This document shows positions 1-64,000 of a stretch of DNA of 64,000 bases, piece after piece. Numbering within the stretch: the stretch's first letter is position 1; every line of letters starts with the position of its first letter. The DNA is from Siphonodentalium dalli (Eukaryota > Mollusca > Scaphopoda > Gadilida > Siphonodentaliidae). The position numbers were made by a program, and so were the translations under genes. A model generated the notes under the pieces. It was not told where the DNA came from. It was given only the letters and a program-made list of their open reading frames with translations, and ran no database searches. The stretch is from assembly GCA_032622095.1 (NCBI GenBank), contig CP136061.1, positions 16,740,440 to 16,804,439 on the forward strand. The letters are read 5' to 3'.

Positions 1-261
1 ATTGGTTTTGCTTGATCTTTTTGGATTTAAGGTCGATGAGAATTCACCATTCCGCAATGATTAGATTTCCTTATCGTAGGTTGCAGGGATAATTACACCT
101 TATCTACGAGAGCCGTTGCTCTTTGATATGAACCACCTAGTTGTTGGAAATTTATGAAGCGGCCAACACAAACGATAGCTCAAAGTCGGCCGATCTTGTT
201 TATAATTCGCTGTGCCAGCGCGGATAAAGCTACCGGCTCCACACGACGATCACTGATACAA

Positions 262-540
262 CCAGCGACGTGGATAGAGGGTCTATATTTGGGTTTGGGG
301 TGGGGTCCACATTGGAATTTCCAACTGCACTTCCCTTAATTGAAGCAGACTCATTCCCAATGAAACCCACTAAGATTGGAAAATGTCCCAACTGGTTTCA
401 GGCCACAATTTTGACCAAAATTAGAAACATGTGCTGTGGTTGGTCTCAAAACAATATATTCACAACTAATTACTGGTTGGAATATCAAACAATGAGAACA
501 ATTTCAACCTATATGAAGTGTCAAATTTCCAATTGTTTAA
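262..540. repeat. Interspersed repeat, copy 1
   Basis: This stretch matches the segment near 7745-8040 in the same order. Both have 'cgtggatagag/cgtggctagag', then 'tttccaactgcac', then 'ctaattactggttgga', then 'caatgaaaacaatt'-like sequence. The copies have diverged by many substitutions and small indels. Short open frames here are incidental. Family unknown. Confidence 0.6.
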
Positions 541-760
541 AATGATGACCAATGTTGGTGGAGTGTAAGCAAGTTTGCAATTTATTCCACCGATGTTGGT
601 GGTTTCTATATATAAGTCAAGTTGGGCGTCTTCTCAATGAAATTAACTCCCCCGCGAGGTACTGCATCCGTGCACCACTATAAACATAGTTCGTCGTGTT
701 GGGGGTTGAAGCAAACACCCATGCAACAACAACTATAATATATTATGTTATAACATCCAC

Positions 761-862
761 AGGTCCCGAGAAAAAAAAATTGACCGCACCCAACAATAAT
801 TAATCCTATAAAGGATTAAGTATTATTGGGGTGGGGTCAATTATTGTTATGTGGACCTGAGC
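761..862. repeat. Imperfect palindrome (short fold-back element)
   Basis: The left arm 'attgaccgcaccc' with 'aataattaatcc' pairs with the right arm 'ggattaagtattatt' and 'ggggtggggtcaat'. The outer 'caggtcc' pairs with 'ggacctg'. The centre is a few bases of 'tataaa'. It looks like a small snap-back MITE. No target duplication was identified. Confidence 0.65.
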
Positions 863-1202
863 AACTCACAGCAGCCATCCCGCGAGATGTCGCTGCTATG
901 ACATTGACATGTCATTCAGGCTCCTGTGGAACCGTTGAACAACTTCACGTTTTCGCGAGATGCATAAAGACGTGTCAAGTCCTTGTTTCCCGAACAGGCT
1001 TCAATATTTACCATACTATGGTATTGTTTCGTTGTGCCAGATTCGTTATTTTTGGAGTTTGCGCCATATTCGTTATTTTTGGAGTACGGTAGTGTGCTTT
1101 CAAAAACTGGAGTTTACCTTATTTCGGAGCCTCAATTTCTTAGAAATGTATGGTCAATTATTTTTTTAAACCGGCGTCTGGTCCACGACCATACCTGCTT
1201 AT

Positions 1203-1265
1203 GATCAAACACCATATCGCTATCAAACACCATATCGCTATCAAACACCATATCGCTATCAAACA
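1203..1265. repeat. Short tandem repeat, 18-bp unit
   Basis: The unit 'atcaaacaccatatcgct' is repeated about three and a half times head to tail. The rest of 863-1800 shows no gene, only AT-rich sequence with tiny open frames. Confidence 0.85.
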
Positions 1266-1799
1266 ACTTATCTCTTGTTTGTTTCATTGTGTTATTGGGG
1301 CTTACGTCGGTTCATCCGATTGAGCCATATGACGTCACTAAGTTATGGAGGAGGATGAAATACAACAAAGATGGTTCATTTCAACGGGAAAACAATCTAC
1401 CGCACGTAGAAACCACCGCCCCATGAATCAGGTTACCCACGCTCATCTGGATTCCAATCAGGACTCATATCCGTACGGACCAGGTGGTGGGAGAGCTACA
1501 GTCCCACCTCAATCGTTTTGAAAACTCAAAATTCTGGCAATTTTCGGGCAAATTGGAGATATTGTCGGTAAAATTCGGGCAAATTGAATGGTATTTCAGG
1601 GGGAAATTGCGGCAAATTACAGTACTTTTCACATTTCTATACCCGAATTATACCTATTTAAAATGAAAGTGACAATGTAGCTCAAATTGCGAAGGAGTTT
1701 ATTTTTTGCTGAACAATAAACAGAATGATAAAGAAGAAGGAAAGCCAAAAAGTTACAGTAAAGGTCTTGTATTGTGTAGATGAAATTATTTTCATTTCG

Positions 1800-2740
1800 A
1801 ACATTTCACCAATAGATGTGGGCTGCAAGGTGTGCGGATGGATTCAAATTTGAAATCCAAGATGGCTGCTGGCGTCCACTTTTTTCGGTTAAAATAGGAG
1901 ACTCCCATGTAGAGGTCATCACAAAGGTTCATTCGAATTTTGATGACGATCGGATGAGATATGTGGCCTGTATGGTGTACCGAAGGATTTAGTCATGCAA
2001 AGAGTAAATTCCAAGATGGCTGGCGGCCATGTTTTTCACAAAAGTTCGGTCAAAATAGGAGGCTCACATCTAGAGGTCACCCCGAAGATCAATATGAAGT
2101 TTGGTGATGATTTAGACATGCAAAGAGTAAAATCCAAAACGGCTGCCGGCGGCAATGTTTTTCATCGAAAATCGTTCAAATTCGATAGCTCCCATCTACA
2201 GGTGATCACAATTCGTGCTTGCAAAATTAAAAAATTATCCGACCATAAATACGGACATTAGGGTGTGCCAGTGGATTCAAGTTTGAAATCCAAGATTGCT
2301 GCTGGCGGCCATTTTTTTCATCGAAATTCGGAATTATTTTATAGCTCCCACCCCGAAGCTGCATACGTACTTTGTAAAGATCAACTAAAAATGATCCGGG
2401 CATAAATACGGGCTGTATGGTGTGCCGATGGATTCACATTAGAAATACAAGATGGCTCCCATCTATTGGTCACCATGAAATTATATATGACGTTTAGTGA
2501 AGATCGGATGAGGGTGTGCCCGTTGATTCAAATTTGAAATACAAGATGTCTGCTGGCGGCCATGTTTTTTTTATCGAATTCGGAAAATGTCGATAGCTCC
2601 CATCTATAGGCCACCCTGAAGCTACTTTAAGAAGTTTGGTGAAGATTGGATGAGGCCAGGATGCGGCTGTTGGGCGTGTCGAAGGAAATTGTTGACGGAC
2701 GCACTCACAGACGCACTTTGTAAATTGTAAAGTTGAGCTT
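1800..2740. repeat. 'Caagatggctgctgg' repeat block, copy 1
   Basis: Several diverged units contain 'atccaagatggctgctggc', 'ggccatgttttt', 'gctcccatctagaggtcacc' and 'gatgatcggatgagg'. The block ends in a 'ttgttgacggacgcactcacagacg' type tail, shown here in parts. The same family appears at 23030-24715, 28960-29290, 38050-38230 and around 39060-40040. It is non-coding; short frames in it carry stops in each unit. Function unknown. Confidence 0.75.
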
Positions 2741-3451
2741 AAAAGGTTAATTTGAATTTATTTTGTTATAGTTATGTGCAAATTCTGTGTTTCAACCATG
2801 AGTACCGGTATATCACGTAAACAAAATTGTGCAAAAAACTCTCAGCCCGCCGCCTAAAATTCGGGCACCCACGCGGCTATAATTTTCATGATCACCATCG
2901 CTGGACGATGTTGGTCTAATGCACTATGCACCTTACCAACTGTGCCACAGTTGACACCCCACCCACCCACCACGTATACTGCAATAGCAGGATCAGTTGA
3001 TTAGGCTTGAAGATCTATAATACATTCTGATTATATATCCAGTATATATGTATGGATTCTCCATCCGCTAAAAGTGCGTGTACCGGAAGATCACATTGTC
3101 ATTAGTAGTGGCGTGAAATGACCAAACGAGACATTCCCATCATGAAAACTCCACGGGTCTGTCTGGAGGGGAAATTATACCGGGGATCACGAGTCACGAG
3201 GGATTCTATTCGTCCGTCTGCGCCGGCGAACCGTAACGAGATGTGAGTGAGACGGAAGTGGCACGACCGACGGGGGAATTCTGGGTAATTACTGCTACTG
3301 ATCATGAGGTGTATAGTCCCCCAGGAGAGATTCCTCATCAGCAAATCACACATGGATGTGTTGATAATTTATTTTTCGGACATATATAGACAGGTCAAGC
3401 ATTTCACTGAGGGATAATAAATATAATGTGACTTAATGAAAAATTCAAAAG

Positions 3452-4917
3452 GGATACGTTTATTTGCCTATATACATGTGTCGTGGCACGTTAGATCTGA
3501 TACGTTTGTTTGCTATCATGTGTCGTGGCACGTTAGATCTCATACGTTTGTTTGCTAACATGTGTCTGGCACGTTAGATCTGATACGTTTATTTGCCTAC
3601 ATGACTGTGTCGTGGCACGTTAGATCTTATATATATACGTTTATTTGCCTACATGACTGTGTCGTGGCACGTTAGATCTGATACGTTTATTTGCCTACAT
3701 GTGTCGTGGCACGTTAGATCTGATACGTTTATTTGCCTACATGACTGTGTCGTGGCACGTTATATCTGATACGTTTATTTGCCTACATGACTGTGTCGTG
3801 GCACGTTAGATCTGATACGTTTGTTTGCCTACATGACTGTGTCGTGGCACGTTAGATCTGATATATATACGTTTATTTGCCTACATGACTGTGTCGTGGC
3901 ACGTTAGATCTGATACGTTTGTTTGCTAACATGTGTCTGGCACGTTAGATCTGATACGTTTATTTGCCTACATGACTGCGTCGTGGCACGTTAGATCTCA
4001 TACGTTTATTTGCTTACGTGTGTCATGGCACGTTAGATCTGATACGTTTATTTGCTTACGTGTATCATGGCACGTTAGATCTGATACGTTTATTTGCCTA
4101 CATGTGTCGTGGCACGTTAGATCTGATACGTTTATTTGCCTACATGACTGTGTCGTGGCACGTTAGATCTGATACGTTTGTTTGCTAACATGTGTCTGGC
4201 ACGTTAGATCTGATACGTTTATTTGCCTACATGACTGTGTCGTGGCACGTTAGATCTCATACGTTTATTTGCCTACATGTGTCGTGGCACGTTAGATCTG
4301 ATACGTTTATTTGCCTACATGACTGTGTCGTGGCACGTTAGATCTTATATATATACGTTTATTTGCCTACATGTGTCGTGGCACGTTAGATCTGATACGT
4401 TTATTTGCCTACATGTGTCATGGCACGTTAGATCTGATACGTTTATTTGCCTACATGTGTCGTGGCACGTTAGATCTGATACGTTTATTTGCCTACATGA
4501 CTGTGTCGTGGCTCGTTAGATCTGATACGTTTGTTTGCTAACATGTGTCTGGCACGTTAGATCTGATACGTTTATTTGCCTACATGACTGTGTCGTGGCA
4601 CGTTAGATCTCATACGTTTATTTGCCTACATGTGTCGTGGCACGTTAGATCTGATACGTTTATTTGCCTACATGACTGCGTCGTGGCACGTTAGATCTTA
4701 TATATATACGTTTATTTGCCTACATGACTGTGTCGTGGCACGTTAGATCTGATACGTTTGTTTGCTAACATGTGTCGTGGCACGTTAGATCTGATACGTT
4801 TATTTGCCTACATGACTGTGTCGTGGCACGTTAGATCTTATATATATACGTGTATTTGCCTACATGACTGTGTCGTGGCACGTTAGATATCATACGTTTA
4901 TTTGCCTACATGTGTAC
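3452..4917. repeat. Satellite array, 43-47 bp unit
   Basis: About 30 head-to-tail copies of a unit containing 'cgtggcacgttagatctgat' and 'acgtttatttgcctacat'. Length variants arise from presence or absence of 'gact' and from an inserted 'tatatatac'. A minor variant reads 'gtttgctaacatgtgtctgg'. Variant types recur in the same order across the array, which suggests higher-order amplification. Open frames inside it are satellite translations. Confidence 0.95.
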
Positions 4918-4984
4918 CGGAATTCCATAAAAGCAACATGTACTAAAGATTCAGTAAGTCGTAAAACCACAGTCCGCGATTTCG

Positions 4985-5083
4985 ATAAGTAGCTCGGTGG
5001 TCCAATGGTCATCATAGAGTGATCTACTCCTAACAACGTGATGGTGGTCTTTGCGGTCGAATTTCATTATATGTGTCTTATTG
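4985..5083 (+). repeat. Possible tRNA-derived SINE head
   Basis: The segment 'tggtccaatgg' fits an RNA polymerase III A box (TRGYNNARNNG). About 50 bp downstream, 'gcggtcgaatttc' resembles a B box. The spacing suits a tRNA-like promoter, but I cannot fold it into a full cloverleaf. A degenerate SINE is the best reading; chance is possible. Confidence 0.35.
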
Positions 5084-6590
5084 AGTGGGGGAACTTGACC
5101 GTTAACCGACTATACCTGACAGGGAGTCGATATATATTGTCAGTATGTTAATCCTGATGCTCTTATTAGACACTCTGATTCACATCCTAAGTTAGTACAA
5201 ATCATTAACACCACCGGTGTATGCTGTGCTTGAGATTTTAGAAAGCTGTGGGCGCTGACATTAACAGTGGGTGTTTTATTTATAGAATGGGAAATTCCGG
5301 TTTATTTAAAAGTCGAACTACGCGACCAGGAGGCCGAGTCCGGTAAAAGGTGTAGTTGGGAATTTCAATTTCGTTTATTGTCCTTTACATTATTATGTCA
5401 ATAATGTTGATTTTTGGTTTGTGACAAGCCATGTCAATTACCAATAACAAAATTTAAAAGATAATTTGTAAGTCTTATATTTCAACTTTTATAGATATTT
5501 TTCGTTCTGCAGCCCACTGATAGTTGTTGTTCGAGACGGCCGAGTCGGCCGCCGGTTCGTTAATTAGGTGCTGGTTGTTATTGTTATTTTAACGGAATTC
5601 TGAGTTGGTCATTCGCGAAACCAATATATTTTATATTCTATAATTAAAATCGTGGGTATATACTATAATATAGTATTATGATCTTGTTTATGGATATTGT
5701 AGGAAGGCAAATTGAGATAAAGCGATGGGATATCTCGCAGGACAACACATTTCGGGTTTTCGTGGGGTGTGTATTCGCTGGATGTCTTAAAGTTGCAGTA
5801 TGTAACCATTATGACCGCGTTAATTGCTTTCGACGTTTATGAACAATGCATGCTGTGTCATGCACTCTTGGCGGGAACACAATACCTCCGATTTTGTATC
5901 CGCATTTAGAAGCTTTCTGGTGTGGTGAATGAGAAACCTGCAGTAATAAACGTAGTTTTTGGTAATAATTTGAAGGATTAGTTGTTTTAACGGAATTCTG
6001 AGGCGGTGCATTCATGTAACCAATATATTTTATATTATAATTTATATTTATGGCTAATAATATGATCTTGGTGGTGTTACCATTTCTGATTATGGTTTTC
6101 TTGGTATATATTGTTATTCATTATGAAGTGACGTCCCCAGTCTATACAGCTCACTACCATGACGCCAGAAACTCGATCACACACATTATCAGATTCTCGC
6201 CTCAAGCGGTGACCAACTATATATATATACATTGAAAAAATGCACCTGTATGCGCTATTGGTGTAAACAATATATTCCCAATACAAAAAAAAGATTAATA
6301 TTTTAACAAAATGCTAATGGATGATTATGGGTGATCGGAATGGGATGAGACAACTAGCCTATATTGTGGCTTTTTTTGTAAGTCCTCTCCCAGGTCGCTC
6401 AAATTCCCGACCGACATAATTAAGGCCGTTCGTGCGAGTCAGACGGGATGTTTTGTTGGCGGACAATCATCAATTGTGAGCTTCAGACGGGATTTTTTGC
6501 TGTTTTTGTTGGCGGAAAATCATCAATTGTGAGCTCACTGCCGGACTTGATATCATAAAAGCACCATCAGTATGGCTGAATTGGTCACGC
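5084..6590. other. AT-rich flank with one duplicated segment
   Basis: No gene was recognised. The segment at about 5588-5645 ('taacggaattctgag', then 'ccaatatattttatatt') recurs at about 5988-6045 in direct orientation, followed in both cases by 'tatgatcttg'. The 6410-6545 stretch repeats 'cagacgggat' and 'catcaattgtgagct' twice. Confidence 0.5.
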
Positions 6591-6599
6591 TCATCAATT

Positions 6600-6904
6600 T
6601 TTGTGATAAAGTTACACAGATTCCCGAAATTGTGATAAAGTTACCCAGGTTTGCGAGAACTATGATCAAGTTACTCAGGTTAAGTAAATCTCACAATATA
6701 AATAGATGAATGCGATTTAAAAGTGACATGGGGTTCAGTGTTTGGCTATAGTGACAGCCCTCACTGAGTATAAATTAATAAATTTGAGTACTGTATGTGG
6801 TCATTTTTATCGCAAAAAATAAACATCTGGTTCTTTTACATGACATTTTATTAACCTGGTTAACTTTATCACAATTTCGGAAATCTGGGTAACTTTATCA
6901 CACA
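6600..6904. mobile_element. MITE with about 50-bp terminal inverted repeats
   Basis: The left end has 'ttgtgataaagttac' twice, with 'cagattcccgaaa' between. The right end is the inverted copy, 'gtaactttatcaca' twice with 'tttcggaaatctg' between. The interior is AT-rich and non-coding. No convincing target duplication was found, so the superfamily is open. Confidence 0.75.
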
Positions 6905-7744
6905 ACAAAAGCAGGTGAGAGACAGAAAATGACCAGTTCAGCATATATAGTACGTATTATATGTCCAAAACATGTAGATTGGACCTAGTTATATGTCAAC
7001 ATTGTCGTGATCAGGATTTTTGTTGGCGATTTCTTGCTTCTGTCGCCCAAAAGCATTAGGTAATAAAGAGCGTTCTCAACGTTGAGATTTTCTGATTGCT
7101 TTTGACGTATAACTTATCGGTGATTTTGTGGATTTTTGCGATACTTGTGACAAACGAATGATGTTATTATTGTTCAAGTTCCTTGTGCACGGTATAAGCT
7201 GAACATTGACTCGGGAAAACTGTTTTCTTTTTATGTCAACTCGAACAGGATATCTTGAAAAGATCAGACAGCAAAACGAAACGAAACTCATTTGATTACC
7301 AGAAGCTACAATCACGCCACAGCAAATATTGGGTTATAAAATCGCCAGACACGAGACTCTGATTTTCACTCATGTTTTATGCACGAGGCTCAATTCAATT
7401 AAGATATCGAGTCTAATAGCTGCAGTCGGATTTTTTATACGAGCACAAAATCGATTAATGGAAGTTAGAATTGACGTTTTAATTTGTTGTAACGGATATT
7501 TTACATGGAACTGGGATGACACGAGTCTGTAGACAGCTGTGAATCATGGCCCCGAGCACCAAGAACAATGGAATAACTGAAGTTTGACTTCATTATGAAG
7601 CTGTCTCACAGTGCACGTGGACCATGGATAATTTATTGATACACGGTGCATCTAAAACAGGTTCTTTATGTTACAGTAGGTCTTCGTTGGGATACCTACA
7701 ATCGATCTTACCAAATGCACAACTAGCCCACCCGAACAGGTCGT

Positions 7745-8040
7745 ATACAGGGACGTGGCTAGAGTCTTCGTTTGGGGGGGGGGGGGCACCTTACAATTTC
7801 CAACTGCACCCCCTCAGACCAAACTCCCAGGTTATCATAATTCCATGAGCACTCCCCCTCACTCGTTGCAACTTGCCAACTGGTACTTCATGCATGGTTC
7901 GATAATTTCCACCTGATGGCCGTTTCAAACAAAAAGTGTGATTAAAAGTAGAAAAAAAATATGCTGTTCTCGGTCTAAAAAAAAACAACTAATTACTGGT
8001 TGGAAAACAATGAAAACAATTCCAATCTATATCTGGTGTA
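7745..8040. repeat. Interspersed repeat, copy 2, with a G-run
   Basis: Second copy of the 262-540 repeat. A run of G (about 7773-7786) lies where copy 1 has mixed G/T. Open frames on either strand here are not conserved between the two copies. Confidence 0.6.
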
Positions 8041-8387
8041 ATATATCCGACTATTAAATGTTGTGTTAGGCATCAAATTTCAATGAAATTTTGAAATTGC
8101 TTATAAAGTGCAACACCTCAGCCCCTCGCCGTATACTATGCAATGTATATCTAATTCTACCAATATCATCATCCTTGCCTGGTTAAAGAGTTAGTATTGC
8201 TACATCAAGTTGGAAATTGACGACCATGCAAGCATCATCCCAATTGCCCAATACCCCGCGTGTACATGGTCGAAACTTTTGCGTTTATCGTTTGACATAG
8301 CCCGTTTCTATGGACGTAAGCGAGGTTGTGAAATCGTTCGGGATAATGCTGTTTTACGTCGAAGTTAGCGTTGTTCATCCGCTCACC

Positions 8388-9055
8388 TTACAGGCCCACA
8401 TAATTTTCGAATCATCAGATCACATTATATACAAGTTACCAGGGGCGCCGGAAGAGGGGGGGCGAGCGGGGGCAGGACTTGCCCCTTTTCTGGAGACAGA
8501 AAATGCTTTTTGTGTGTTTTAATCTCGTGTTTTTATAGCAAAATGTGACTTTTTTGGTCCAAAAGCCACCAATTTCACAAGGAATATTATTTTTTTGTCA
8601 ATTTGATCACAAAACGGCCATAAAAACCGACAAATACCATTAAAATGGGGATTTTTGCCACAATGAATTTATGGTTATTTTCCCGAGTTTGCGGAGAAAA
8701 TGCCCTTTTTTGCGGAAAAGTGCCCTTTTTGTAGGCTCTGCCCCCTGCCCTTGGATGCTTCCAGCGCCCCTGTATACAACATATTCCATATTATATACCT
8801 TTTGAAAGAGAAAGCTCCAAAACATTGTATTATCAACTTATCCAGGTGCTTAATTTTGATCAGGCTGTACTATACTGTAAACTCTATTATTCTCAATGGA
8901 AGGGGAACAACACTATCTCTTAATTTGAATTATGATGCATTGTGGATTGACAACGGGGGAAGTCTTGGGATTAATCTAAGAATCTCTATCACTTAGTGGA
9001 CACTCCTAGGCTACATCTGTTCCATATTCTGGTGGAATATATATCATTTGTGTGT
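8388..9055. mobile_element. AGGCCCA-type MITE copy, diverged
   Basis: The sequence is the reverse-orientation relative of the element at 20292-20784. Shared blocks include 'ttctcaatgga', 'gattgacaa', 'atctctatcacttagtgga' and 'attctggtggaatata'. The left end reads 'caggcccacataattttcga'. It is interrupted at 8440-8772 by another element. Open frames in it are not conserved in the sister copy, so it is treated as non-coding. Confidence 0.7.
8440..8772. mobile_element. Nested MITE with CAGGGGCGCC termini
   Basis: The ends are inverted: 'caggggcgccggaag' on the left and 'cttccagcgcccctg' on the right. The sister copy at 20.3 kb lacks this insert and reads 'attatgcacaacatat' across the site. The flanks hold 'tatacaa' on both sides, but on the left it is separated from the terminus by 'gttac'. 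The termini look hAT-like; the superfamily is inferred. Confidence 0.7.
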
Positions 9056-10184
9056 CGTAAAAACTAAAACCAAGGTAGCATGTGCGTTCAACCGCTGCCA
9101 ACCCGGTTTATAAAATAAACGAAAGTCGGTGAATATATACGAGCCGTGTTATTTGTAAGTTATTATTATGAAAAATTCCTAGAAAGTTTCAAGGAATCGA
9201 TTGTGTCAACCAGCTGTGGGATATGGATAAGTGGAGATCAAATCCCACCTGAGAATACACTCCACATATTTATGAATTAATAGAAAATATCGCTCGCAAC
9301 ATGTTAATATTGAAGCCGACGGGAAGCAGATAAGAGTTTTATTAATATGACAAGACCCGCTGGTGTTATTATCCGACAACAAAGCTTTAGTTTGTGTCCT
9401 CTGCTTTTAAATTTGCATCTCGGTACAGAATAAGGGCTGTATTCATGTTCGTGAGTGATAAAAAGTAAAGATTTCCGCTGTTGTATTTCTTCGGATGAAG
9501 TGAGAGTGTATTGTTGTTATTCATTCGATAGACCTCAAGGTCATCTTGTTTTATATACTTCTCCACAAAGGGAAAACCAGCACAACGGATACCACAATAG
9601 GTCGCTACGGATATCACTATATATATATAGGTCGATCGGAATATGCATTAGCCTTTGCCCTCAAACCTTGTCGGGTTTTCTTGTAACGTGGGTGCGCTTA
9701 CGTTTCTTGGGGATGTTGCAAAAAGGTCAGTGGTGAGGAGTCTAGATAAATATCCAGTATTCTCACCCAGTGTGCACCATACAGACGAATACTTCACTTT
9801 CTCGAGTCAATGAGGGGAAATAAACCATGCATGGAGACCCCCAACATTAGTTAAAATGTTCAGCAGGTCGAAATGTCATTCCGGCATATCAATTGGAAAA
9901 TATTTGTACTAAAAATAGGTTCAAATTGTTATGACAGTTTGATCTTCCAACCAGTATTTTGTGTTGAATTTGTTGATTTTAGACAAAAGGTCGCGTATTT
10001 ACTGGCTTTCGGTAAAATTCTGGTCTGAAATTGCCATTAATCAGAAATGTCCAGAACATCAGTTGGACATTTCTAACTTTCGGAAAGCCTGAGGTTGATC
10101 CAATCGGAAAATTCCAACTCAATGGTACAAATAGAACTACCAGGGCTTGGGTTCAATGGGGGGGGGGGGTAGTTCCAAATCCGT
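9056..10184. other. No gene recognised
   Basis: AT-rich sequence with short frames only. At 10031-10075 'tcagaaatgtccagaacatc' is followed by an inverted echo ('gttggacatttctaac'). A G-run lies at about 10158-10169. Confidence 0.5.
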
Positions 10185-10345
10185 GCCCATTCCCGTAAAC
10201 CGCTCCCCTTCCCACAAACCGCTCCCTTTCCCGCAAACCGTGTCCCTTCCCACCAACCGCGCCCATTCACGCAAACGTTGCCCCTTCCATTAAACCGAAC
10301 CCTTCCGTAAACCGAACCCCTTCCCACAAACCCTGCCCTTCTCGT
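10185..10345. repeat. Degenerate 20-22 bp tandem repeat
   Basis: About eight units of the form 'cccttcccgcaaaccg' with substitutions. The minus-strand open frame over it (glycine- and arginine-rich) comes from the repeat and is not a recognisable protein. Confidence 0.8.
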
Positions 10346-10447
10346 AAAGCATTTAGACTTAAAGGCACGGATCAATTTAGAACAGAAAGGGTTAAAGGCA
10401 CTGATGGCCCTTGGTTGTGGGTTATAATACGAGAACTAAAAGCTACC

Positions 10448-10912
10448 ATATGTGACCCGCCATATCAAATCCAGTCGTAAGTCGGGATTTTTTTTACCCT
10501 GTGCCAATGCATTCTCTTATATATGCGAGTCGACCATAGGTCGCCTCGCATATATAAGAGAATGCATTGGCCTAACAATTTTTTATCATTTGTTTTTAAA
10601 TAAATGTTTCTTACAATTTTTAGGACATAAAATAAAAAACATCCATTACCCTGCAGGGAGCCCCACACATATATAGAAGCATATAGAAGAGTGTCGTCTG
10701 CTCATGTTTGTCTGGGGCTATGTATGGGTGAAATTATAAAATTGTTAAAGAATACAAGAAAAAAATATTAAAATTGTAAAAAATTGTTAGGCCAATGCAT
10801 TCTCTTATATATGCGAGGCGACCTATGGTCGACTCGCATATATAAGAGAATGCATTGGCACAGGGTAAAAAAATCCCGACTTACGACTGGATTTGATATG
10901 GCGGGTCACATA
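10448..10912. mobile_element. Fold-back element with TATGTGACCCGCC termini, two internal hairpins
   Basis: Near-perfect inverted ends start 'atatgtgacccgccatatc' and continue through 'ccagtcgtaagtcggga' and a T-tract. Each arm then runs into a hairpin of family A (10500-10572 and 10790-10865), so each arm is itself a palindrome. The AT-rich centre of about 220 bp is non-coding. A half copy lies at 25418-25612. No transposase is encoded. Confidence 0.85.
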
Positions 10913-11262
10913 TTATGAATACGACATTATCCACAAAACACACGTGTGCCAGTCGGGCGTTTGTTTATATACAGCACATATAGAGTGTGCGATAAGCGAA
11001 AGACTCATTGCAACACCGTGGTGAATTTTCACTATGACCAATTCAAAAACCGAAATATTGAGTGGTGAGTAGTAGCGAGCGCTATAACGATATGTTGTAG
11101 CCCAATTCAAAATTCACAAACCAGAAGTGGCAGAATATCAAAACGACCATTGAGATTTGAAAATGAATACAACATTACTGGAGATGAACAATATTCTCAA
11201 CGACTTATTTTGAATGTAAATACCATTGTGACTTATTATTAAAGTAGAGTTTTTTTAGTGTT

Positions 11263-11460
11263 TGTGGGAAAAGGGGATGTTATATATCTAGAGTTCATAT
11301 TCCCACGAACTCAATATTGTAGAAGTTAGTGCCTTATATAAATGCCATAGTCAATTATTGATAAGCATCACAGACGTTGTACATACAATTCTGCTTTCTT
11401 CTCTTGAGTTCAGTTATATTAAAATCTCAGAACACAACAAACATCTTATGAAATATAACA
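11263..11460 (+). mobile_element. Probable 5' LTR and primer-binding site of a Ty3/gypsy-like element
   Basis: The segment starts with TG ('tgtgggaaaaggggatgtt'), contains a 'tataaatgcc' TATA-like motif, and ends with CA at 11460. It is followed at once by 'tggtgtcagaagt' (11461-11473), which looks like a primer-binding site because it starts with the TGG complement of a tRNA CCA end. No matching 3' LTR was found, so the LTR limits are inferred. Confidence 0.6.
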
Positions 11461-11489
11461 TGGTGTCAGAAGTATATGACTGGAGCTAC

Positions 11490-12245
11490 AGCTACATGGC
11501 CAAATATATGGACCAGCTGAGGTCCCCAGAGCCAATGAAGTTAACAGGCAATGTTGCTGATCACTGGCGAAGATGGAAAAAGCAATGGATAATCTTTTTC
11601 AGGAGCATCTGGACTTGAAAGAAAACAAGCACCAGTTTCAGTGATGACCTTCCTGAATATGATTGCATAGGATGTACTCCGAATGTACAACAACTTTTCA
11701 CATGCCGCAAGAGAGGACTCGAATGACTTGGACCTGGTAATAAGAAAATTCGAGGCATTATGTGCGTCACAAAAGAACTTGACATATGAGCGGCACTGCT
11801 TTTTTACTTGCAACTAGACATCAGGCGACACTATTGACCACTATGTCACGGAACTACGTACCAAAATTCAGACCTGTGAATTTGGGGACCTTAAAGATAG
11901 TCTCATTAAAGACCGCATCGTATGTGGCATTGATTCGGATTCTTTACGTGAAAGACTTCTCCGTGATAAGGACGTAACACAAGTGACACATGCACAACTA
12001 CAAACTTTCAAAGATGAGGATAAACTGGTTGAAACAGTTAAATCACGTCTTGGAAAGATGAGCTGATGGCAGCCAAAAACAGAGACTGTGAAAGGTGCGA
12101 TGTCTGATAATAAATACACATGGAAAATGTGGTACAGTTCACGCCAAAATGAGTTGTTCGATCTGCATATGACAAGAGATGTAACTATTGCAAAGGGTTA
12201 AATCACTACGAACGCTGTTGTTTTAAGAAGAAAACAAATAAATAA
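11490..12245 (+). pseudogene. Ty3/gypsy-like gag remnant
   Basis: Frames broken by several shifts and stops encode gag-like pieces. The N-terminal piece has 'LRSPEPMKLTGNVADHWRRW' (about 11519-11577), typical of invertebrate gypsy gag. A middle piece near 11830-12060 reads HYVTELRTK and then VCGIDSDSLRERLLRDKDV. A zinc knuckle near 12178-12220 reads CNYCKGLNHYERCC, a CX2CX4HX4C pattern. It sits directly after the putative primer-binding site, as expected for gag. The frame is disrupted and cannot give a full protein. Confidence 0.75.
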
Positions 12246-12339
12246 GTTCACGTGGTCACCGATGAAGCTGACATTGATGAACAATTGTCGTTATCTGTTG
12301 ACAGTTCTGATGCAGATTAATGGAACATTGACTTGGTGA

Positions 12340-12596
12340 TTAATGATAAATAAGACTGTTCTGTTCAAAATATATACTGGTGCACAGTGTAATGTTATTC
12401 CCAAGCGAATTCATGACCGGTTGAGCAAGGACAAAAAGTCAAAGGTCAAGCTAGTATCGTATTCTGGACACACAACGAACACTGTTGGAAAAGCTTCCTT
12501 GCTGTATTCGTACAAAGACAGAAATCATGTCTCAGATTTTCAAGTTGTCGATGGTGATGTAATGCCAGTTCTTTGACTGGAAACTTCATTAGAATT
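12340..12596 (+). pseudogene. Ty3/gypsy-like aspartic protease remnant
   Basis: The frame reads VLFKIYTGAQCNVIP, where retropepsins of this family normally have D-T-G. The catalytic Asp is replaced by Tyr (codon tac at about 12373), which should abolish activity. A stop follows PVL near 12574. The coding trace then runs to 12594, where the TTAA-flanked insertion begins, and resumes at 13463 with LVQRTYVINDSKQ. It is a dead copy. Confidence 0.75.
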
Positions 12597-13462
12597 AACC
12601 CTTTACCCAACAGAACGGCCCTGTGCCAATGCATTCTCTTATATATGCGAGTCGACCATAGGTCGCCTCGCATATATAAGAGAATGCATTGGCACAGGGC
12701 ATAACTGTAACTATCACTATGTGGTCAAGGAGTCGGTTCCAATGATATCCATATAATAATATAAATAAATTTAGTTTAAAGCCGTAAATCCTCATAGAGC
12801 TCTTAGGCTTTACATCAATACATATATAATGATGATTAGAACATAGTAAGAAATATCAATTATGTACAATGAGCTGCTCATCTGGCTACCATCAGTGGAT
12901 CGGATGATACACACGTTGAAACAGATGCGTTTTAAGTTTAGATGTGAACATTTTGAGCGACTGGAGTGCCCTCAAGTGAGCAGGCAATTTATTCCAGAGA
13001 AATGGTGAAGCCACGGAAAAGGCCCGGTCACCAGCTGTTACGAGGTCACCCGGTACAAACACAAGGCTGTGAGAACTTTCAGACCGCAGAGGCCGCGGAG
13101 GAACATATCGAGAAATCAAGTCTGCCAAGTATGATGGGGCCTCGCTATTCAGACACTTGTGCGTTAATTTCAAAATTTTGAATTCAATCCGTTCCCTCGG
13201 AGGTAACCAGTGGAGCTCGCGCAATAATGGCGTGACGTGATCATATTTACGGCTCATAAAAATAACTCGTGATGCAGATTTCTGCACATTTTCGATTTTA
13301 TCCAAGATAGACTGGTTGCAGCCGTACAACAGAGAATTACAGTAGTCCAGACGACTTGTAACGAAGGCATGTACTAGCTGTTTTGTGGTTCTATTGAGAC
13401 AGACCGAAGATATTTTAGGCTGTTGAAGCTTTATTTGGCAGGTTTGTTGGGTAAAGGGTTAA
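12595..13462. mobile_element. TTAA-flanked (piggyBac-type) element inside the gypsy copy
   Basis: The boundaries are TTAA at 12595-12598 and at 13459-13462, with inverted ends 'ccctttacccaaca' and 'tgttgggtaaaggg'. Removing one TTAA and the insert restores continuity of the gypsy pol frame (…ETSLEL / MLVQRTYV…). TTAA target duplication with C-rich termini is typical of piggyBac-type transposition. It holds one family-A hairpin (12619-12699) and a LINE 3' fragment (12892-13410). A shorter relative is at 28196-28660. No transposase is present. Confidence 0.85.
12892..13410 (-). pseudogene. L2/CR1-type LINE reverse transcriptase C-terminal fragment
   Basis: The open frame contains TSRLDYCNSLLYGC, then a conserved tail with ELHWLPPRERIEFKILKLTH, APSYLADLI, GDRAFSVASPFLWNKLP and a lysine-rich end. 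This is the region downstream of the polymerase domain in jockey-superfamily LINEs. The catalytic domain is missing, so it is a 5'-truncated copy. It lies wholly inside the TTAA-flanked element. The clade is inferred; L2-like is the best guess. Confidence 0.8.
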
Positions 13463-14690
13463 TGCTGGTACAGAGGACGTATGTGATCAATGATTCTAAA
13501 CAGAATAACATTATTGACGAATTTCAGGTTGTGTATCGAGGACTTGGGACAATTGAAGGGGAACCCCAGGTAGGAAACACCAGGGTACACCTGGGTGAAT
13601 AACACCAAGGTACACCTGGGTGGGAAACACCCAGGTAGGAAACACCAGGGTACACCTGGGTGAATAACACCAAGGTAACCTGGGTGGGAAACACCCAGGT
13701 AGGAAACACCAGGGTACACCTGGGTGAATAACACCAAGGTAACCTGGGTGGGAAACACCCAGGTAGGAAACACCAGGGTACACCTGGGTGAATAACACCA
13801 TGGTACACCTGGGTGGGGAAACACCCAGGTAGGAAACACCAGGGTAGACCTGGGTGGGAAACACCCAGGTAGGGTACACCTGGGTGTGGTCACCTGGGTA
13901 ATTACACCCAGGTTTATCCATACCAGGGTTTTTATCCAGTTTCAGGTGGGTAAATCATGGTAAAACCCAGGTTTCGCGGGGTCTTAATGGTTGGTGGATG
14001 TCTTGGTAGATAGATTTTTACCTGGGTTTCGGCCCAAAAAACCTGGGTGGATTTACCCAGGTACATTTTTATATGGGACACCACATACATATTGACAAAT
14101 CAGTCCGATCGGTTATTCATCCACCGAGACGTGTACCTCATAAACTGAAAGGGAGACTGAAACATGAATTACATACAATGGAAGAAGCTGGTGTAATAAC
14201 AAAAGTTCATGAACCGACAGAATGGGTCTGTTCGATGGTGATTGTTGAAAAACCAAATAAAAGTCTAGGATATGCCTAGATCCGAACTTGAACACATCGA
14301 TTCAGAGTGAACATTTACAGATACCGACAGTGGAGGAGTTAACGGGAATGATGGCTGGTGCAAAATACTGGAGTCTCCTGGATGCAAGCAAGCCATGCAT
14401 TTTGGCAGTTGAAATTAGATCACGAAAGTTCCATGTTGTGTACCTTCAACTCACCTTTCGGAAGGTACAGGTACTTAAGATTACCGTATGGGGTAAAAGA
14501 TGCGACAGAGAAATTTCAGAAAAGTATTTCCCAGTTGCTGGATGGAATTCCTGGAGTGACCTACTACGTAGACGACATATGTGTGTACGAGTCCACCAAA
14601 TTGCAACATGGTCAAAGGCAATCTCTACCAGAGCGCACCAGTCATGCTTCCTTTCTGACTCTGTAACCGGCTGGGTACTAGTCCGTGTTT
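13463..14690 (+). pseudogene. Ty3/gypsy-like reverse transcriptase remnant, interrupted by a minisatellite
   Basis: The pol frame resumes with LVQRTYVINDSKQ and reaches GLGTIEGE near 13553. It is broken by minisatellite DNA up to about 14070 and then continues HHIHIDKSVRSVIHPPRRVP. Further on, EPTEWVCSMVIVEKP, then (after stops and a frame change) PFGRYRYLRLPYGVKDATEK and YYVDDICVYE near 14560-14590 mark the polymerase core. The YVDD box has both catalytic aspartates. Stops near 14278 and frameshifts near 14400 make it non-functional. RNase H and integrase are absent. Confidence 0.8.
13556..14066. repeat. ACCTGGGTG minisatellite inserted in the gypsy pol region
   Basis: Units of about 58-60 bp combine 'gggaaacacccaggtagg', 'aaacaccagggtacacc' and 'tgggtgaataacaccaagg'. 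'cacccaggt' and 'acctgggtg' are inverse complements, so single strands can fold many ways. The outer part (13900-14062) is degenerate but still rich in 'acctgggt'. Minus-strand frames here (GVSYLGVSHPG-type repeats) are satellite translations. Confidence 0.85.
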
Positions 14691-14769
14691 CTATATTTAG
14701 AATTGGATTTTCCAGCAAAAATGGCGAAACCCGATCGCTCCAAAGTCAAATTTTCTATGTGCTTTGAGA

Positions 14770-16112
14770 ACAATTCCCACTACTAAACATAATGACAGAA
14801 TGGAAAATCAGAGCGGTAGTTTTGTTGATGATTTTCGCAAGATACAAATCAAAATTGCATCAAATTAGAACTCTTGTGTTTTGACTTGCCGTTCGAGTTG
14901 TGACAATGTCGTACATGTGCGTTTATACTTTTGGGGTGATAAAATAATCGGAGAACCGTATCACACTGTTTCAAAATATAGTTCTTCGGTTTTAGTGAAA
15001 CTTTTCAAACATAAGATCCCAAATTTATACAAATTTTGTCCTATATTTTGTGTGCTTAACAAAGGCAGCATGTTGCTCTGTTCGCTTAGTATATATTTTA
15101 ATATCGCGGAAGTCCACTAAATGTGGGTGAAATGTCGCCGGTAGCAGCGGTCTTACCGAGTCATCAAGGGAGGTAATCCCTGCCGGTAGCAGCGGTATTA
15201 CCGAGTAGGTTTTATGCTGTTGGGGACCAAAGTTAGTTAAATTTGGGGATGAGTGTCAAAATATTGTAAGTAAAAAAATATTTTTTTTGCAGGTTTGTAA
15301 GTGGGTCCCCGAAAATTCTAGATGCAAAAAACGGCATACCTTCTGCTAAACCTTTACTATCCGGTCGCCCCCTCCCCCGATTATTTTGGTACGTTTTGAC
15401 AGTTTACAAATTAGTAACATGTCCCGTCTAATGACGTACCTGAATAGAATAGCTTTAGAATCGGGGATTTGATAAAAATCGTTCTTCCGCTAAAATTATG
15501 ACTGGCCCCAATTTGCGAATTTGAAGAACCAAGTCGTCCACCTATTAAAGATGGATAACTCTACCCTGGCATGAATTTGGATTGTGAATATGTTATCTCA
15601 CTTCGTCGACAGAATTGGGCAATCCACTTGCGTTGAACAAAAAGTTGATAAATAACAGGTTTTGTGCAATTTCCCTGCGACAAAAATAGGGAGAAATGGC
15701 ACATTTTATGAGATGACATCTCCCAAGTCGACCTCTAGTCGTACACAACCAATCATTGCATGTGGTATTCATATAAACTTGTAATATAAATTTGATCTCA
15801 TGGTTTTGTGTATATTGTACATTATTATATGGCCATCTAACATTAGATATAAATTTGATTACAAATATCTTCCAGTTAAATTTGATCCCAAATATCGTTT
15901 GTTGGTATATTGCATTGTTGTTATTGCACCCTACATGTGTATATATTGCATGTTATTTAATATTTACTGTTTTATCAAATAAAGATAATGAATAAAGTTC
16001 ATCCTAGTTATCATGTAATCCCAGCATGCTAAACAACACGGTACCACCATCTGGTATTCCCTTTACACGTCAGGATTACCATTAATAACATGGTACCATT
16101 GTGATGACAAGA
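14770..16112. other. No gene recognised; small duplications only
   Basis: 'gccggtagcagcggt' plus 'ttaccgagt' occurs twice (about 15136 and 15182). 'gatataaatttgatt' and 'aatttgatcccaaatat' style repeats lie at 15786-15900. Otherwise this is AT-rich non-coding sequence. Confidence 0.5.
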
Positions 16113-18178
16113 GGTGGCATCAGAGATGCTGTGTCTCGTTTTCGGTGGCTTACCGCCGGTGGCTACCGCCAATTGGTGTGCATCAGTATCGGTAGACTAA
16201 TTAATAGGTAAAATCGAAAAATGACTAATTAAGGGCCATAACTCCATCAAATTTTATCGGGCCAGGCTGGTTTTCGAACTCGTCCAGGATATTATTGGAA
16301 GACACTTATATACCAAATTTTAGTTGAATCGGATGACGTTTGTTGAAGTTATCGCGCTAACGAGCTCAAAATTCGTACAAAATGACTACTTAAGGACCAT
16401 AACTCTATCAAATTTTATCGGACCGGGCCCGTTTTCTAACTCGTCCGAGGTATTCTTGGGAGACACCTATATATCAAAATTTCAATCAAATAGGATGATG
16501 TTTGTTAAATTATCGCGCTAACGAGCTGAAAATTTGTGAAAAAATGACTAATTAAGGGCCATAACTCTATCAAATTTTATCGGACCTGGCCGGTTTTCGA
16601 ACTCGACCGAGATATTCTTGGGAGACACCTATATACCAAATTTCAATTAAATCGGATAACGTTTGTTGAAGTTATCGCGCTAACGAGCTGAAAATTCGTG
16701 AAAAATGACTAATTAAGGGCCATAACTCTATAAAATTTTATCGGACCAGGCCGGTTTTCGAACTCATTCGAGATATTCTTGGGAGACACCTATATACCAA
16801 ATTTAAATCAAATCGGATAACGTTTGTTGAAGTTATCGCGCTAACGAGCTGAAAATTCGTGAAAAATGACTAATTAAGGGCCATAACTCTATCAAATTTT
16901 ATCGGACCAGGCCGGTTTTCAAACTCGTCCGAGATATTCTTGGGAGACACATATATACCAAATTTAAATCAAATCGGATAACGTTTGTTGAAGTTATCGC
17001 GCTAACGAGCTGAAAATTCCTGAAAAATGACTAATTAAGGGCCATAACTCTATCAAATTTTATCGGACCAGGCCGGTTTTCGAACTCATCCTAGATATTC
17101 TTGGGAGACACCTATATACCAAATTTCAATCAAATCGGATAACGTTTGTTGAAGTTATCGCGCTAACGAGCTGAAAATTCGTGAAAAATGACTAATTAAG
17201 GGCCATAACTCTATCAAATTTTATCGGACCAGGCCGGTTTTCGAACTCGTCCGAGATATTCTTGGGAGACACCTATATACCAAATTTAAATCAAATCGGA
17301 TAACGTTTGTTGAAGTTATCGCGCTAACGAGCTGAAAATTCCTGAAAAATGACTAATTAAGGGCCATAACTCTATCAAATTTTATCGGACCAGGCCGGTT
17401 TTCGAACTCATCCTAGATATTCTTGGGAGACACCTATATACCAAATTTCAATCAAATCGGATAACGTTTGTTGAAGTTATCGCGCTAACGAGCTGAAAAT
17501 TCGTGAAAAATGACTAATTAAGGGCCATAACTCTATCAAATTTTATCGGACCAGGCCGGTTTTCGAACTCGTCCGAGATATTCTTGGGAGACACCTATAT
17601 ACCAAATTTAAATCAAATCGGATAACGTTTGTTGAAGTTATCGCGCTAACGAGCTGAAAATTCGTGAAAAATGACTAATTAAGGGCCATAACTCTATCAA
17701 ATTTTATCGGACCAGGCCGGTTTTCGAACTCATCCTAGATATTCTTGGGAGACACCTATATACCAAATTTCAATCAAATCGGATAACGTTTGTTGAAGTT
17801 ATCGCGCTAACGAGCTGAAAATTCGTGAAAAATGACTAATTAAGGGCCATAACTCTATCAAATTTTATCGGACCAGGCCGGTTTTCGAACTCGTCCGAGA
17901 TATTCTTGGGAGACACCTATATCCCAAATTTCAATCGAATCAGATAACGTTTGTTGAAGTTGTCGCGCTAACGAGCCTAAAATCAGTGAAAAATGGCAAA
18001 GGGCCATAACTCTGTAATAAATGTGCGGAGGAACCCGATTTTTTGTCTGCATCTTACGTGCATGGATATGTACTCACACCCCAATAAACGGTTGAGTTAT
18101 AAGCAAAACACGCCGTCCGCCGCCCGCCCCTCATCAAACTATAAGTCGAGTTTTGAAAAAAAACTCAACTAAAAAATC
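16113..18178. repeat. Mobile satellite element, about 11 units of 161 bp
   Basis: The leader starts 'acaagaggtggcatcagaga' and carries 'ggtggctaccgcc'. About eleven near-identical 161-bp units follow. Each contains 'gggccataactctatcaaat', 'tttatcggaccaggccgg', 'tattcttgggagacacctat' and 'gttatcgcgctaacgagc'. The array ends in a 3' module with 'tgcatggatatgtactcaca' and 'aagtcgagtttt'. The same leader and 3' module flank only three units at 38231-39057, so the whole is a dispersed element with variable internal copy number. Confidence 0.9.
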
Positions 18179-18199
18179 CCACCACTGGATCTGAGCGTA

Positions 18200-18281
18200 A
18201 AGGCTGGGGTCCCAGAGGGTGAATTTAGACAGTGGGACTAGCATCACTAAATTTACCCTCTAGAGACCTCATTCTACTTAG
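18200..18281. repeat. Family-B hairpin, copy 1
   Basis: 'ggtcccagagggtgaattta' pairs with the inverted 'taaatttaccctctagagac' across a short loop. Further copies: 36891-36985, 37195-37289, 47400-47490, 57501-57602, 59144-59218, 59377-59455. Confidence 0.8.
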
Positions 18282-18589
18282 GCGTCATATTCTCGGGAGA
18301 CTGGAATGTATCTTTATTAGCAAGAGCATTAGTTTCTGTCATTTTTAGTTTAGTTTCTCTATATCCTCTATTCACCATCTAGGAACTTAAATATAATTCT
18401 GGTCTCCCATAGCAGATGAGGCCATGCAGAATGTCCTAATATTTCCCCAAAAGTAGAACAAAAACATGCAATTTAAAAAAAACAAGCAGTCACAAACGAC
18501 GGTATCCCCCGCTGAAATTTGCAGTTGGGGAAGTGCATTCTCAATAATGTTTGCGTTCTCAGTATGTGCTAAACAAGAGGTGGGATTTT

Positions 18590-19125
18590 GTAAAAAAGCC
18601 TGGCTTGCGAACTCGTCCATTTGCACCAAAAATAATAAACAAAGTCCAATAACTCTGCTGAAAATATCTGGCCGGACCTGGTTTGCGAACTCGTTCAAGA
18701 TACTGGTCATGTGAACTCATGACATATACCAAAAATCTTTGAAATCCGTTGATATTTGTGGAAATGAGCCCTGTGACGTCGTCCATTTGCACCCAAAAAA
18801 AAATAAACAAAGTCCAATAAGTCCGCTTTAAATATACGGCCAGACCTGGTTTGTGACCTCGTTCTAGATACTCATCAAGTGAACTCATATACCAAATATC
18901 TTTGAAATCCGTTGAGATTTGTGGAAATGAGCCCTGTGACGTCGTCTATTTGCTATTTGGTAAATTCGACAAAAATAATAAGTCCAATAACTCCGGTAAA
19001 AATATCTGGCCAGACCTGGCTTGCGAACTCATTCTAGGTAATGGTCAGGTGGACTCATGTACCACAAATCTTTGAAATCCGTTTACATTCAAGTTATGAC
19101 TCTTACAATTCGGGACGAACAGAAC
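18590..19125. repeat. Three diverged units of about 180 bp
   Basis: Each unit has 'aaagtccaataactc', 'tctggccagacctgg', 'ttgcgaactcgtt', 'tctttgaaatccgttga' and 'gagccctgtgacgtcgtc'. The style resembles the 161-bp satellite but the units are different. Non-coding. Confidence 0.8.
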
Positions 19126-19304
19126 CCATTACTATATCCCCCGCAAATTTTAAATTTGGCGGGAGATAAAAAAAAGTTCATCCTAAATACTATTTAGAAA
19201 ATGAAATTATCAGAACATTTTCTAATTATAAATGGTGTGAAATTTCCAAATTATGACCAAAGTTGAGAGTGAGACATGCATCTGCAGCCTAATACCTGCC
19301 TGCC

Positions 19305-20098
19305 TGATCCTACTCAGGGATCTATACCGAACCTACTCAGGGATCTATACCGAACCTACTCAGGGATCTATACCGAACCTACTCAGGGATCTATACCGTC
19401 TAATTGATATCTACTCAGGGATCTATACCGTCTATTGATACCTACTCAGGGATCTATACCGTCTATTGATACCTAAAACAATGGAGAAGAATCCCGCTCA
19501 TACAATATTTTGAAGGAATACTATTACAGGGTTGCATCCGTTATAATAAGGGTGGTGTCATGTAATACCTGCCTGCCTGAACCTACTCAGGGATCTATAC
19601 CGAACCTACTCAGGGATCTATACCGAACCTACTCAGGGATCTATACCGAACCTACTCAGGGATCTATACCGAACCTACTCAGGGATCTATACCGAACCTA
19701 CTCAGGGATCTATACCGAACCTACTCAGGGATCTATACCGAACCTACTCAGGGATCTATACCGAACCTACTCAGGGATCTATACCGAACCTATTCAGGGA
19801 TCTATACCGAACCTATTCAGGGATCTATACCGAACCTACTCAGGGATCTATACCGAACCTATTCAGGGATCTATACCGAACCTACTCAGGGATCTATACC
19901 GAACCTATTCAGGGATCTATACCGAACCTACTCAGGGATCTATACCGAACCTACTCAGGGATCTATACCGAACCTATTCAGGGATCTATACCGAACCTAC
20001 TCAGGGATCTATACCGAACCTACTCAGGGATCTATACCGAACCTATTCAGGGATCTATACCAAACCTACTCAGGGATCTATACCGAACCTAGTCAGGT
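19305..20098. repeat. 23-bp satellite in two blocks
   Basis: The unit 'cctactcagggatctatacc' plus 'gaa' (23 bp) is repeated about 7 times at 19305-19470 with variants, and about 23 times at 19575-20098. The second block is nearly uniform, with only C/T changes (ctactc/ctattc). Because 23 is not divisible by 3 and the unit lacks stops on the plus strand, a 196-codon frame runs through it. That frame is a satellite translation, not a gene. Confidence 0.95.
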
Positions 20099-20291
20099 GA
20101 CGATGTAACATATGTGAAGTTATTATACACAATTCTGTTTGTCCTCTGATGTCATATTGTTGTGTATTTCATTCCAACTTCGATGATAATATGGGCACAG
20201 AACAAAACAAAGTTTACCTGCAATAAATAACTTTAATATATATCTATAAACAAGAGCACCGCCAGCATGGCATAATACAACTGTCCGCTGC

Positions 20292-20784
20292 TTAAAGGCC
20301 CACTTAATTGTCGAATGACCATATTACATTATGCACAACATATCCCATATTATATACCATATGGAAGAGGAAACAAAAATATATATATTCCACCAGAATA
20401 CGGAACGGCTGTGGCCTTGGAGTGTCCACCAAGTGATAGAGATTCTCAGATTCATTCCAAGACTCCCCCTTGTCAATCCAGAATGCATAAGAATTCAAAC
20501 TAAGAGATAGAGTTATTCCCGTTCCATTGAGAATAATAGACTTTATAGTACAGTCTGGATCAAACTTAATCACAGAACACACCTCAGTACCTTGACAAAA
20601 ACAATGTTCCAAGTTTATTCGACTGAATCAGTTGATAATACAATATTTTGGAGCTTCCTCTTTGAAATGGAATATAATATGGAATATAATGTATATAATG
20701 TGATCTGGAGGGGGGGTGTGTATATAATATGGAATATGTTGTATATATGTGATCGGGGGGTTCGAAAATTAAATGGGCCTTTAA
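20292..20784. mobile_element. TTAA-flanked AGGCCCA MITE, intact copy
   Basis: TTAA at 20292-20295 and 20781-20784 enclose inverted ends 'aggcccacttaattgtcga' and 'tcgaaaattaaatgggcct'. The interior is shared with the diverged copy at 8388-9055. No transposase is encoded. TTAA at both edges suggests piggyBac-type mobilisation, but the TTAA could also be part of the inverted repeat. Confidence 0.75.
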
Positions 20785-20935
20785 GACTCGTACATATATA
20801 AATATTACAATTTCACATTTTGATTAGTTTTTTTGTCATCCTCGACAGTGAAGGGACATATGAGCTTCAAGCCACAAATTAACACTTTCATTAGGTACAT
20901 GATGTGAGTTACACTGGTGCAGCATTAAAGATCAT

Positions 20936-21098
20936 GTGCCAGTGCATTCTCTTATATATGCGAGTCTCCCATTGGAAGCCTTGCATATATAAGAGAATGC
21001 ACTAGCTTACAATGTCAAGGTAAATATTATATTCTCTTATATATATAAGGCTCCCTATGGGAGACTCGCATATATAAGAGAATGCATTGGCACAGGGT
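20936..21098. mobile_element. Pair of family-A hairpins
   Basis: Two adjacent palindromes (20936-21006 and 21028-21098) with arms 'cattctcttatatatgcgag' or its variant and loops 'tctcccat…'. The flanks ('ggtgcagcattaaagat', and 'ttaaccctttcat' at 21118) match the ends of the TTAA-flanked element at 32031-32298. This is a degraded member of that family. Confidence 0.75.
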
Positions 21099-21209
21099 CT
21101 TTAAGGAAGGTGGGTCATTTAACCCTTTCATAAAGGGATCTGAGCTGGTGCAGCATTCAAGATATTGTGCCATGCATTCCCATTTTGTAATGGTGGGACA
21201 TCATGGGTG

Positions 21210-21958
21210 GAGTAACTCCTTTCTTATTTCTAACTGACTCTTAATATCCTATCCGTCACTTCCGTACAGTCCTCGGGTATCACATTAATCACCGGACTTC
21301 CAGCCGCCCCGCCGCTGCTCATCCCGGAGGTCATGAGTTTAGTAACTCCTTTCTAACTGACTCCTCAGTTAATATGCTATCCGATACTTCCGTACAGTCC
21401 TCGGGTATCACATTCATCACCGGACTTCCAGCTGCCCCGTCGCTGCTCATCCGGGAGGTCATGAGTTTAGTAATTCCTTTCTAACTGACTCCTCAGTTAA
21501 TATGCTATCCGATACTTCCATACAGTCCTCGGGTATCACATTAATCACCGGACTTCCAGCCGCCCCGTCGCTGCTCATCCGGGAGGTCATGAGTTTAGTA
21601 ACTCTTTTCTAACTGACTCCTCAGTTAATATGCTATCCGATACTTCCGTACAGTCTTCGGGTATCACATTCATCACCGGACTTCCAGCCGCCCCGTCGCT
21701 GCTCATCCGGGAGGTCATGAGTTCAGTAACTCCTTTCTAACTGACACCTCAGTTAATATGCTGTCCAATACTTCAGTACAGTCCTCAAGAATCACATTTA
21801 TCACCGGTCTTCCTGCCGCCACGTCGCTGCTCATCCGGGAGGTAACGAGTTCAGTAACTCCTTTCTAACTGACTCCTCCGTTAATATGCTGTCCAATACT
21901 GCCGTACAGTCCTCGGGTATCACATTTATCACCGGACTTCCAGTCGCCCCGTCGCTGC
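21210..21958 (-). repeat. 128-bp array derived from the last ZNF277 coding exon
   Basis: About six head-to-tail copies of a 128-bp unit. The landmark 'cagttaatatgc' or its variant falls at 21366, 21494, 21622, 21750 and 21878, exactly 128 bp apart. Read on the minus strand, the rightmost copy is the coding sequence of visible exon 11 (GSPVINVIPEDC … TEESVRKELLNS). The other copies lie beyond the stop. Because 128 is not a multiple of 3, the copies are out of frame with each other. Copies differ by scattered substitutions, so this is not an assembly stutter. Confidence 0.95.
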
Positions 21959-22029
21959 TTGTTTCCTCATCGGGACTATCCTCTAACTGACACAACAGAT
22001 TATCATTCTCGTATGTTGGGAAGAAATAC
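21831..22029 (-). CDS. ZNF277: ZNF277 visible exon 11 (last coding exon)
   Basis: The acceptor 'atattcag' precedes GTATTTCTTCCC. The exon encodes YFFPTYENDNLLCQLEDS, an acidic serine-rich stretch, and a tail ending NSLPPG then TGA. The leading G completes the split codon CA+G left by exon 10. The final residues and the stop come from the first boundary of the 128-bp array, so the C-terminus has probably been reshaped by the duplication. No clear polyadenylation signal was found nearby. Confidence 0.93.
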
Positions 22030-25000
22030 CTGAATATTAAAACATAATAAACTTAAATGTATTCCCCCATTCGGTTATAGAAGTATACATTGGAATGGTC
22101 TATTATTCAAATGTAGGGGTGTTCTGGAAAAACCAGACGGCAGACATATGAAAAGATAATACAAGCAGAAAGCTTCCTATTGATTGGATGGAAATGTTCA
22201 GATAATAAGTTCAACAAATGACATATGGTACATTTGCTTAACTTATTATCTGAATAAGTGGTGACTTATCAGGATTTAGTCGAAAATATGGCTTGTTGCC
22301 ATTCATTGGAATGAATGGCATTCCGATGAATGGCAACAAGCCATATTTCCGACTAAATCCTGAAAAGATACCCATAATTCTGCTGTGGTTAAGGAGTGGA
22401 TTATTTAGGGCATTACTGTACTTGTAAATGAGTATTCAGTATACAAAGGGTTAAGATGTATATAGTAATGAAAGTGTCAATGACACTGTAGCTCAACTTA
22501 GGTAGGGGAATAATTTAAAGGTACTCAATCCGAAAAGAGGGTCCCCATCTCAACAGATTCCAACAACAACAATCCGATCAGAGGGTCCTATATTACTATT
22601 TCTTTGGCTTTGGGGGTAAAAAATATTTGATTCGAGGAACCCATCAAATAAAGCTCAGAGTTATTAGATATTGATTTTTGAAATTCGTTAATTGCTCGAG
22701 ATGGGTACTAATTACTGCCGTCAATTTGGTAACCTGCTCGAGATTTTACGCCAAAACTCTATTCAAACAGACAAGGATGCATAACTCTATAGTCAAGTGG
22801 TAAAATCTGGACTGTCTTCTGGGCCAGAAAGAATTCCCGATAATGAAAAATAATAGATTTCTAAAATCGATATCTAACAAATCTGAGCTTTGATGGGTGA
22901 CTTCCTTGACTCGATTCAAATATTTTTGACCCCCGAAGCCATTGAAATAGTAATTGAGAGGAGTTTTATCGGATTGAGTACCTTCAATGGTTGACAGTAA
23001 ATGGAGGAATAGGTAAGGTGCTAATTGAAATGTCTAACCTGCGCCAAAGGATTTAGTGGTGCAAAGAGTAAAATACAAGATGGCTGCTGGCGGCCATGTT
23101 TTTTGGCCATTTGACCCCAAAAAGACTCGATCCCATCTACGTGTCATTGTTAACATCCATGACAAATTTTATGAAGATCTGACCAAAGCTACGACCTACA
23201 AATTTCATGATGATCAGACGAACAGTAAGACCTGTGGATATCGCGCCAATGGATTCAATTTTGAAATCCAAGATGGCCACTGGCAGCCATGTTTTTTTGC
23301 CGAATGACCCCAAAATGACTCGTTCCCATCTACATGTCAATGTCAACATTCATGACAAATTTCATAAAGATCAGACCAAAGGTACGACCTGTAGCCCGCG
23401 CCAAAGGATTTAGTCATGCAAAGAGTAAAATCCAAGAATGGCTGCTGGCGGCCATGTTTTTCGGCCGAATGACCCCAAAATCACTCGTTTCCATCTACAT
23501 GTCATTGTTAACAACCATGACAAATTTCATAATGTTCCGATCAAAGCTACGACCTGTAGCCCGCGCCAAAGTATTTATTCATGCAAAGAGTAAAATCCAA
23601 GATGGCTGCTGGCGCCCATGTTTTTTGGCCGAACGACCACAAAATGACTCGTTCCCATCTACATGTCAATATTAACATCCATGACAAATTTCATGATGAT
23701 CAGACAAACAGTACGACCTATAGCCCGCGCCAATGGATTGAATTTTGAAATCCAAGATGGCTGCCAGCGGAATGACCCCAAAATGACTCATTCCCATCTA
23801 CATGTCAATGTCAACATTCATGACAAATTTCATAAAGATTAGACCAAGGTACAACCTGTAGACCGCGCCAAAGGATTTAGTCATGCAAAGAGTAAAATCC
23901 AAGATGGCTGCTGGTGGCCATGTTTTTCGGCCGAACAACCCCAAAATGACTCGTTCCCATCTACATGTCATTGTTAACATCCATGACAAATTTAATGATG
24001 TTGCGATCAAAGCTACGACCTGTAGCCTGCGCCAAAGGATTTAATCATGCAAAGAGTAAAATCCAAGATGGCTGCTGGCGGCCATGTTTTTTGGCCGAAC
24101 GACCCCCAAAATGACTCGTTCCCATCTACATGTCAATATTAACATCCATGACAAATTTCATGATGATCAGACGAACAGTACGACCTGTAGCCCGTGCCAA
24201 TGGATTGAATTTTGATATCCAAGTAGGCCGCCAGCGGCCATGTTTTTTGGCTGAATGACCCCACAATGATTCGTTCCCATCTACATGTCAATGTCAACAT
24301 CCATGACAAATTTCATAAACTTCTGACCAACGCAACGACCTGTAGCCCGCGCCAAAGGATTTAGTCATGCAAAGAGTAAAATCCAAGATGGCTGCTGGCA
24401 GCCATGTTTTTCGGACGAACGACCCCAAAATCACTCGTTTCCCATCTACATGTCATAATTAACATCATTGAGAAATTTCATGATGATCAGACGAACAGTA
24501 CGACCTGTAGCCCGCGCCATAGGTTGAATCTTGAAATCCAAGATGGCTGCCAGCGGCCATGTTTTTTGGCCGAATGACCCAAAATGACTCGTTCCCATCT
24601 ACATGTCAATGTCAACATTCATGACAAATTTCATAAAGATCAGACCAAAGGTACGACCTGTAGCCCGCGCCAAAGGAAATTGTTGACGGACACACGGACG
24701 ACGGACGCCAAATCATGGCAATAGCTCAAACTTACAAAAGTAAGTTGTGCTAAAAACCAGTAAAATTCAGTATTGTACATCATTATAAACCAATGGTACC
24801 ATACAGCTTAGGAGGTGGGAAGTGACCATCTATACCATGCAGCCAAAATACGGGGTGGGAAGTACATGAAATCAGATTTTGGATTATGACATTTTTATGG
24901 GATTAAAGGAACAGAAATATTCAAAGACAACCTATAATAGCTGAATTGTGGTTGTTTCTGACCTGGCAGGGTCCAGCAAAACATTCTATTCTGTTCAAAC

Positions 25001-28000
25001 TGAATATTGAACCGAAAACACATTAATGTTCGAAAATAAAATAAAATATAGAATCAAACTTAGTGAGACCGGACAAACATAAAATTGTATAATTAAGGGT
25101 AGTTTCAACCCGGAATGTTTGGTTTTATTGGGAAAATAGTGACTTCTTGCAACCGAAATTAAAAAAAATATATATCAATAAAATATAGCCTCATTCTTGT
25201 TTGTCAACATGTAGTTTTAGATGTGTGAAGTTACTCCTTGACCCTTGACCATACGGCAAAGTATGATGCTATATGGTACAAAGACTGACAACGTGTAACC
25301 GATTGAGGAATAATGTACTCAGAAAACAATTTCCATGTCACGGAACTCCAAACAACTTTATTTTTAGATAAAATGTTGTTTTGTATTTAGTGCCGAGTTA
25401 ATGATTATTGCATGCATATGTGACCCGCCATATCAAATCCAGTCATAAGTCAGGATTTTTTTACCCTGTGCCAATGCATTCTCTTATATATACGAGTCGA
25501 CCATAGGTCGCCTCGTATATATAAGAGAATGAATTAGCCTAACAATTTTTTACAATTTTAATAATTTTTTCTTGTAGTCTTTAAAATTTTATAATTTCAC
25601 CCTTACAGAGCCCCAGCCGTAAAAGTAGACATGTGGTTGTGAATTGAAAACTGAGTTCATGCTTCTCAGATTGTATGAATTATACATTAATCAAGTTCGT
25701 TTGAAGCATGTAACTTTGGCTGCATGGTTCATTTCTGGAATTGTTCTGATGCGTATTGTGTACTTTAAAATTAAGGTGTTTGTTCATGTTTGAGGAAATT
25801 ATTTCACAATTCCTGTGTACTCTTTACTTGCAATTGTTTTATGATTCTGAGAATGTATTCAAAATATTAATTGCGAATGTTACAACAGCTGGCCGTCACC
25901 ATTGAACCAAAATAGTAGAACTGAATTCGAATTGAATATTGGGACCAAATCGAAAAATGAATCAATCATCGAATATCCACAGGACCCTAAGACCTGGTTA
26001 CTGTAACTCACTGAGGTTGGTCCCAAATGGATGGCTCTGGTATTTTGTTTGTGTGAGATGTCTCATCCATATGTTGTAACAACTCTTCCTTTGTCGGAAA
26101 TTTATCTTGACAACTGAAGCATGCTAAAGAATGAATCTGAAAATGAAGAAAGAAAATGCCATAGAAACAAGAGTGTCAATGACTGTGTGTTAATTGAAAG
26201 ACTATACATACTTCCAAGAAGATGAGGTCTAAACAGAATGAGGTCCCCAGAGGGTGATTTTGGTGAAGCAGAGAATATAGAAACCAACAATAACTTTTTA
26301 GTACAATACCAATTAACCCTTTGTTTACAAAATATTCATTGACGAGTAGTTACCTTCAGATAATCAGTTTAACAAATGGCCTTAACCCTTTGAGTGCCAG
26401 GGCCCGATCTTATCGGCCCTAAACCTACACAATAAGTCTGTTAAAGAATATAATAAAATATATTAAAATTGTAAAATCGCATATATAAGAGAATGCATTG
26501 GCACAGGGTATATCAGTTGATACAAAAATCGGACCTGGCACTCAAAGGGTTAAAACGGCTGAAGGTAATTTGTAATAGTGGACTAGCTTGAATAACTGGT
26601 ATGATTTGATACTGAGCCTCATTTTGACATCAATGAGAACGTACCTGTCTGCGTATATAGTTGACTAGCTTGACTTGTTGGTAGAAGTTGAGACTCAGCC
26701 TCATTTTGATTTCGCTGAGATCGAAGTCGTGTAGCTCTTGCATGTGAAGGCTCAATCGCTCAGCTTTGCTTGATGAAAATGGACAAAACAGGCAGTGTGC
26801 CTGAGATCCAGCCTCCTCAACCCAACCTTCCCAGTCACTGTAAAGAGAAATAACTTTATATAGAATATACTCAACCTTCCCAGTCACTGAAAAGGGAAAT
26901 AAGTCTATTTAGAATATATTCAACCCTCCCAGTCACTGTAAAGAGAAATAACTCTATTTAGAATATACTCAACCCTCCCAATCACTGAAAAGGGAAATAA
27001 CTCTATTTAGAATATACTCAACCTTCCCAGTCAATGTAAGGAAAATAACCCTATTTAGCATACTCAACTCTCCCAGTAAAGGAAAAGGGAAATAACTCTA
27101 TTTAGAATATACTCAACCCTCTCAGTCACTGTAAAAGGAAATAACACTATTTAGAATATATTCATCCCTCCCAGTCACTGTAAAAGGAAATAGCACTATT
27201 TAGAATATACTCAAACCTCCAAGTCACTGAAAAGGGAAATAACTCTATTTAGAATATTTATAACTCTATTTAGAATACACTCAACCCTCCCAGTCACTAT
27301 AAAGGGAAATAACTCTATTTAGAACATACTCAACCCTCCCAGCAAAGGAAAATAACTCTCATGAGAATAGAATATTTTCAACCCTCCCAGTCACCCTCTC
27401 CCCTCCCTAGCAACCCTCTCCCCTCCCAGTCACACTCTCCCCTCCCTAGCGACTCATGATTTCTCCACTCCCAGTCACCCTCTCCCCTCCTTAGCCATCA
27501 TGATTTCTCCCCTCCCAGTCACCATCTCCCCTCCCTAGCGACTCATGATTTCTCCCCTCCCCATCACCCTCTCCCCTCCCTAGCGACTCATGATTTCTCC
27601 CCTCCCCGTCACCCTCTCCCCTCCTTAGCCATCATGATTTCTCCCCTCCCAGTCACCATCTCCCCTCCCTAGCGACTCATGATTTCTTGTTGTCTGTCTG
27701 AATGAGATTCTGACCTCCTGGTGACAAACTGGTATAAGATTTATATTTTTTAGATATTAAAAGTTATAACGACTATCGACTTGCTCCTTTTTGTCGTCCG
27801 TCTGGTATAAGATTTAGTTTTTTATCAATGTACTCTTTTTCATTGTCTAGTCTGGTATAAGATATATATTTTTTATCGACTTACTCTTTCTTGTTGTTCG
27901 TCTGGTATAAGATATATATTTTTTATTGACATACTCTTTTTCATTGTCTGTCTGGTATAAGATATATATTTTTTATCGACTTACTCTTTCTTGTTGTTCG

Positions 28001-31000
28001 TCTGGTATAAGATATATATTTTTTATCAACTTACTCTTTTTCGTTGTCTGCCTGGTATAAGATATATATTTTTTATTGACTTACTCTTTTTCATCGTCCG
28101 TCTGATCATCAAACAGTGGATCCTTCTGTTTGTGGATCACCTCCCAATTCTTACCGATCTCCTGGAATACAAAACCAGACTCTCTATATCTCAAGTTAAC
28201 CCTTTACCCAACAGAACGGCCCTGTGCCAATGCATTCTCTTATATATGCGAGTCGACCATAGGTCGCCTCGCATATATAAGAGAATGCATTGGATTAACA
28301 CATATTGAAAATGATAAAATTATCAAAGAATGTAGAAAAATATTGTCAAAATTGTTAAAAAATGTAAGAAAAAATTATAAAATTGTTAAAGAATGTAAGA
28401 AAAAATGGTAAAAAGTGTTAAAAAAAGAATTTTTTTAGGCCAATGCATTCTCTTATATATGCAAGGCGACCTATGGTCGACTCGCATATATAAGAGAATG
28501 CATTGGCACAGGGCATAACTGTAACCATCACAATGTCGTCAATGAACCGGTTCCAATGATATCCATATTTGTATGGTGTTATTGAGACAGACAGAAGATA
28601 TTTTAGGCTGTTGAATCTTTATTTGGGCGTTTTTGGCCGTTTTGTTGGGTAAAGGGTTAATCAGTATTCCATCGAAAAAGCCAAACACAACCGAACATAA
28701 CCAAACACAAGGCATATGTAGTTATCTTTCGACTAGTCTCTTGTGAAGTTTTGTGCAGTTTGGGTCACTAATAAGATATATAATAAACATTTTATATAAC
28801 GCATTTATCTTCAGCATCAAAAATCCAAACACAAGTGGGGGTAGTATATACCCTTATAAAAAACACTCTGGTAAAAGCCAGATAAACCATAGTTTATATG
28901 GGTAAAAGCCATGTAAAGTATGTACAAATGACATATCCTTGTAAAGTCCATGTAAAGGCATTGTATGGCTGCGGTCACCCCAAAGATCCATATGAAGATT
29001 GGTGATGATTGGATGAGAGAGGTGGCCTAAAGTGTGTGCTGAAGGATTTAGTCATACAAAGAGTAAAATTCAAGATGGTCGCTGATAGCCATATTTTTCA
29101 AAGAAATTCTGAATAATTTGATGGCTCCCATCTAGAGGTGATCCTAAACATGCCTGTAAATTTTCAAACAATTCTCAAATAAATGTGGGCTGCAGGATGT
29201 GCTGATAGATCAAATAGGGTGTGCTAACGGAAATTGTTGACTGATGGACGCACGCACGCACAGATGATGGATGCCAATCCAACACAATAGCTCAGTGCAG
29301 TCATAATGACAGGTACAAGCAAAAATTCGCTGGTCATTTGGGCTTTTCACCCGGTCATTGACCATGACCGAATGCTTATATCCAGTCTTGCTGCTCTCTT
29401 CACATATTATCTATCATAGTTCCTGTTCTTTGGGCTGATTTTCTTACTTACCAGGTAATTAATCACATAATATCTATCATAGTTCCTGTTCTTTGGGCTG
29501 ATTTTCTTACTTACCAGGTAATTAATCACATAATATCTATCATAGTTCCTTTTCTTTGGGCTGATTTTCTCACTTACCAGGTAATTAATCACATAATATC
29601 TATCATAGTTCCTGTTCTTTGGGCTGATTTTCCGATGTTGTTTCTTTCTCATATGCTCTCGTAACACTGTTCTGTCTTTGAATGTTTTCTCACAGTATAG
29701 ACACTGTAAGCTGGAAAGAAAAAGGAGAAAACAAGCATATATAAAAGAGTGATGAAGGGATGGATAAACATTGCATCCCATATTACCCACAATTAATACA
29801 TAGCCAAATTATGTTAATTTGTGGCCACCTATTTTTTTTTTAATTATAAGTTGAACGAGAGGCCGATCGCGATCAGCAGATGTTTAAACCATCCCTCGCC
29901 GATAGCATATAGCTATGATCGGAATCATAATCTAGAGTTTTTATTTTGGATTATAGAGTATATTGTTATGTACTACTAAAGTATAAGAGACAAATGAACA
30001 TAATAATACAAATTTTCAAATTATTTGAATTTATGGGTCAAAAGAGAAAGGTTAATATAACATCTGAACTGAAGAGCCTGCCCTGTAACTTGAAAAAGAT
30101 TACCACAGTTCATACAAAAGACATTAAGTAGCCCTCAATAAAATGTTTTCATACATTACAATGTTTTACAAGTATCTTGGAAGCTAAAATCCTTAACATT
30201 CAATTTTAATCTTCTAAGTGCTCTGCAGCCGCTAAAATTCAATCAACAATGACAATATGAACAGATTTGAAACTATGGCAATAATCCACACTAACTATTA
30301 ACAATATCTGCCTTTTTGGACTGGAGAAAATGATTTTTTAAGTACTTATTTTATTTCGAGTTATCTGACCCTTTTGTTGTCTCCTGTCTAGGACCCGTTG
30401 AAGCCCCTGACATGATAAGCTGAAGTCAGCCCTTTCCAAATGCTCTATAGTACTGAATCAATATTTTTCATACATAGAAAGGCATTGATTCTGTTCTTGA
30501 GATAAAATCCATGAAAACCCCATAGCCCTCAAAGTTAATCTTCTGACCCCTCAGTGGACCAAAAAGTCACTCAACCATGAACAAATAATGAGCTAGGTCT
30601 TCTAGCAATTGTCCATACCAAGTATTAATGAAATCCGCCCATTGGGACTGCACAATAATAAGAAGTATTTAAAATAGTGCTATCTGGTCCTAACCCGACC
30701 CAACCCTTTTGTTGCCTGTCGTCAAATAATTCTAAAGCCCCTTTAAAACAAGATTTAAAATGAGCAATCTAGCCCCAAGGATAATACAGGTACATATATC
30801 TTATTCTTGCCAATAACATTATGTGCTCCACAGACACGAATGGTCAGTATGAGTAATTTTATAACTATAATGTGCCAGTGGTTTCTGACATCATTCATGT
30901 GGTAAGTATATTGAGACAAGGTTGGACACAAATTTGTGTAATTTAGAAGGTGCCCTAGACTTTTGAAACTGTGGCTCCAGATGCTGGACCAGTATTATAG

Positions 31001-34000
31001 CACCCAATATTTGTCATCTGCATTTAAAATAGATTTTGTTGAATGTTGAACGGAGAAAGTTTTTTTAACATCGATGTTGGAAGCCAGAAACAATAGTGCT
31101 ATCTGATCCTAACCCTTTTGTTGCCTGTCGTCAAATAATCCTAAAGCCCCTTTAAAACAAGATTTAAAATGAGCAATAATGAGAATGCTGGCAGAATATC
31201 ACATTTGCTTTAACTGACTAATACTCATTGATAATTCATGAATAAAGCTACTGAATCTGTTTGATCATACTCTGAAAACAACCCAACAAATTAACAATGG
31301 ACTATTCCAATTTATATTTTTAGAACTTAATGGGAGAGTCCATTCAGTCATGAATGGGCTACAGATTATAATTCATGTTGGGCTAACATGATAGCTATAA
31401 ATCTCAGTTTCAATAAATCATATAGGAATGCAGGTGATAATGTTCTCACAATGGGAAGCCTGTACTATTATCGAGTTATCAGAGCATTGGTGAATTCTAG
31501 GTAAAAAAGGACCATATCTTGATCTGCATTTTGGACAGAGGAACCCACATACCAAATATGGTTCTGATCAGATAAAAAATGTTTGAGTTATCACAGCATG
31601 CATGAACCCATATTCAAACTTGATCTGTATTTTGGGCTGATAAGCTCATATACCAAATTCAGTTCGAATCAAATATAAAATGTTTGAGATATTGCACCAT
31701 GCGTAAAAGTGTCTACAGACAGACTGACAGACAGACGGTCAGACAGACAGACATATCAATGGATGGACGAATGACAAGTGGACAATCCGGACATCGACAA
31801 TAAGTGTACCAAATAAAAAAAACTTATACTTAAATCTTACTTGTCTAACTTCTCTTTCAATTTATCCAGAAATTCATCTATGAAGACTGAAACAAGAAAC
31901 CGAGATGAAAATAAATGTAGACATCAGATCACATATAAGATATTAATTTAATTTTCAGACAATAGTTGTTTTATGCTGGCAAGGAAATAATCAAAGGCAA
32001 ATATACAACAAGAGCACTGCGAGGCATGGCTTAACCCTTTCATGATGGGAGCTGCATTGGTGCGGCATTAAAGACCCTGTGCCAGTGCATTCTCTTATAT
32101 ATGCGAGTCTCCCATAGGGAGCCTCGCATATATAAGAGAACGCACTGGCTTACAAGATCGAGGTCAATATTGTTAGGCAATGTATTCTCTTATATATGCG
32201 AAGCACCCTATGGGCTACTTGCATATATATATATAAGAGAATGCACTGGCACATGGTTTTCAAAAAAATTCAGGAAGCTTCAAACATGAAAGGGTTAAAG
32301 ACATGTTATGTACTTGTTCGGGTGCGTACAACTGATAAGTTAGTATTCAAGCACTATGCCAACTGGAGGAATGTAACATTCTACTAACATCGCCGAAAAT
32401 CTTAAGCTAAACTACCCCTACCACTCCATAGAAAACATTGTCTGAACTACGCTCAATTGTAAATATTTACTACTCGATTCGGGACGCATCTATATCTGCG
32501 ATAAACTAACGAAAACCATTTCCCCATCGAGAGTCACTGCAATTAATTAATATATAAGAATGACGGTGCGTGTTATCAATTTGGATATAAATTTGTAAAA
32601 ATTACTACTTTGAACAAGATTATTCTCTATTTCTATTCGATCACCCTGTTGGAGTGTTTCACATCACTTTAATATGCCCGTTTGCAAAGTAAATTGCTGT
32701 CATCTTTCAAAGAAAATTGCCTAAACTAACATACAATATATGAGTCCAATAGAATAACGCAAAATATCATCTGGAAAGCAAGAATATGCAAATATATAAG
32801 TCGAAAAGCACCACAACTCCAGAAAAAATCATCGAACCAACCCAAGTTCGAACTCGACCTGTATTTTGGTATGACTGAGCCACATACCAAGTTTAGTTGT
32901 GACCAAATAATCCAAACTCAAATTATCATCCAGAAACCAAAATGTTGACGTAAAAATTTAATTTTCCAAGTCAAAAAATGCCCATAACTCTGGCAAAAAA
33001 CATTATGTTCACAGACAAACGGACAGATGGACGGACTGATTAAATAATACGGACCGTTTTTCAAACGAGCGTATAAAAACTGCACATGTGCTGCACATGT
33101 CGATGATGATGGTGTGATTTTTGTTCAAAATACATGTACTGACCACTAATTAATATGGACTGAATTCCCTTGTCCAGGGGAACACTGCACATGTAAAAGA
33201 TGATGGTGTGATTTGACTCATTTTTCATGTCATCAAGGAGTACCCCTTTAATACATGTTTCTTAATAATGTATTTCACATTAGGTGGAGGACCAGCTCGA
33301 GATTGCATGATTTATATGCTTTTGTGAGCCACTTTTTCCTTTCAGTGCTGACAATAACAGAAATTTCCCCGCGGTAATCAATTAATGTTTATAATGAAAT
33401 CAGTGTCACATAAATCATGTAATCACGAGCTGGGACCTTCACCTACTGTGAAATGCATAATTAATGCAATGCTTTTTAAAGGGATGGGCAGCCTTCGTTG
33501 TAGGTTATAATATAGAAATAACATTTTTAAATTATGATAATTTACTCAAGAATATACTAATAGTGTAGCATAATGATACGATTGTCCAAGAAAATACACA
33601 GGTCGACTGTTATTTAGTTTCTCGCAAAAAGCACAGTAGATTGTTTATAAGCAGAATCATGATATTGCGCCATTTCAATATTTAGATTAGCGCGCTTTAT
33701 ATGGTGGTTGTAAAATCTCTAATGCGGTGCACCTGCAACTTACAACTCACAATACCACTCATAGTAATAATCCTTAATTGGTATGTGACCATATATAGGT
33801 TAGGAGAAAATACTAACTGGATTAAAAAATATTCATTACTTTGCAAGAACAATTATATTACCGGTATGTACACATTTTCTGTCTGATCATTTCACAATCA
33901 TGAAGTAACGTGGATTAGCTTGATTTGAACTGACAGCGGGTTGAATGGGTTCAATTAAAATAAAAATTGGTGTGATTTGAATGCGATTGTTGATTGCGGC

Positions 34001-37000
34001 AATAATTTTATCTACGCATTCCACAGTGGGATATTTTCATTGGACGATATGGTAGTTCTAAGTGTTTCTCTATAAACAATCGTAACATAATGTTTTTTTT
34101 ATGTTTGTTTACATAACCATGGGTACAAACGTGACAATAACATGTGATGCACACGATATTTTAGATTTAATATTCTTTCTGTTTATGGTGGTTTTAGCAG
34201 ATGTGACTACGTTAAAATCTATACCCACAGGGAAGGCCGCCCGTATCTAGGGGTGCCACGATTAATCGTATAATCGATGAACCGTTAATAAAGACAATAA
34301 TCGATTACCATTTCCATCATCGACTAATCTGCGTTATTTATTTCGGACGTTGGAAGATGCTGGTTATTGTTGAAACATGTACCCTGATTGTTTTAAACAG
34401 TCTAAATTACAACTGAGGGGTTAACAACATTTGATCATGTATCAAAGAGATTCCGACAACTTGAGTACTACTGGTATATGTTGCAAACAGCCAGCAGTTC
34501 ATTTAATGACATGGTTACTCTTCGGGTCATTGTATATTCTTCAAATTGCATGGCGGTACTGCAGCTTTGAACTTATGCCGACATCGTTGTATATTTCTAC
34601 AAGAAAGGCGGCAAGTGCTATGTCTTTGAAATGGGCTGACTGTCAGTGAACTGATGCACTAGCCCTTAAATCTCACTGGACCAAAGGGGAGTTAATTGAC
34701 ATTCTCTCGAAATCAGGGAACATACAGTATTTTAATCAGCGATATTCTCTGTGGTGTCACTTGCAGCAATTATACTTTGTTTGTATTCAAGTACACTTAG
34801 ATGTTATTAGTACAGGCTGTCACTTATAGTGTGGTGACTGCTAAATGAAATTGACTATTACCAAATAATTAACTTGTTCCGAGTCCTGAAAATTGCGGGC
34901 GGGTGCCTACCATTGTAATTGTTATCCATGCTCTGGAAGTTTGCAGAAACTTAATAGTTTCCATAACATTAGATTCCTTTTTTCTTAGAAACCACCATCG
35001 GTCCGTCGTGCATTCCTACTTTTATATTGCTGGTTTGTCTGGCTATTAAATTAATCGCTACGCTCGTTCCAATGAACTCACAAATATAACCATAACATCG
35101 CCGAAAACTGTGCTTGTATTGAATACATTGTGCTCATTAGTCATTACCGGTGGTTTATGATGCACTTTATTAACACCAAAATTACACCAGTCGATGCCTC
35201 AAACAATCAGCGATAGCAGTTAACCAGCACCCAGCCAATATGGCAATAGGACATATTACGGAATACTTCCACTGATGTTATTAATATTAAGTATGATTAA
35301 TCGATAAAAGTCGATTATTGACGACCGATTATCGATTATCAAAATCAATAATCGTGGCACCTCTACCCGTATCTTTAACTACAATATTACCTGCAATATT
35401 TTGTCAATGTTATGAAGTTCCACGTCTCATCATCAAAAAGTTCAAGGTTTTGTAAAAGTAGAACATGACCAGAGTAGAGATTCTCCAATATTATTTATTA
35501 TCATTATTTGATTTAATATTAGAACTTTTGTTTGGCTTTAAAAGACTGACCTCAAAAACTTCAGTATACAACAACCTAAGGTTATCTGCATGACCAATGT
35601 TGAAACTGTGTTCTATCATGTGATACTAACCCAGGTTATCTGTATGACCGATGTTGAAACAGTGTTCTATCATGTTATACTAACCTAGGTTATCTGCATG
35701 ACCAATGTTGAAACTGTGTTCTTCTATCATGTGGCTCAGCATCGGTAATCTACAAACATAAATGAAGTATAAGCAGTGGAAATAAAATTTGTCAAAATAT
35801 TGATTATAATGATCACCATTATCACTACCATTGGCATGATATGTGATGAATTTGGTCCTTGTGAATACAACGGTTTTTTGATCGAATGGAATACCTCTCT
35901 TAAGTTTGTAAATTAATAGAATATCGAATTGAGGTATTTCATATTCTTCGTCGTGGAAATTATAAGATCCATAAATGTTTCACGTTTTCATCATTATGTC
36001 TCAATTAACTATCAAAAAACAAACGTTGTCACTGTTTTGTGAAGAGTACATCGACAATTAAAGACATAGTTTCTTCAAAATATTTAGAAAAATACCATTT
36101 CATCAATTTCCGTGCCGGTAAATTAAAACTTCCGGATTTGAATGTCACTAAAGGGAAATTCCTCTTTATATCGATTCAAAATGTGGAATTGAAGATTGAC
36201 CATTGCAGAATTACGCTATCACGGCTTTCTCAAAACTTTAATTAAACAGGCATTTGTTCAACGGAATTTGCCCTACGCCTTCGAGAACAGCCCATGTATA
36301 GGTAGGCATTACAAATGTCACTACAAATCAAAACTGAGCAAACATTATCAAATATTGAAAAAATAAAACATCTAATTGCGTGCAAGTGCAGTCATGTGAC
36401 ATAGCATACAGTTCAACAGAATTGTGAAGTATCTTTTCATGAATAAATTATAAACTGTTATATTTGCCAATCACAAAACAAAAGGGTTGAAACCATTAAA
36501 GTTAACTAAACACGTTCATTGCCGACTATGAGTTATCTCATATGTGTAAAAACGGCATGTTTACGAGTAATAATTATGAGTGTATGTACAGTAATGCTCT
36601 AAGTAATCAACTTCTTAACCACAGCAGAATTATAGGTAACTTTTCAGGATTTAGTCGGAGATATGGCTTGTTGCCATTCATCGGAAAGCTCTTGATTACT
36701 TAGAGCACTACTGTACTTTTAATATTTCGCAGTAGTTGTGAATTTTCAAATCTTAACAACAACTGCACCATGTTCATGTTGATTGTTTTGAAGTATTCGA
36801 AATTACTATTCCGAGTTGAATCAAATTTGAATCGAATATAGAGGTCGAATCGAATAAAAAAAACAAATATCTAATATTGTGTCTGAAATTTGCAGAATGA
36901 GGTCCCCAGAGGGTAAATTTAGTGATGCTATCCAGCATAGCGGGCTAGCATCACTAAATTCACCCTCTGGGAATCTCAATCTGCTCAGGCCTCAACTGCT

Positions 37001-40000
37001 ATATGTTGATTGATAGATTTGGGGTTTAATGTCGCTTTCAGCAACTAAGATTTAAGCTCCAGAGTTGAAGTTGGTGATGTTCATCCATTAGTCACATCGA
37101 TTATTTTATCTTCTGCAAATTAGTGGAAATAGAAATTTATCAGAAGGAAAAAGTAACTAAAATTACTATAGATACTTCCCAGAAGATGAGGCCAAAGCAG
37201 ATTGAGGTCACCAATAGGTGAATTATTGATGCTAGCCCACTATGTAGGGTAGCATCACTAAATTCACCCTCTGAGAACCTCAGTCTGCAAATGCACGATG
37301 AGCTCATGAGAGGACACACATACAAATTTCATATAAACAAATGCTCAAAAGATGTGAGGCTCCACTATTTTACCCATATGGAACAGACTACATGTACCAC
37401 AGTTTGTCGTGGAGGCAGAAGATGTCAGTGATTTTAAAAAGCTACTAGATACCCAACTTTTGTATCTGTGCTATGACTATGATAAGCAATCAAAATGATA
37501 AATATATATGTCTTTCAAAGCTAGACGAAAGTCCGAGCGACTTACGTCCAAGAAATATATGATATGATAATTGGGGAAATTTTACCAGCCAAATCTAAAA
37601 TTACAACAATATAGTAATTACATGCCTTGTTCCAGGAGTCAAAATCAGTTGATGCATGAAATGCTTACTTACCCATTTTTTATATGCCTGACTTGGACAT
37701 GATTTGAAAATAGCATTGTGTTACTAGTATAAATATTCTCCATTTTCTGCTTTCACTCTGGTGATTAATAAATAGAGAATCTAACCTGCTATGCTTGAAC
37801 TGTTCTTGACAGAAGAGACACATTTTACAAAATGAGGAATCCTCTCTTTCCTTGTGTTGAACTTCAAGTATTCTCTCCTGAAAGTCAAAATAAAACTACA
37901 ACTGCATATAAAATGAGTAAAATATGTGTCAATGACACTGTAGATCAACTTGGATGGGGATATTTTCATGGGTTAGTCAATTGAGTGATTAGGAATGCGG
38001 AAAATTGAAATGTCTAAGTAATACTAGATATCAACATGAAAAGATATATATAATGTAAAATCCAAGATAACCCACCCCCCCCCCCCCCGGCAGCCATGTT
38101 TTCTCCCATGAAATTCAATAAACTGCAGATAAAACTGGGACTAGAGGTCACCCCAAAGATTGATATGGTGATGATCGAATGAGGTACATTATGTAGGTGG
38201 CCTGTAGGGTGTGCTGAAGGATTTAGTCATACAAAAAGTAACAAGAGGTGGCATCAGAGATGCTGTGTGTCGTTTTCGGTGGCTTACCGCCGGTGGCTAC
38301 CACCGGTGGCTACCGCCAATTGGTGTGCATCAGTATCGGTAGACTAATTAATAGGTAAAATCGAAAAATGACTAATTAAGGGACATAACTCTATCAAATT
38401 TTATCGGGCCAGGCTGGTTTTCGAACTCGTCCGAAATATTCTTGGCAAGTACGTCTATTCCAAATTTTAAACAAATCGGAGGACGTTTGTTGAAGTTATC
38501 GTGCTAAAGAGCTAAAAATTCACGAAAAATGACTAATTAAGGGCCATAACTCTATAAAATTTTATCGGACCAGGCCGGTTTTCGAACTCGTCCGAGATAT
38601 TCTTGGGAGACACCTATATACCAAATTTCAATCAAATCGGATAACGTTTGTTGAAGTTATCGCGCTAACGAGCTGAAAATTCGTGAAAAATGACTAATTA
38701 AGGGCCATAACTCTATCAAATTTTATCGGACCAGGCCGGTTTTCGAACTCGTCCGAGATATTCTTGGGAGACACCTATATCCTAAATTTCAATCGAATCA
38801 GATAACATTTATTGAAGTTGTTGCGCTAACGAGCCTAAAATCAGTGAAAAATGGCAAAGGGCCATAACTCTGTAATAAATGTGCGGACGAACCCGATTTT
38901 TTGTCTGCAGCTTACGTGCATGGATATGTACTCACACACAAATTTTTTTTTTAATCCGTCAAACGTTTGATGTTATAAGCAAAACAGGCCGCCCACCCGC
39001 CCGTCCGCCGTCCCCCATCAAACTATAAGTCGAGTTTTGGAAAAAAACTCGACTAAAAATGCAAGATGGCTGCCAGTTAGAGTTTAATATATGCCCGGGA
39101 ATGAAAAAAACAGGAACCGGGAATGAAACCCCTTCAGAACCGGGAACCGGGAACGTTCCGGGGAAATATATGGCTTGTATGCACACGTTGTACAACATGG
39201 GTTATTCTCAATTTGTCTACAGTTTGGGCGACAGGGATCACAATAATAATTTAGATTAACTAATGGATATTCCAAATTGTTATATTTGACCATCTTGAGC
39301 CACATAATGGTATACAACGTAACATTACACAAATTGGAAAACAAAACCATCGTTCAGACATCCCAAACTTCAAACGAATTGTTGCCGACGTGAACTTCTC
39401 GTGGCATCTCGTAACCTGTCTGTGTACTTTAACTTAAGAGAATACAAAATAAACAATCTATATATAGTTCGATGAAATTTGTGTGTTAATTTCCAATACT
39501 TTTTATATTATCGGGAGTCGGATGTAGTCTTGCAAAATACAATTGCCTCAGATTACTGACGCAACATCGCCGCAATTAATAATTTGATACACGTTGTAAA
39601 AGTCTTGTTTCCACACGAACGGTTCATGCCACTACGTTGTGACTCGTGAGCTCGTGTCGTGAAGTCCTGGCTGTTCATGGGCCACGAGACCAAACCTTAA
39701 GTCCTTATGACTCCTTAACCATTAGACGATAGCATGGTCAATTCTAATCACACTTTATGTAGGATTTTGCAGATATATAACATATATACTGCATTGTGCG
39801 CTGTGCATGGACAAATAAAATGAAAATATGCGCTGTTGGTGTCCCATTATATATGATATACCAAGTGTTAACAATTCACCTCATTCCCGGTTCCTACAGA
39901 TCATATTCCCGGGAAACGGGAATGAGTATGGGACCCGGGAACCGGGAAATTCCCGTTCCCGGGATTAAACCCTACTGCCAGTGGCCATGTTTTTCATCCA

Positions 40001-43000
40001 TAATTGTTCAAATTTGATAGCTCCCATCTAGATGTGATCCTAAAAATCCTAATAATCTGACTTGGCACTGAAAGGGTTAAAGAAATTGTTAAAGGAAATT
40101 TTGTGATAACAGACTCACAGGTTGGCACTTTATCTATTGATGAAGGCAACTTTATTTACAGATGTGGGTCATCCGGGATAAGCTCTTACCAATGTTTTCT
40201 TTTGCAAAAATTCTCTGAGCTGGTTATCTTCAGGAAGAACATCACAAAGTAAGTAGTACTGATCTTTTGGACCTGCAACATTAAAGTTAGTGCTCAATTG
40301 TTAGAGGTCACAGGTACGGGTCTGCGATGCATCGAATCGAAATTAATTTTCTATTCATCCCTCTGAATCGAATCGTTTTCGATTTTGAGTACCAGTTTTT
40401 CGATTCGATTATCTCAAAGAATCTTAAGTACACTGCGCGTTTCTAGTATATAGCGTGCCTAGATCGATCATTTTACCAATAATCCGAAGAATTTAGAAAA
40501 TCAAATTCTCAAAAAATCCTGTGATACATTTGAATAAACTACGATGCAAAATGCATGGACCATCCTCAACAATTTGGTGCACGTCAGGGAACATCGTCTC
40601 AGAATAGCGATAACGCAACGCGAAATCCGCTATATAAAATGGCGGAAGATAAAAATTAAGTATAAATGGATCTGTTTTTTTCATTTGCGGTGTACTAGTA
40701 AATACGCGACATGGTGGAAATACAATATTTTCCAAAATAATTAAAATATATATCTCCTAGAAGTATCTTGCCCACTGAACTACATGTATATGGTATATAT
40801 CCCAAGGTAGGAGGGGTTAACTCTCTGAGTTGAAACGAGAGGCCGATCACGATCGGCAGATGTTTAACCCATACCTTGGCGATAGCGATTAGCTATTTTT
40901 ATAAATTTTATAAATCCTTACATCAACCTTTTCATGAGTGCTAAAGTTTCAACAATTCACACTTAATATAGTGATCATGTGAAAAATATTTAGTTATCAC
41001 ATTGTGTCAACAGGATTGGCGGAGGATGTTAATATTTTTAAGCAAATAAACCAAATGACCCTCACTATGCAGGTTAGGGGTGTGTTCTTGTCAACTATGC
41101 CAAGAACTACATGTATAAACATAATCAATGGAAATATTTGAGTTATCAAATCGGATAGAATAGGGTTAATCTTACCCAAACTAATGAACTGATAAACACA
41201 AAATAGTCTATACAAAGCATGTCATTGGATTTAGAAACCCATACAATAAGTCAGTCTCAAGAATACCAGCACCATTAATATTACCCTGGAGCCCAAATGC
41301 AATTGAGGGAATTTCAAAATAAGACATTTCCTCTAATGATGAATATATAATTGGTGATTTATTGAAACCCTTACTGAACCTGGATCAAAGTGAAATGGAT
41401 AATATTATATCTGTCTATCGCATAATATGTGTCTATGGAATGGTTTCATTTTAATCCCAAATCCATGCAAATCAAAAGTGGATCACCATCAACCTGGACA
41501 TAATATAGGAGAATGATCAAATGAAAAGCATCAAAACCATATGATGTGTGGAGAGGGTTAATCATTTGCAATGACATCATATCATGGAACTGAGGAATGT
41601 GTGGATAAATTTTTGTCTAAGATAAGACAACAGTGTATGTAGACAACAATGTCTGTAAAACATCCCTACAAAGTAACAATGGACTATTCCAATTTAATAT
41701 TTTAGAATAGGTGTCCTATAGTGTGTACATAAACTTTAGTAATGAACCTGTTTCAGCAAAGGGGTTAACTTAATATTGCACAGAAAACAGAACTCCACCA
41801 GATAGCCATCAATCAATTTGACATTAATATGATAACAAATCCTGCCAGCCAACAGTACCACTATCAGGCTTTATAGCATGTCCATAGTGATAATTAACTC
41901 ATTTCAATAACACACATGGTCTGCGAGATATGTTCTCTTAAAATTCCCAGCAGTAATTACTTGAATTATAAAGGGTCATAACTCTGTTAAAATATATCGG
42001 ATCAAACCCATATTCGAACTCGATCTGTATTTAGGGGTGATAAATTCATATACCAAATTTGGTGCTGATCAGATGAAAAATGTTTTGAGTCATAGCAGCT
42101 TGGGTGAATTCTAAGTAAACATAAGAGTGAAAAGGGTTAATTAAACAATACCAAAAACCATACAGACGAAGAACATGCTAAGAAAAACCTAGGTAAGAAA
42201 TATGAGGCAGATCAGAAGAAATATGTTCAACTTATTACATTGGATAGCATGTGTGTAAAGGGTTAATTATTTTCTAAACCGATCAACCAATCAATACCAA
42301 AAACTATACAGATGAGGGGCATGTCATCATAAACCTACATATCAAATATGAAAACAATCGGACAAAATATACTTCGGTTTTAGCATCGGATTTTTGTTTT
42401 TTTAATTTTATTTTTGAAAAAGGGTCATAACTCCTTTAAAATAAATCGGATCAAACCCATATTCGAACTCGATCTGTATTTTGGGCTCTGAAACTCGCAT
42501 ACCAAATTTGGTTCCGATCAGATAAAAATTGTTCGAGTTATGACAGCATGCGTGAATTCGAGGTCGAAAAAGGGCCATAACTCCGTAAATAAAATTTGGA
42601 TCAAACCCATATTTGAACTCGATCTATATTTTGGTCTGAGAAACTCATATACAAAATTTGGTTCCGATCGGATAGAACATTTTTGAGTTATCGCACCATA
42701 CGTAAAGTGTCTACGGACAGACAGACAGACAGACGGCTCGACGCACGACGGACATATCTTCTGTCATGTTCATGACCTTGTAATCACGTGATCTCTATCA
42801 CGTAGCTAAGTAATCGCCATATTTTTATCCCCAGTAGGACATTCCTCATGAACGGAGTGGGTGCGAAACCCTGGGAGGGAGCTCAGAGTTCAGTGGGCAA
42901 GATACTTCTAGGAGATATATATTTTACTTATTTTGGAAAATATTGTATCTCCTTCAAAGGTATCTTCCCACTGAACTATATGGTAAAAAATAGAATTTTC

Positions 43001-46000
43001 TAGCAGGTGGAGGCCACGAGGAAACATAAACACCGCTATGCACCTGAACCAAAGAACTGGATTGACCTGATAACCTACAATATATATATATATATGCACA
43101 ATATGACCATAAGCCAATGTAATATTACCCCATAAGACTAATACCTGTCAGAAGGCTCAAACGAAACAAAAAGTGGCCACTTGGGAGTTGAAAAACCTGC
43201 AAATAAAGTAGATAGCTTCAGAAAGACATGGAGATGGAGACGACATTCCCTTCGGAGCTTATAGCTAATAATATATCCCCCCCCCCCCCCCCCGAAAGGG
43301 GAGAAACATCTATTTTCTAAGGGAATGGAAATAGAAAAATACCCATTGACAAGAAATCCCCGGCCGAGTAGATAAACAAAGGGATGGCCGAATACTGAAT
43401 AACGCCCCTAACGGGCTAACCCAAGGTATAAAGGAGACCCCCCCTTAAAAACAATAGAACCAATCCCAGAACCAAATCGTGAGTGGGGTGGGCCGAGTCC
43501 CAGTACGAGATGAGAGCCCGATGAAAAAACAGCTGCAAGCTCAAAAAAGCGCCCGACACCAATTAATCTGTGACAAGCCATTGTCTATAAGGATGAGGTA
43601 TCATTGATCAATACTCTGACCGGGAAGCGAATGGGTATTATACGGACATACTATGCAAAGCTCAGGCCATATGACTAACTGGGCTCAGCATTGGAGTCTC
43701 ACAGAAGAAAACTTAGTTTGAAGCCTGGAGTTCGAGATATAAATGACTAAGATGCCATAAGCCATTGCATTTGCCCCTGATGACATTCCAAATGTGGAAA
43801 CGCCGACCAACACAGTTAAACCCAACTGACAAATCACAGGCTACTGTATCCATGATAGAAAGGCAGCCAGGAACCGAAATTCCAATGTCATGAAGGTGGA
43901 AAACACACAAGAAACAAAAATTGTGCTAAATACATGTATGCATCAGGATGGTGGCACAAGCCCAAAACCAGCGGAAACCGATGGCAGGTAGGTAGCTAAA
44001 AGCAGACCAAGACGCACCGCGCCCCCAACTGTTCTTGCTCTTCTGACTGGCCCCTGACGAGTTGATGGTGCAAGGTATCCCGTCTGGGATGGATGGGGTG
44101 CCCCTCCGATTGTACCCTGTTCCGGAGACAACCATCACCCGAAGTGCGAATCTAGAGGGCGGATCATATGATCTGCATCCTACACCCAATGGTAGTGAAT
44201 ATCTCGCACGAGGGGAAGCAGCTGGCAAGAATCTTCTTCAGTCTGTCTGAAGTGTGCACAACGTGAGTCATATGCTGCCCCTTAGACGCAACATTATCCT
44301 GCAGTGGTAATCCCCGATGTCAGCAAAAGACCTGGCTTTGTATATTAAATGAGACCACTATGCGAATCAAGCACTATCAAGAAAAAACAAAACCAATGTG
44401 TACCAACAACAGAGCCCATAAGACGAATGACGTATTAGAACCAAAGGCCGATCTCACAGAAGCCTTTTCTTTCTTCTTTTCCTCGCTAACACGCCATGTT
44501 GCCCATTAAGCCCGAGCGGGGTGGCTGAATTAGACCTCATGTCAACTGCGTTCTGAAATGGAACATATGTCTAACTATGGATAATGGACTCATCTATGTA
44601 TTACTTATTTCAAAAGTGAATTCCATTTTTAGTTAGAACTGAAAGCAACCTGCAGATAAAAGATATGCAAGTGCACCCACCTAAAATATAAAACCATATT
44701 TAGAAGATAAACCCTATATATGGTTATTTGGCAACCATAGCTGTAGGTGATTTCCTTATTAAAGTGAGATGAAACACTCCGGTAGGATGATCAAACAGAA
44801 ACGGAGAATAATCTGACTCAGTAAATCCAAAGTTCCAACACACACGCTGTCATTCTCATCTATTAATGAAACACAGTGACGGTCGGAGATAAAGCTTGTT
44901 TATATGCTTGTTTATCTCCGATTCTTGCGTCCCAAATCGAGATGTAAATATTTACCATTTCTCGCACCCGAACCAGTCCAGAACATGTCTTAAAAGTCAG
45001 GAAAATTAAAGGGCGCGAGTCATATAATAATCGAGTGATATGAATGACCCACCCTCCAAAGTATACTCCTGAAGACTATAGACACTCTTCCAGCAATGAC
45101 CGTGACCTCGCAAGAGCTGGATGGAACATTGAAAGAAGCAACAACTTATAAAGCAAGAAGTTGAACACTTCCCCAATCCGAGAACAATAAAATATTTTAA
45201 TACCTCTCAGGATGGTCGATCCCATGTCGCCGAGTTTGCAGTCCGATGGTATAACCACTCAGCTCTTGACGACGCTTGTGCAGGGAACAAATTGACTGGC
45301 ATCTCAGGGCAATTTGCTACCAAAACCCATGCAACTTGGATCTTATTTCTTCATTTCTCTGTACCTGGGTACGCCAACGGTCGTCCCGATTATACGAATT
45401 GGAGTCCCGTTCGATAGTCCAGGAAGCCCACCAAATGCGGCCAATGGGTTCGATGGGTAGCCCCAACCCGTGACCTGTTTGGTGGGACTATCGCCCCGAG
45501 TGCTAATTACGCCAATGAAGGGAACACTATATATCGACAAGTGTCAGTGTCCTGGTCTCAAAGGTTTCTGTCTCTTCTCTTAGGACCCTCGAAAAGAGGG
45601 GAAGCACTCTGATGTTCTTTTAAATTGTATATGATTTTAGAATAATGCTATCAAATCATGTCAATCTGAGGTTATTTGCTAATCAAAATTTTGACATTAA
45701 TTTCCTCCCTCGTGAGCGCATGTAAAGGTGACCCGAAAGGAATGTCTAAAGCCATTTCACCTCGGGCTGGAGCTACTGCTCGACCTGATCCCGATCTCCA
45801 TCCGTCCGAACTGGCGATGGGGTGTTAAAAGCTCAAGACACAACGACAAGCTTCCTTTCTAATTTCATGTGAGGTCTGGTCATTGTGGACCCCTGAGGAA
45901 TGTCCAGAGCCTGTACATCTCGGGGATGGAGCAGCAGCTCGTACGGATCCCGATATCCAACCGACCGAACTGGCGATGGGAGGTTAGTGGGTACCAGTTC

Positions 46001-49000
46001 CCTGAATATGTCTCTGGAAGAAAGTATAATCCCCACTTGCTTCAAACGGGTTGTGATTAAACCATTGCTGAAAAAGCCAAATATGGATAGGAACAATCTC
46101 AAGAACTATACACCTGTTTCTAACCTTCCTTTTGTATCCAAACTTCTCCAGAGGGTGGTGCTCTATCAACTAAGACAACATCTGGAGGAAAATGATTTGA
46201 ATGAATCTTTCCAATCAGCTTATTGACAACACAACAGCATGGAAACTGCAAGTTTCCCTGTCACCAATGACTTGCTTTGTGCAGCAGATGATCACAATAT
46301 CACTTAGACCCCGAAGCCACGACAAATAGTTTTCGCGGCTGGCTCAACCAATTTCGTGACTGGTTAGCTAGCTAAGCCGGCTCAGTAGCAACATTCGTGG
46401 CTGACGAAATATGGAAGCTCAGCCAGCTGAGACATTATAAACAATTTATACTTTAACACATTCAACACTGAATGGATGCTCCCATTCAGTTATATGAAAG
46501 CATGTAATGGAATAGTCTATTCAACATAGCCCGGGTGTTCTGATAATATAAGAACCATGCTGTGTCCATGCGAGTATGCCAATATTAGGCAATGTAGTTT
46601 AGTTCTTTGCGATTCACAGTACTGTTGTGCTTGACATATATGCACATGGCTTAGCCATTTTACAATTCCAACGGTGGAGATTTTTTTATGTGGCTGGCGT
46701 TAGAGAAAATATGGCTGGATGCGGCTTGTGGCCAACATGGCTGGCGGCGTGCAATGGCGGCTTCAGGCTCTAATGTCACCTTAGCCTCATTTCTCTATCT
46801 CTCTGCTACCATTGATACTTTGAATCACAATATCATCATTTCACTCCATAACAAAACAATCAGAATTTCTGGGAAAGTTCTCCACTGGTCCAAATCATAT
46901 ATCTATCAGACAGACTCCAGATTGTTCAAAATGGTGAGTTCTGTTCTAAACCGCATGAACTATCATTGGGTGATCCCCAGGTATCTGTCCTTGGACCAAT
47001 GCTTTATCTTATGTACACTAAACCATTAGGGCAAACAATCAATACCACTAGTGATGCGGACCGGAACACCCTGGGTGGTCCGGTCCACTGTCAAGGCGGT
47101 CCAATCCGTCCAGTCCAGGCCATTCCGGTCCAGTACCCATGCAAAGACCGGTCCAAGGCGGTCCGGTCCACTAACATGTCAATGAATTGCCCGATTTTGA
47201 CATTTTCTCGAAGAAGTTACGCTATATATATTAAATAATTTAGTTCCCTACGTCGCAATAAGTGCATATAACATGTTTGACAACAATTGTGCGTTGCATT
47301 GTCAATTTGTCTTGTCTCTGGTCCAAGGCGGTCCAGTCCGCATCACTAAATACCACATGTCTGCCAATGATACACTGATTTATATGCCCAGAAGGCAAAG
47401 CAGAATGAGGTCCCAAGTTGAATTTGGTCATGCTAGCCTGCGGTGTGGGATAGATTCACTAAATTTACCCTCTGGGGACCTCATTCTGCAAATGTCAGAC
47501 ACACTATTTCCAGAATTACAGTCTGCTGGGGTGTCCAGAACAGAGAGCAAATTATAATCTTCCCTAAATCAGTTATTTTCATAAATTTCACTGGTGATCA
47601 GCGTTAGCGGGCATATAAAATTAGCTTTATTTATTACACCTTAATGGTTCTATTTAGTGGCAACTACAAATGTGCTGTTGGCATTGAACTGTGGATTCCT
47701 CTGTTAAAACCTGGATGACCTCCAATAAACTGATGTTAAACAATGACAAAACTGAAGTCATGTGGGTTGCAAAACCATACATTGTCAACCAATTGTGCAT
47801 TACATCACTGCAAGTAGAACGTGACACTATTATCTTCTCTTCGTGTGTCAAAAATCTAGAAGTCCATCTCGATCGAACATTGTCTATGGAGACACATATC
47901 GACCACCTCTGCAGGTCTATATTCTTGGAATTGCGACGCCTTGGCCAGGTCCGCAAATATCTCACTGTTGACGCAGCAAAAAAACTTGATGGTTCGTTTA
48001 TTACGAGTCGTCTAGACTACTGTAACATACTATTATTCCGGCTCCCCGATTCGCAAATCAGCAGACTTCGATGCTTGTAGGACACCGCCACCAGAATTGT
48101 ACTTTGAAGAAGGAAAGGCTGTAGCGTAACAACCATGCACGCCGACCTTCACTGGCCACCTATCAAAGATCGGATACAATTCAAAATAGCTACATTTGGT
48201 TTCCGTCAGATGTTTGTCTCTGATTCCCTTCCCGAATATATTAACAGTCTGGTATATCCATGCACTCCCCGGCGAAAACTTCATTCTGGTCAATCGTCCC
48301 TTCTCTGCCCTCAAGGTGCAAATCTTATGACTGTCGGCGACAGAGCTTTCTCTTATATGTTCCGACGACGCTACCCTGACACAAAGAAAACTAACAAAAT
48401 CTGATTACTAGTACATATAATTCCACATATTTATTGATTATTTTGCATGTGCATTCCTTGTGTATTTATATAATGTGTAAAGCGCTTGGGACCCCTTGCG
48501 GAGGATAGGCGCCATATGAATATTATTATTATTATTTTTGTAGGTGGAGAAATTTGTGAGGGGAAAGGGACCCTAAAAGAGACCTGCAGCCCTTTAGGCC
48601 AACAAAAATTAAATGTCTGGTTTGGGTTACAAGCCGAAAAAAATAGGGTCGGTAGGGGGAGGCTTGAATTTTTATTATTTTAATTAATTTTGTTATTTTG
48701 ACATATTCTTATAATTTTTCATGTGCACATTTTACTCTACAAGATTGACATAAGATTACTTTTGATTATTTTTGTATAAATTTTATTATTACACAATACT
48801 TTTACTTAGAAATCAATCAATTCTGAGATGCTAAAATGTGTTTTTTGTGTTTTATGAAATTTTTTAGAAGAATTTAAATAGATTTTCTTGAAAACCATGA
48901 GAAAAAAAACACAAATATTAGTTTCTTTGACCCTGCGTAATTGCTTGCTCTTGTAATGTTTGAAGGCCGAGGCTGCTTACCATTATCGAGGCTGCTTACC

Positions 49001-52000
49001 ATTATCCATGGTAACATGATTGTGTTTATATTTAGGGTGCTTACTGGTATCCATTCATAAGGTGTCTATGTTTGGACTGCTGACAGGTATCTGTCGGTAA
49101 CATGTTTATTTTTAGACTGCTGACCAGTATCCGTTGGTAACGTGTTTGCATTTGCATTTGTTACTTGCGCCAGTCCATGCTGGACGCAAGTAATGTTTTC
49201 GGTGCGGATATTTGTCTGTTTATTTGTCTGTTTATTTGTCTGTCCTTCCGTGATTATGTTACGTCATACCGGAAGTACATAGAGTAAAGAATGCACATAA
49301 TATGAAATGATTGCATCAATTGTAAATTAAATCCACATATACATGTATACTTAATTTGCATTGTTATCTGGTTTCATTTTGGTAATAAATCGTTCATAAA
49401 TGAACAATATTGAATGATTTCTTTCTGGAAACGGATCAAGACGCGATGACGTCACGATGCATATCAGGACGTCAACAGCTACATGTACATGGGCGCGCAA
49501 AACACCAGACATGATCGCGTCGATGTCCAGACAGCTGAGACTCGTTTTATACGGACGGGCTAAACCATTCCATCTGCCAACAACTTCGTGTTTTAGTATT
49601 ATAAATATATATATACTGCATGGAAAACAAAGGTGGGCAATAGTACTGCCCATTAGAAGCCTATTTTATGTAACTTGGAACTCGGGGAAATGATTTGAGA
49701 TCATGTCTAAAAGATGCGTGCGGAATCGTTTTTTTTTTTTGCAGAGACAGTGAGGTGCGAACATATTTCTGGAAAGTTCAAAACATTTTCGAAAGATCCT
49801 GGTGCATATGAATCTTGTCCGGCCAAACAGTCGATCGCGTGCTTCAATTGAAAAAACAATTGCACTGAACAATGTGAATGTGGAAACATGGATTATTAAA
49901 ATGCCGTATTAATTAACTGGGAAAACAAGCTTTCGTGTTATCAACGCAATAGACTACCCAATGTTATGTTCCCGAAGACTGTACAGATCAGTCGCTAAGG
50001 GCATGTTCACATTGACACACTGTTAATCAAAGATTAGCCAATGGTCGCGTGTCTTTTATTTAATTGCGTCGGTATTTGTAATTTACTTTTATGGTTTTTG
50101 CCACTGAAGTGCAATGGCATACATACTTGATATCATTCTAATCAAATTAGTAATTTAAAGTGATGTGAAACGTAAATTGAACCTCACAATTGAGTTCCCT
50201 GCGTTATTCTGTGGAAAGACTGAATAAAATAACCCCCATACACGAAATGCCCCAACCAGATATCAGTTTGTACTAATTATACGGCCACGTAACTAACTAT
50301 TTACTTTCCCTCAATCGGGACGAATAATTCCACTGTAAACGCCAAATAAATACACTAACGAGTTGTCGTGTGCAGTCGCGGAAACACCCGAACACTTCCG
50401 ACTTGGTCGGGATTGAGTCGGCTTTCGTTCTCAGAAAATAGCTTCCGTGGAGGGAGGCCGTTTGCTGGAATAGCGTAACATCAGCTTAATAAAACGAAAA
50501 ACAAGCGGTATAGTCAATTCGAATGGGAGGGATATAAAAGGAATTATTGCCTGAAATCACCAACGGAAGAACATTGACCGAGTTATGATAGAATTATAAT
50601 CAAAGTGGTCATGATCGAGCAATGAACAACGGTAACAGTTGAAAATGTTACTATTTATAGAAATTTGTAATCGTTGCAGATCGTTGACCGATTTTATGAT
50701 CGAACTACAGCAGGTACAGTCTCGTGCAGAAAGAGTTGTCTTACATGTGTATTTCAAACTGTTTAATTACCTGTGCAATGCTACATGTGTGCCATATTGC
50801 TATTCACTATTCTAGTACAGACCGTATTTGTTTGGGACAGCGATGGTGATATAGATATCCATATGGAATTATGTTTTCTTCAATTTTTGAGTTTATATAG
50901 GCCCAAATAAATATACCATAAGATGGACTCAATCATTGACAGTTAAAATTGGATGGAAGTAAAGAAGTGTTGTGTATTTGCACTAAGTAGCGCAATTGCG
51001 TTATGCTTAAGCGTAAATATTTGTATGCAAATAAATAATAAATGTAAAAAAGACTCCCATGTGATTTGCTCTAAACTCAAATTAACTCAGGCCATAAAAC
51101 ATTACTCAAACATAGGTGAGGACTCCACCCAGATCCCATACTAAGATGGATATTCAGACTGAGGAAACCAGTTGGAGATAGGTACATGTATTTGCTTAAG
51201 CATAATTCATTTCAATTACGCTTAAGTGTAAATGAAATCCACTTAAGCGTAAATGAGTTGCGCTTAACCGTAATTCATATACACTCCCATTGAACTCCAC
51301 ATACTCAAGCTGAAATGGATGCAACCACATTACTAATGCCAGTAAGTTAACATCCATCAGATTATACAAATATACATATAAGGTAAGACAGCCGATGAAA
51401 TTATTGCTCTTAATATAATTCCAATGTATTATGATAACGCATAAGTCAATTATGCTTAAGCGTAAATGATTACATTAAGCGTAACTGATTTATGCTTAAG
51501 CGTAAATTATTTACGCTTAAATGCAATTAGTTAATATAAAATGTGAAAATGAATCATTTGCCCTTAAGCGCAAGTATATGTCTATCAATATATTTGCGCT
51601 TAAGCGCAAAAACCTAACACTCCCTTACTTCCCTCTGATTGTGAATGATAGAGTCCATCTCATAGTATATTATCATGGACCCATAGTAGTAGCCCCATAT
51701 AATACTGAAACATTGAAGAAAAAATATTTCCATATGCATATATCAGCATCTCTGTCCCTGGTGTCCCAAGAATTGGTGCCTCACTCCCAGAGCTCTAGTA
51801 TATTTTATTAAAGGGACATCTCCTACACAGATATATACCATTTCCATGGCCATAAATATGGAATTCGGGGTTACTGGGGACTTGCTTCCCTCATATGGTG
51901 TACTTATTGACTTGAAATTGGGGAAAACCCCAATTTTCATATTATCAGCATACCTGTCCCCAAGAATTTGTGTCTCCATCCCAGAGATCTAGTATATTTT

Positions 52001-55000
52001 GTAAAAGAGATATATCCTGCACATATCTCAGTCTACCATTTCCATGGTCATAAAAGAGATATTGGGGTTACTGGGGGGGGTGCTTCCCTCATATGGTGGG
52101 TCTGTGCCATTTAAAATTAATTCAGGGGGGTGATATCAATGCATATTAATTTTTATTTGCGCAAATGATTTACACTGAAGCGCAAATGATAGATGTTATT
52201 TTGCGAAATATTTGCGCTTGATCGTAAATGAATAATAAATGTGAAATGGGTATCCCATACATGAAATGCCGTATCTATATGCTATAGCGCGTATATCCTA
52301 CAGGTCTGGGTGAACCACCGATCAATCAATAACAGCCCGATCGGGCTAAAGTAGACCGATCAGGCTAAAATAGACCGATCGTTCTTTCACAGCCAGCTTG
52401 AATCTTGGATAAAGGGAGTAGGCCTACTCTAAATTGTTCTTTCAAGTGAAATAGGCCTCCCATACATGAAACGCCTTATCTATATACTATAGCGCGCATA
52501 CCCTACAGGTCTGGGTGAACCACCGATCAATCAATAATAGCCCGATCGGGCTAAAATAGACCGATCGGTCTTTCACAGCCAGCCTGAATCTTGGATCAAG
52601 GGAGTAGGCCTACTCTAAATTGTTCTTTCAAGTGAAATAGGCCTCCCATACATGAAACGCCTTATCTATATACTATAGCGCGCATACCCTACAGGTCTGG
52701 GTGAACCACCGATCAATCAATAATAGCCCGATCGGGCTAAAATAGACCGATCGGGCTAAAATAGACCGATCGGTCTTTCACAGCCAGCCTGAATCTTGGA
52801 TAAAGGGAGTAGGCCTACTATAAATTGTTCTTTCAAGTGAAATAGGCCTCCCATACATAAAACGCCTTATGTATATCCTATAGTGCGCATATCCTACAGG
52901 TCTGGGTGAACCACCGATCAATCAATAATAGCCCGATCGGGCTAAAATATACCGATCGGGCTAAAATAATCCAATCGGTCTTTCACAGCCAGCATGAATC
53001 TTGGATAAAGGGAGTAGGCCTACTCTAAATTGTTCTTTCAAGTTACAACCATTTTTTTGTAAAAAAATTATTCTGATTCATTTTGAAACTAATGAAAGAC
53101 AATTTTGAAACTAATGAAAGACAATGTATAATTTGTTGCTGGTATATTCATCATAAATTTGAACAAATCTTCAAGCAAAAAAAATTTCAATATTCAAGAA
53201 ATCTCTTACAACAGTGTCAGGAAGACCAATCGATCTAGCTCAGCACGATTGGTCTATCATAGTGTGATGTCAAATATTATTGAAATATTGCTTATAATTT
53301 ACATTTACAGAAGTCAATAATTCGCATGCAGATAACTTCACCTTGTATTCGGCCAAATATGTTGACGTTAGATTAGAAGGCAGAATTCCCAGATTTGTTT
53401 ATTATTGGTGAACCTGGATAATTTCGGAGGTGTGCCAATCGTCTTTTGCACACTGTGAATACGTACTCATTCTCTCCTAAATTTGCAAAAATTCCATATA
53501 TATATAAATATATATACAGAGTGTGAAAACTTTGTTAGTTGCCAAATAATTGTCGACATTTTACTTAGAAAACTTGAATGCAAAAACTATAGGCCCCCTA
53601 TTATTATTTTTTTTTTTTTCTCTTTTTGTTGAATCTACTTTCGTTATCGACATGCCGGCCTTTGTTTTGGCTGTTCTCCCAGTCGTGCGTGCCAGCCGAT
53701 CGTCGTTATTTCGGGTGGTTCCGATTTCCTCCGAATATAATTCCATGAGACCCCGCGCGCTGATTCGCTCCGAAAATGTGTTGGTATCTGAGAAGATTTC
53801 TTACTCTGATCGCAGTTTTCAACAATTTAATACAGGGCGAGTACCGCACTAATAATATGCCACATTGGGGTTTTCTTTCTAGTTTGTTATGACCTTTCTT
53901 GTGGTATATCGGGCACAGTTCTGTCTGACATCAAATATATGCCCACCGGGAGTGAAGCTAATGACTTTAACCCAATTTGTATATAATATAGCATCATCGG
54001 CAACCAATCGTCTTCACATCATTTATATGCATGATGTCTATGTTGTTCTATTAAAATGTCATACAAATCGTACTAGTGATGCGGACCGGACCGGACCACC
54101 TTGGGTGGTCCGGTCCACTGCCAAGGCAGTCCAGTCCGGTCCAGTCCAAGCCATTCCAGTCCGGTACGCACGCCTGGACCGGTCCAAAGCGGTCCGGTCC
54201 ACCTATAATAGGCTATATGTTACGAGTTCTCTGTTTTCTCAAAGTGTTCACTCTGTATAGTACAAACTATAAGGTTACTGAGTTCAGTGCATTGCAATGA
54301 GTCCATATATGTTAAAACTTACAATGTTTGCCGATTGTATGCATCATTGTCTGTCTCTGGTGGGATATACTGGGAATTAACGATGCATAATAGTATTTCT
54401 AGTAATGCGAACATGCACTAATTAAATGTATTTGACAGCCATATAGCTAGGGCCAGAATGTGTTATAACCAATCTAACATGGCACTCAACTGATCGTATA
54501 CTATAATGCATGATTCATATCATACTTATTTTAATTAAATTGAAATTTAAACGAAATAACTATACTGATGACAATTATACAAATGTGTACTAATGTGACT
54601 ACTCCATTAATATTGGAGTCTTGGAGATTGTGATGGATGATTGTATAGTCCTGACAATTACAGTTATATACCTAAGTACAACTACTATTGGATTAATGTG
54701 ACTGTGTTGTGTATGTACTATGTAATGTGGTTTGCATGTTTCTTCGATAATTATAACTGTGAATAAAAGGTCGCAGACCACATGTCCCCCGACTCGAGTG
54801 GTAAACTTCATGATTGGATTTGTTTCTTGGCAAAATGTCTTGGACAAAACAACCCGATGAACAAACGCATGCAAACGCGAAAAAATGATATTTTTGTATT
54901 AGCTATATAGATGTTGCAAATCACCAACATGTTAGGAACAATATCCCAGAGTTTCAAATCTCTACATTTAAAACTGTAGGAGGAGTTGATTACACCATGA

Positions 55001-58000
55001 AGGTACCCAATCTCATCCAAAAGGCAAAAATGTTCCAAATTTTCTAAGTCGAAAACCCCCCAAAAATATGGAAAAAATGATATTTTTTATTAGCTATATA
55101 GATGTTGCAAATCACCAACATGTTAGGAACAATATCCCAGAGTTTCAAATCTCTACATTTAAAACTGTAGGAGGAGTTGATTACACCTTGAAGGTACCCA
55201 ATCTCATCCAAAAGGCAAAAATGTTCCAAATTTTCTAAGTCAAAACCCCCCAAAAATATAGAAAAAATGAAATTTTTTATTAGCTATATAGATGTTGCAA
55301 ATCACCGATATGTTAGGAACAATATCCCAGAGTTTCAAATCTCTACATTTAAAACTGTAGGAGGAGTTGATTACACCATGAAGGTACCCAATCTCATCCA
55401 AAAGGCAAAAATGTTCCAAATTTTCTAAGTCGAAAACCCCCCCAAAAATATGGAAACAATTACATTTTTGATTAGCTATATAGATGTTGCAAATCACCAA
55501 CATGTTAGGAACAATATCCCAGAGTTTCAAATCTCTACGTTTAAAACTGTAGGAGGAGTTGATTACACCATGAAGGTACCCAATCTCGGACGCACGGACG
55601 CACGGACGGACACACGGATGGACGGACGAGGGTCATTTCTATAGTCCTCCGACGTGTTCCGTCCAAATTGATTAGTTGATGCCATGTTACACTGTTTGTG
55701 ACAAATAGTTCCATACTCTTTCAGTTGCATGTTTGTCGCATTGATAGGGTGTTACATAGTGTTGGCCAGTGACTTAGCAGGCGGCCGGAAATCGGCGACA
55801 CCAAAGCAGGCGGCCGCCCACACTGGCACTTTCAGTATAAGGAAACTTAGGAAAGTGACATCTACAAAGTACATCTATACATTGTTTTCGTGGCATCAAA
55901 CGTTTAATAGATATTAACCACTTGAATGCGTCCATACATCGTTGCTAATTGATATGACGGCAAATACGCAATAATATTCGCGATAGTTTATAATAACTGA
56001 AGTAAAATAGTGGACCGGACCGGAGAGTACCGGACCGGCGGCAAAAAGCGGACCAAAGCGGTAGAGTCCGCATCACTAAATCGTACGTATTACTAAGACT
56101 ATCATTGGTGTAATAGATCAACTTGAGATAACAGAGATATTCTGTCTGTACACACAACTATTTCAGCGATGGATGAACTGAGATTTGATATCTAGATTTT
56201 TGTTATCAATCTCTCAAACAAGGGGCCAGCACTCGTGGTTCAAACTGTTTTTGGTAAGACACCACAAAACATGCCAGATGTGTGATGGGCGCAATTATAG
56301 GCAGCTCTAGTTTGTATTTATGTTGAGGCTGCTTACCGGTATCCATTCGTTACTTGTTTTGACTTACCGGTATCCGTTGTTAACGTGTTTGTATTTATCA
56401 CAGAGCAGTAGAAATCCAACGGTTCATTTCGGAATCTCTCCTTCCAGTAAAGAATATACCTGTGAATAAGATTGATATATCATATCACACATTTCTTATA
56501 CAGTAAAACCTCTCTAAAATTACCTCCTTTTGTTTGGTTGAGCGAGGCAAAATTAATTAAGTTTGATAAACAACACAATCTATTATATATTTTGAAAGAT
56601 CTGTGTGTGTGTGTATCTATCTATCTGTCTGTCTGTCAGTAATCGATGGACTCAAATACGGCTGAGCCAATTTCGATGAAACTTGGTATGTGGGGGTATT
56701 TTCGGGTCAGGACTAACATAGGCCTATTAATTTGTCCGTGCGAGGTCAACTTTTCACGTGCCGAGGTCAAATCTGTTTTTACGCCGTTTTGCGCTAATAT
56801 ATTTCAGTTCGGTGCTTACAAATCGATTCGAAACGGCGCGAATAATAACATGCCAGTCATAATAATGACACTATGAGAATCTTTCGTGTTTCCTCTTTCC
56901 AACGATATATAATATGTATGTATCCGTTTTAGTTATCTGCCTCAATTATTAAGAAGAAGTGGTACGATCTTCTATCAGGGTAAAAACAATGCGTAACTTC
57001 TATGACGTCGTTAGAGGTCATAAAGTTAGATCACGTTAACTCTTAACCTGCCGATGCATTTGACTGTTTCAGACGTCTTGGCGATATCTCGGGCACCGAT
57101 GGTAATTTATCTTTACGTTGAAACTTGATAATTAATGAGCGTGTGTATATGAGGCGCGTTTATATACTTGAGTGGAAATCAAATCGGGTTAAAAGGTCAA
57201 ATCGGGTAAAACCGGATGGATTTCGACGGGTACTTTTGTTCGGGCAGTGTTTTGGACGGGTCAAATCGTGACCCCACTTGACCTTGGCCTTCAAAATAGA
57301 CAATTCAAGGTCAAACCCCGGACGAAGTCGGGTCACCTTCTAGTAATAAATATTTATATAAAACTAACGACGCAAGCGTATAGATAAACAATATTTTTAA
57401 CTATTAAGATGGATCTTAAAGTTGTTAATTATGTTTTACTGTATAGCACACATATCACTGAGGTTCCAAGGTGTCAGTCCTGAAGATATGGTGCAGGACA
57501 TTAGCAGAATGGGGTGGCCCGAGGGTAAATTTAGTGACGCCACCCCACACTGAGGTCTAGCATCACTGTACTACTAGTAACCCTCGGGGGATCTCATTCT
57601 GCTCAGGCCTCATCTGTAGAGCATATCACTAAGGATTCAAGGCCCTTGATAAACATATTAAATCAAATAGCAACAAGGAAATCAATCTAAATTTTCTAAA
57701 GACTGAATATTTTTTTAGAAGAAGGGCCATAACTCAGTTAAAAATAGTCGGATCAAACCCATATTCGAACTTGATCTGTCTTTTGGGCCGAGAAATTCAT
57801 ATAAAAATTTGGTTCCGATCAGATAGAAAATGTTTGAGTTATCGCACCATGCGTGTCTACAGACAGACAGACGGATGGATGGATGAACGGACGAATGACG
57901 AGTGGTCAATCCAGACATCGACACTATGTTTACCATACTATGGTATGGGTAAACATAAAAACACATGAAAAGTTACAGTTCAAGTAGTGTTCATTCTGCA

Positions 58001-59897
58001 GACTGCTATATGAAGCCGGTTCATCAGTTGCACGTTCAAATGTTTGGAAAAATGTTCAGTAAATAAATGAGTTTTTAAAAGACCTTTCAACTCATCATAT
58101 TCAGGATATTTACGGATGCTCAAAAGCAGGAAATTCTGGGGACCCAAATAAAAGAATGGCGCAGAATAAAAGTAGGGAAGTAGAAATTACACAAAAATCA
58201 AATAAGAGTAGGGGGGCATAATGAAAGTAGGGGTGTGAAATTCTCAAAACTTGATTTGGATTTTCAGTAAAAGTCACTGATAAATATATACGTGTACCTA
58301 CGTGCTTGTAATAAATAATAGTTAGAATATAACCAGAAAATTGAAATGATATATGTACACTACTGTATGTGAATCACTTTCAATAAGATGAAAAGGTAGG
58401 CTATTATGTCAATTTTGATACCCCGTTGGACAAAATAAGTGTCCATTGGCACCGCGGTGTATTTGCAGTTCGGCCGCGGTGTCAGAGTTTGTAACTGCAG
58501 TTGAGCACCACGGCCGAACGGCAAGTACACCTGTTAAATATTGTGAGTTAGGCAGCTGTTGTTGTATTATATTATATTTATCAAGAATTGTACAAGAAAT
58601 AAAGTCCAAATCTTTAACTCGCCAAAATTATTTAGGCAAATGATTAGATTTTATCATATTTGCATATGTGACTTCCAGAAATTAATAAATGTAGGATCCA
58701 AAATAAGCATCATCGCAGTGTGATTAATATGACAAAAATAATAAACATAGGGGTACGTTTATATGGATCCCCGAGAGTATGAAGAGATATGTACCCAAAA
58801 CTACTATCAATCTTTGGAGCATTAAGTCCTTAGAGCTGAGAGACCTTGTTTGTACTCGACCATACTAGTATTAATAGCTACCGGTATGTAGGTTTTCAAT
58901 GAAGAAATTGGTCAAAACAAGAGGTTGCACCTCGTGTACTGGCATACACCGATGGTGCAACATTGAAACTTGGGCAGGACGGAACCCAAATCGACAAAGA
59001 AGGATGTCTAGAATGGAAAACATGAACACCCCTCTTTTGAAAACAGAGTTAATCCAGCATACCCCCACTTTTCGAAGATATCGTGTGTTGTGACATTTGC
59101 AAAATGAGGCCCCCCAAAGTGTGAACTTACTGCGTCTGAAATTTGCTGAATGAGGTCCCCAGAGAGTGAATTTAGAGGGCTAGCAACACCAAATTCACCC
59201 TCTGGGGACCTCATTCTGAATAGGCCTTATCTTTTGGGAAGTACATGTATATACTATTATAGTCTCAAATTAACTTGTTCACTTCTGTTCAGTTTCTATA
59301 TCACCTAATTTGCTTAATCAGAGGGTGACTGCAGAACTTCTGAATCTGATCCTGGGTCTCCATAGCCGTGGAGGCCTAAGCAGATAGAGGTTCCCAGAGG
59401 GTGAATTTGGTGAAGCTAGCCGACCATGTGGGATTCACCCTCAGGGTACCTCATGTCAGACACATTATATGCAGGCTTACTTCCACAAGACCACAACACC
59501 TGACTGCTGTGATTTGTACACATCACGTCATCAACAACACTATGGATTATATCCAGAAAACTACGAGATATTAAAATTTATTTACGATTTTATTTAGTAT
59601 TAGTAACGAGGTGGAGCCATTCTCACTGGGCTACACTTTTCACTTACCCTTTTAAATCGCTGATGAGGTTAACGTCACCGATAACCAGTTTGTGTCCATG
59701 AAGGAGATGCCGCAGGAAATCATCGGTACCTTTGGTGACATCATGAGTGACATCACACAGGCAGCATGGTAACGATTCACATCCGCGGTGAGCTATCGAA
59801 GGTGCAGACGTCAGGTCGCTGTCAGATAAATGTAGTGGTTCAAGAAACGTACCTCTCTCTTCTTTCGGCATCATTTCATCCAATGATAAACAACAGT
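21831..59897 (-). CDS. ZNF277: ZNF277 orthologue, C2H2 zinc-finger protein (11 of about 12 coding exons)
   Basis: The joined exons encode about 451 residues with five C2H2 fingers: exon 1 (CCLC…H), exons 4-5 (CLFCQEQF…HMIEEH), exon 7 (CLYCEKTF…HMRKKQH), exon 9 (CLFCPF…HMQELH) and exon 10 (CFSCQDKF…HMDETSH). Diagnostic ZNF277 blocks are LLCDVLPED, YDRYYVINYL, LNFYQQVKLVNYIRRQ and FFPTYENDNLL. All ten internal introns are GT-AG with matching phases, and the frame is open to the TGA at 21831. The human protein has a similar total length. Published work links vertebrate ZNF277 to Polycomb BMI1-dependent silencing and to binding of the ribosomal protein uS5; whether that holds here is unknown. The first visible codon is split, so one more 5' exon is needed; it was not found and may lie beyond 64000. 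Introns hold all the mobile elements between these limits. Confidence 0.95.
22268..22363. repeat. Family-C palindrome
   Basis: 'caggatttagtcgaaaatat' with 'ggcttgttgccattcat' pairs with its inverted copy 'atgaatggcaacaagcc' with 'atatttccgactaaatcctg'. Half of the same motif occurs at 36647-36694 within a smaller MITE. Confidence 0.85.
22518..22985. mobile_element. Fold-back element with long arms
   Basis: The ends are inverted: 'aaggtactcaatccgaa' and 'cggattgagtacctt'. Homology between arms extends inward for about 150 bp or more, through 'attactatttctttggcttt', 'aaaatatttgattcgag', 'cccatcaaa…agctcaga' and 'ttagatattgatttt'. The centre is short and non-coding. It lies in the ZNF277 intron between visible exons 11 and 10... 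coordinates to the right of exon 11. Confidence 0.8.
23030..24715. repeat. 'Caagatggctgctgg' repeat block, copy 2 (tandem)
   Basis: About nine or ten units of roughly 150-185 bp. Each has 'gcgccaaaggatttagtcat', 'gcaaagagtaaaatccaaga', 'tggctgctggcggccatgtt' and 'tcccatctacatgtcaatgt'. The right end has 'aaattgttgacggacacac' followed by 'caatagctcaaact'. Short frames are broken in every unit. Confidence 0.9.
24716..25417. other. Intron sequence, nothing recognised
   Basis: AT-rich, no repeats seen within the window, no exon-like segment with splice sites on the minus strand. Confidence 0.5.
25418..25612. mobile_element. Half copy of the TATGTGACCCGCC fold-back element
   Basis: Left arm only: 'atatgtgacccgccatatc', 'ccagtcataagtcaggat', then a family-A hairpin (25467-25538) and part of the AT-rich centre, ending near 'gagccccagc'. 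The right arm is missing. Confidence 0.8.
26012..26136 (-). CDS. ZNF277: ZNF277 visible exon 10
   Basis: Acceptor 'cattttcag', donor CA|gtgagt. Encodes IHSLACFSCQDKFPTKEELL then QHMDETSHTNKIPEPSIWDQP, the fifth zinc finger (C-X2-C … H-X5-H type). Starts in phase 0 after exon 9 and leaves CA for exon 11. If the donor were ignored, the next codon would be TGA, so splicing here is required. Confidence 0.92.
26382..26553. mobile_element. Small piggyBac-type MITE
   Basis: TTAA at 26382-26385 and 26550-26553 flank inverted ends 'ccctttgagtgccagg' and 'cctggcactcaaaggg'. The interior has 'gttaaagaatataataaaat' and half of a family-A hairpin (26478-26508). It sits in the intron between exons 9 and 10. 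One loose end of the same type ('cttggcactgaaagggttaa') is at 40061-40080. Confidence 0.88.
26645..26837 (-). CDS. ZNF277: ZNF277 visible exon 9
   Basis: Acceptor 'tctctttacag', donor CAG|gtacgt. The exon encodes DWEGWVEEAGSQAHCLFCPF, the fourth zinc finger, and SLNFYQQVKLVNYIRRQ, the most conserved block of the family. Its leading T completes GA+T from exon 8. The acceptor and the first 16 bases of the exon are the source of the 49-bp array that fills the next 530 bp of intron. Use of any more distal copy would meet TGA within five codons. Confidence 0.95.
26838..27372 (-). repeat. 49-bp array of the exon-9 splice acceptor
   Basis: About 11 copies. On the minus strand each copy has 'gttatttctctttacag' or close, followed by TGACTGGGAAGGTTGA and 'gtatattctaaata'. 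This is a pyrimidine tract, AG and the start of exon 9. 'cagtcactg' landmarks on the plus strand lie at 26832, 26881, 26930 and onward every 49 bp. Several copies keep the AG dinucleotide and the tract. Some units are shortened by indels. Confidence 0.93.
27373..27700. repeat. Pyrimidine-rich array next to the exon-9 array
   Basis: Units mix 'cccctcccagtcacc', 'ctctcccctccctagcgact' and 'catgatttctcccctcccc' with a short and a long form. The segment 'cctcccagtcac' is also part of the 49-bp unit, so this array may have grown from an end of it. The plus strand is almost pure C/T. Confidence 0.85.
27721..28112 (-). repeat. 50-bp array of the exon-8 splice donor
   Basis: About eight copies spaced 50 bp ('ttactctt' at 28081, 28031, 27981, 27931, 27881 and onward). 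On the minus strand each reads 'cagac…gaaaaagagtaagtc' then 'gataaaaaatatatatctta'. That is the last 20 or so bases of exon 8, the gtaagt donor, and the start of the intron. The distal two or three copies are more diverged. Confidence 0.93.
28085..28161 (-). CDS. ZNF277: ZNF277 visible exon 8
   Basis: Acceptor 'tttgtattccag', donor AAAGA|gtaagt. Encodes EIGKNWEVIHKQKDPLFDDQ then TDDEK, matching the acidic linker that follows the third finger in the family (ELGKSWEE in human). It begins in phase 0 after exon 7 and leaves GA for exon 9. It is the most exposed exon: a fold-back element ends 34 bp upstream and the donor array begins inside it. Confidence 0.92.
28196..28660. mobile_element. TTAA-flanked element with two family-A hairpins
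   Basis: TTAA at 28196-28199 and 28657-28660, inverted ends 'ccctttacccaaca' and 'tgttgggtaaaggg', the same as 12595-13462. It holds hairpins at 28220-28293 and 28438-28513. It also keeps a short LINE piece ('gttattgagacagacagaag') that in the 12.6-kb copy is part of the longer LINE fragment, so this looks like a deletion derivative. On the ZNF277 strand it ends 34 bp before exon 8. Confidence 0.88.
28960..29290. repeat. 'Caagatggctgctgg' repeat block, copy 3
   Basis: Diverged units with 'gatgattggatgagagaggt', 'aggatttagtcatacaaaga' and 'gctcccatctagaggtgatc', ending in a 'tgttgactgatggacgcacg' tail. Non-coding, inside the intron between exons 7 and 8. Confidence 0.75.
29403..29640 (-). repeat. 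63-bp in-frame array of the exon-7 splice donor
   Basis: The exonic copy plus two full copies and one partial copy, spaced exactly 63 bp. 'accag' landmarks lie at 29576, 29513 and 29450. Each full unit reads KISPKNRNYDRYYVINYL followed by 'gtaagtaag' (VSK if translated). Three intact donors therefore sit after bases 29578, 29515 and 29452. All units are open in the exon frame. The partial fourth copy stops before its donor at about 29403. Confidence 0.95.
29578..29710 (-). CDS. ZNF277: ZNF277 visible exon 7
   Basis: Acceptor 'ttctttccag', donor CTG|gtaagtg. Encodes NLQCLYCEKTFKDRTVLREH, the third finger, then MRKKQHRKISPKNRNYDRYY and VINYL. The leading C completes AA+C from exon 6. This block is close to the human sequence. 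With the first donor, the exon ends in phase 0 and joins EIGKNW of exon 8. The two downstream donors would lengthen the exon by 63 or 126 bases in frame. Confidence 0.96.
29840..29935. repeat. Short interspersed repeat shared with 40830-40895
   Basis: 'aacgagaggccgatcgcgat' followed by 'cagatgtttaaaccat' and 'cgccgatagc' recurs at 40832-40892 with few changes. Family unknown. Confidence 0.6.
29936..31470. other. Intron with one dispersed duplication
   Basis: No exon-like segment. 'atagtgctatctgatcctaa' and 'cccttttgttgcctgtcgtc' with 'cccctttaaaacaagattta' occur twice (about 30675-30770 and 31090-31170) in direct orientation. 'aacaatggactattccaatt' at 31294 recurs at 41678 and in part near 22090 and 46500. 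Confidence 0.55.
31480..31800. repeat. 'Gatctgtattttgggctg' repeat, copy 1
   Basis: Two diverged units with 'cttgatctgcattttgg', 'cataccaaatatggttctga' and 'gtttgagttatcaca', ending in a CAGA microsatellite and 'gacggtcagacagacag'. The family recurs at 32840-33060, 41960-42760, 57715-57945 and 60480-60870. Confidence 0.75.
31841..31886 (-). CDS. ZNF277: ZNF277 visible exon 6 (46 bp)
   Basis: Acceptor 'cttgtttcag', donor GACAA|gtaagat. Encodes V-FIDEFLDKLKEKLD-N with split codons at both ends (G+TC and AA+C). It corresponds to NEFLCTLQKKLDNL in the human protein. Its short length would make it easy for gene finders to miss. Confidence 0.92.
32031..32298. mobile_element. TTAA-flanked MITE with two family-A hairpins
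   Basis: TTAA at 32031-32034 and 32295-32298, inverted ends 'ccctttcatg' and 'catgaaaggg'. It holds hairpins at 32076-32149 and 32175-32254. A degraded relative lies at 20880-21160. It lies in the intron between exons 5 and 6. Confidence 0.85.
33060..34239. other. Intron, nothing recognised
   Basis: AT-rich; 'ctgcacatgt' with 'gatgatggtgtgattt' occurs twice (33080-33118, 33185-33216). No exon-like segment. Confidence 0.5.
34248..35365. mobile_element. hAT-like element, 1118 bp, perfect 8-bp target duplication
   Basis: CCCGTATC occurs immediately before (34240-34247) and after (35366-35373) the element. The inverted ends are 'taggggtgccacgattaatc' and 'aataatcgtggcacctcta'. An 8-bp duplication with TAGGGGTG-type ends is typical of the hAT superfamily. 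The interior has no transposase-like frame, so it is non-autonomous. It sits in the intron between exons 5 and 6. Confidence 0.9.
35568..35735 (-). repeat. 54-bp array of the exon-5 splice donor
   Basis: Three copies. On the minus strand each reads 'catgatagaacacagtttca' then 'acattggtcatgcagataac'. Copies 1 and 2 continue into a 'gttagta' donor, after bases 35685 and 35631, 54 bp apart. Copy 1 (the exon) has an extra GAA. In copy 3 the donor is altered ('ccttaggttgttg'). Read-through of donor 1 meets TAG at once. Confidence 0.92.
35685..35749 (-). CDS. ZNF277: ZNF277 visible exon 5 (65 bp)
   Basis: Acceptor 'gtttgtag', donor CCTAG|gttagta. Encodes R-LPMLSHMIEEHSFNIGHADN-L, the histidine half of the second finger. 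Leading A completes AG+A; trailing G goes to exon 6. Both edges are less ideal than in the other exons, but phase and homology agree. Confidence 0.92.
36587..36718. mobile_element. Small MITE with TACAGTA ends
   Basis: Inverted ends 'gtacagtaatgctctaagta' and 'tacttagagcactactgtac'. The interior holds half of the family-C palindrome ('caggatttagtcgg'). A related end is near 22405-22440. Confidence 0.75.
36891..36985. repeat. Family-B hairpin, copy 2
   Basis: 'gcagaatgaggtccccagag' with 'ggtaaatttagtgatgcta' pairs with 'tagcatcactaaattcaccc' and 'tctgggaatctcaatctgc'. Confidence 0.85.
37195..37289. repeat. Family-B hairpin, copy 3
   Basis: 'gcagattgaggtcacc' and 'gtgaattattgatgctag' pair with 'agcatcactaaattcaccct' and 'gaacctcagtctgc'. 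It lies 200 bp from copy 2. Confidence 0.8.
37786..37877 (-). CDS. ZNF277: ZNF277 visible exon 4
   Basis: Acceptor 'ttgactttcag', donor GCAG|gttaga. Encodes ERILEVQHKEREDSSFCKMC then LFCQEQFKHS, the cysteine half of the second finger. Starts in phase 0 after exon 3; leaves AG. Human has REILEQQQQERND…CMFCNEEF at this place. Confidence 0.93.
38050..38230. repeat. 'Caagatggctgctgg' repeat fragment with C-run
   Basis: 'gtaaaatccaagata' is followed by a run of C (about 38072-38088) and 'ggcagccatgttttc', then 'gaaggatttagtcatacaaa'. It abuts the 161-bp element. Confidence 0.7.
38231..39057. repeat. Mobile satellite element, three units of 161 bp
   Basis: Same leader ('acaagaggtggcatcagaga') and same 3' module ('tgcatggatatgtactcaca', 'aagtcgagttttgg') as 16113-18178, but only three internal units. 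It interrupts a 'caagatggctgctgg' repeat: 'gtaacaagagg' on the left and 'aaaatgcaagatggctgcc' on the right. Confidence 0.9.
39078..39974. mobile_element. hAT-like element, 897 bp, perfect 8-bp target duplication
   Basis: CTGCCAGT flanks both sides (39070-39077 and 39975-39982). It interrupts 'gatggctgccag|tggccatgtttt' of the older repeat. The inverted ends are 'tagagtttaat' and 'attaaaccct(a)', followed inward by 'cccgggaa' and 'ttcccggg' clusters. Interior frames show no transposase. Confidence 0.88.
40190..40272 (-). CDS. ZNF277: ZNF277 visible exon 3
   Basis: Acceptor 'aatgttgcag', donor ATTG|gtaagag. Encodes PKDQYYLLCDVLPEDNQLRE then FLQKKTL. LLCDVLPED is identical in human ZNF277. Leading GT completes G+GT from exon 2; the exon ends in phase 0. 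Confidence 0.95.
40300..41950. other. Intron with small repeats
   Basis: 40360-40400 has 'gaatcgaatcg' type A/T-rich inverted pieces. The segment 40735-40800 ('tatctcctagaagtatcttg', 'cccactgaactacatg') recurs inverted at about 42890-42990. 40832-40892 repeats 29850-29915. No exon found. Confidence 0.5.
41960..42760. repeat. 'Gatctgtattttgggctg' repeat, tandem block
   Basis: Three units with 'gggtcataactc', 'ggatcaaacccatattcgaa', 'ctcgatctgtattttggg' and 'ttggttccgatcagat', ending in CAGA/GACGG microsatellite sequence at 42711-42750. Non-coding. Confidence 0.8.
43275..43294. repeat. Poly-C run
   Basis: An uninterrupted run of about 18-20 C after 'atatatc'. Its length is likely uncertain in any assembly. 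Confidence 0.9.
43340..44560. other. GC-richer block of unknown origin
   Basis: Base composition rises clearly above that of the flanks. It has no tandem structure, no long open frame and no terminal repeats that I can see. Content such as 'gaaatccccggccgagtag' and 'gggtgggccgagtcccagta' suggests decayed mobile-element or pseudogene DNA. No family recognised. Confidence 0.4.
45720..45995 (+). repeat. Two diverged copies of a 110-bp segment
   Basis: 'ggaatgtctaaagcc…cacctcgggctggagc' with 'ccgaactggcgatgggg' (about 45739-45825) is repeated at about 45896-45985 ('ggaatgtccagagcc', 'catctcggggatggagcagc', 'accgaactggcgatggg'). The second copy runs into the LINE. Confidence 0.6.
47049..47348. 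mobile_element. hAT-like MITE, 300 bp, perfect 8-bp target duplication
   Basis: AATACCAC flanks both sides (47041-47048 and 47349-47356). Inverted ends are 'tagtgatgcggaccgg' and 'ggtccagtccgcatcacta'. The sub-terminal region repeats 'ggtccggtcca' in both orientations. It is inserted in the L2-like LINE. The same ends bound the 2-kb element at 54074. Confidence 0.93.
47400..47490. repeat. Family-B hairpin, copy 4
   Basis: 'gcagaatgaggtccc' pairs with 'ggggacctcattctgc'. It is inserted in the LINE right after the AND box. Confidence 0.85.
48541..50985. other. Intron, little recognised
   Basis: AT-rich. 49150-49250 has 'acttgcgccagtccatgctg' with inverted 'gacgcaagt' and a short 'tttatttgtctg' tandem (three copies, 49207-49241). 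No exon-like segment. Confidence 0.5.
50990..52225. repeat. Cluster of CTTAAGCG palindromic motifs
   Basis: 'cttaagcgtaaat', 'cgcttaagcgcaaa' and similar occur more than a dozen times (for example 51006, 51193, 51222, 51240, 51256, 51457, 51490, 51505, 51564, 51597). Some are complete palindromes (ttacgcttaagcgtaa type). Spacing is irregular, so this is not a plain satellite. 51720-52110 between them holds a twofold repeat with 'atcagcatctctgtccct' and 'ccagagctctagtatatttt'. Confidence 0.7.
52250..53045. repeat. Four-unit satellite with a 19-bp sub-module
   Basis: Units of 186 or about 205 bp, each with 'ctacaggtctgggtgaacca', 'ccgatcaatcaata', 'agcccgatcgggctaaaata', 'ctttcacagccagc' and 'aagggagtaggcctac'. 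Starts of 'cctacagg' lie near 52298, 52502, 52688 and 52893. The size step comes from one or two copies of the 'ccgatcgggctaaaatag' module. Confidence 0.9.
54074..56078. mobile_element. hAT-like non-autonomous element, 2005 bp, perfect 8-bp target duplication
   Basis: AATCGTAC flanks both sides (54066-54073 and 56079-56086). Inverted ends are 'tagtgatgcggaccgg' and 'gtccgcatcacta', matching the 300-bp MITE at 47049. The sub-terminal DNA is rich in 'ggaccggacc'. It carries a 190-bp tandem repeat (54880-55590) but no transposase frame. Its right end lies 289 bp from ZNF277 visible exon 2. Confidence 0.92.
54880..55600. repeat. 190-bp tandem repeat, four copies, inside the hAT-like element
   Basis: 'gatgttgcaaatcacc' landmarks lie at about 54910, 55101, 55291 and 55482. 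Each unit has 'caatatcccagagtttcaaa', 'aaaactgtaggaggagttga' and 'atgaaggtacccaatctc'. The last unit runs into 'ggacgcacggacgcacggac' and 'tctatagtcctccgac'. On the minus strand each unit gives a short frame with INSSYSFKCRDLKLWDIVPN, broken at each junction because 190 is not a multiple of 3. Confidence 0.88.
56368..56459 (-). CDS. ZNF277: ZNF277 visible exon 2
   Basis: Acceptor 'cttattcacag', donor ACCG|gtaagt. Encodes G-YILYWKERFRNEPLDFYCSV then INTNTLTTDT-G. YILYW and the FCSV-like block match human YILYWRKRF…FCSVI. Leading G completes GG+G; trailing G joins GT of exon 3. It is flanked on the left by the hAT-like element. Confidence 0.95.
56560..57350. repeat. Likely interspersed repeat with GT/TATC microsatellite
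   Basis: A 'gtgtgtgtgtgtatctatct' tract is followed by 'ctgagccaatttcgatgaaa' and 'cttggtatgtgggggtattt', and the right end has 'agtcgggtcaccttctagta'. This sequence style is common in dispersed invertebrate repeats. A 76-codon frame starting at 56646 has no recognisable domain. Confidence 0.5.
57501..57602. repeat. Family-B hairpin, copy 5
   Basis: 'agcagaatggggtggcccga' and 'gggtaaatttagtgacg' pair imperfectly with 'agcatcactg', 'aaccctcgg' and 'gatctcattctgct'. It is the most diverged member. Confidence 0.75.
57715..57945. repeat. 'Gatctgtattttgggctg' repeat, single unit
   Basis: 'gggccataactcagtta', 'cggatcaaacccatattcga', 'ttggttccgatcagat', then CAGA and GGAT microsatellite and 'atccagacatcgacac'. 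Same order as 31490-31800. Confidence 0.8.
57950..59140. other. Intron, one short inverted repeat
   Basis: 58466-58520 has 'gcagttcggccgcggtg' and inverted 'caccacggccgaacggc'. No exon-like segment otherwise. Confidence 0.5.
59144..59218. repeat. Family-B hairpin, copy 6
   Basis: 'gaatgaggtccccagagagt' and 'gaatttagagggctag' pair with 'accaaattcaccctctgggg' and 'acctcattc'. Confidence 0.85.
59377..59455. repeat. Family-B hairpin, copy 7
   Basis: 'agaggttcccagagggtgaa' and 'tttggtgaagctag' pair with 'gattcaccctcagggtacct'. One arm is shortened. Confidence 0.7.
59648..59897 (-). CDS. ZNF277: ZNF277 visible exon 1 (5' partial gene)
   Basis: Acceptor 'atttcctacag', donor AAAAGG|gtaagtg. Frame: (x)AC TGT TGT TTA TCA TTG, giving CCLSLDEMMPKEERGTFLEP then LHLSDSDL and the first finger, CCLC … HLLHGHKLVIGDVNLISDLK. 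It matches LEPLSL and HKIVIADVKLVADF of human. The first codon is split after one base, so an upstream exon must supply the start; no in-frame ATG fits at the exon head. I did not find that exon between 59900 and 64000. Confidence 0.93.
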
Positions 59898-60005
59898 CTG
59901 TAGGAAATAAAGACCAAAAAGACTTAACACCAAAAAAATCTCTCCTTGGTTTATATTAACTCTTCCTGGCTTCCACGACTGGAGCTTCCTGAAATTTTGC
60001 TAAAA

Positions 60006-60116
60006 CCCTGTGCCAATGCACTCTCTTATATACGGGAGCCTCGCCAGTGCATTCTCTTATATATGTGAGGTTCCCTATGGGAGACTCGCCTATATAAGAA
60101 AATGCATTGGCATGTG
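60006..60116. repeat. Family-A hairpin, rearranged copy
   Basis: 'ccctgtgccaatgcactctc' then 'ttatatacgggagcctcgcc', followed by a second arm 'agtgcattctcttatatatg' and the closing arm 'tatataagaaaatgcattgg'. It looks like one hairpin with an extra partial arm. Confidence 0.75.
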
Positions 60117-60479
60117 GCATACTACATGGCTGTCATTGGGTGGATACCCCACATGTGACATACAATGTACATGTACAGCCTTGTGTGGACATATGTATAA
60201 CCCATGGCTGTCGTCCGGTGGCAAACCCTCATGTGGCAAACTACCTAATGTGGGCATAATTATATAATCAGGCAGACGGACCCAAAAATCAGCATTTTCA
60301 GATAAACGAATGTGAATAATTATATTTCTAGACATCCTTTCCCCCATGCTGGCCTGAGATATCAGATCTGACGGACAAATTCAAAAAATCTCTAGCAAGT
60401 AAAATGTGAGAAACATCATTTTAAAGCCACTCCTGAGATACAGGCCAAACAGACAAAAATTGGCTATTTCGTACACTTA

Positions 60480-60870
60480 AAGGGCCTTAACTCATTGGAA
60501 ACAAGAGTATCACAGGGCATGGCAAAATATGCCCCTGGTAATTTCAACAAAGGGCCATAACTCTGGTGAAAATAGTTGGGTAGATCCCTAATTCGAATTT
60601 GACCTGTATTTGGGCTAGTAAACTCAGATACCAAATTGCATTTCATTCAGTTCAGACTTACTAAAGTTATCATCCGGAACAAAAATTGAGTGAAAATTCC
60701 AACATACATTGTAAAGGACCGTAACTCTGGAGAAAACTGGCGGCAGAATATGAATTTGAACTTGACGCGTATTTTGTGCTACTAGTATACTGTAGTAAAC
60801 CAACATACCAAATTTCATTCCATTCAGTTCAGACTTAATAAAGTCATCATCCGGAAATGAAAAAATCAAA
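60480..60870. repeat. 'Gatctgtattttgggctg'-like repeat, two units
   Basis: 'aaagggccataactctggtg', 'cgaatttgacctgtatttgg', 'accaaattgcatttcattca', 'gttcagacttactaaagtta' occur twice (about 60537-60685 and 60710-60860). The head 'aacaagagtatcacagggca' resembles other element starts in this window. Confidence 0.75.
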
Positions 60871-61074
60871 CAACTACACCTGCCACATCTACAATACAGG
60901 CTGCACCCCAGTCAGGGCTGACATTCATCCCACAGTGTCAAATCAGTACAATTGAGCAGTATGGGGTAGCACAACAATGACTAAAAACAGGGATATCCAA
61001 ATGAATAAAAGAGGCTAACTACATGTAAATCACACAAAAACCCTGAGACTAACTCAGCTCAACTCCATAGCCTC

Positions 61075-61570
61075 CAACCCGAGGCTACCTCAACTAAACT
61101 TCAAACATAACCTCCAACCTGAGGCTACCTCAACTAAACTTCAAACATAACCTCCAACCTGAGGCTACCTCAACTAAACTTCAAACATAACCTCCAACCT
61201 GAGGCTACCTCAACTAAACTTCAAACATAACCTCCAACCTGAGGCTACCTCAACTAAACTTCAAACATAACCTCCAACATGAGGCTACCTCAACTAAACT
61301 TCAAACATAACCTCCAACCTCAGGCTACCTCAACTAAACTTCAAACATAACCTCCAACCTGAGGCTACCTCAACTAAACTTCAAACATAACCTCCAACCT
61401 GAGGCTGCCTCAACTAAACTTCAAACATAACCTCCAACCTGAGGCTACCTCAACTAAACTTCAAACATAACCTCCAACCTGAGGCTACCTCAACTAAACT
61501 TCAAACATAACCTCCAACCTGAGGCTACCTCAACTAAACTTCAAACATAACCTCCAACCTGAGGCTAACA
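61075..61570. repeat. 40-bp satellite, about 12 copies
   Basis: Unit 'gaggctacctcaactaaact' plus 'tcaaacataacctccaacct'. The copies are almost identical, with single changes (ctacct/ctgcct, cctgag/catgag, cctcag). Such homogeneity suggests recent expansion. Non-coding. Confidence 0.97.
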
Positions 61571-61798
61571 AACTCAATAAACAATTATCATCAGGAGGCT
61601 ACATGTATATAGCCTCCACATTTCAACCAATCAGCATTGAGTATTCCCACCAACCAATCAGAACATAGCATGCCCAGTCGCAGTGTATATATCAGTATCA
61701 TCAGTATCATTTATTTCGAAACAAGTCATCCGACTTTTTGTTCCGATTTGAAACATGGATATAAATTATAACGTAATCATAAAATCAATATGTTAAAA

Positions 61799-63571
61799 TC
61801 ACTCATCGTACTCATATTTCTGGCTATAGAAATATGAGTCAAACAGTTCTTTGAACTGCGTCAGGTTGACGGATGAAACAATCATCTCTGGTAAATTGTT
61901 CCATGGTATAACAACTCTCTGGGTGAAATAATATTTGCCTATGTCTTTAGTTTTACGAGGCAATTGTAATTTCAGCGAGTGACCCCTTGTGGTTGTAGAT
62001 AATGATCTTTGAAAATACAAGTCCGGATTTACATTGTAAGACTGTTTTAAAATTTTGAAGGTCTCTATCATATCTCCACGGAATCTGCGAAACTTCACTG
62101 ACATCCAATTGAGACGTATTGATCTTTGTTTATAATCCAGTTCTTTAAGTTGTGGGACCATTTTTGTAGCACGACGTTGTACACACTCTAGTGACATACA
62201 CTGGTATTTATGGTGTGGGTGCCAAACAGTGTTACAGTACTCCAATACAGGTCTTACCATGGATATGTATAACTGTCTGAACGTGTCCAATTCCAAACTG
62301 ACGAATGTTCTTTTTATTATGCCGAGGATTCGGTATGCCTTACTACATACAGCGTTCAATTTTTCATCAATCGTTACTCCTAAGTCTTTTTCCGATGGGC
62401 TGACTAATATTGGTGGATTTTCTGGAACATCAGACATCACATATATATTGCGAGGATTGTTGTGGCCCATGTGTATAACATGCTTCTTCTTAGAATTGAA
62501 TTGTAATTGCCAATCCATGGACCACTTACACATAGCATCAACATCTAGTTGTATATTGTCCTGAAGTGGATTTCCAATGATCTTAGTATCATCAGCGAAA
62601 ATTTTGCATGTGGTAGTAACACATTCAGGTAAATCGTTAATGCACATTGTAAAAAGAATAGGTCCAAGAACACTACCCTGAGGTACACCGCTGATCACCG
62701 ATGTCCAGTCTGAGAATGAAGAACTCACTCGAACTCTTTGTTGTCGACAACACAGAAACTCCTTTATCCACGAGAAAATGTCACGAATTCCGTATGAATA
62801 TATTTTGCTGAGTAGCCTATTGTGCGGAACAGTATCAAAGGCTTTTTTGAAATCGAAATATATAACATCAACTGGTTCGCTGTTATCAAGAGACGATGTG
62901 ACATGTGATAGATATTTGAGTAGTTGAGTTTTACATGAGCGGCCAGATCTAAATCCGTATTGACATGTAGTGAAAAGGTTATTTTCTTCCACGTGAGTCA
63001 TAACAGCATCAGCCACAAAAGACTCCAATAATTTGCAGAGAATACAGGTTAGACTCACAGGACGATAGTTTCCAGGATCAGATTTGGTTCCTTTTTTGAA
63101 AAGGCATGACACGTTCGCTTGTTTCCACAGCTGAGGTATTTTCCCCTCAGACAGAGATCTGTTTAACAGGATGGATAATGGTATACTGAGCTCCGATGCC
63201 GATTCTTTTAGTAGTTTTGGGTGGATGTTATCAGGCCCGCAGGCTTTGTTTGGATTTAGGTTGCGTAGTTTTCTCTCAATTGCATGGGGTGTGACTTGAA
63301 TACTTGCTAGGAATGTTCCATTGCAACGCTCGTCGATTACTGGTATATCTGTTTGATTCTCCTTTGTGAAAACCCCAGCAAAGAAATCGTTCAGCACTTT
63401 CGCTTTATCTTTGTCCTCTCGGGCAACAGTTTTGCCACCATTTGTCTTCAGGTCTCCGATCCCTTGCTGCGATGCTGTTTTGCTGCGCACATAATTCCAA
63501 AATGCTTTTGGGTTTTTGTGAGATTCTACTGAGATTTTCCTTTCAAATACCCTTTTCGTCGTCTTTATCAA
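61799..63571 (-). CDS. CR1-like LINE reverse transcriptase, ORF2 3' portion
   Basis: An open frame of 590 codons. Residues 111-175 carry GPDNIHPKLL and NYRPVSLT. Motif A is YFDFKKAFD with Asp at 240; GVPQGSVLGP lies at 295-304; the catalytic FADD box is at 325-328, both aspartates present. The C-terminal part has LEYCNTVWHPH near 443-453. Between DEKLN and AVCSKAYRI (about residue 406) the usual spacer looks short, which suggests a small in-frame deletion (inference). The first M is not the true start, because the protein continues upstream into the linker at 63651-63929 past one TGA and one frameshift. Confidence 0.9.
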   Translation of the reverse strand: MIKTTKRVFERKISVESHKNPKAFWNYVRSKTASQQGIGDLKTNGGKTVAREDKDKAKVLNDFFAGVFTKENQTDIPVIDERCNGTFLASIQVTPHAIERKLRNLNPNKACGPDNIHPKLLKESASELSIPLSILLNRSLSEGKIPQLWKQANVSCLFKKGTKSDPGNYRPVSLTCILCKLLESFVADAVMTHVEENNLFTTCQYGFRSGRSCKTQLLKYLSHVTSSLDNSEPVDVIYFDFKKAFDTVPHNRLLSKIYSYGIRDIFSWIKEFLCCRQQRVRVSSSFSDWTSVISGVPQGSVLGPILFTMCINDLPECVTTTCKIFADDTKIIGNPLQDNIQLDVDAMCKWSMDWQLQFNSKKKHVIHMGHNNPRNIYVMSDVPENPPILVSPSEKDLGVTIDEKLNAVCSKAYRILGIIKRTFVSLELDTFRQLYISMVRPVLEYCNTVWHPHHKYQCMSLECVQRRATKMVPQLKELDYKQRSIRLNWMSVKFRRFRGDMIETFKILKQSYNVNPDLYFQRSLSTTTRGHSLKLQLPRKTKDIGKYYFTQRVVIPWNNLPEMIVSSVNLTQFKELFDSYFYSQKYEYDE

Positions 63572-63650
63572 TATATTTGTATCACTTCGAAGCTTCTTAT
63601 AAATTTGATAGTCTGCGTCTCAACGAGATCTCCTGTACTTTTTGTAAGCC

Positions 63651-64000
63651 CTACGCTTCTCTGACTTTCGATATCGTATCCTTGTTAGCCCATGTATTTC
63701 GATTTTTTCCCCTGTTAAAACATTTCTTAGGTATGTGCGCATCAGCTAGTTCCATGACGGATTTGTTGAACATATTCCAGGCTTGTTGTAGTTCTATTTC
63801 ATGTAATCCTGACCAATCTTTCTCTCCCAGTTGTTGTCGTATCATATCGTAATTACCTTTGTGCCATAGAAAGCTGGGCTCCTTTGAATACTGATGGGCA
63901 GTTAATAGAGATGGTTCTATTTCAAACATAATAACGTCATGGTCGCTTTTACCTAGTGCTGCTTCGTGATCAATATTACTAATAACATCCAGATTATTTG
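63651..64000 (-). pseudogene. CR1-like LINE linker and endonuclease end
   Basis: The frame reads GKSDHDVIMFEIEPSLLTAH, then a tryptophan-containing linker with NYDMIRQQLGEKDWSGLHEI and ANKDTISKVRE. A frameshift near 63652-63656 joins it to KRRAYKKYRRSR, then TGA, then DYQIYKKLRSD leading into the large frame. It is part of the same ORF2 as 61799-63571 and is cut by the window end. Confidence 0.85.

Follow-up and report, generated by a model that had tools for sequence, protein, structure and literature searches.

Minisatellite-like duplications of intron–exon boundaries, 5′ as well as 3′, have been described in amphioxus under the name "mirages" (PMC3087553). They are described there from Adh3 and the globin genes BflGb6 and BflGb9, with units of 10–72 bp in Adh3 and 150–160 bp in the globins, splice signals in many of the copies, and a gene that stays readable; copies inside a cluster undergo concerted evolution from which the cluster boundaries are excluded, and splicing is apparently undisturbed (PMC3087553). 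A second report adds PGBD5 and troponin C (PMC3902484). Two further systems are related: variable internal tandem repeats of human segmental duplications, about half of them in coding sequence and some at exon–intron boundaries (PMC2812944), and the gain of an intron by tandem duplication across a boundary in a potato RdRp gene (PMC4974935).

Here, arrays of this kind are described in the ZNF277 gene of the mollusc Siphonodentalium dalli. The window, i.e. the whole stretch of 64,000 nucleotides analyzed (C1:16740440-16804439), was taken from a genome of 2,226,750,531 bases in 9 contigs. As in those mirages, the units span a boundary, either type of boundary is affected, many copies carry splice signals, and the gene is readable; the inner copies of mirages are homogenized, and divergent or truncated ends in the arrays of ZNF277 exons 7, 8, and 11 are similar (PMC3087553). 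The present case differs in that the host is a mollusc, that five splice-edge arrays occur in one gene together with eight independent cases in three other families, and that it is known from the DNA of one assembly. Minisatellite expansion in the human repeats likewise alters gene structure, in some cases at exon–intron boundaries, but those repeats all lie in segmental duplications, whereas in the mollusc it is mainly the introns of a single conserved gene that hold the copies (PMC2812944). In potato RdRp a boundary-crossing duplication also copies splice signals, but there an intron was gained, whereas in ZNF277 existing introns were enlarged (PMC4974935). The initial annotation of the locus had proposed an undescribed mode of exon-edge satellite birth, a suggestion that is anticipated by the amphioxus mirages (PMC3087553, PMC3902484). 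The arrays add a mollusc to the few genes of amphioxus in which mirages have been described; literature searches on bivalves, oysters, and molluscs, made with narrow term combinations and with most subscription journals outside their scope, returned no such case.

Identification of ZNF277 and inventory of its tandem arrays

The gene lies on the minus strand. Alignment to ten homologues and stitching of the frame resolved it into 11 coding exons, with 20 splice edges, GT donors and AG acceptors, and an unbroken frame of 443 amino acids. With the stitched sequence as query, 565 proteins were matched at E 0.001 or better. The best 120 of these are headed by molluscs, mostly bivalves where named, many carry the name zinc finger protein 277, and the top match has E 5.2e-131 at 59% identity; among the matches listed, identity was as high as 63%, with a partial protein from Pinctada. 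In a tree of 24 rows the gene groups with the mollusc rows (92/90), and its placement within the molluscs is without resolution.

Five arrays, with periods of 54, 63, 50, 49, and 128 bp, had been annotated at exons 5, 7, 8, 9, and 11, three of them at donors, one at an acceptor, and one running past the stop codon. All five were recovered by TRF at those places and periods, and exon mapping with homologues gave the same exon numbers and edge types (Table 1). The description of all five as exon-edge arrays holds for exons 5, 7, 8, and 9; the exon-11 array runs from coding into untranslated sequence, spanning the stop codon and no splice edge. A sixth array, absent from the initial annotation, spans the exon-2 donor, with CCG/GTAAGT (slash at the junction) recurring as CCG/GTAAGC. 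Its copies are 73% identical and matched at 24 of 40 bases in a scan around each ZNF277 edge, versus a maximum of 23 at array-free edges; it is the weakest case, resting on TRF and the repeated donor. Further hidden copies were not found by this 40-base scan around the ZNF277 edges, the array-free edges giving 23/40 or less. Boundary-spanning units were therefore counted at 5 of the 20 splice edges, namely the donors of exons 2, 5, 7, and 8 and the acceptor of exon 9.

Table 1. Mapped features of ZNF277 (positions in the window) and array-bearing edges of the comparison sample
Feature	Position	Strand	Description	Basis
ZNF277 coding span	21831..59874	-	11 coding exons, 443 aa, intact	
Exon-2 donor duplication	56332..56390	-	31 bp, 1.9 copies; exon 2 at 56459-56368	TRF, 86% matches
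Exon-5 donor array	35579..35722	-	54 bp, 2.7 copies; exon 5 at 35749-35685	TRF, exon mapping
Exon-7 donor array	29400..29632	-	63 bp, 3.7 copies; exon 7 at 29710-29578	TRF, exon mapping
Exon-8 donor array	27774..28104	-	50 bp, 6.6 copies; exon 8 at 28161-28085	TRF, exon mapping
Intron 8	26838..28084	-	1,247 bp; 83% in TRF arrays	TRF, 11-mer repeats
Intron-8 array	27382..27687	-	45 bp, 6.8 copies; two 9-mers in common with exon-9 acceptor unit	TRF, 9-mer comparison
Exon-9 acceptor array	26823..27257	-	49 bp, 8.9 copies; exon 9 at 26837-26645	TRF, exon mapping
Exon-11 array	21241..21959	-	128 bp, 5.6 copies; begins within exon-11 coding sequence and passes the stop (stop ends 21831)	TRF, exon mapping
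Sampled donors with arrays			CCT L022, L026, L034; proteasome L074; myosin L082 and paralogue L105	
Sampled acceptors with arrays			proteasome L098, L100; myosin L112	

That the arrays lack a common sequence, as had been claimed, was borne out: in the 15 pairwise comparisons of the six ZNF277 units only two 9-mers were in common, one of them being the donor consensus. Unit lengths of boundary arrays vary from 28 to 128 bp, sequence comparison between units being confined to those of ZNF277. The 63-bp exon-7 array, the only ZNF277 unit searched against the whole genome, has one match there.

Most of intron 8 is array sequence: one array straddles the exon-8 donor, another the exon-9 acceptor, and the 45-bp array lies between them. 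Internally repeated 11-mers make up 86% of this intron, versus 1–38% of the other nine ZNF277 introns. The shared 9-mers point to a probable origin of the 45-bp array from the exon-9 acceptor unit.

Copy-by-copy comparison and proposed turnover of the arrays

The copies within each array were compared with the statement that the inner copy stays intact while the outer copies diverge. The exon-8 array, in which the most divergent copies are those at the far end, agrees with it; exons 9 and 11 do not, and the three complete copies at exon 7 are 97–98% alike. At exon 9 the inner copy (mean 0.819; range 0.812–0.888) is one of the pair that diverges most. At exon 11, copies 2 and 3 and copies 3 and 4 are 96% alike, and differences are larger for the inner two copies and for the outer copy, which is truncated. 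The exon-11 inner copy ends in LLNSLPPG; the stop codon after LLNS, lost there, is kept in four of the five outer copies, and it coincides with the end point of two relatives aligned at this place. Similar middles with divergent ends fit the copies better than an intact inner copy with diverged outer ones: in some of the longer arrays the middle copies resemble one another more than the end copies do, and the arrays of exons 7, 8, and 11 have divergent or truncated ends. The pattern as a whole agrees with the copies at exon 11 and at the far end of the exon-8 array, and weakly with those at exon 9, exons 2, 5, and 7 having too few copies in this one assembly. The arrays had also been said to grow away from the coding sequence. 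Their position outside it carries no weight as evidence, because an array that spans a boundary without spoiling the exon could lie nowhere else.

The ZNF277 arrays are probably mirage-type minisatellites that arose by ordinary local tandem duplication and chanced on exon–intron joins. Where short local tandem duplications abound in a genome, some of the copied stretches would straddle such a join by chance. The complete splice site adjoining the exon body would stay functional, and the surplus copies, landing in the intron or past the stop codon, would be tolerated. Unequal exchange may then alter copy number and homogenize the middle copies, while end copies would drift or be truncated.

A possible exon-edge duplication in Dreissena ZNF277

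Repeated 7-mers were detected in three ZNF277 proteins among the best 120 of the 565 matches. Two of these (P0026 and P0043) resemble duplications of whole exons or faulty gene models and were left out of the count; the third, from Dreissena polymorpha (P0017), was retained. According to the protein records, isoform X2 of Dreissena ZNF277 equals isoform X3 plus 36 residues, which are exactly two extra copies of VHLGVCIGNIHLFSPLLQ. The extra 18-residue copies sit where the ZNF277 of the window has its exon-10 acceptor, suggesting that an in-frame 54-bp array spanning that acceptor would yield the X2 insert. The two species would be alike in having exon-edge copies, and differ in that the Dreissena copies are at exon 10 and are known at the protein level from database records of isoforms. 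The Dreissena case would be independent of the arrays in the window because it is at a different exon.

Splice signals and reading frame of the outer copies

The outer copies keep splice signals in many, not all, cases (exons 7, 8, and 9). At exon 7, CTG/GTAAGT occurs as a donor three times in all, and GTAAGT is present in two of the three outer copies; at exon 8, two of six outer copies score below zero as donors; at exon 9, AG/TGA is found in six of eight outer copies. In exons 5 and 8 alike, translation continued beyond the inner donor runs into a stop one codon later; in exon 2, where the 31-base unit also shifts the frame, the stop comes after 11 codons. Splicing to any of the six intact outer acceptors of exon 9 would add a stop no more than six codons on. 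Of the five splice-edge arrays only that of exon 7 is readable in frame across its copies; beyond its inner donor the frame remains open over 56 codons, in steps of 21 amino acids. Regular splicing of ZNF277 is assumed to run through the inner sites.

A benefit from spare splice sites had been put forward as one cause of the arrays, and this received little support, since only the exon-7 array is in frame and the unit lengths, divisible by three in 5 of the 14 arrays, show no bias beyond the chance expectation. By the same count, selection for reading frame found no support. Retention of the arrays for a function, either through alternative exon-7 donors adding 21 amino acids in frame or through unproductive outer-site splicing (with a stop or frame shift at exons 2, 5, 8, and 9) that would brake expression, is very unlikely in our judgment. 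The in-frame exon-7 copies, two of the outer ones with CTG/GTAAGT donors, and the Dreissena isoforms with 0 and 2 extra copies speak for it; the absence of a multiple-of-three bias and the partial decay of outer sites at exons 5, 8, and 9 speak against it, and the Dreissena isoforms are database records.

Boundary-spanning arrays in other genes of the genome

Exons of CCT, proteasome, and myosin genes from the same genome were taken as a comparison sample because ZNF277 had been chosen for its arrays. For CCT, 62 matches were obtained, of which 56 were entered and 51 kept after removal of identical peptides. Of 29 proteasome matches, 27 were used; the two excluded were a duplicate and a match with just one long open frame. 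Of 85 myosin matches, 33 were used, 20 of them spread over genes and 13 added after the first 20 had been analyzed; the later 13 include some close paralogues, and no myosin exon was selected by its flanks. At G000:C4:274219458-275508405, many closely similar myosin exon matches lie within about 1.3 Mb, which looks like a tandem expansion of myosin genes. Edges in the sample are predictions, placed with a simple splice consensus score close to where the family matches end, and those scoring 0 or less were dropped. Some retained edges may be wrong, e.g. one end of L003, an apparently intronless copy. L097, a near-repeat of L068, was retained, neither of these two having an array.

Boundary-spanning arrays were present at 9 of these 202 predicted splice edges, 8 of which count as independent because one array seems common to myosin L082 and its paralogue L105. 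The array sequences were inspected for L022, L026, L034, L074, L082, and the three acceptors, L105 being taken from the scan. At L082 a 67-bp boundary array of two copies is followed by a different array, so the 4.6 copies in the tally include a merged neighbor. Both 5′ and 3′ boundaries are affected, with four donors and one acceptor in ZNF277 and 6/99 donors and 3/103 acceptors in the sample. A donor-only rule, which the first five cases (5 donors, 0 acceptors) had seemed to follow, was dropped when three acceptors appeared among the next 20 exons. The notion that the arrays are a peculiarity of ZNF277 was likewise abandoned, given the eight independent cases in the CCT, proteasome, and myosin genes. 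Two observations concern the flanks of individual exons. The proteasome donor of L074 is followed by a near-perfect 58-bp array of at least 6.9 copies, which continues up to the end of the fetched stretch. L026 and L034 (G000:C2:20441386-20445699) are two exons of one CCT gene with a donor-spanning array each, and the L026 array is followed by another of the same 39-bp period.

Similar arrays in other genes lie on four other contigs (C2, C4, C7, and C9), and this bears on an assembly or haplotype artefact, by which copy numbers would have been inflated or invented. The exon-7 copies, at 97–98% likeness, are of a kind that assemblers miscount. Most copies differ from their neighbors, however, similar arrays recur on those four contigs, and the genome is in 9 long contigs, which makes an artefact highly improbable.

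Frequency of arrays at exon edges compared with chance

Two null models were used. In the seed-placement null, one seed unit per array is placed at random, which suits births that leave the exon intact; the coverage null poses the plain question of coverage. For ZNF277, with 26 arrays and 21 edges including the stop, seed placement gave 0.69 expected against 6 seen, a number reached in 1 of 20,000 trials (P = 5e-5); with the 20 arrays having units of 12–139 bp, 0.33 were expected, and none of 20,000 trials reached the observed number. When the edges were slid over the array map, 17.5% of the gene being array, 3.6 were expected (P = 0.20). The assertion that five edge seeds are unlikely by chance thus stands under seed placement and falls under coverage.

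For the sample, the background came from CCT loci only and comprised 141,908 positions, each 150 bp or more away from matched exons. Array coverage of this background was 6.2%, giving 12.4 expected at 201 edges versus 8 seen, i.e. no excess. Counting terminal units only, the background was 1.9% for units of at least 12 bp (3.9 expected versus 8 seen, P = 0.04) and 0.94% for units of 12–139 bp (1.9 expected versus 8 seen, P = 0.0007). Under these two settings the excess was significant for donors alone (5/98; P = 0.04 and 0.002) and not for acceptors alone (3/103; P = 0.32 and 0.073) or for CCT alone (3/92; P = 0.26 and 0.056). In the sampled loci, arrays that do not hold the edge cover 1.0–3.5% of points 80–240 bp off the edge, versus 4.5% at the edge itself. 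A modest general preference for edges is therefore possible, at 2- to 4-fold over the seed-placement nulls and none over coverage.

Independent arrays holding exon edges are more frequent in ZNF277 (5/20) than in the sample (9/202), in agreement with the initial annotation (Fisher P = 0.004, binomial P = 0.0016, both uncorrected, ZNF277 having been chosen post hoc for its arrays). ZNF277 is an outlier, a tail case among the genes of this genome.

That exon edges favor the birth of duplications, through transcription-linked breaks or fill-in at exon–intron composition steps, or favor their survival, with the selected copy anchoring the array, is an alternative that we regard as rather unlikely. 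In its favor, the sampled edges exceed the terminal-unit background 2- to 4-fold, ZNF277 has arrays at 6 of 21 edges against 0.69 expected, intron 8 has arrays at either end, and Dreissena ZNF277 suggests an independent case at exon 10. On the other side, edge frequency shows no excess over plain coverage, the sample covers three gene families with predicted edges and a background from CCT loci only, and the early all-donor pattern was gone after the next 20 exons. Only tentatively can one go on to the extended form, in which exon–intron edges would be 2- to 4-fold preferred places of minisatellite birth or survival, with about 1 in 25 splice edges affected and with some introns made up mostly of arrays from both ends; ZNF277 would then be an extreme case and a hotspot gene in at least two molluscs.

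Ordinary local duplication that by chance straddled exon–intron joins was preferred on the following counts: unrelated genes are hit, donors and acceptors are both affected, the 8 independent cases stand against 12.4 expected by coverage, there is no frame bias, and the 443-residue frame is intact. Counted against it were the excess under seed placement, both in ZNF277 and in the sample, the lower share of points in arrays at 80–240 bp off the sampled edges than at the edges themselves, and the higher rate in ZNF277 than in the sampled genes. As far as the evidence goes, the ZNF277 arrays are ordinary in mechanism and unusual in their number within one gene, and the preference for edges is only a hint. 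If several per cent of splice edges bear such arrays, they would provide a natural experiment on spliceosome choice among near-identical sites and on intron growth, and preferential seeding of duplications at exon edges would become countable.

Other repeats in and near the locus

A near-identical 161-bp unit is found in arrays at window positions 16216-18013 and 38362-38875, the latter within intron 3 of ZNF277, and thus constitutes a dispersed satellite. Palindromic elements with arms like CTTATATATGCGAGTC are repeated at 20940-21090, 28230-28295, and 32085-32250, both within ZNF277 and behind it. Upstream of the gene, at 61799-63619, lies an open frame of 606 amino acids that, to judge from its sequence, resembles a retrotransposon reverse transcriptase.
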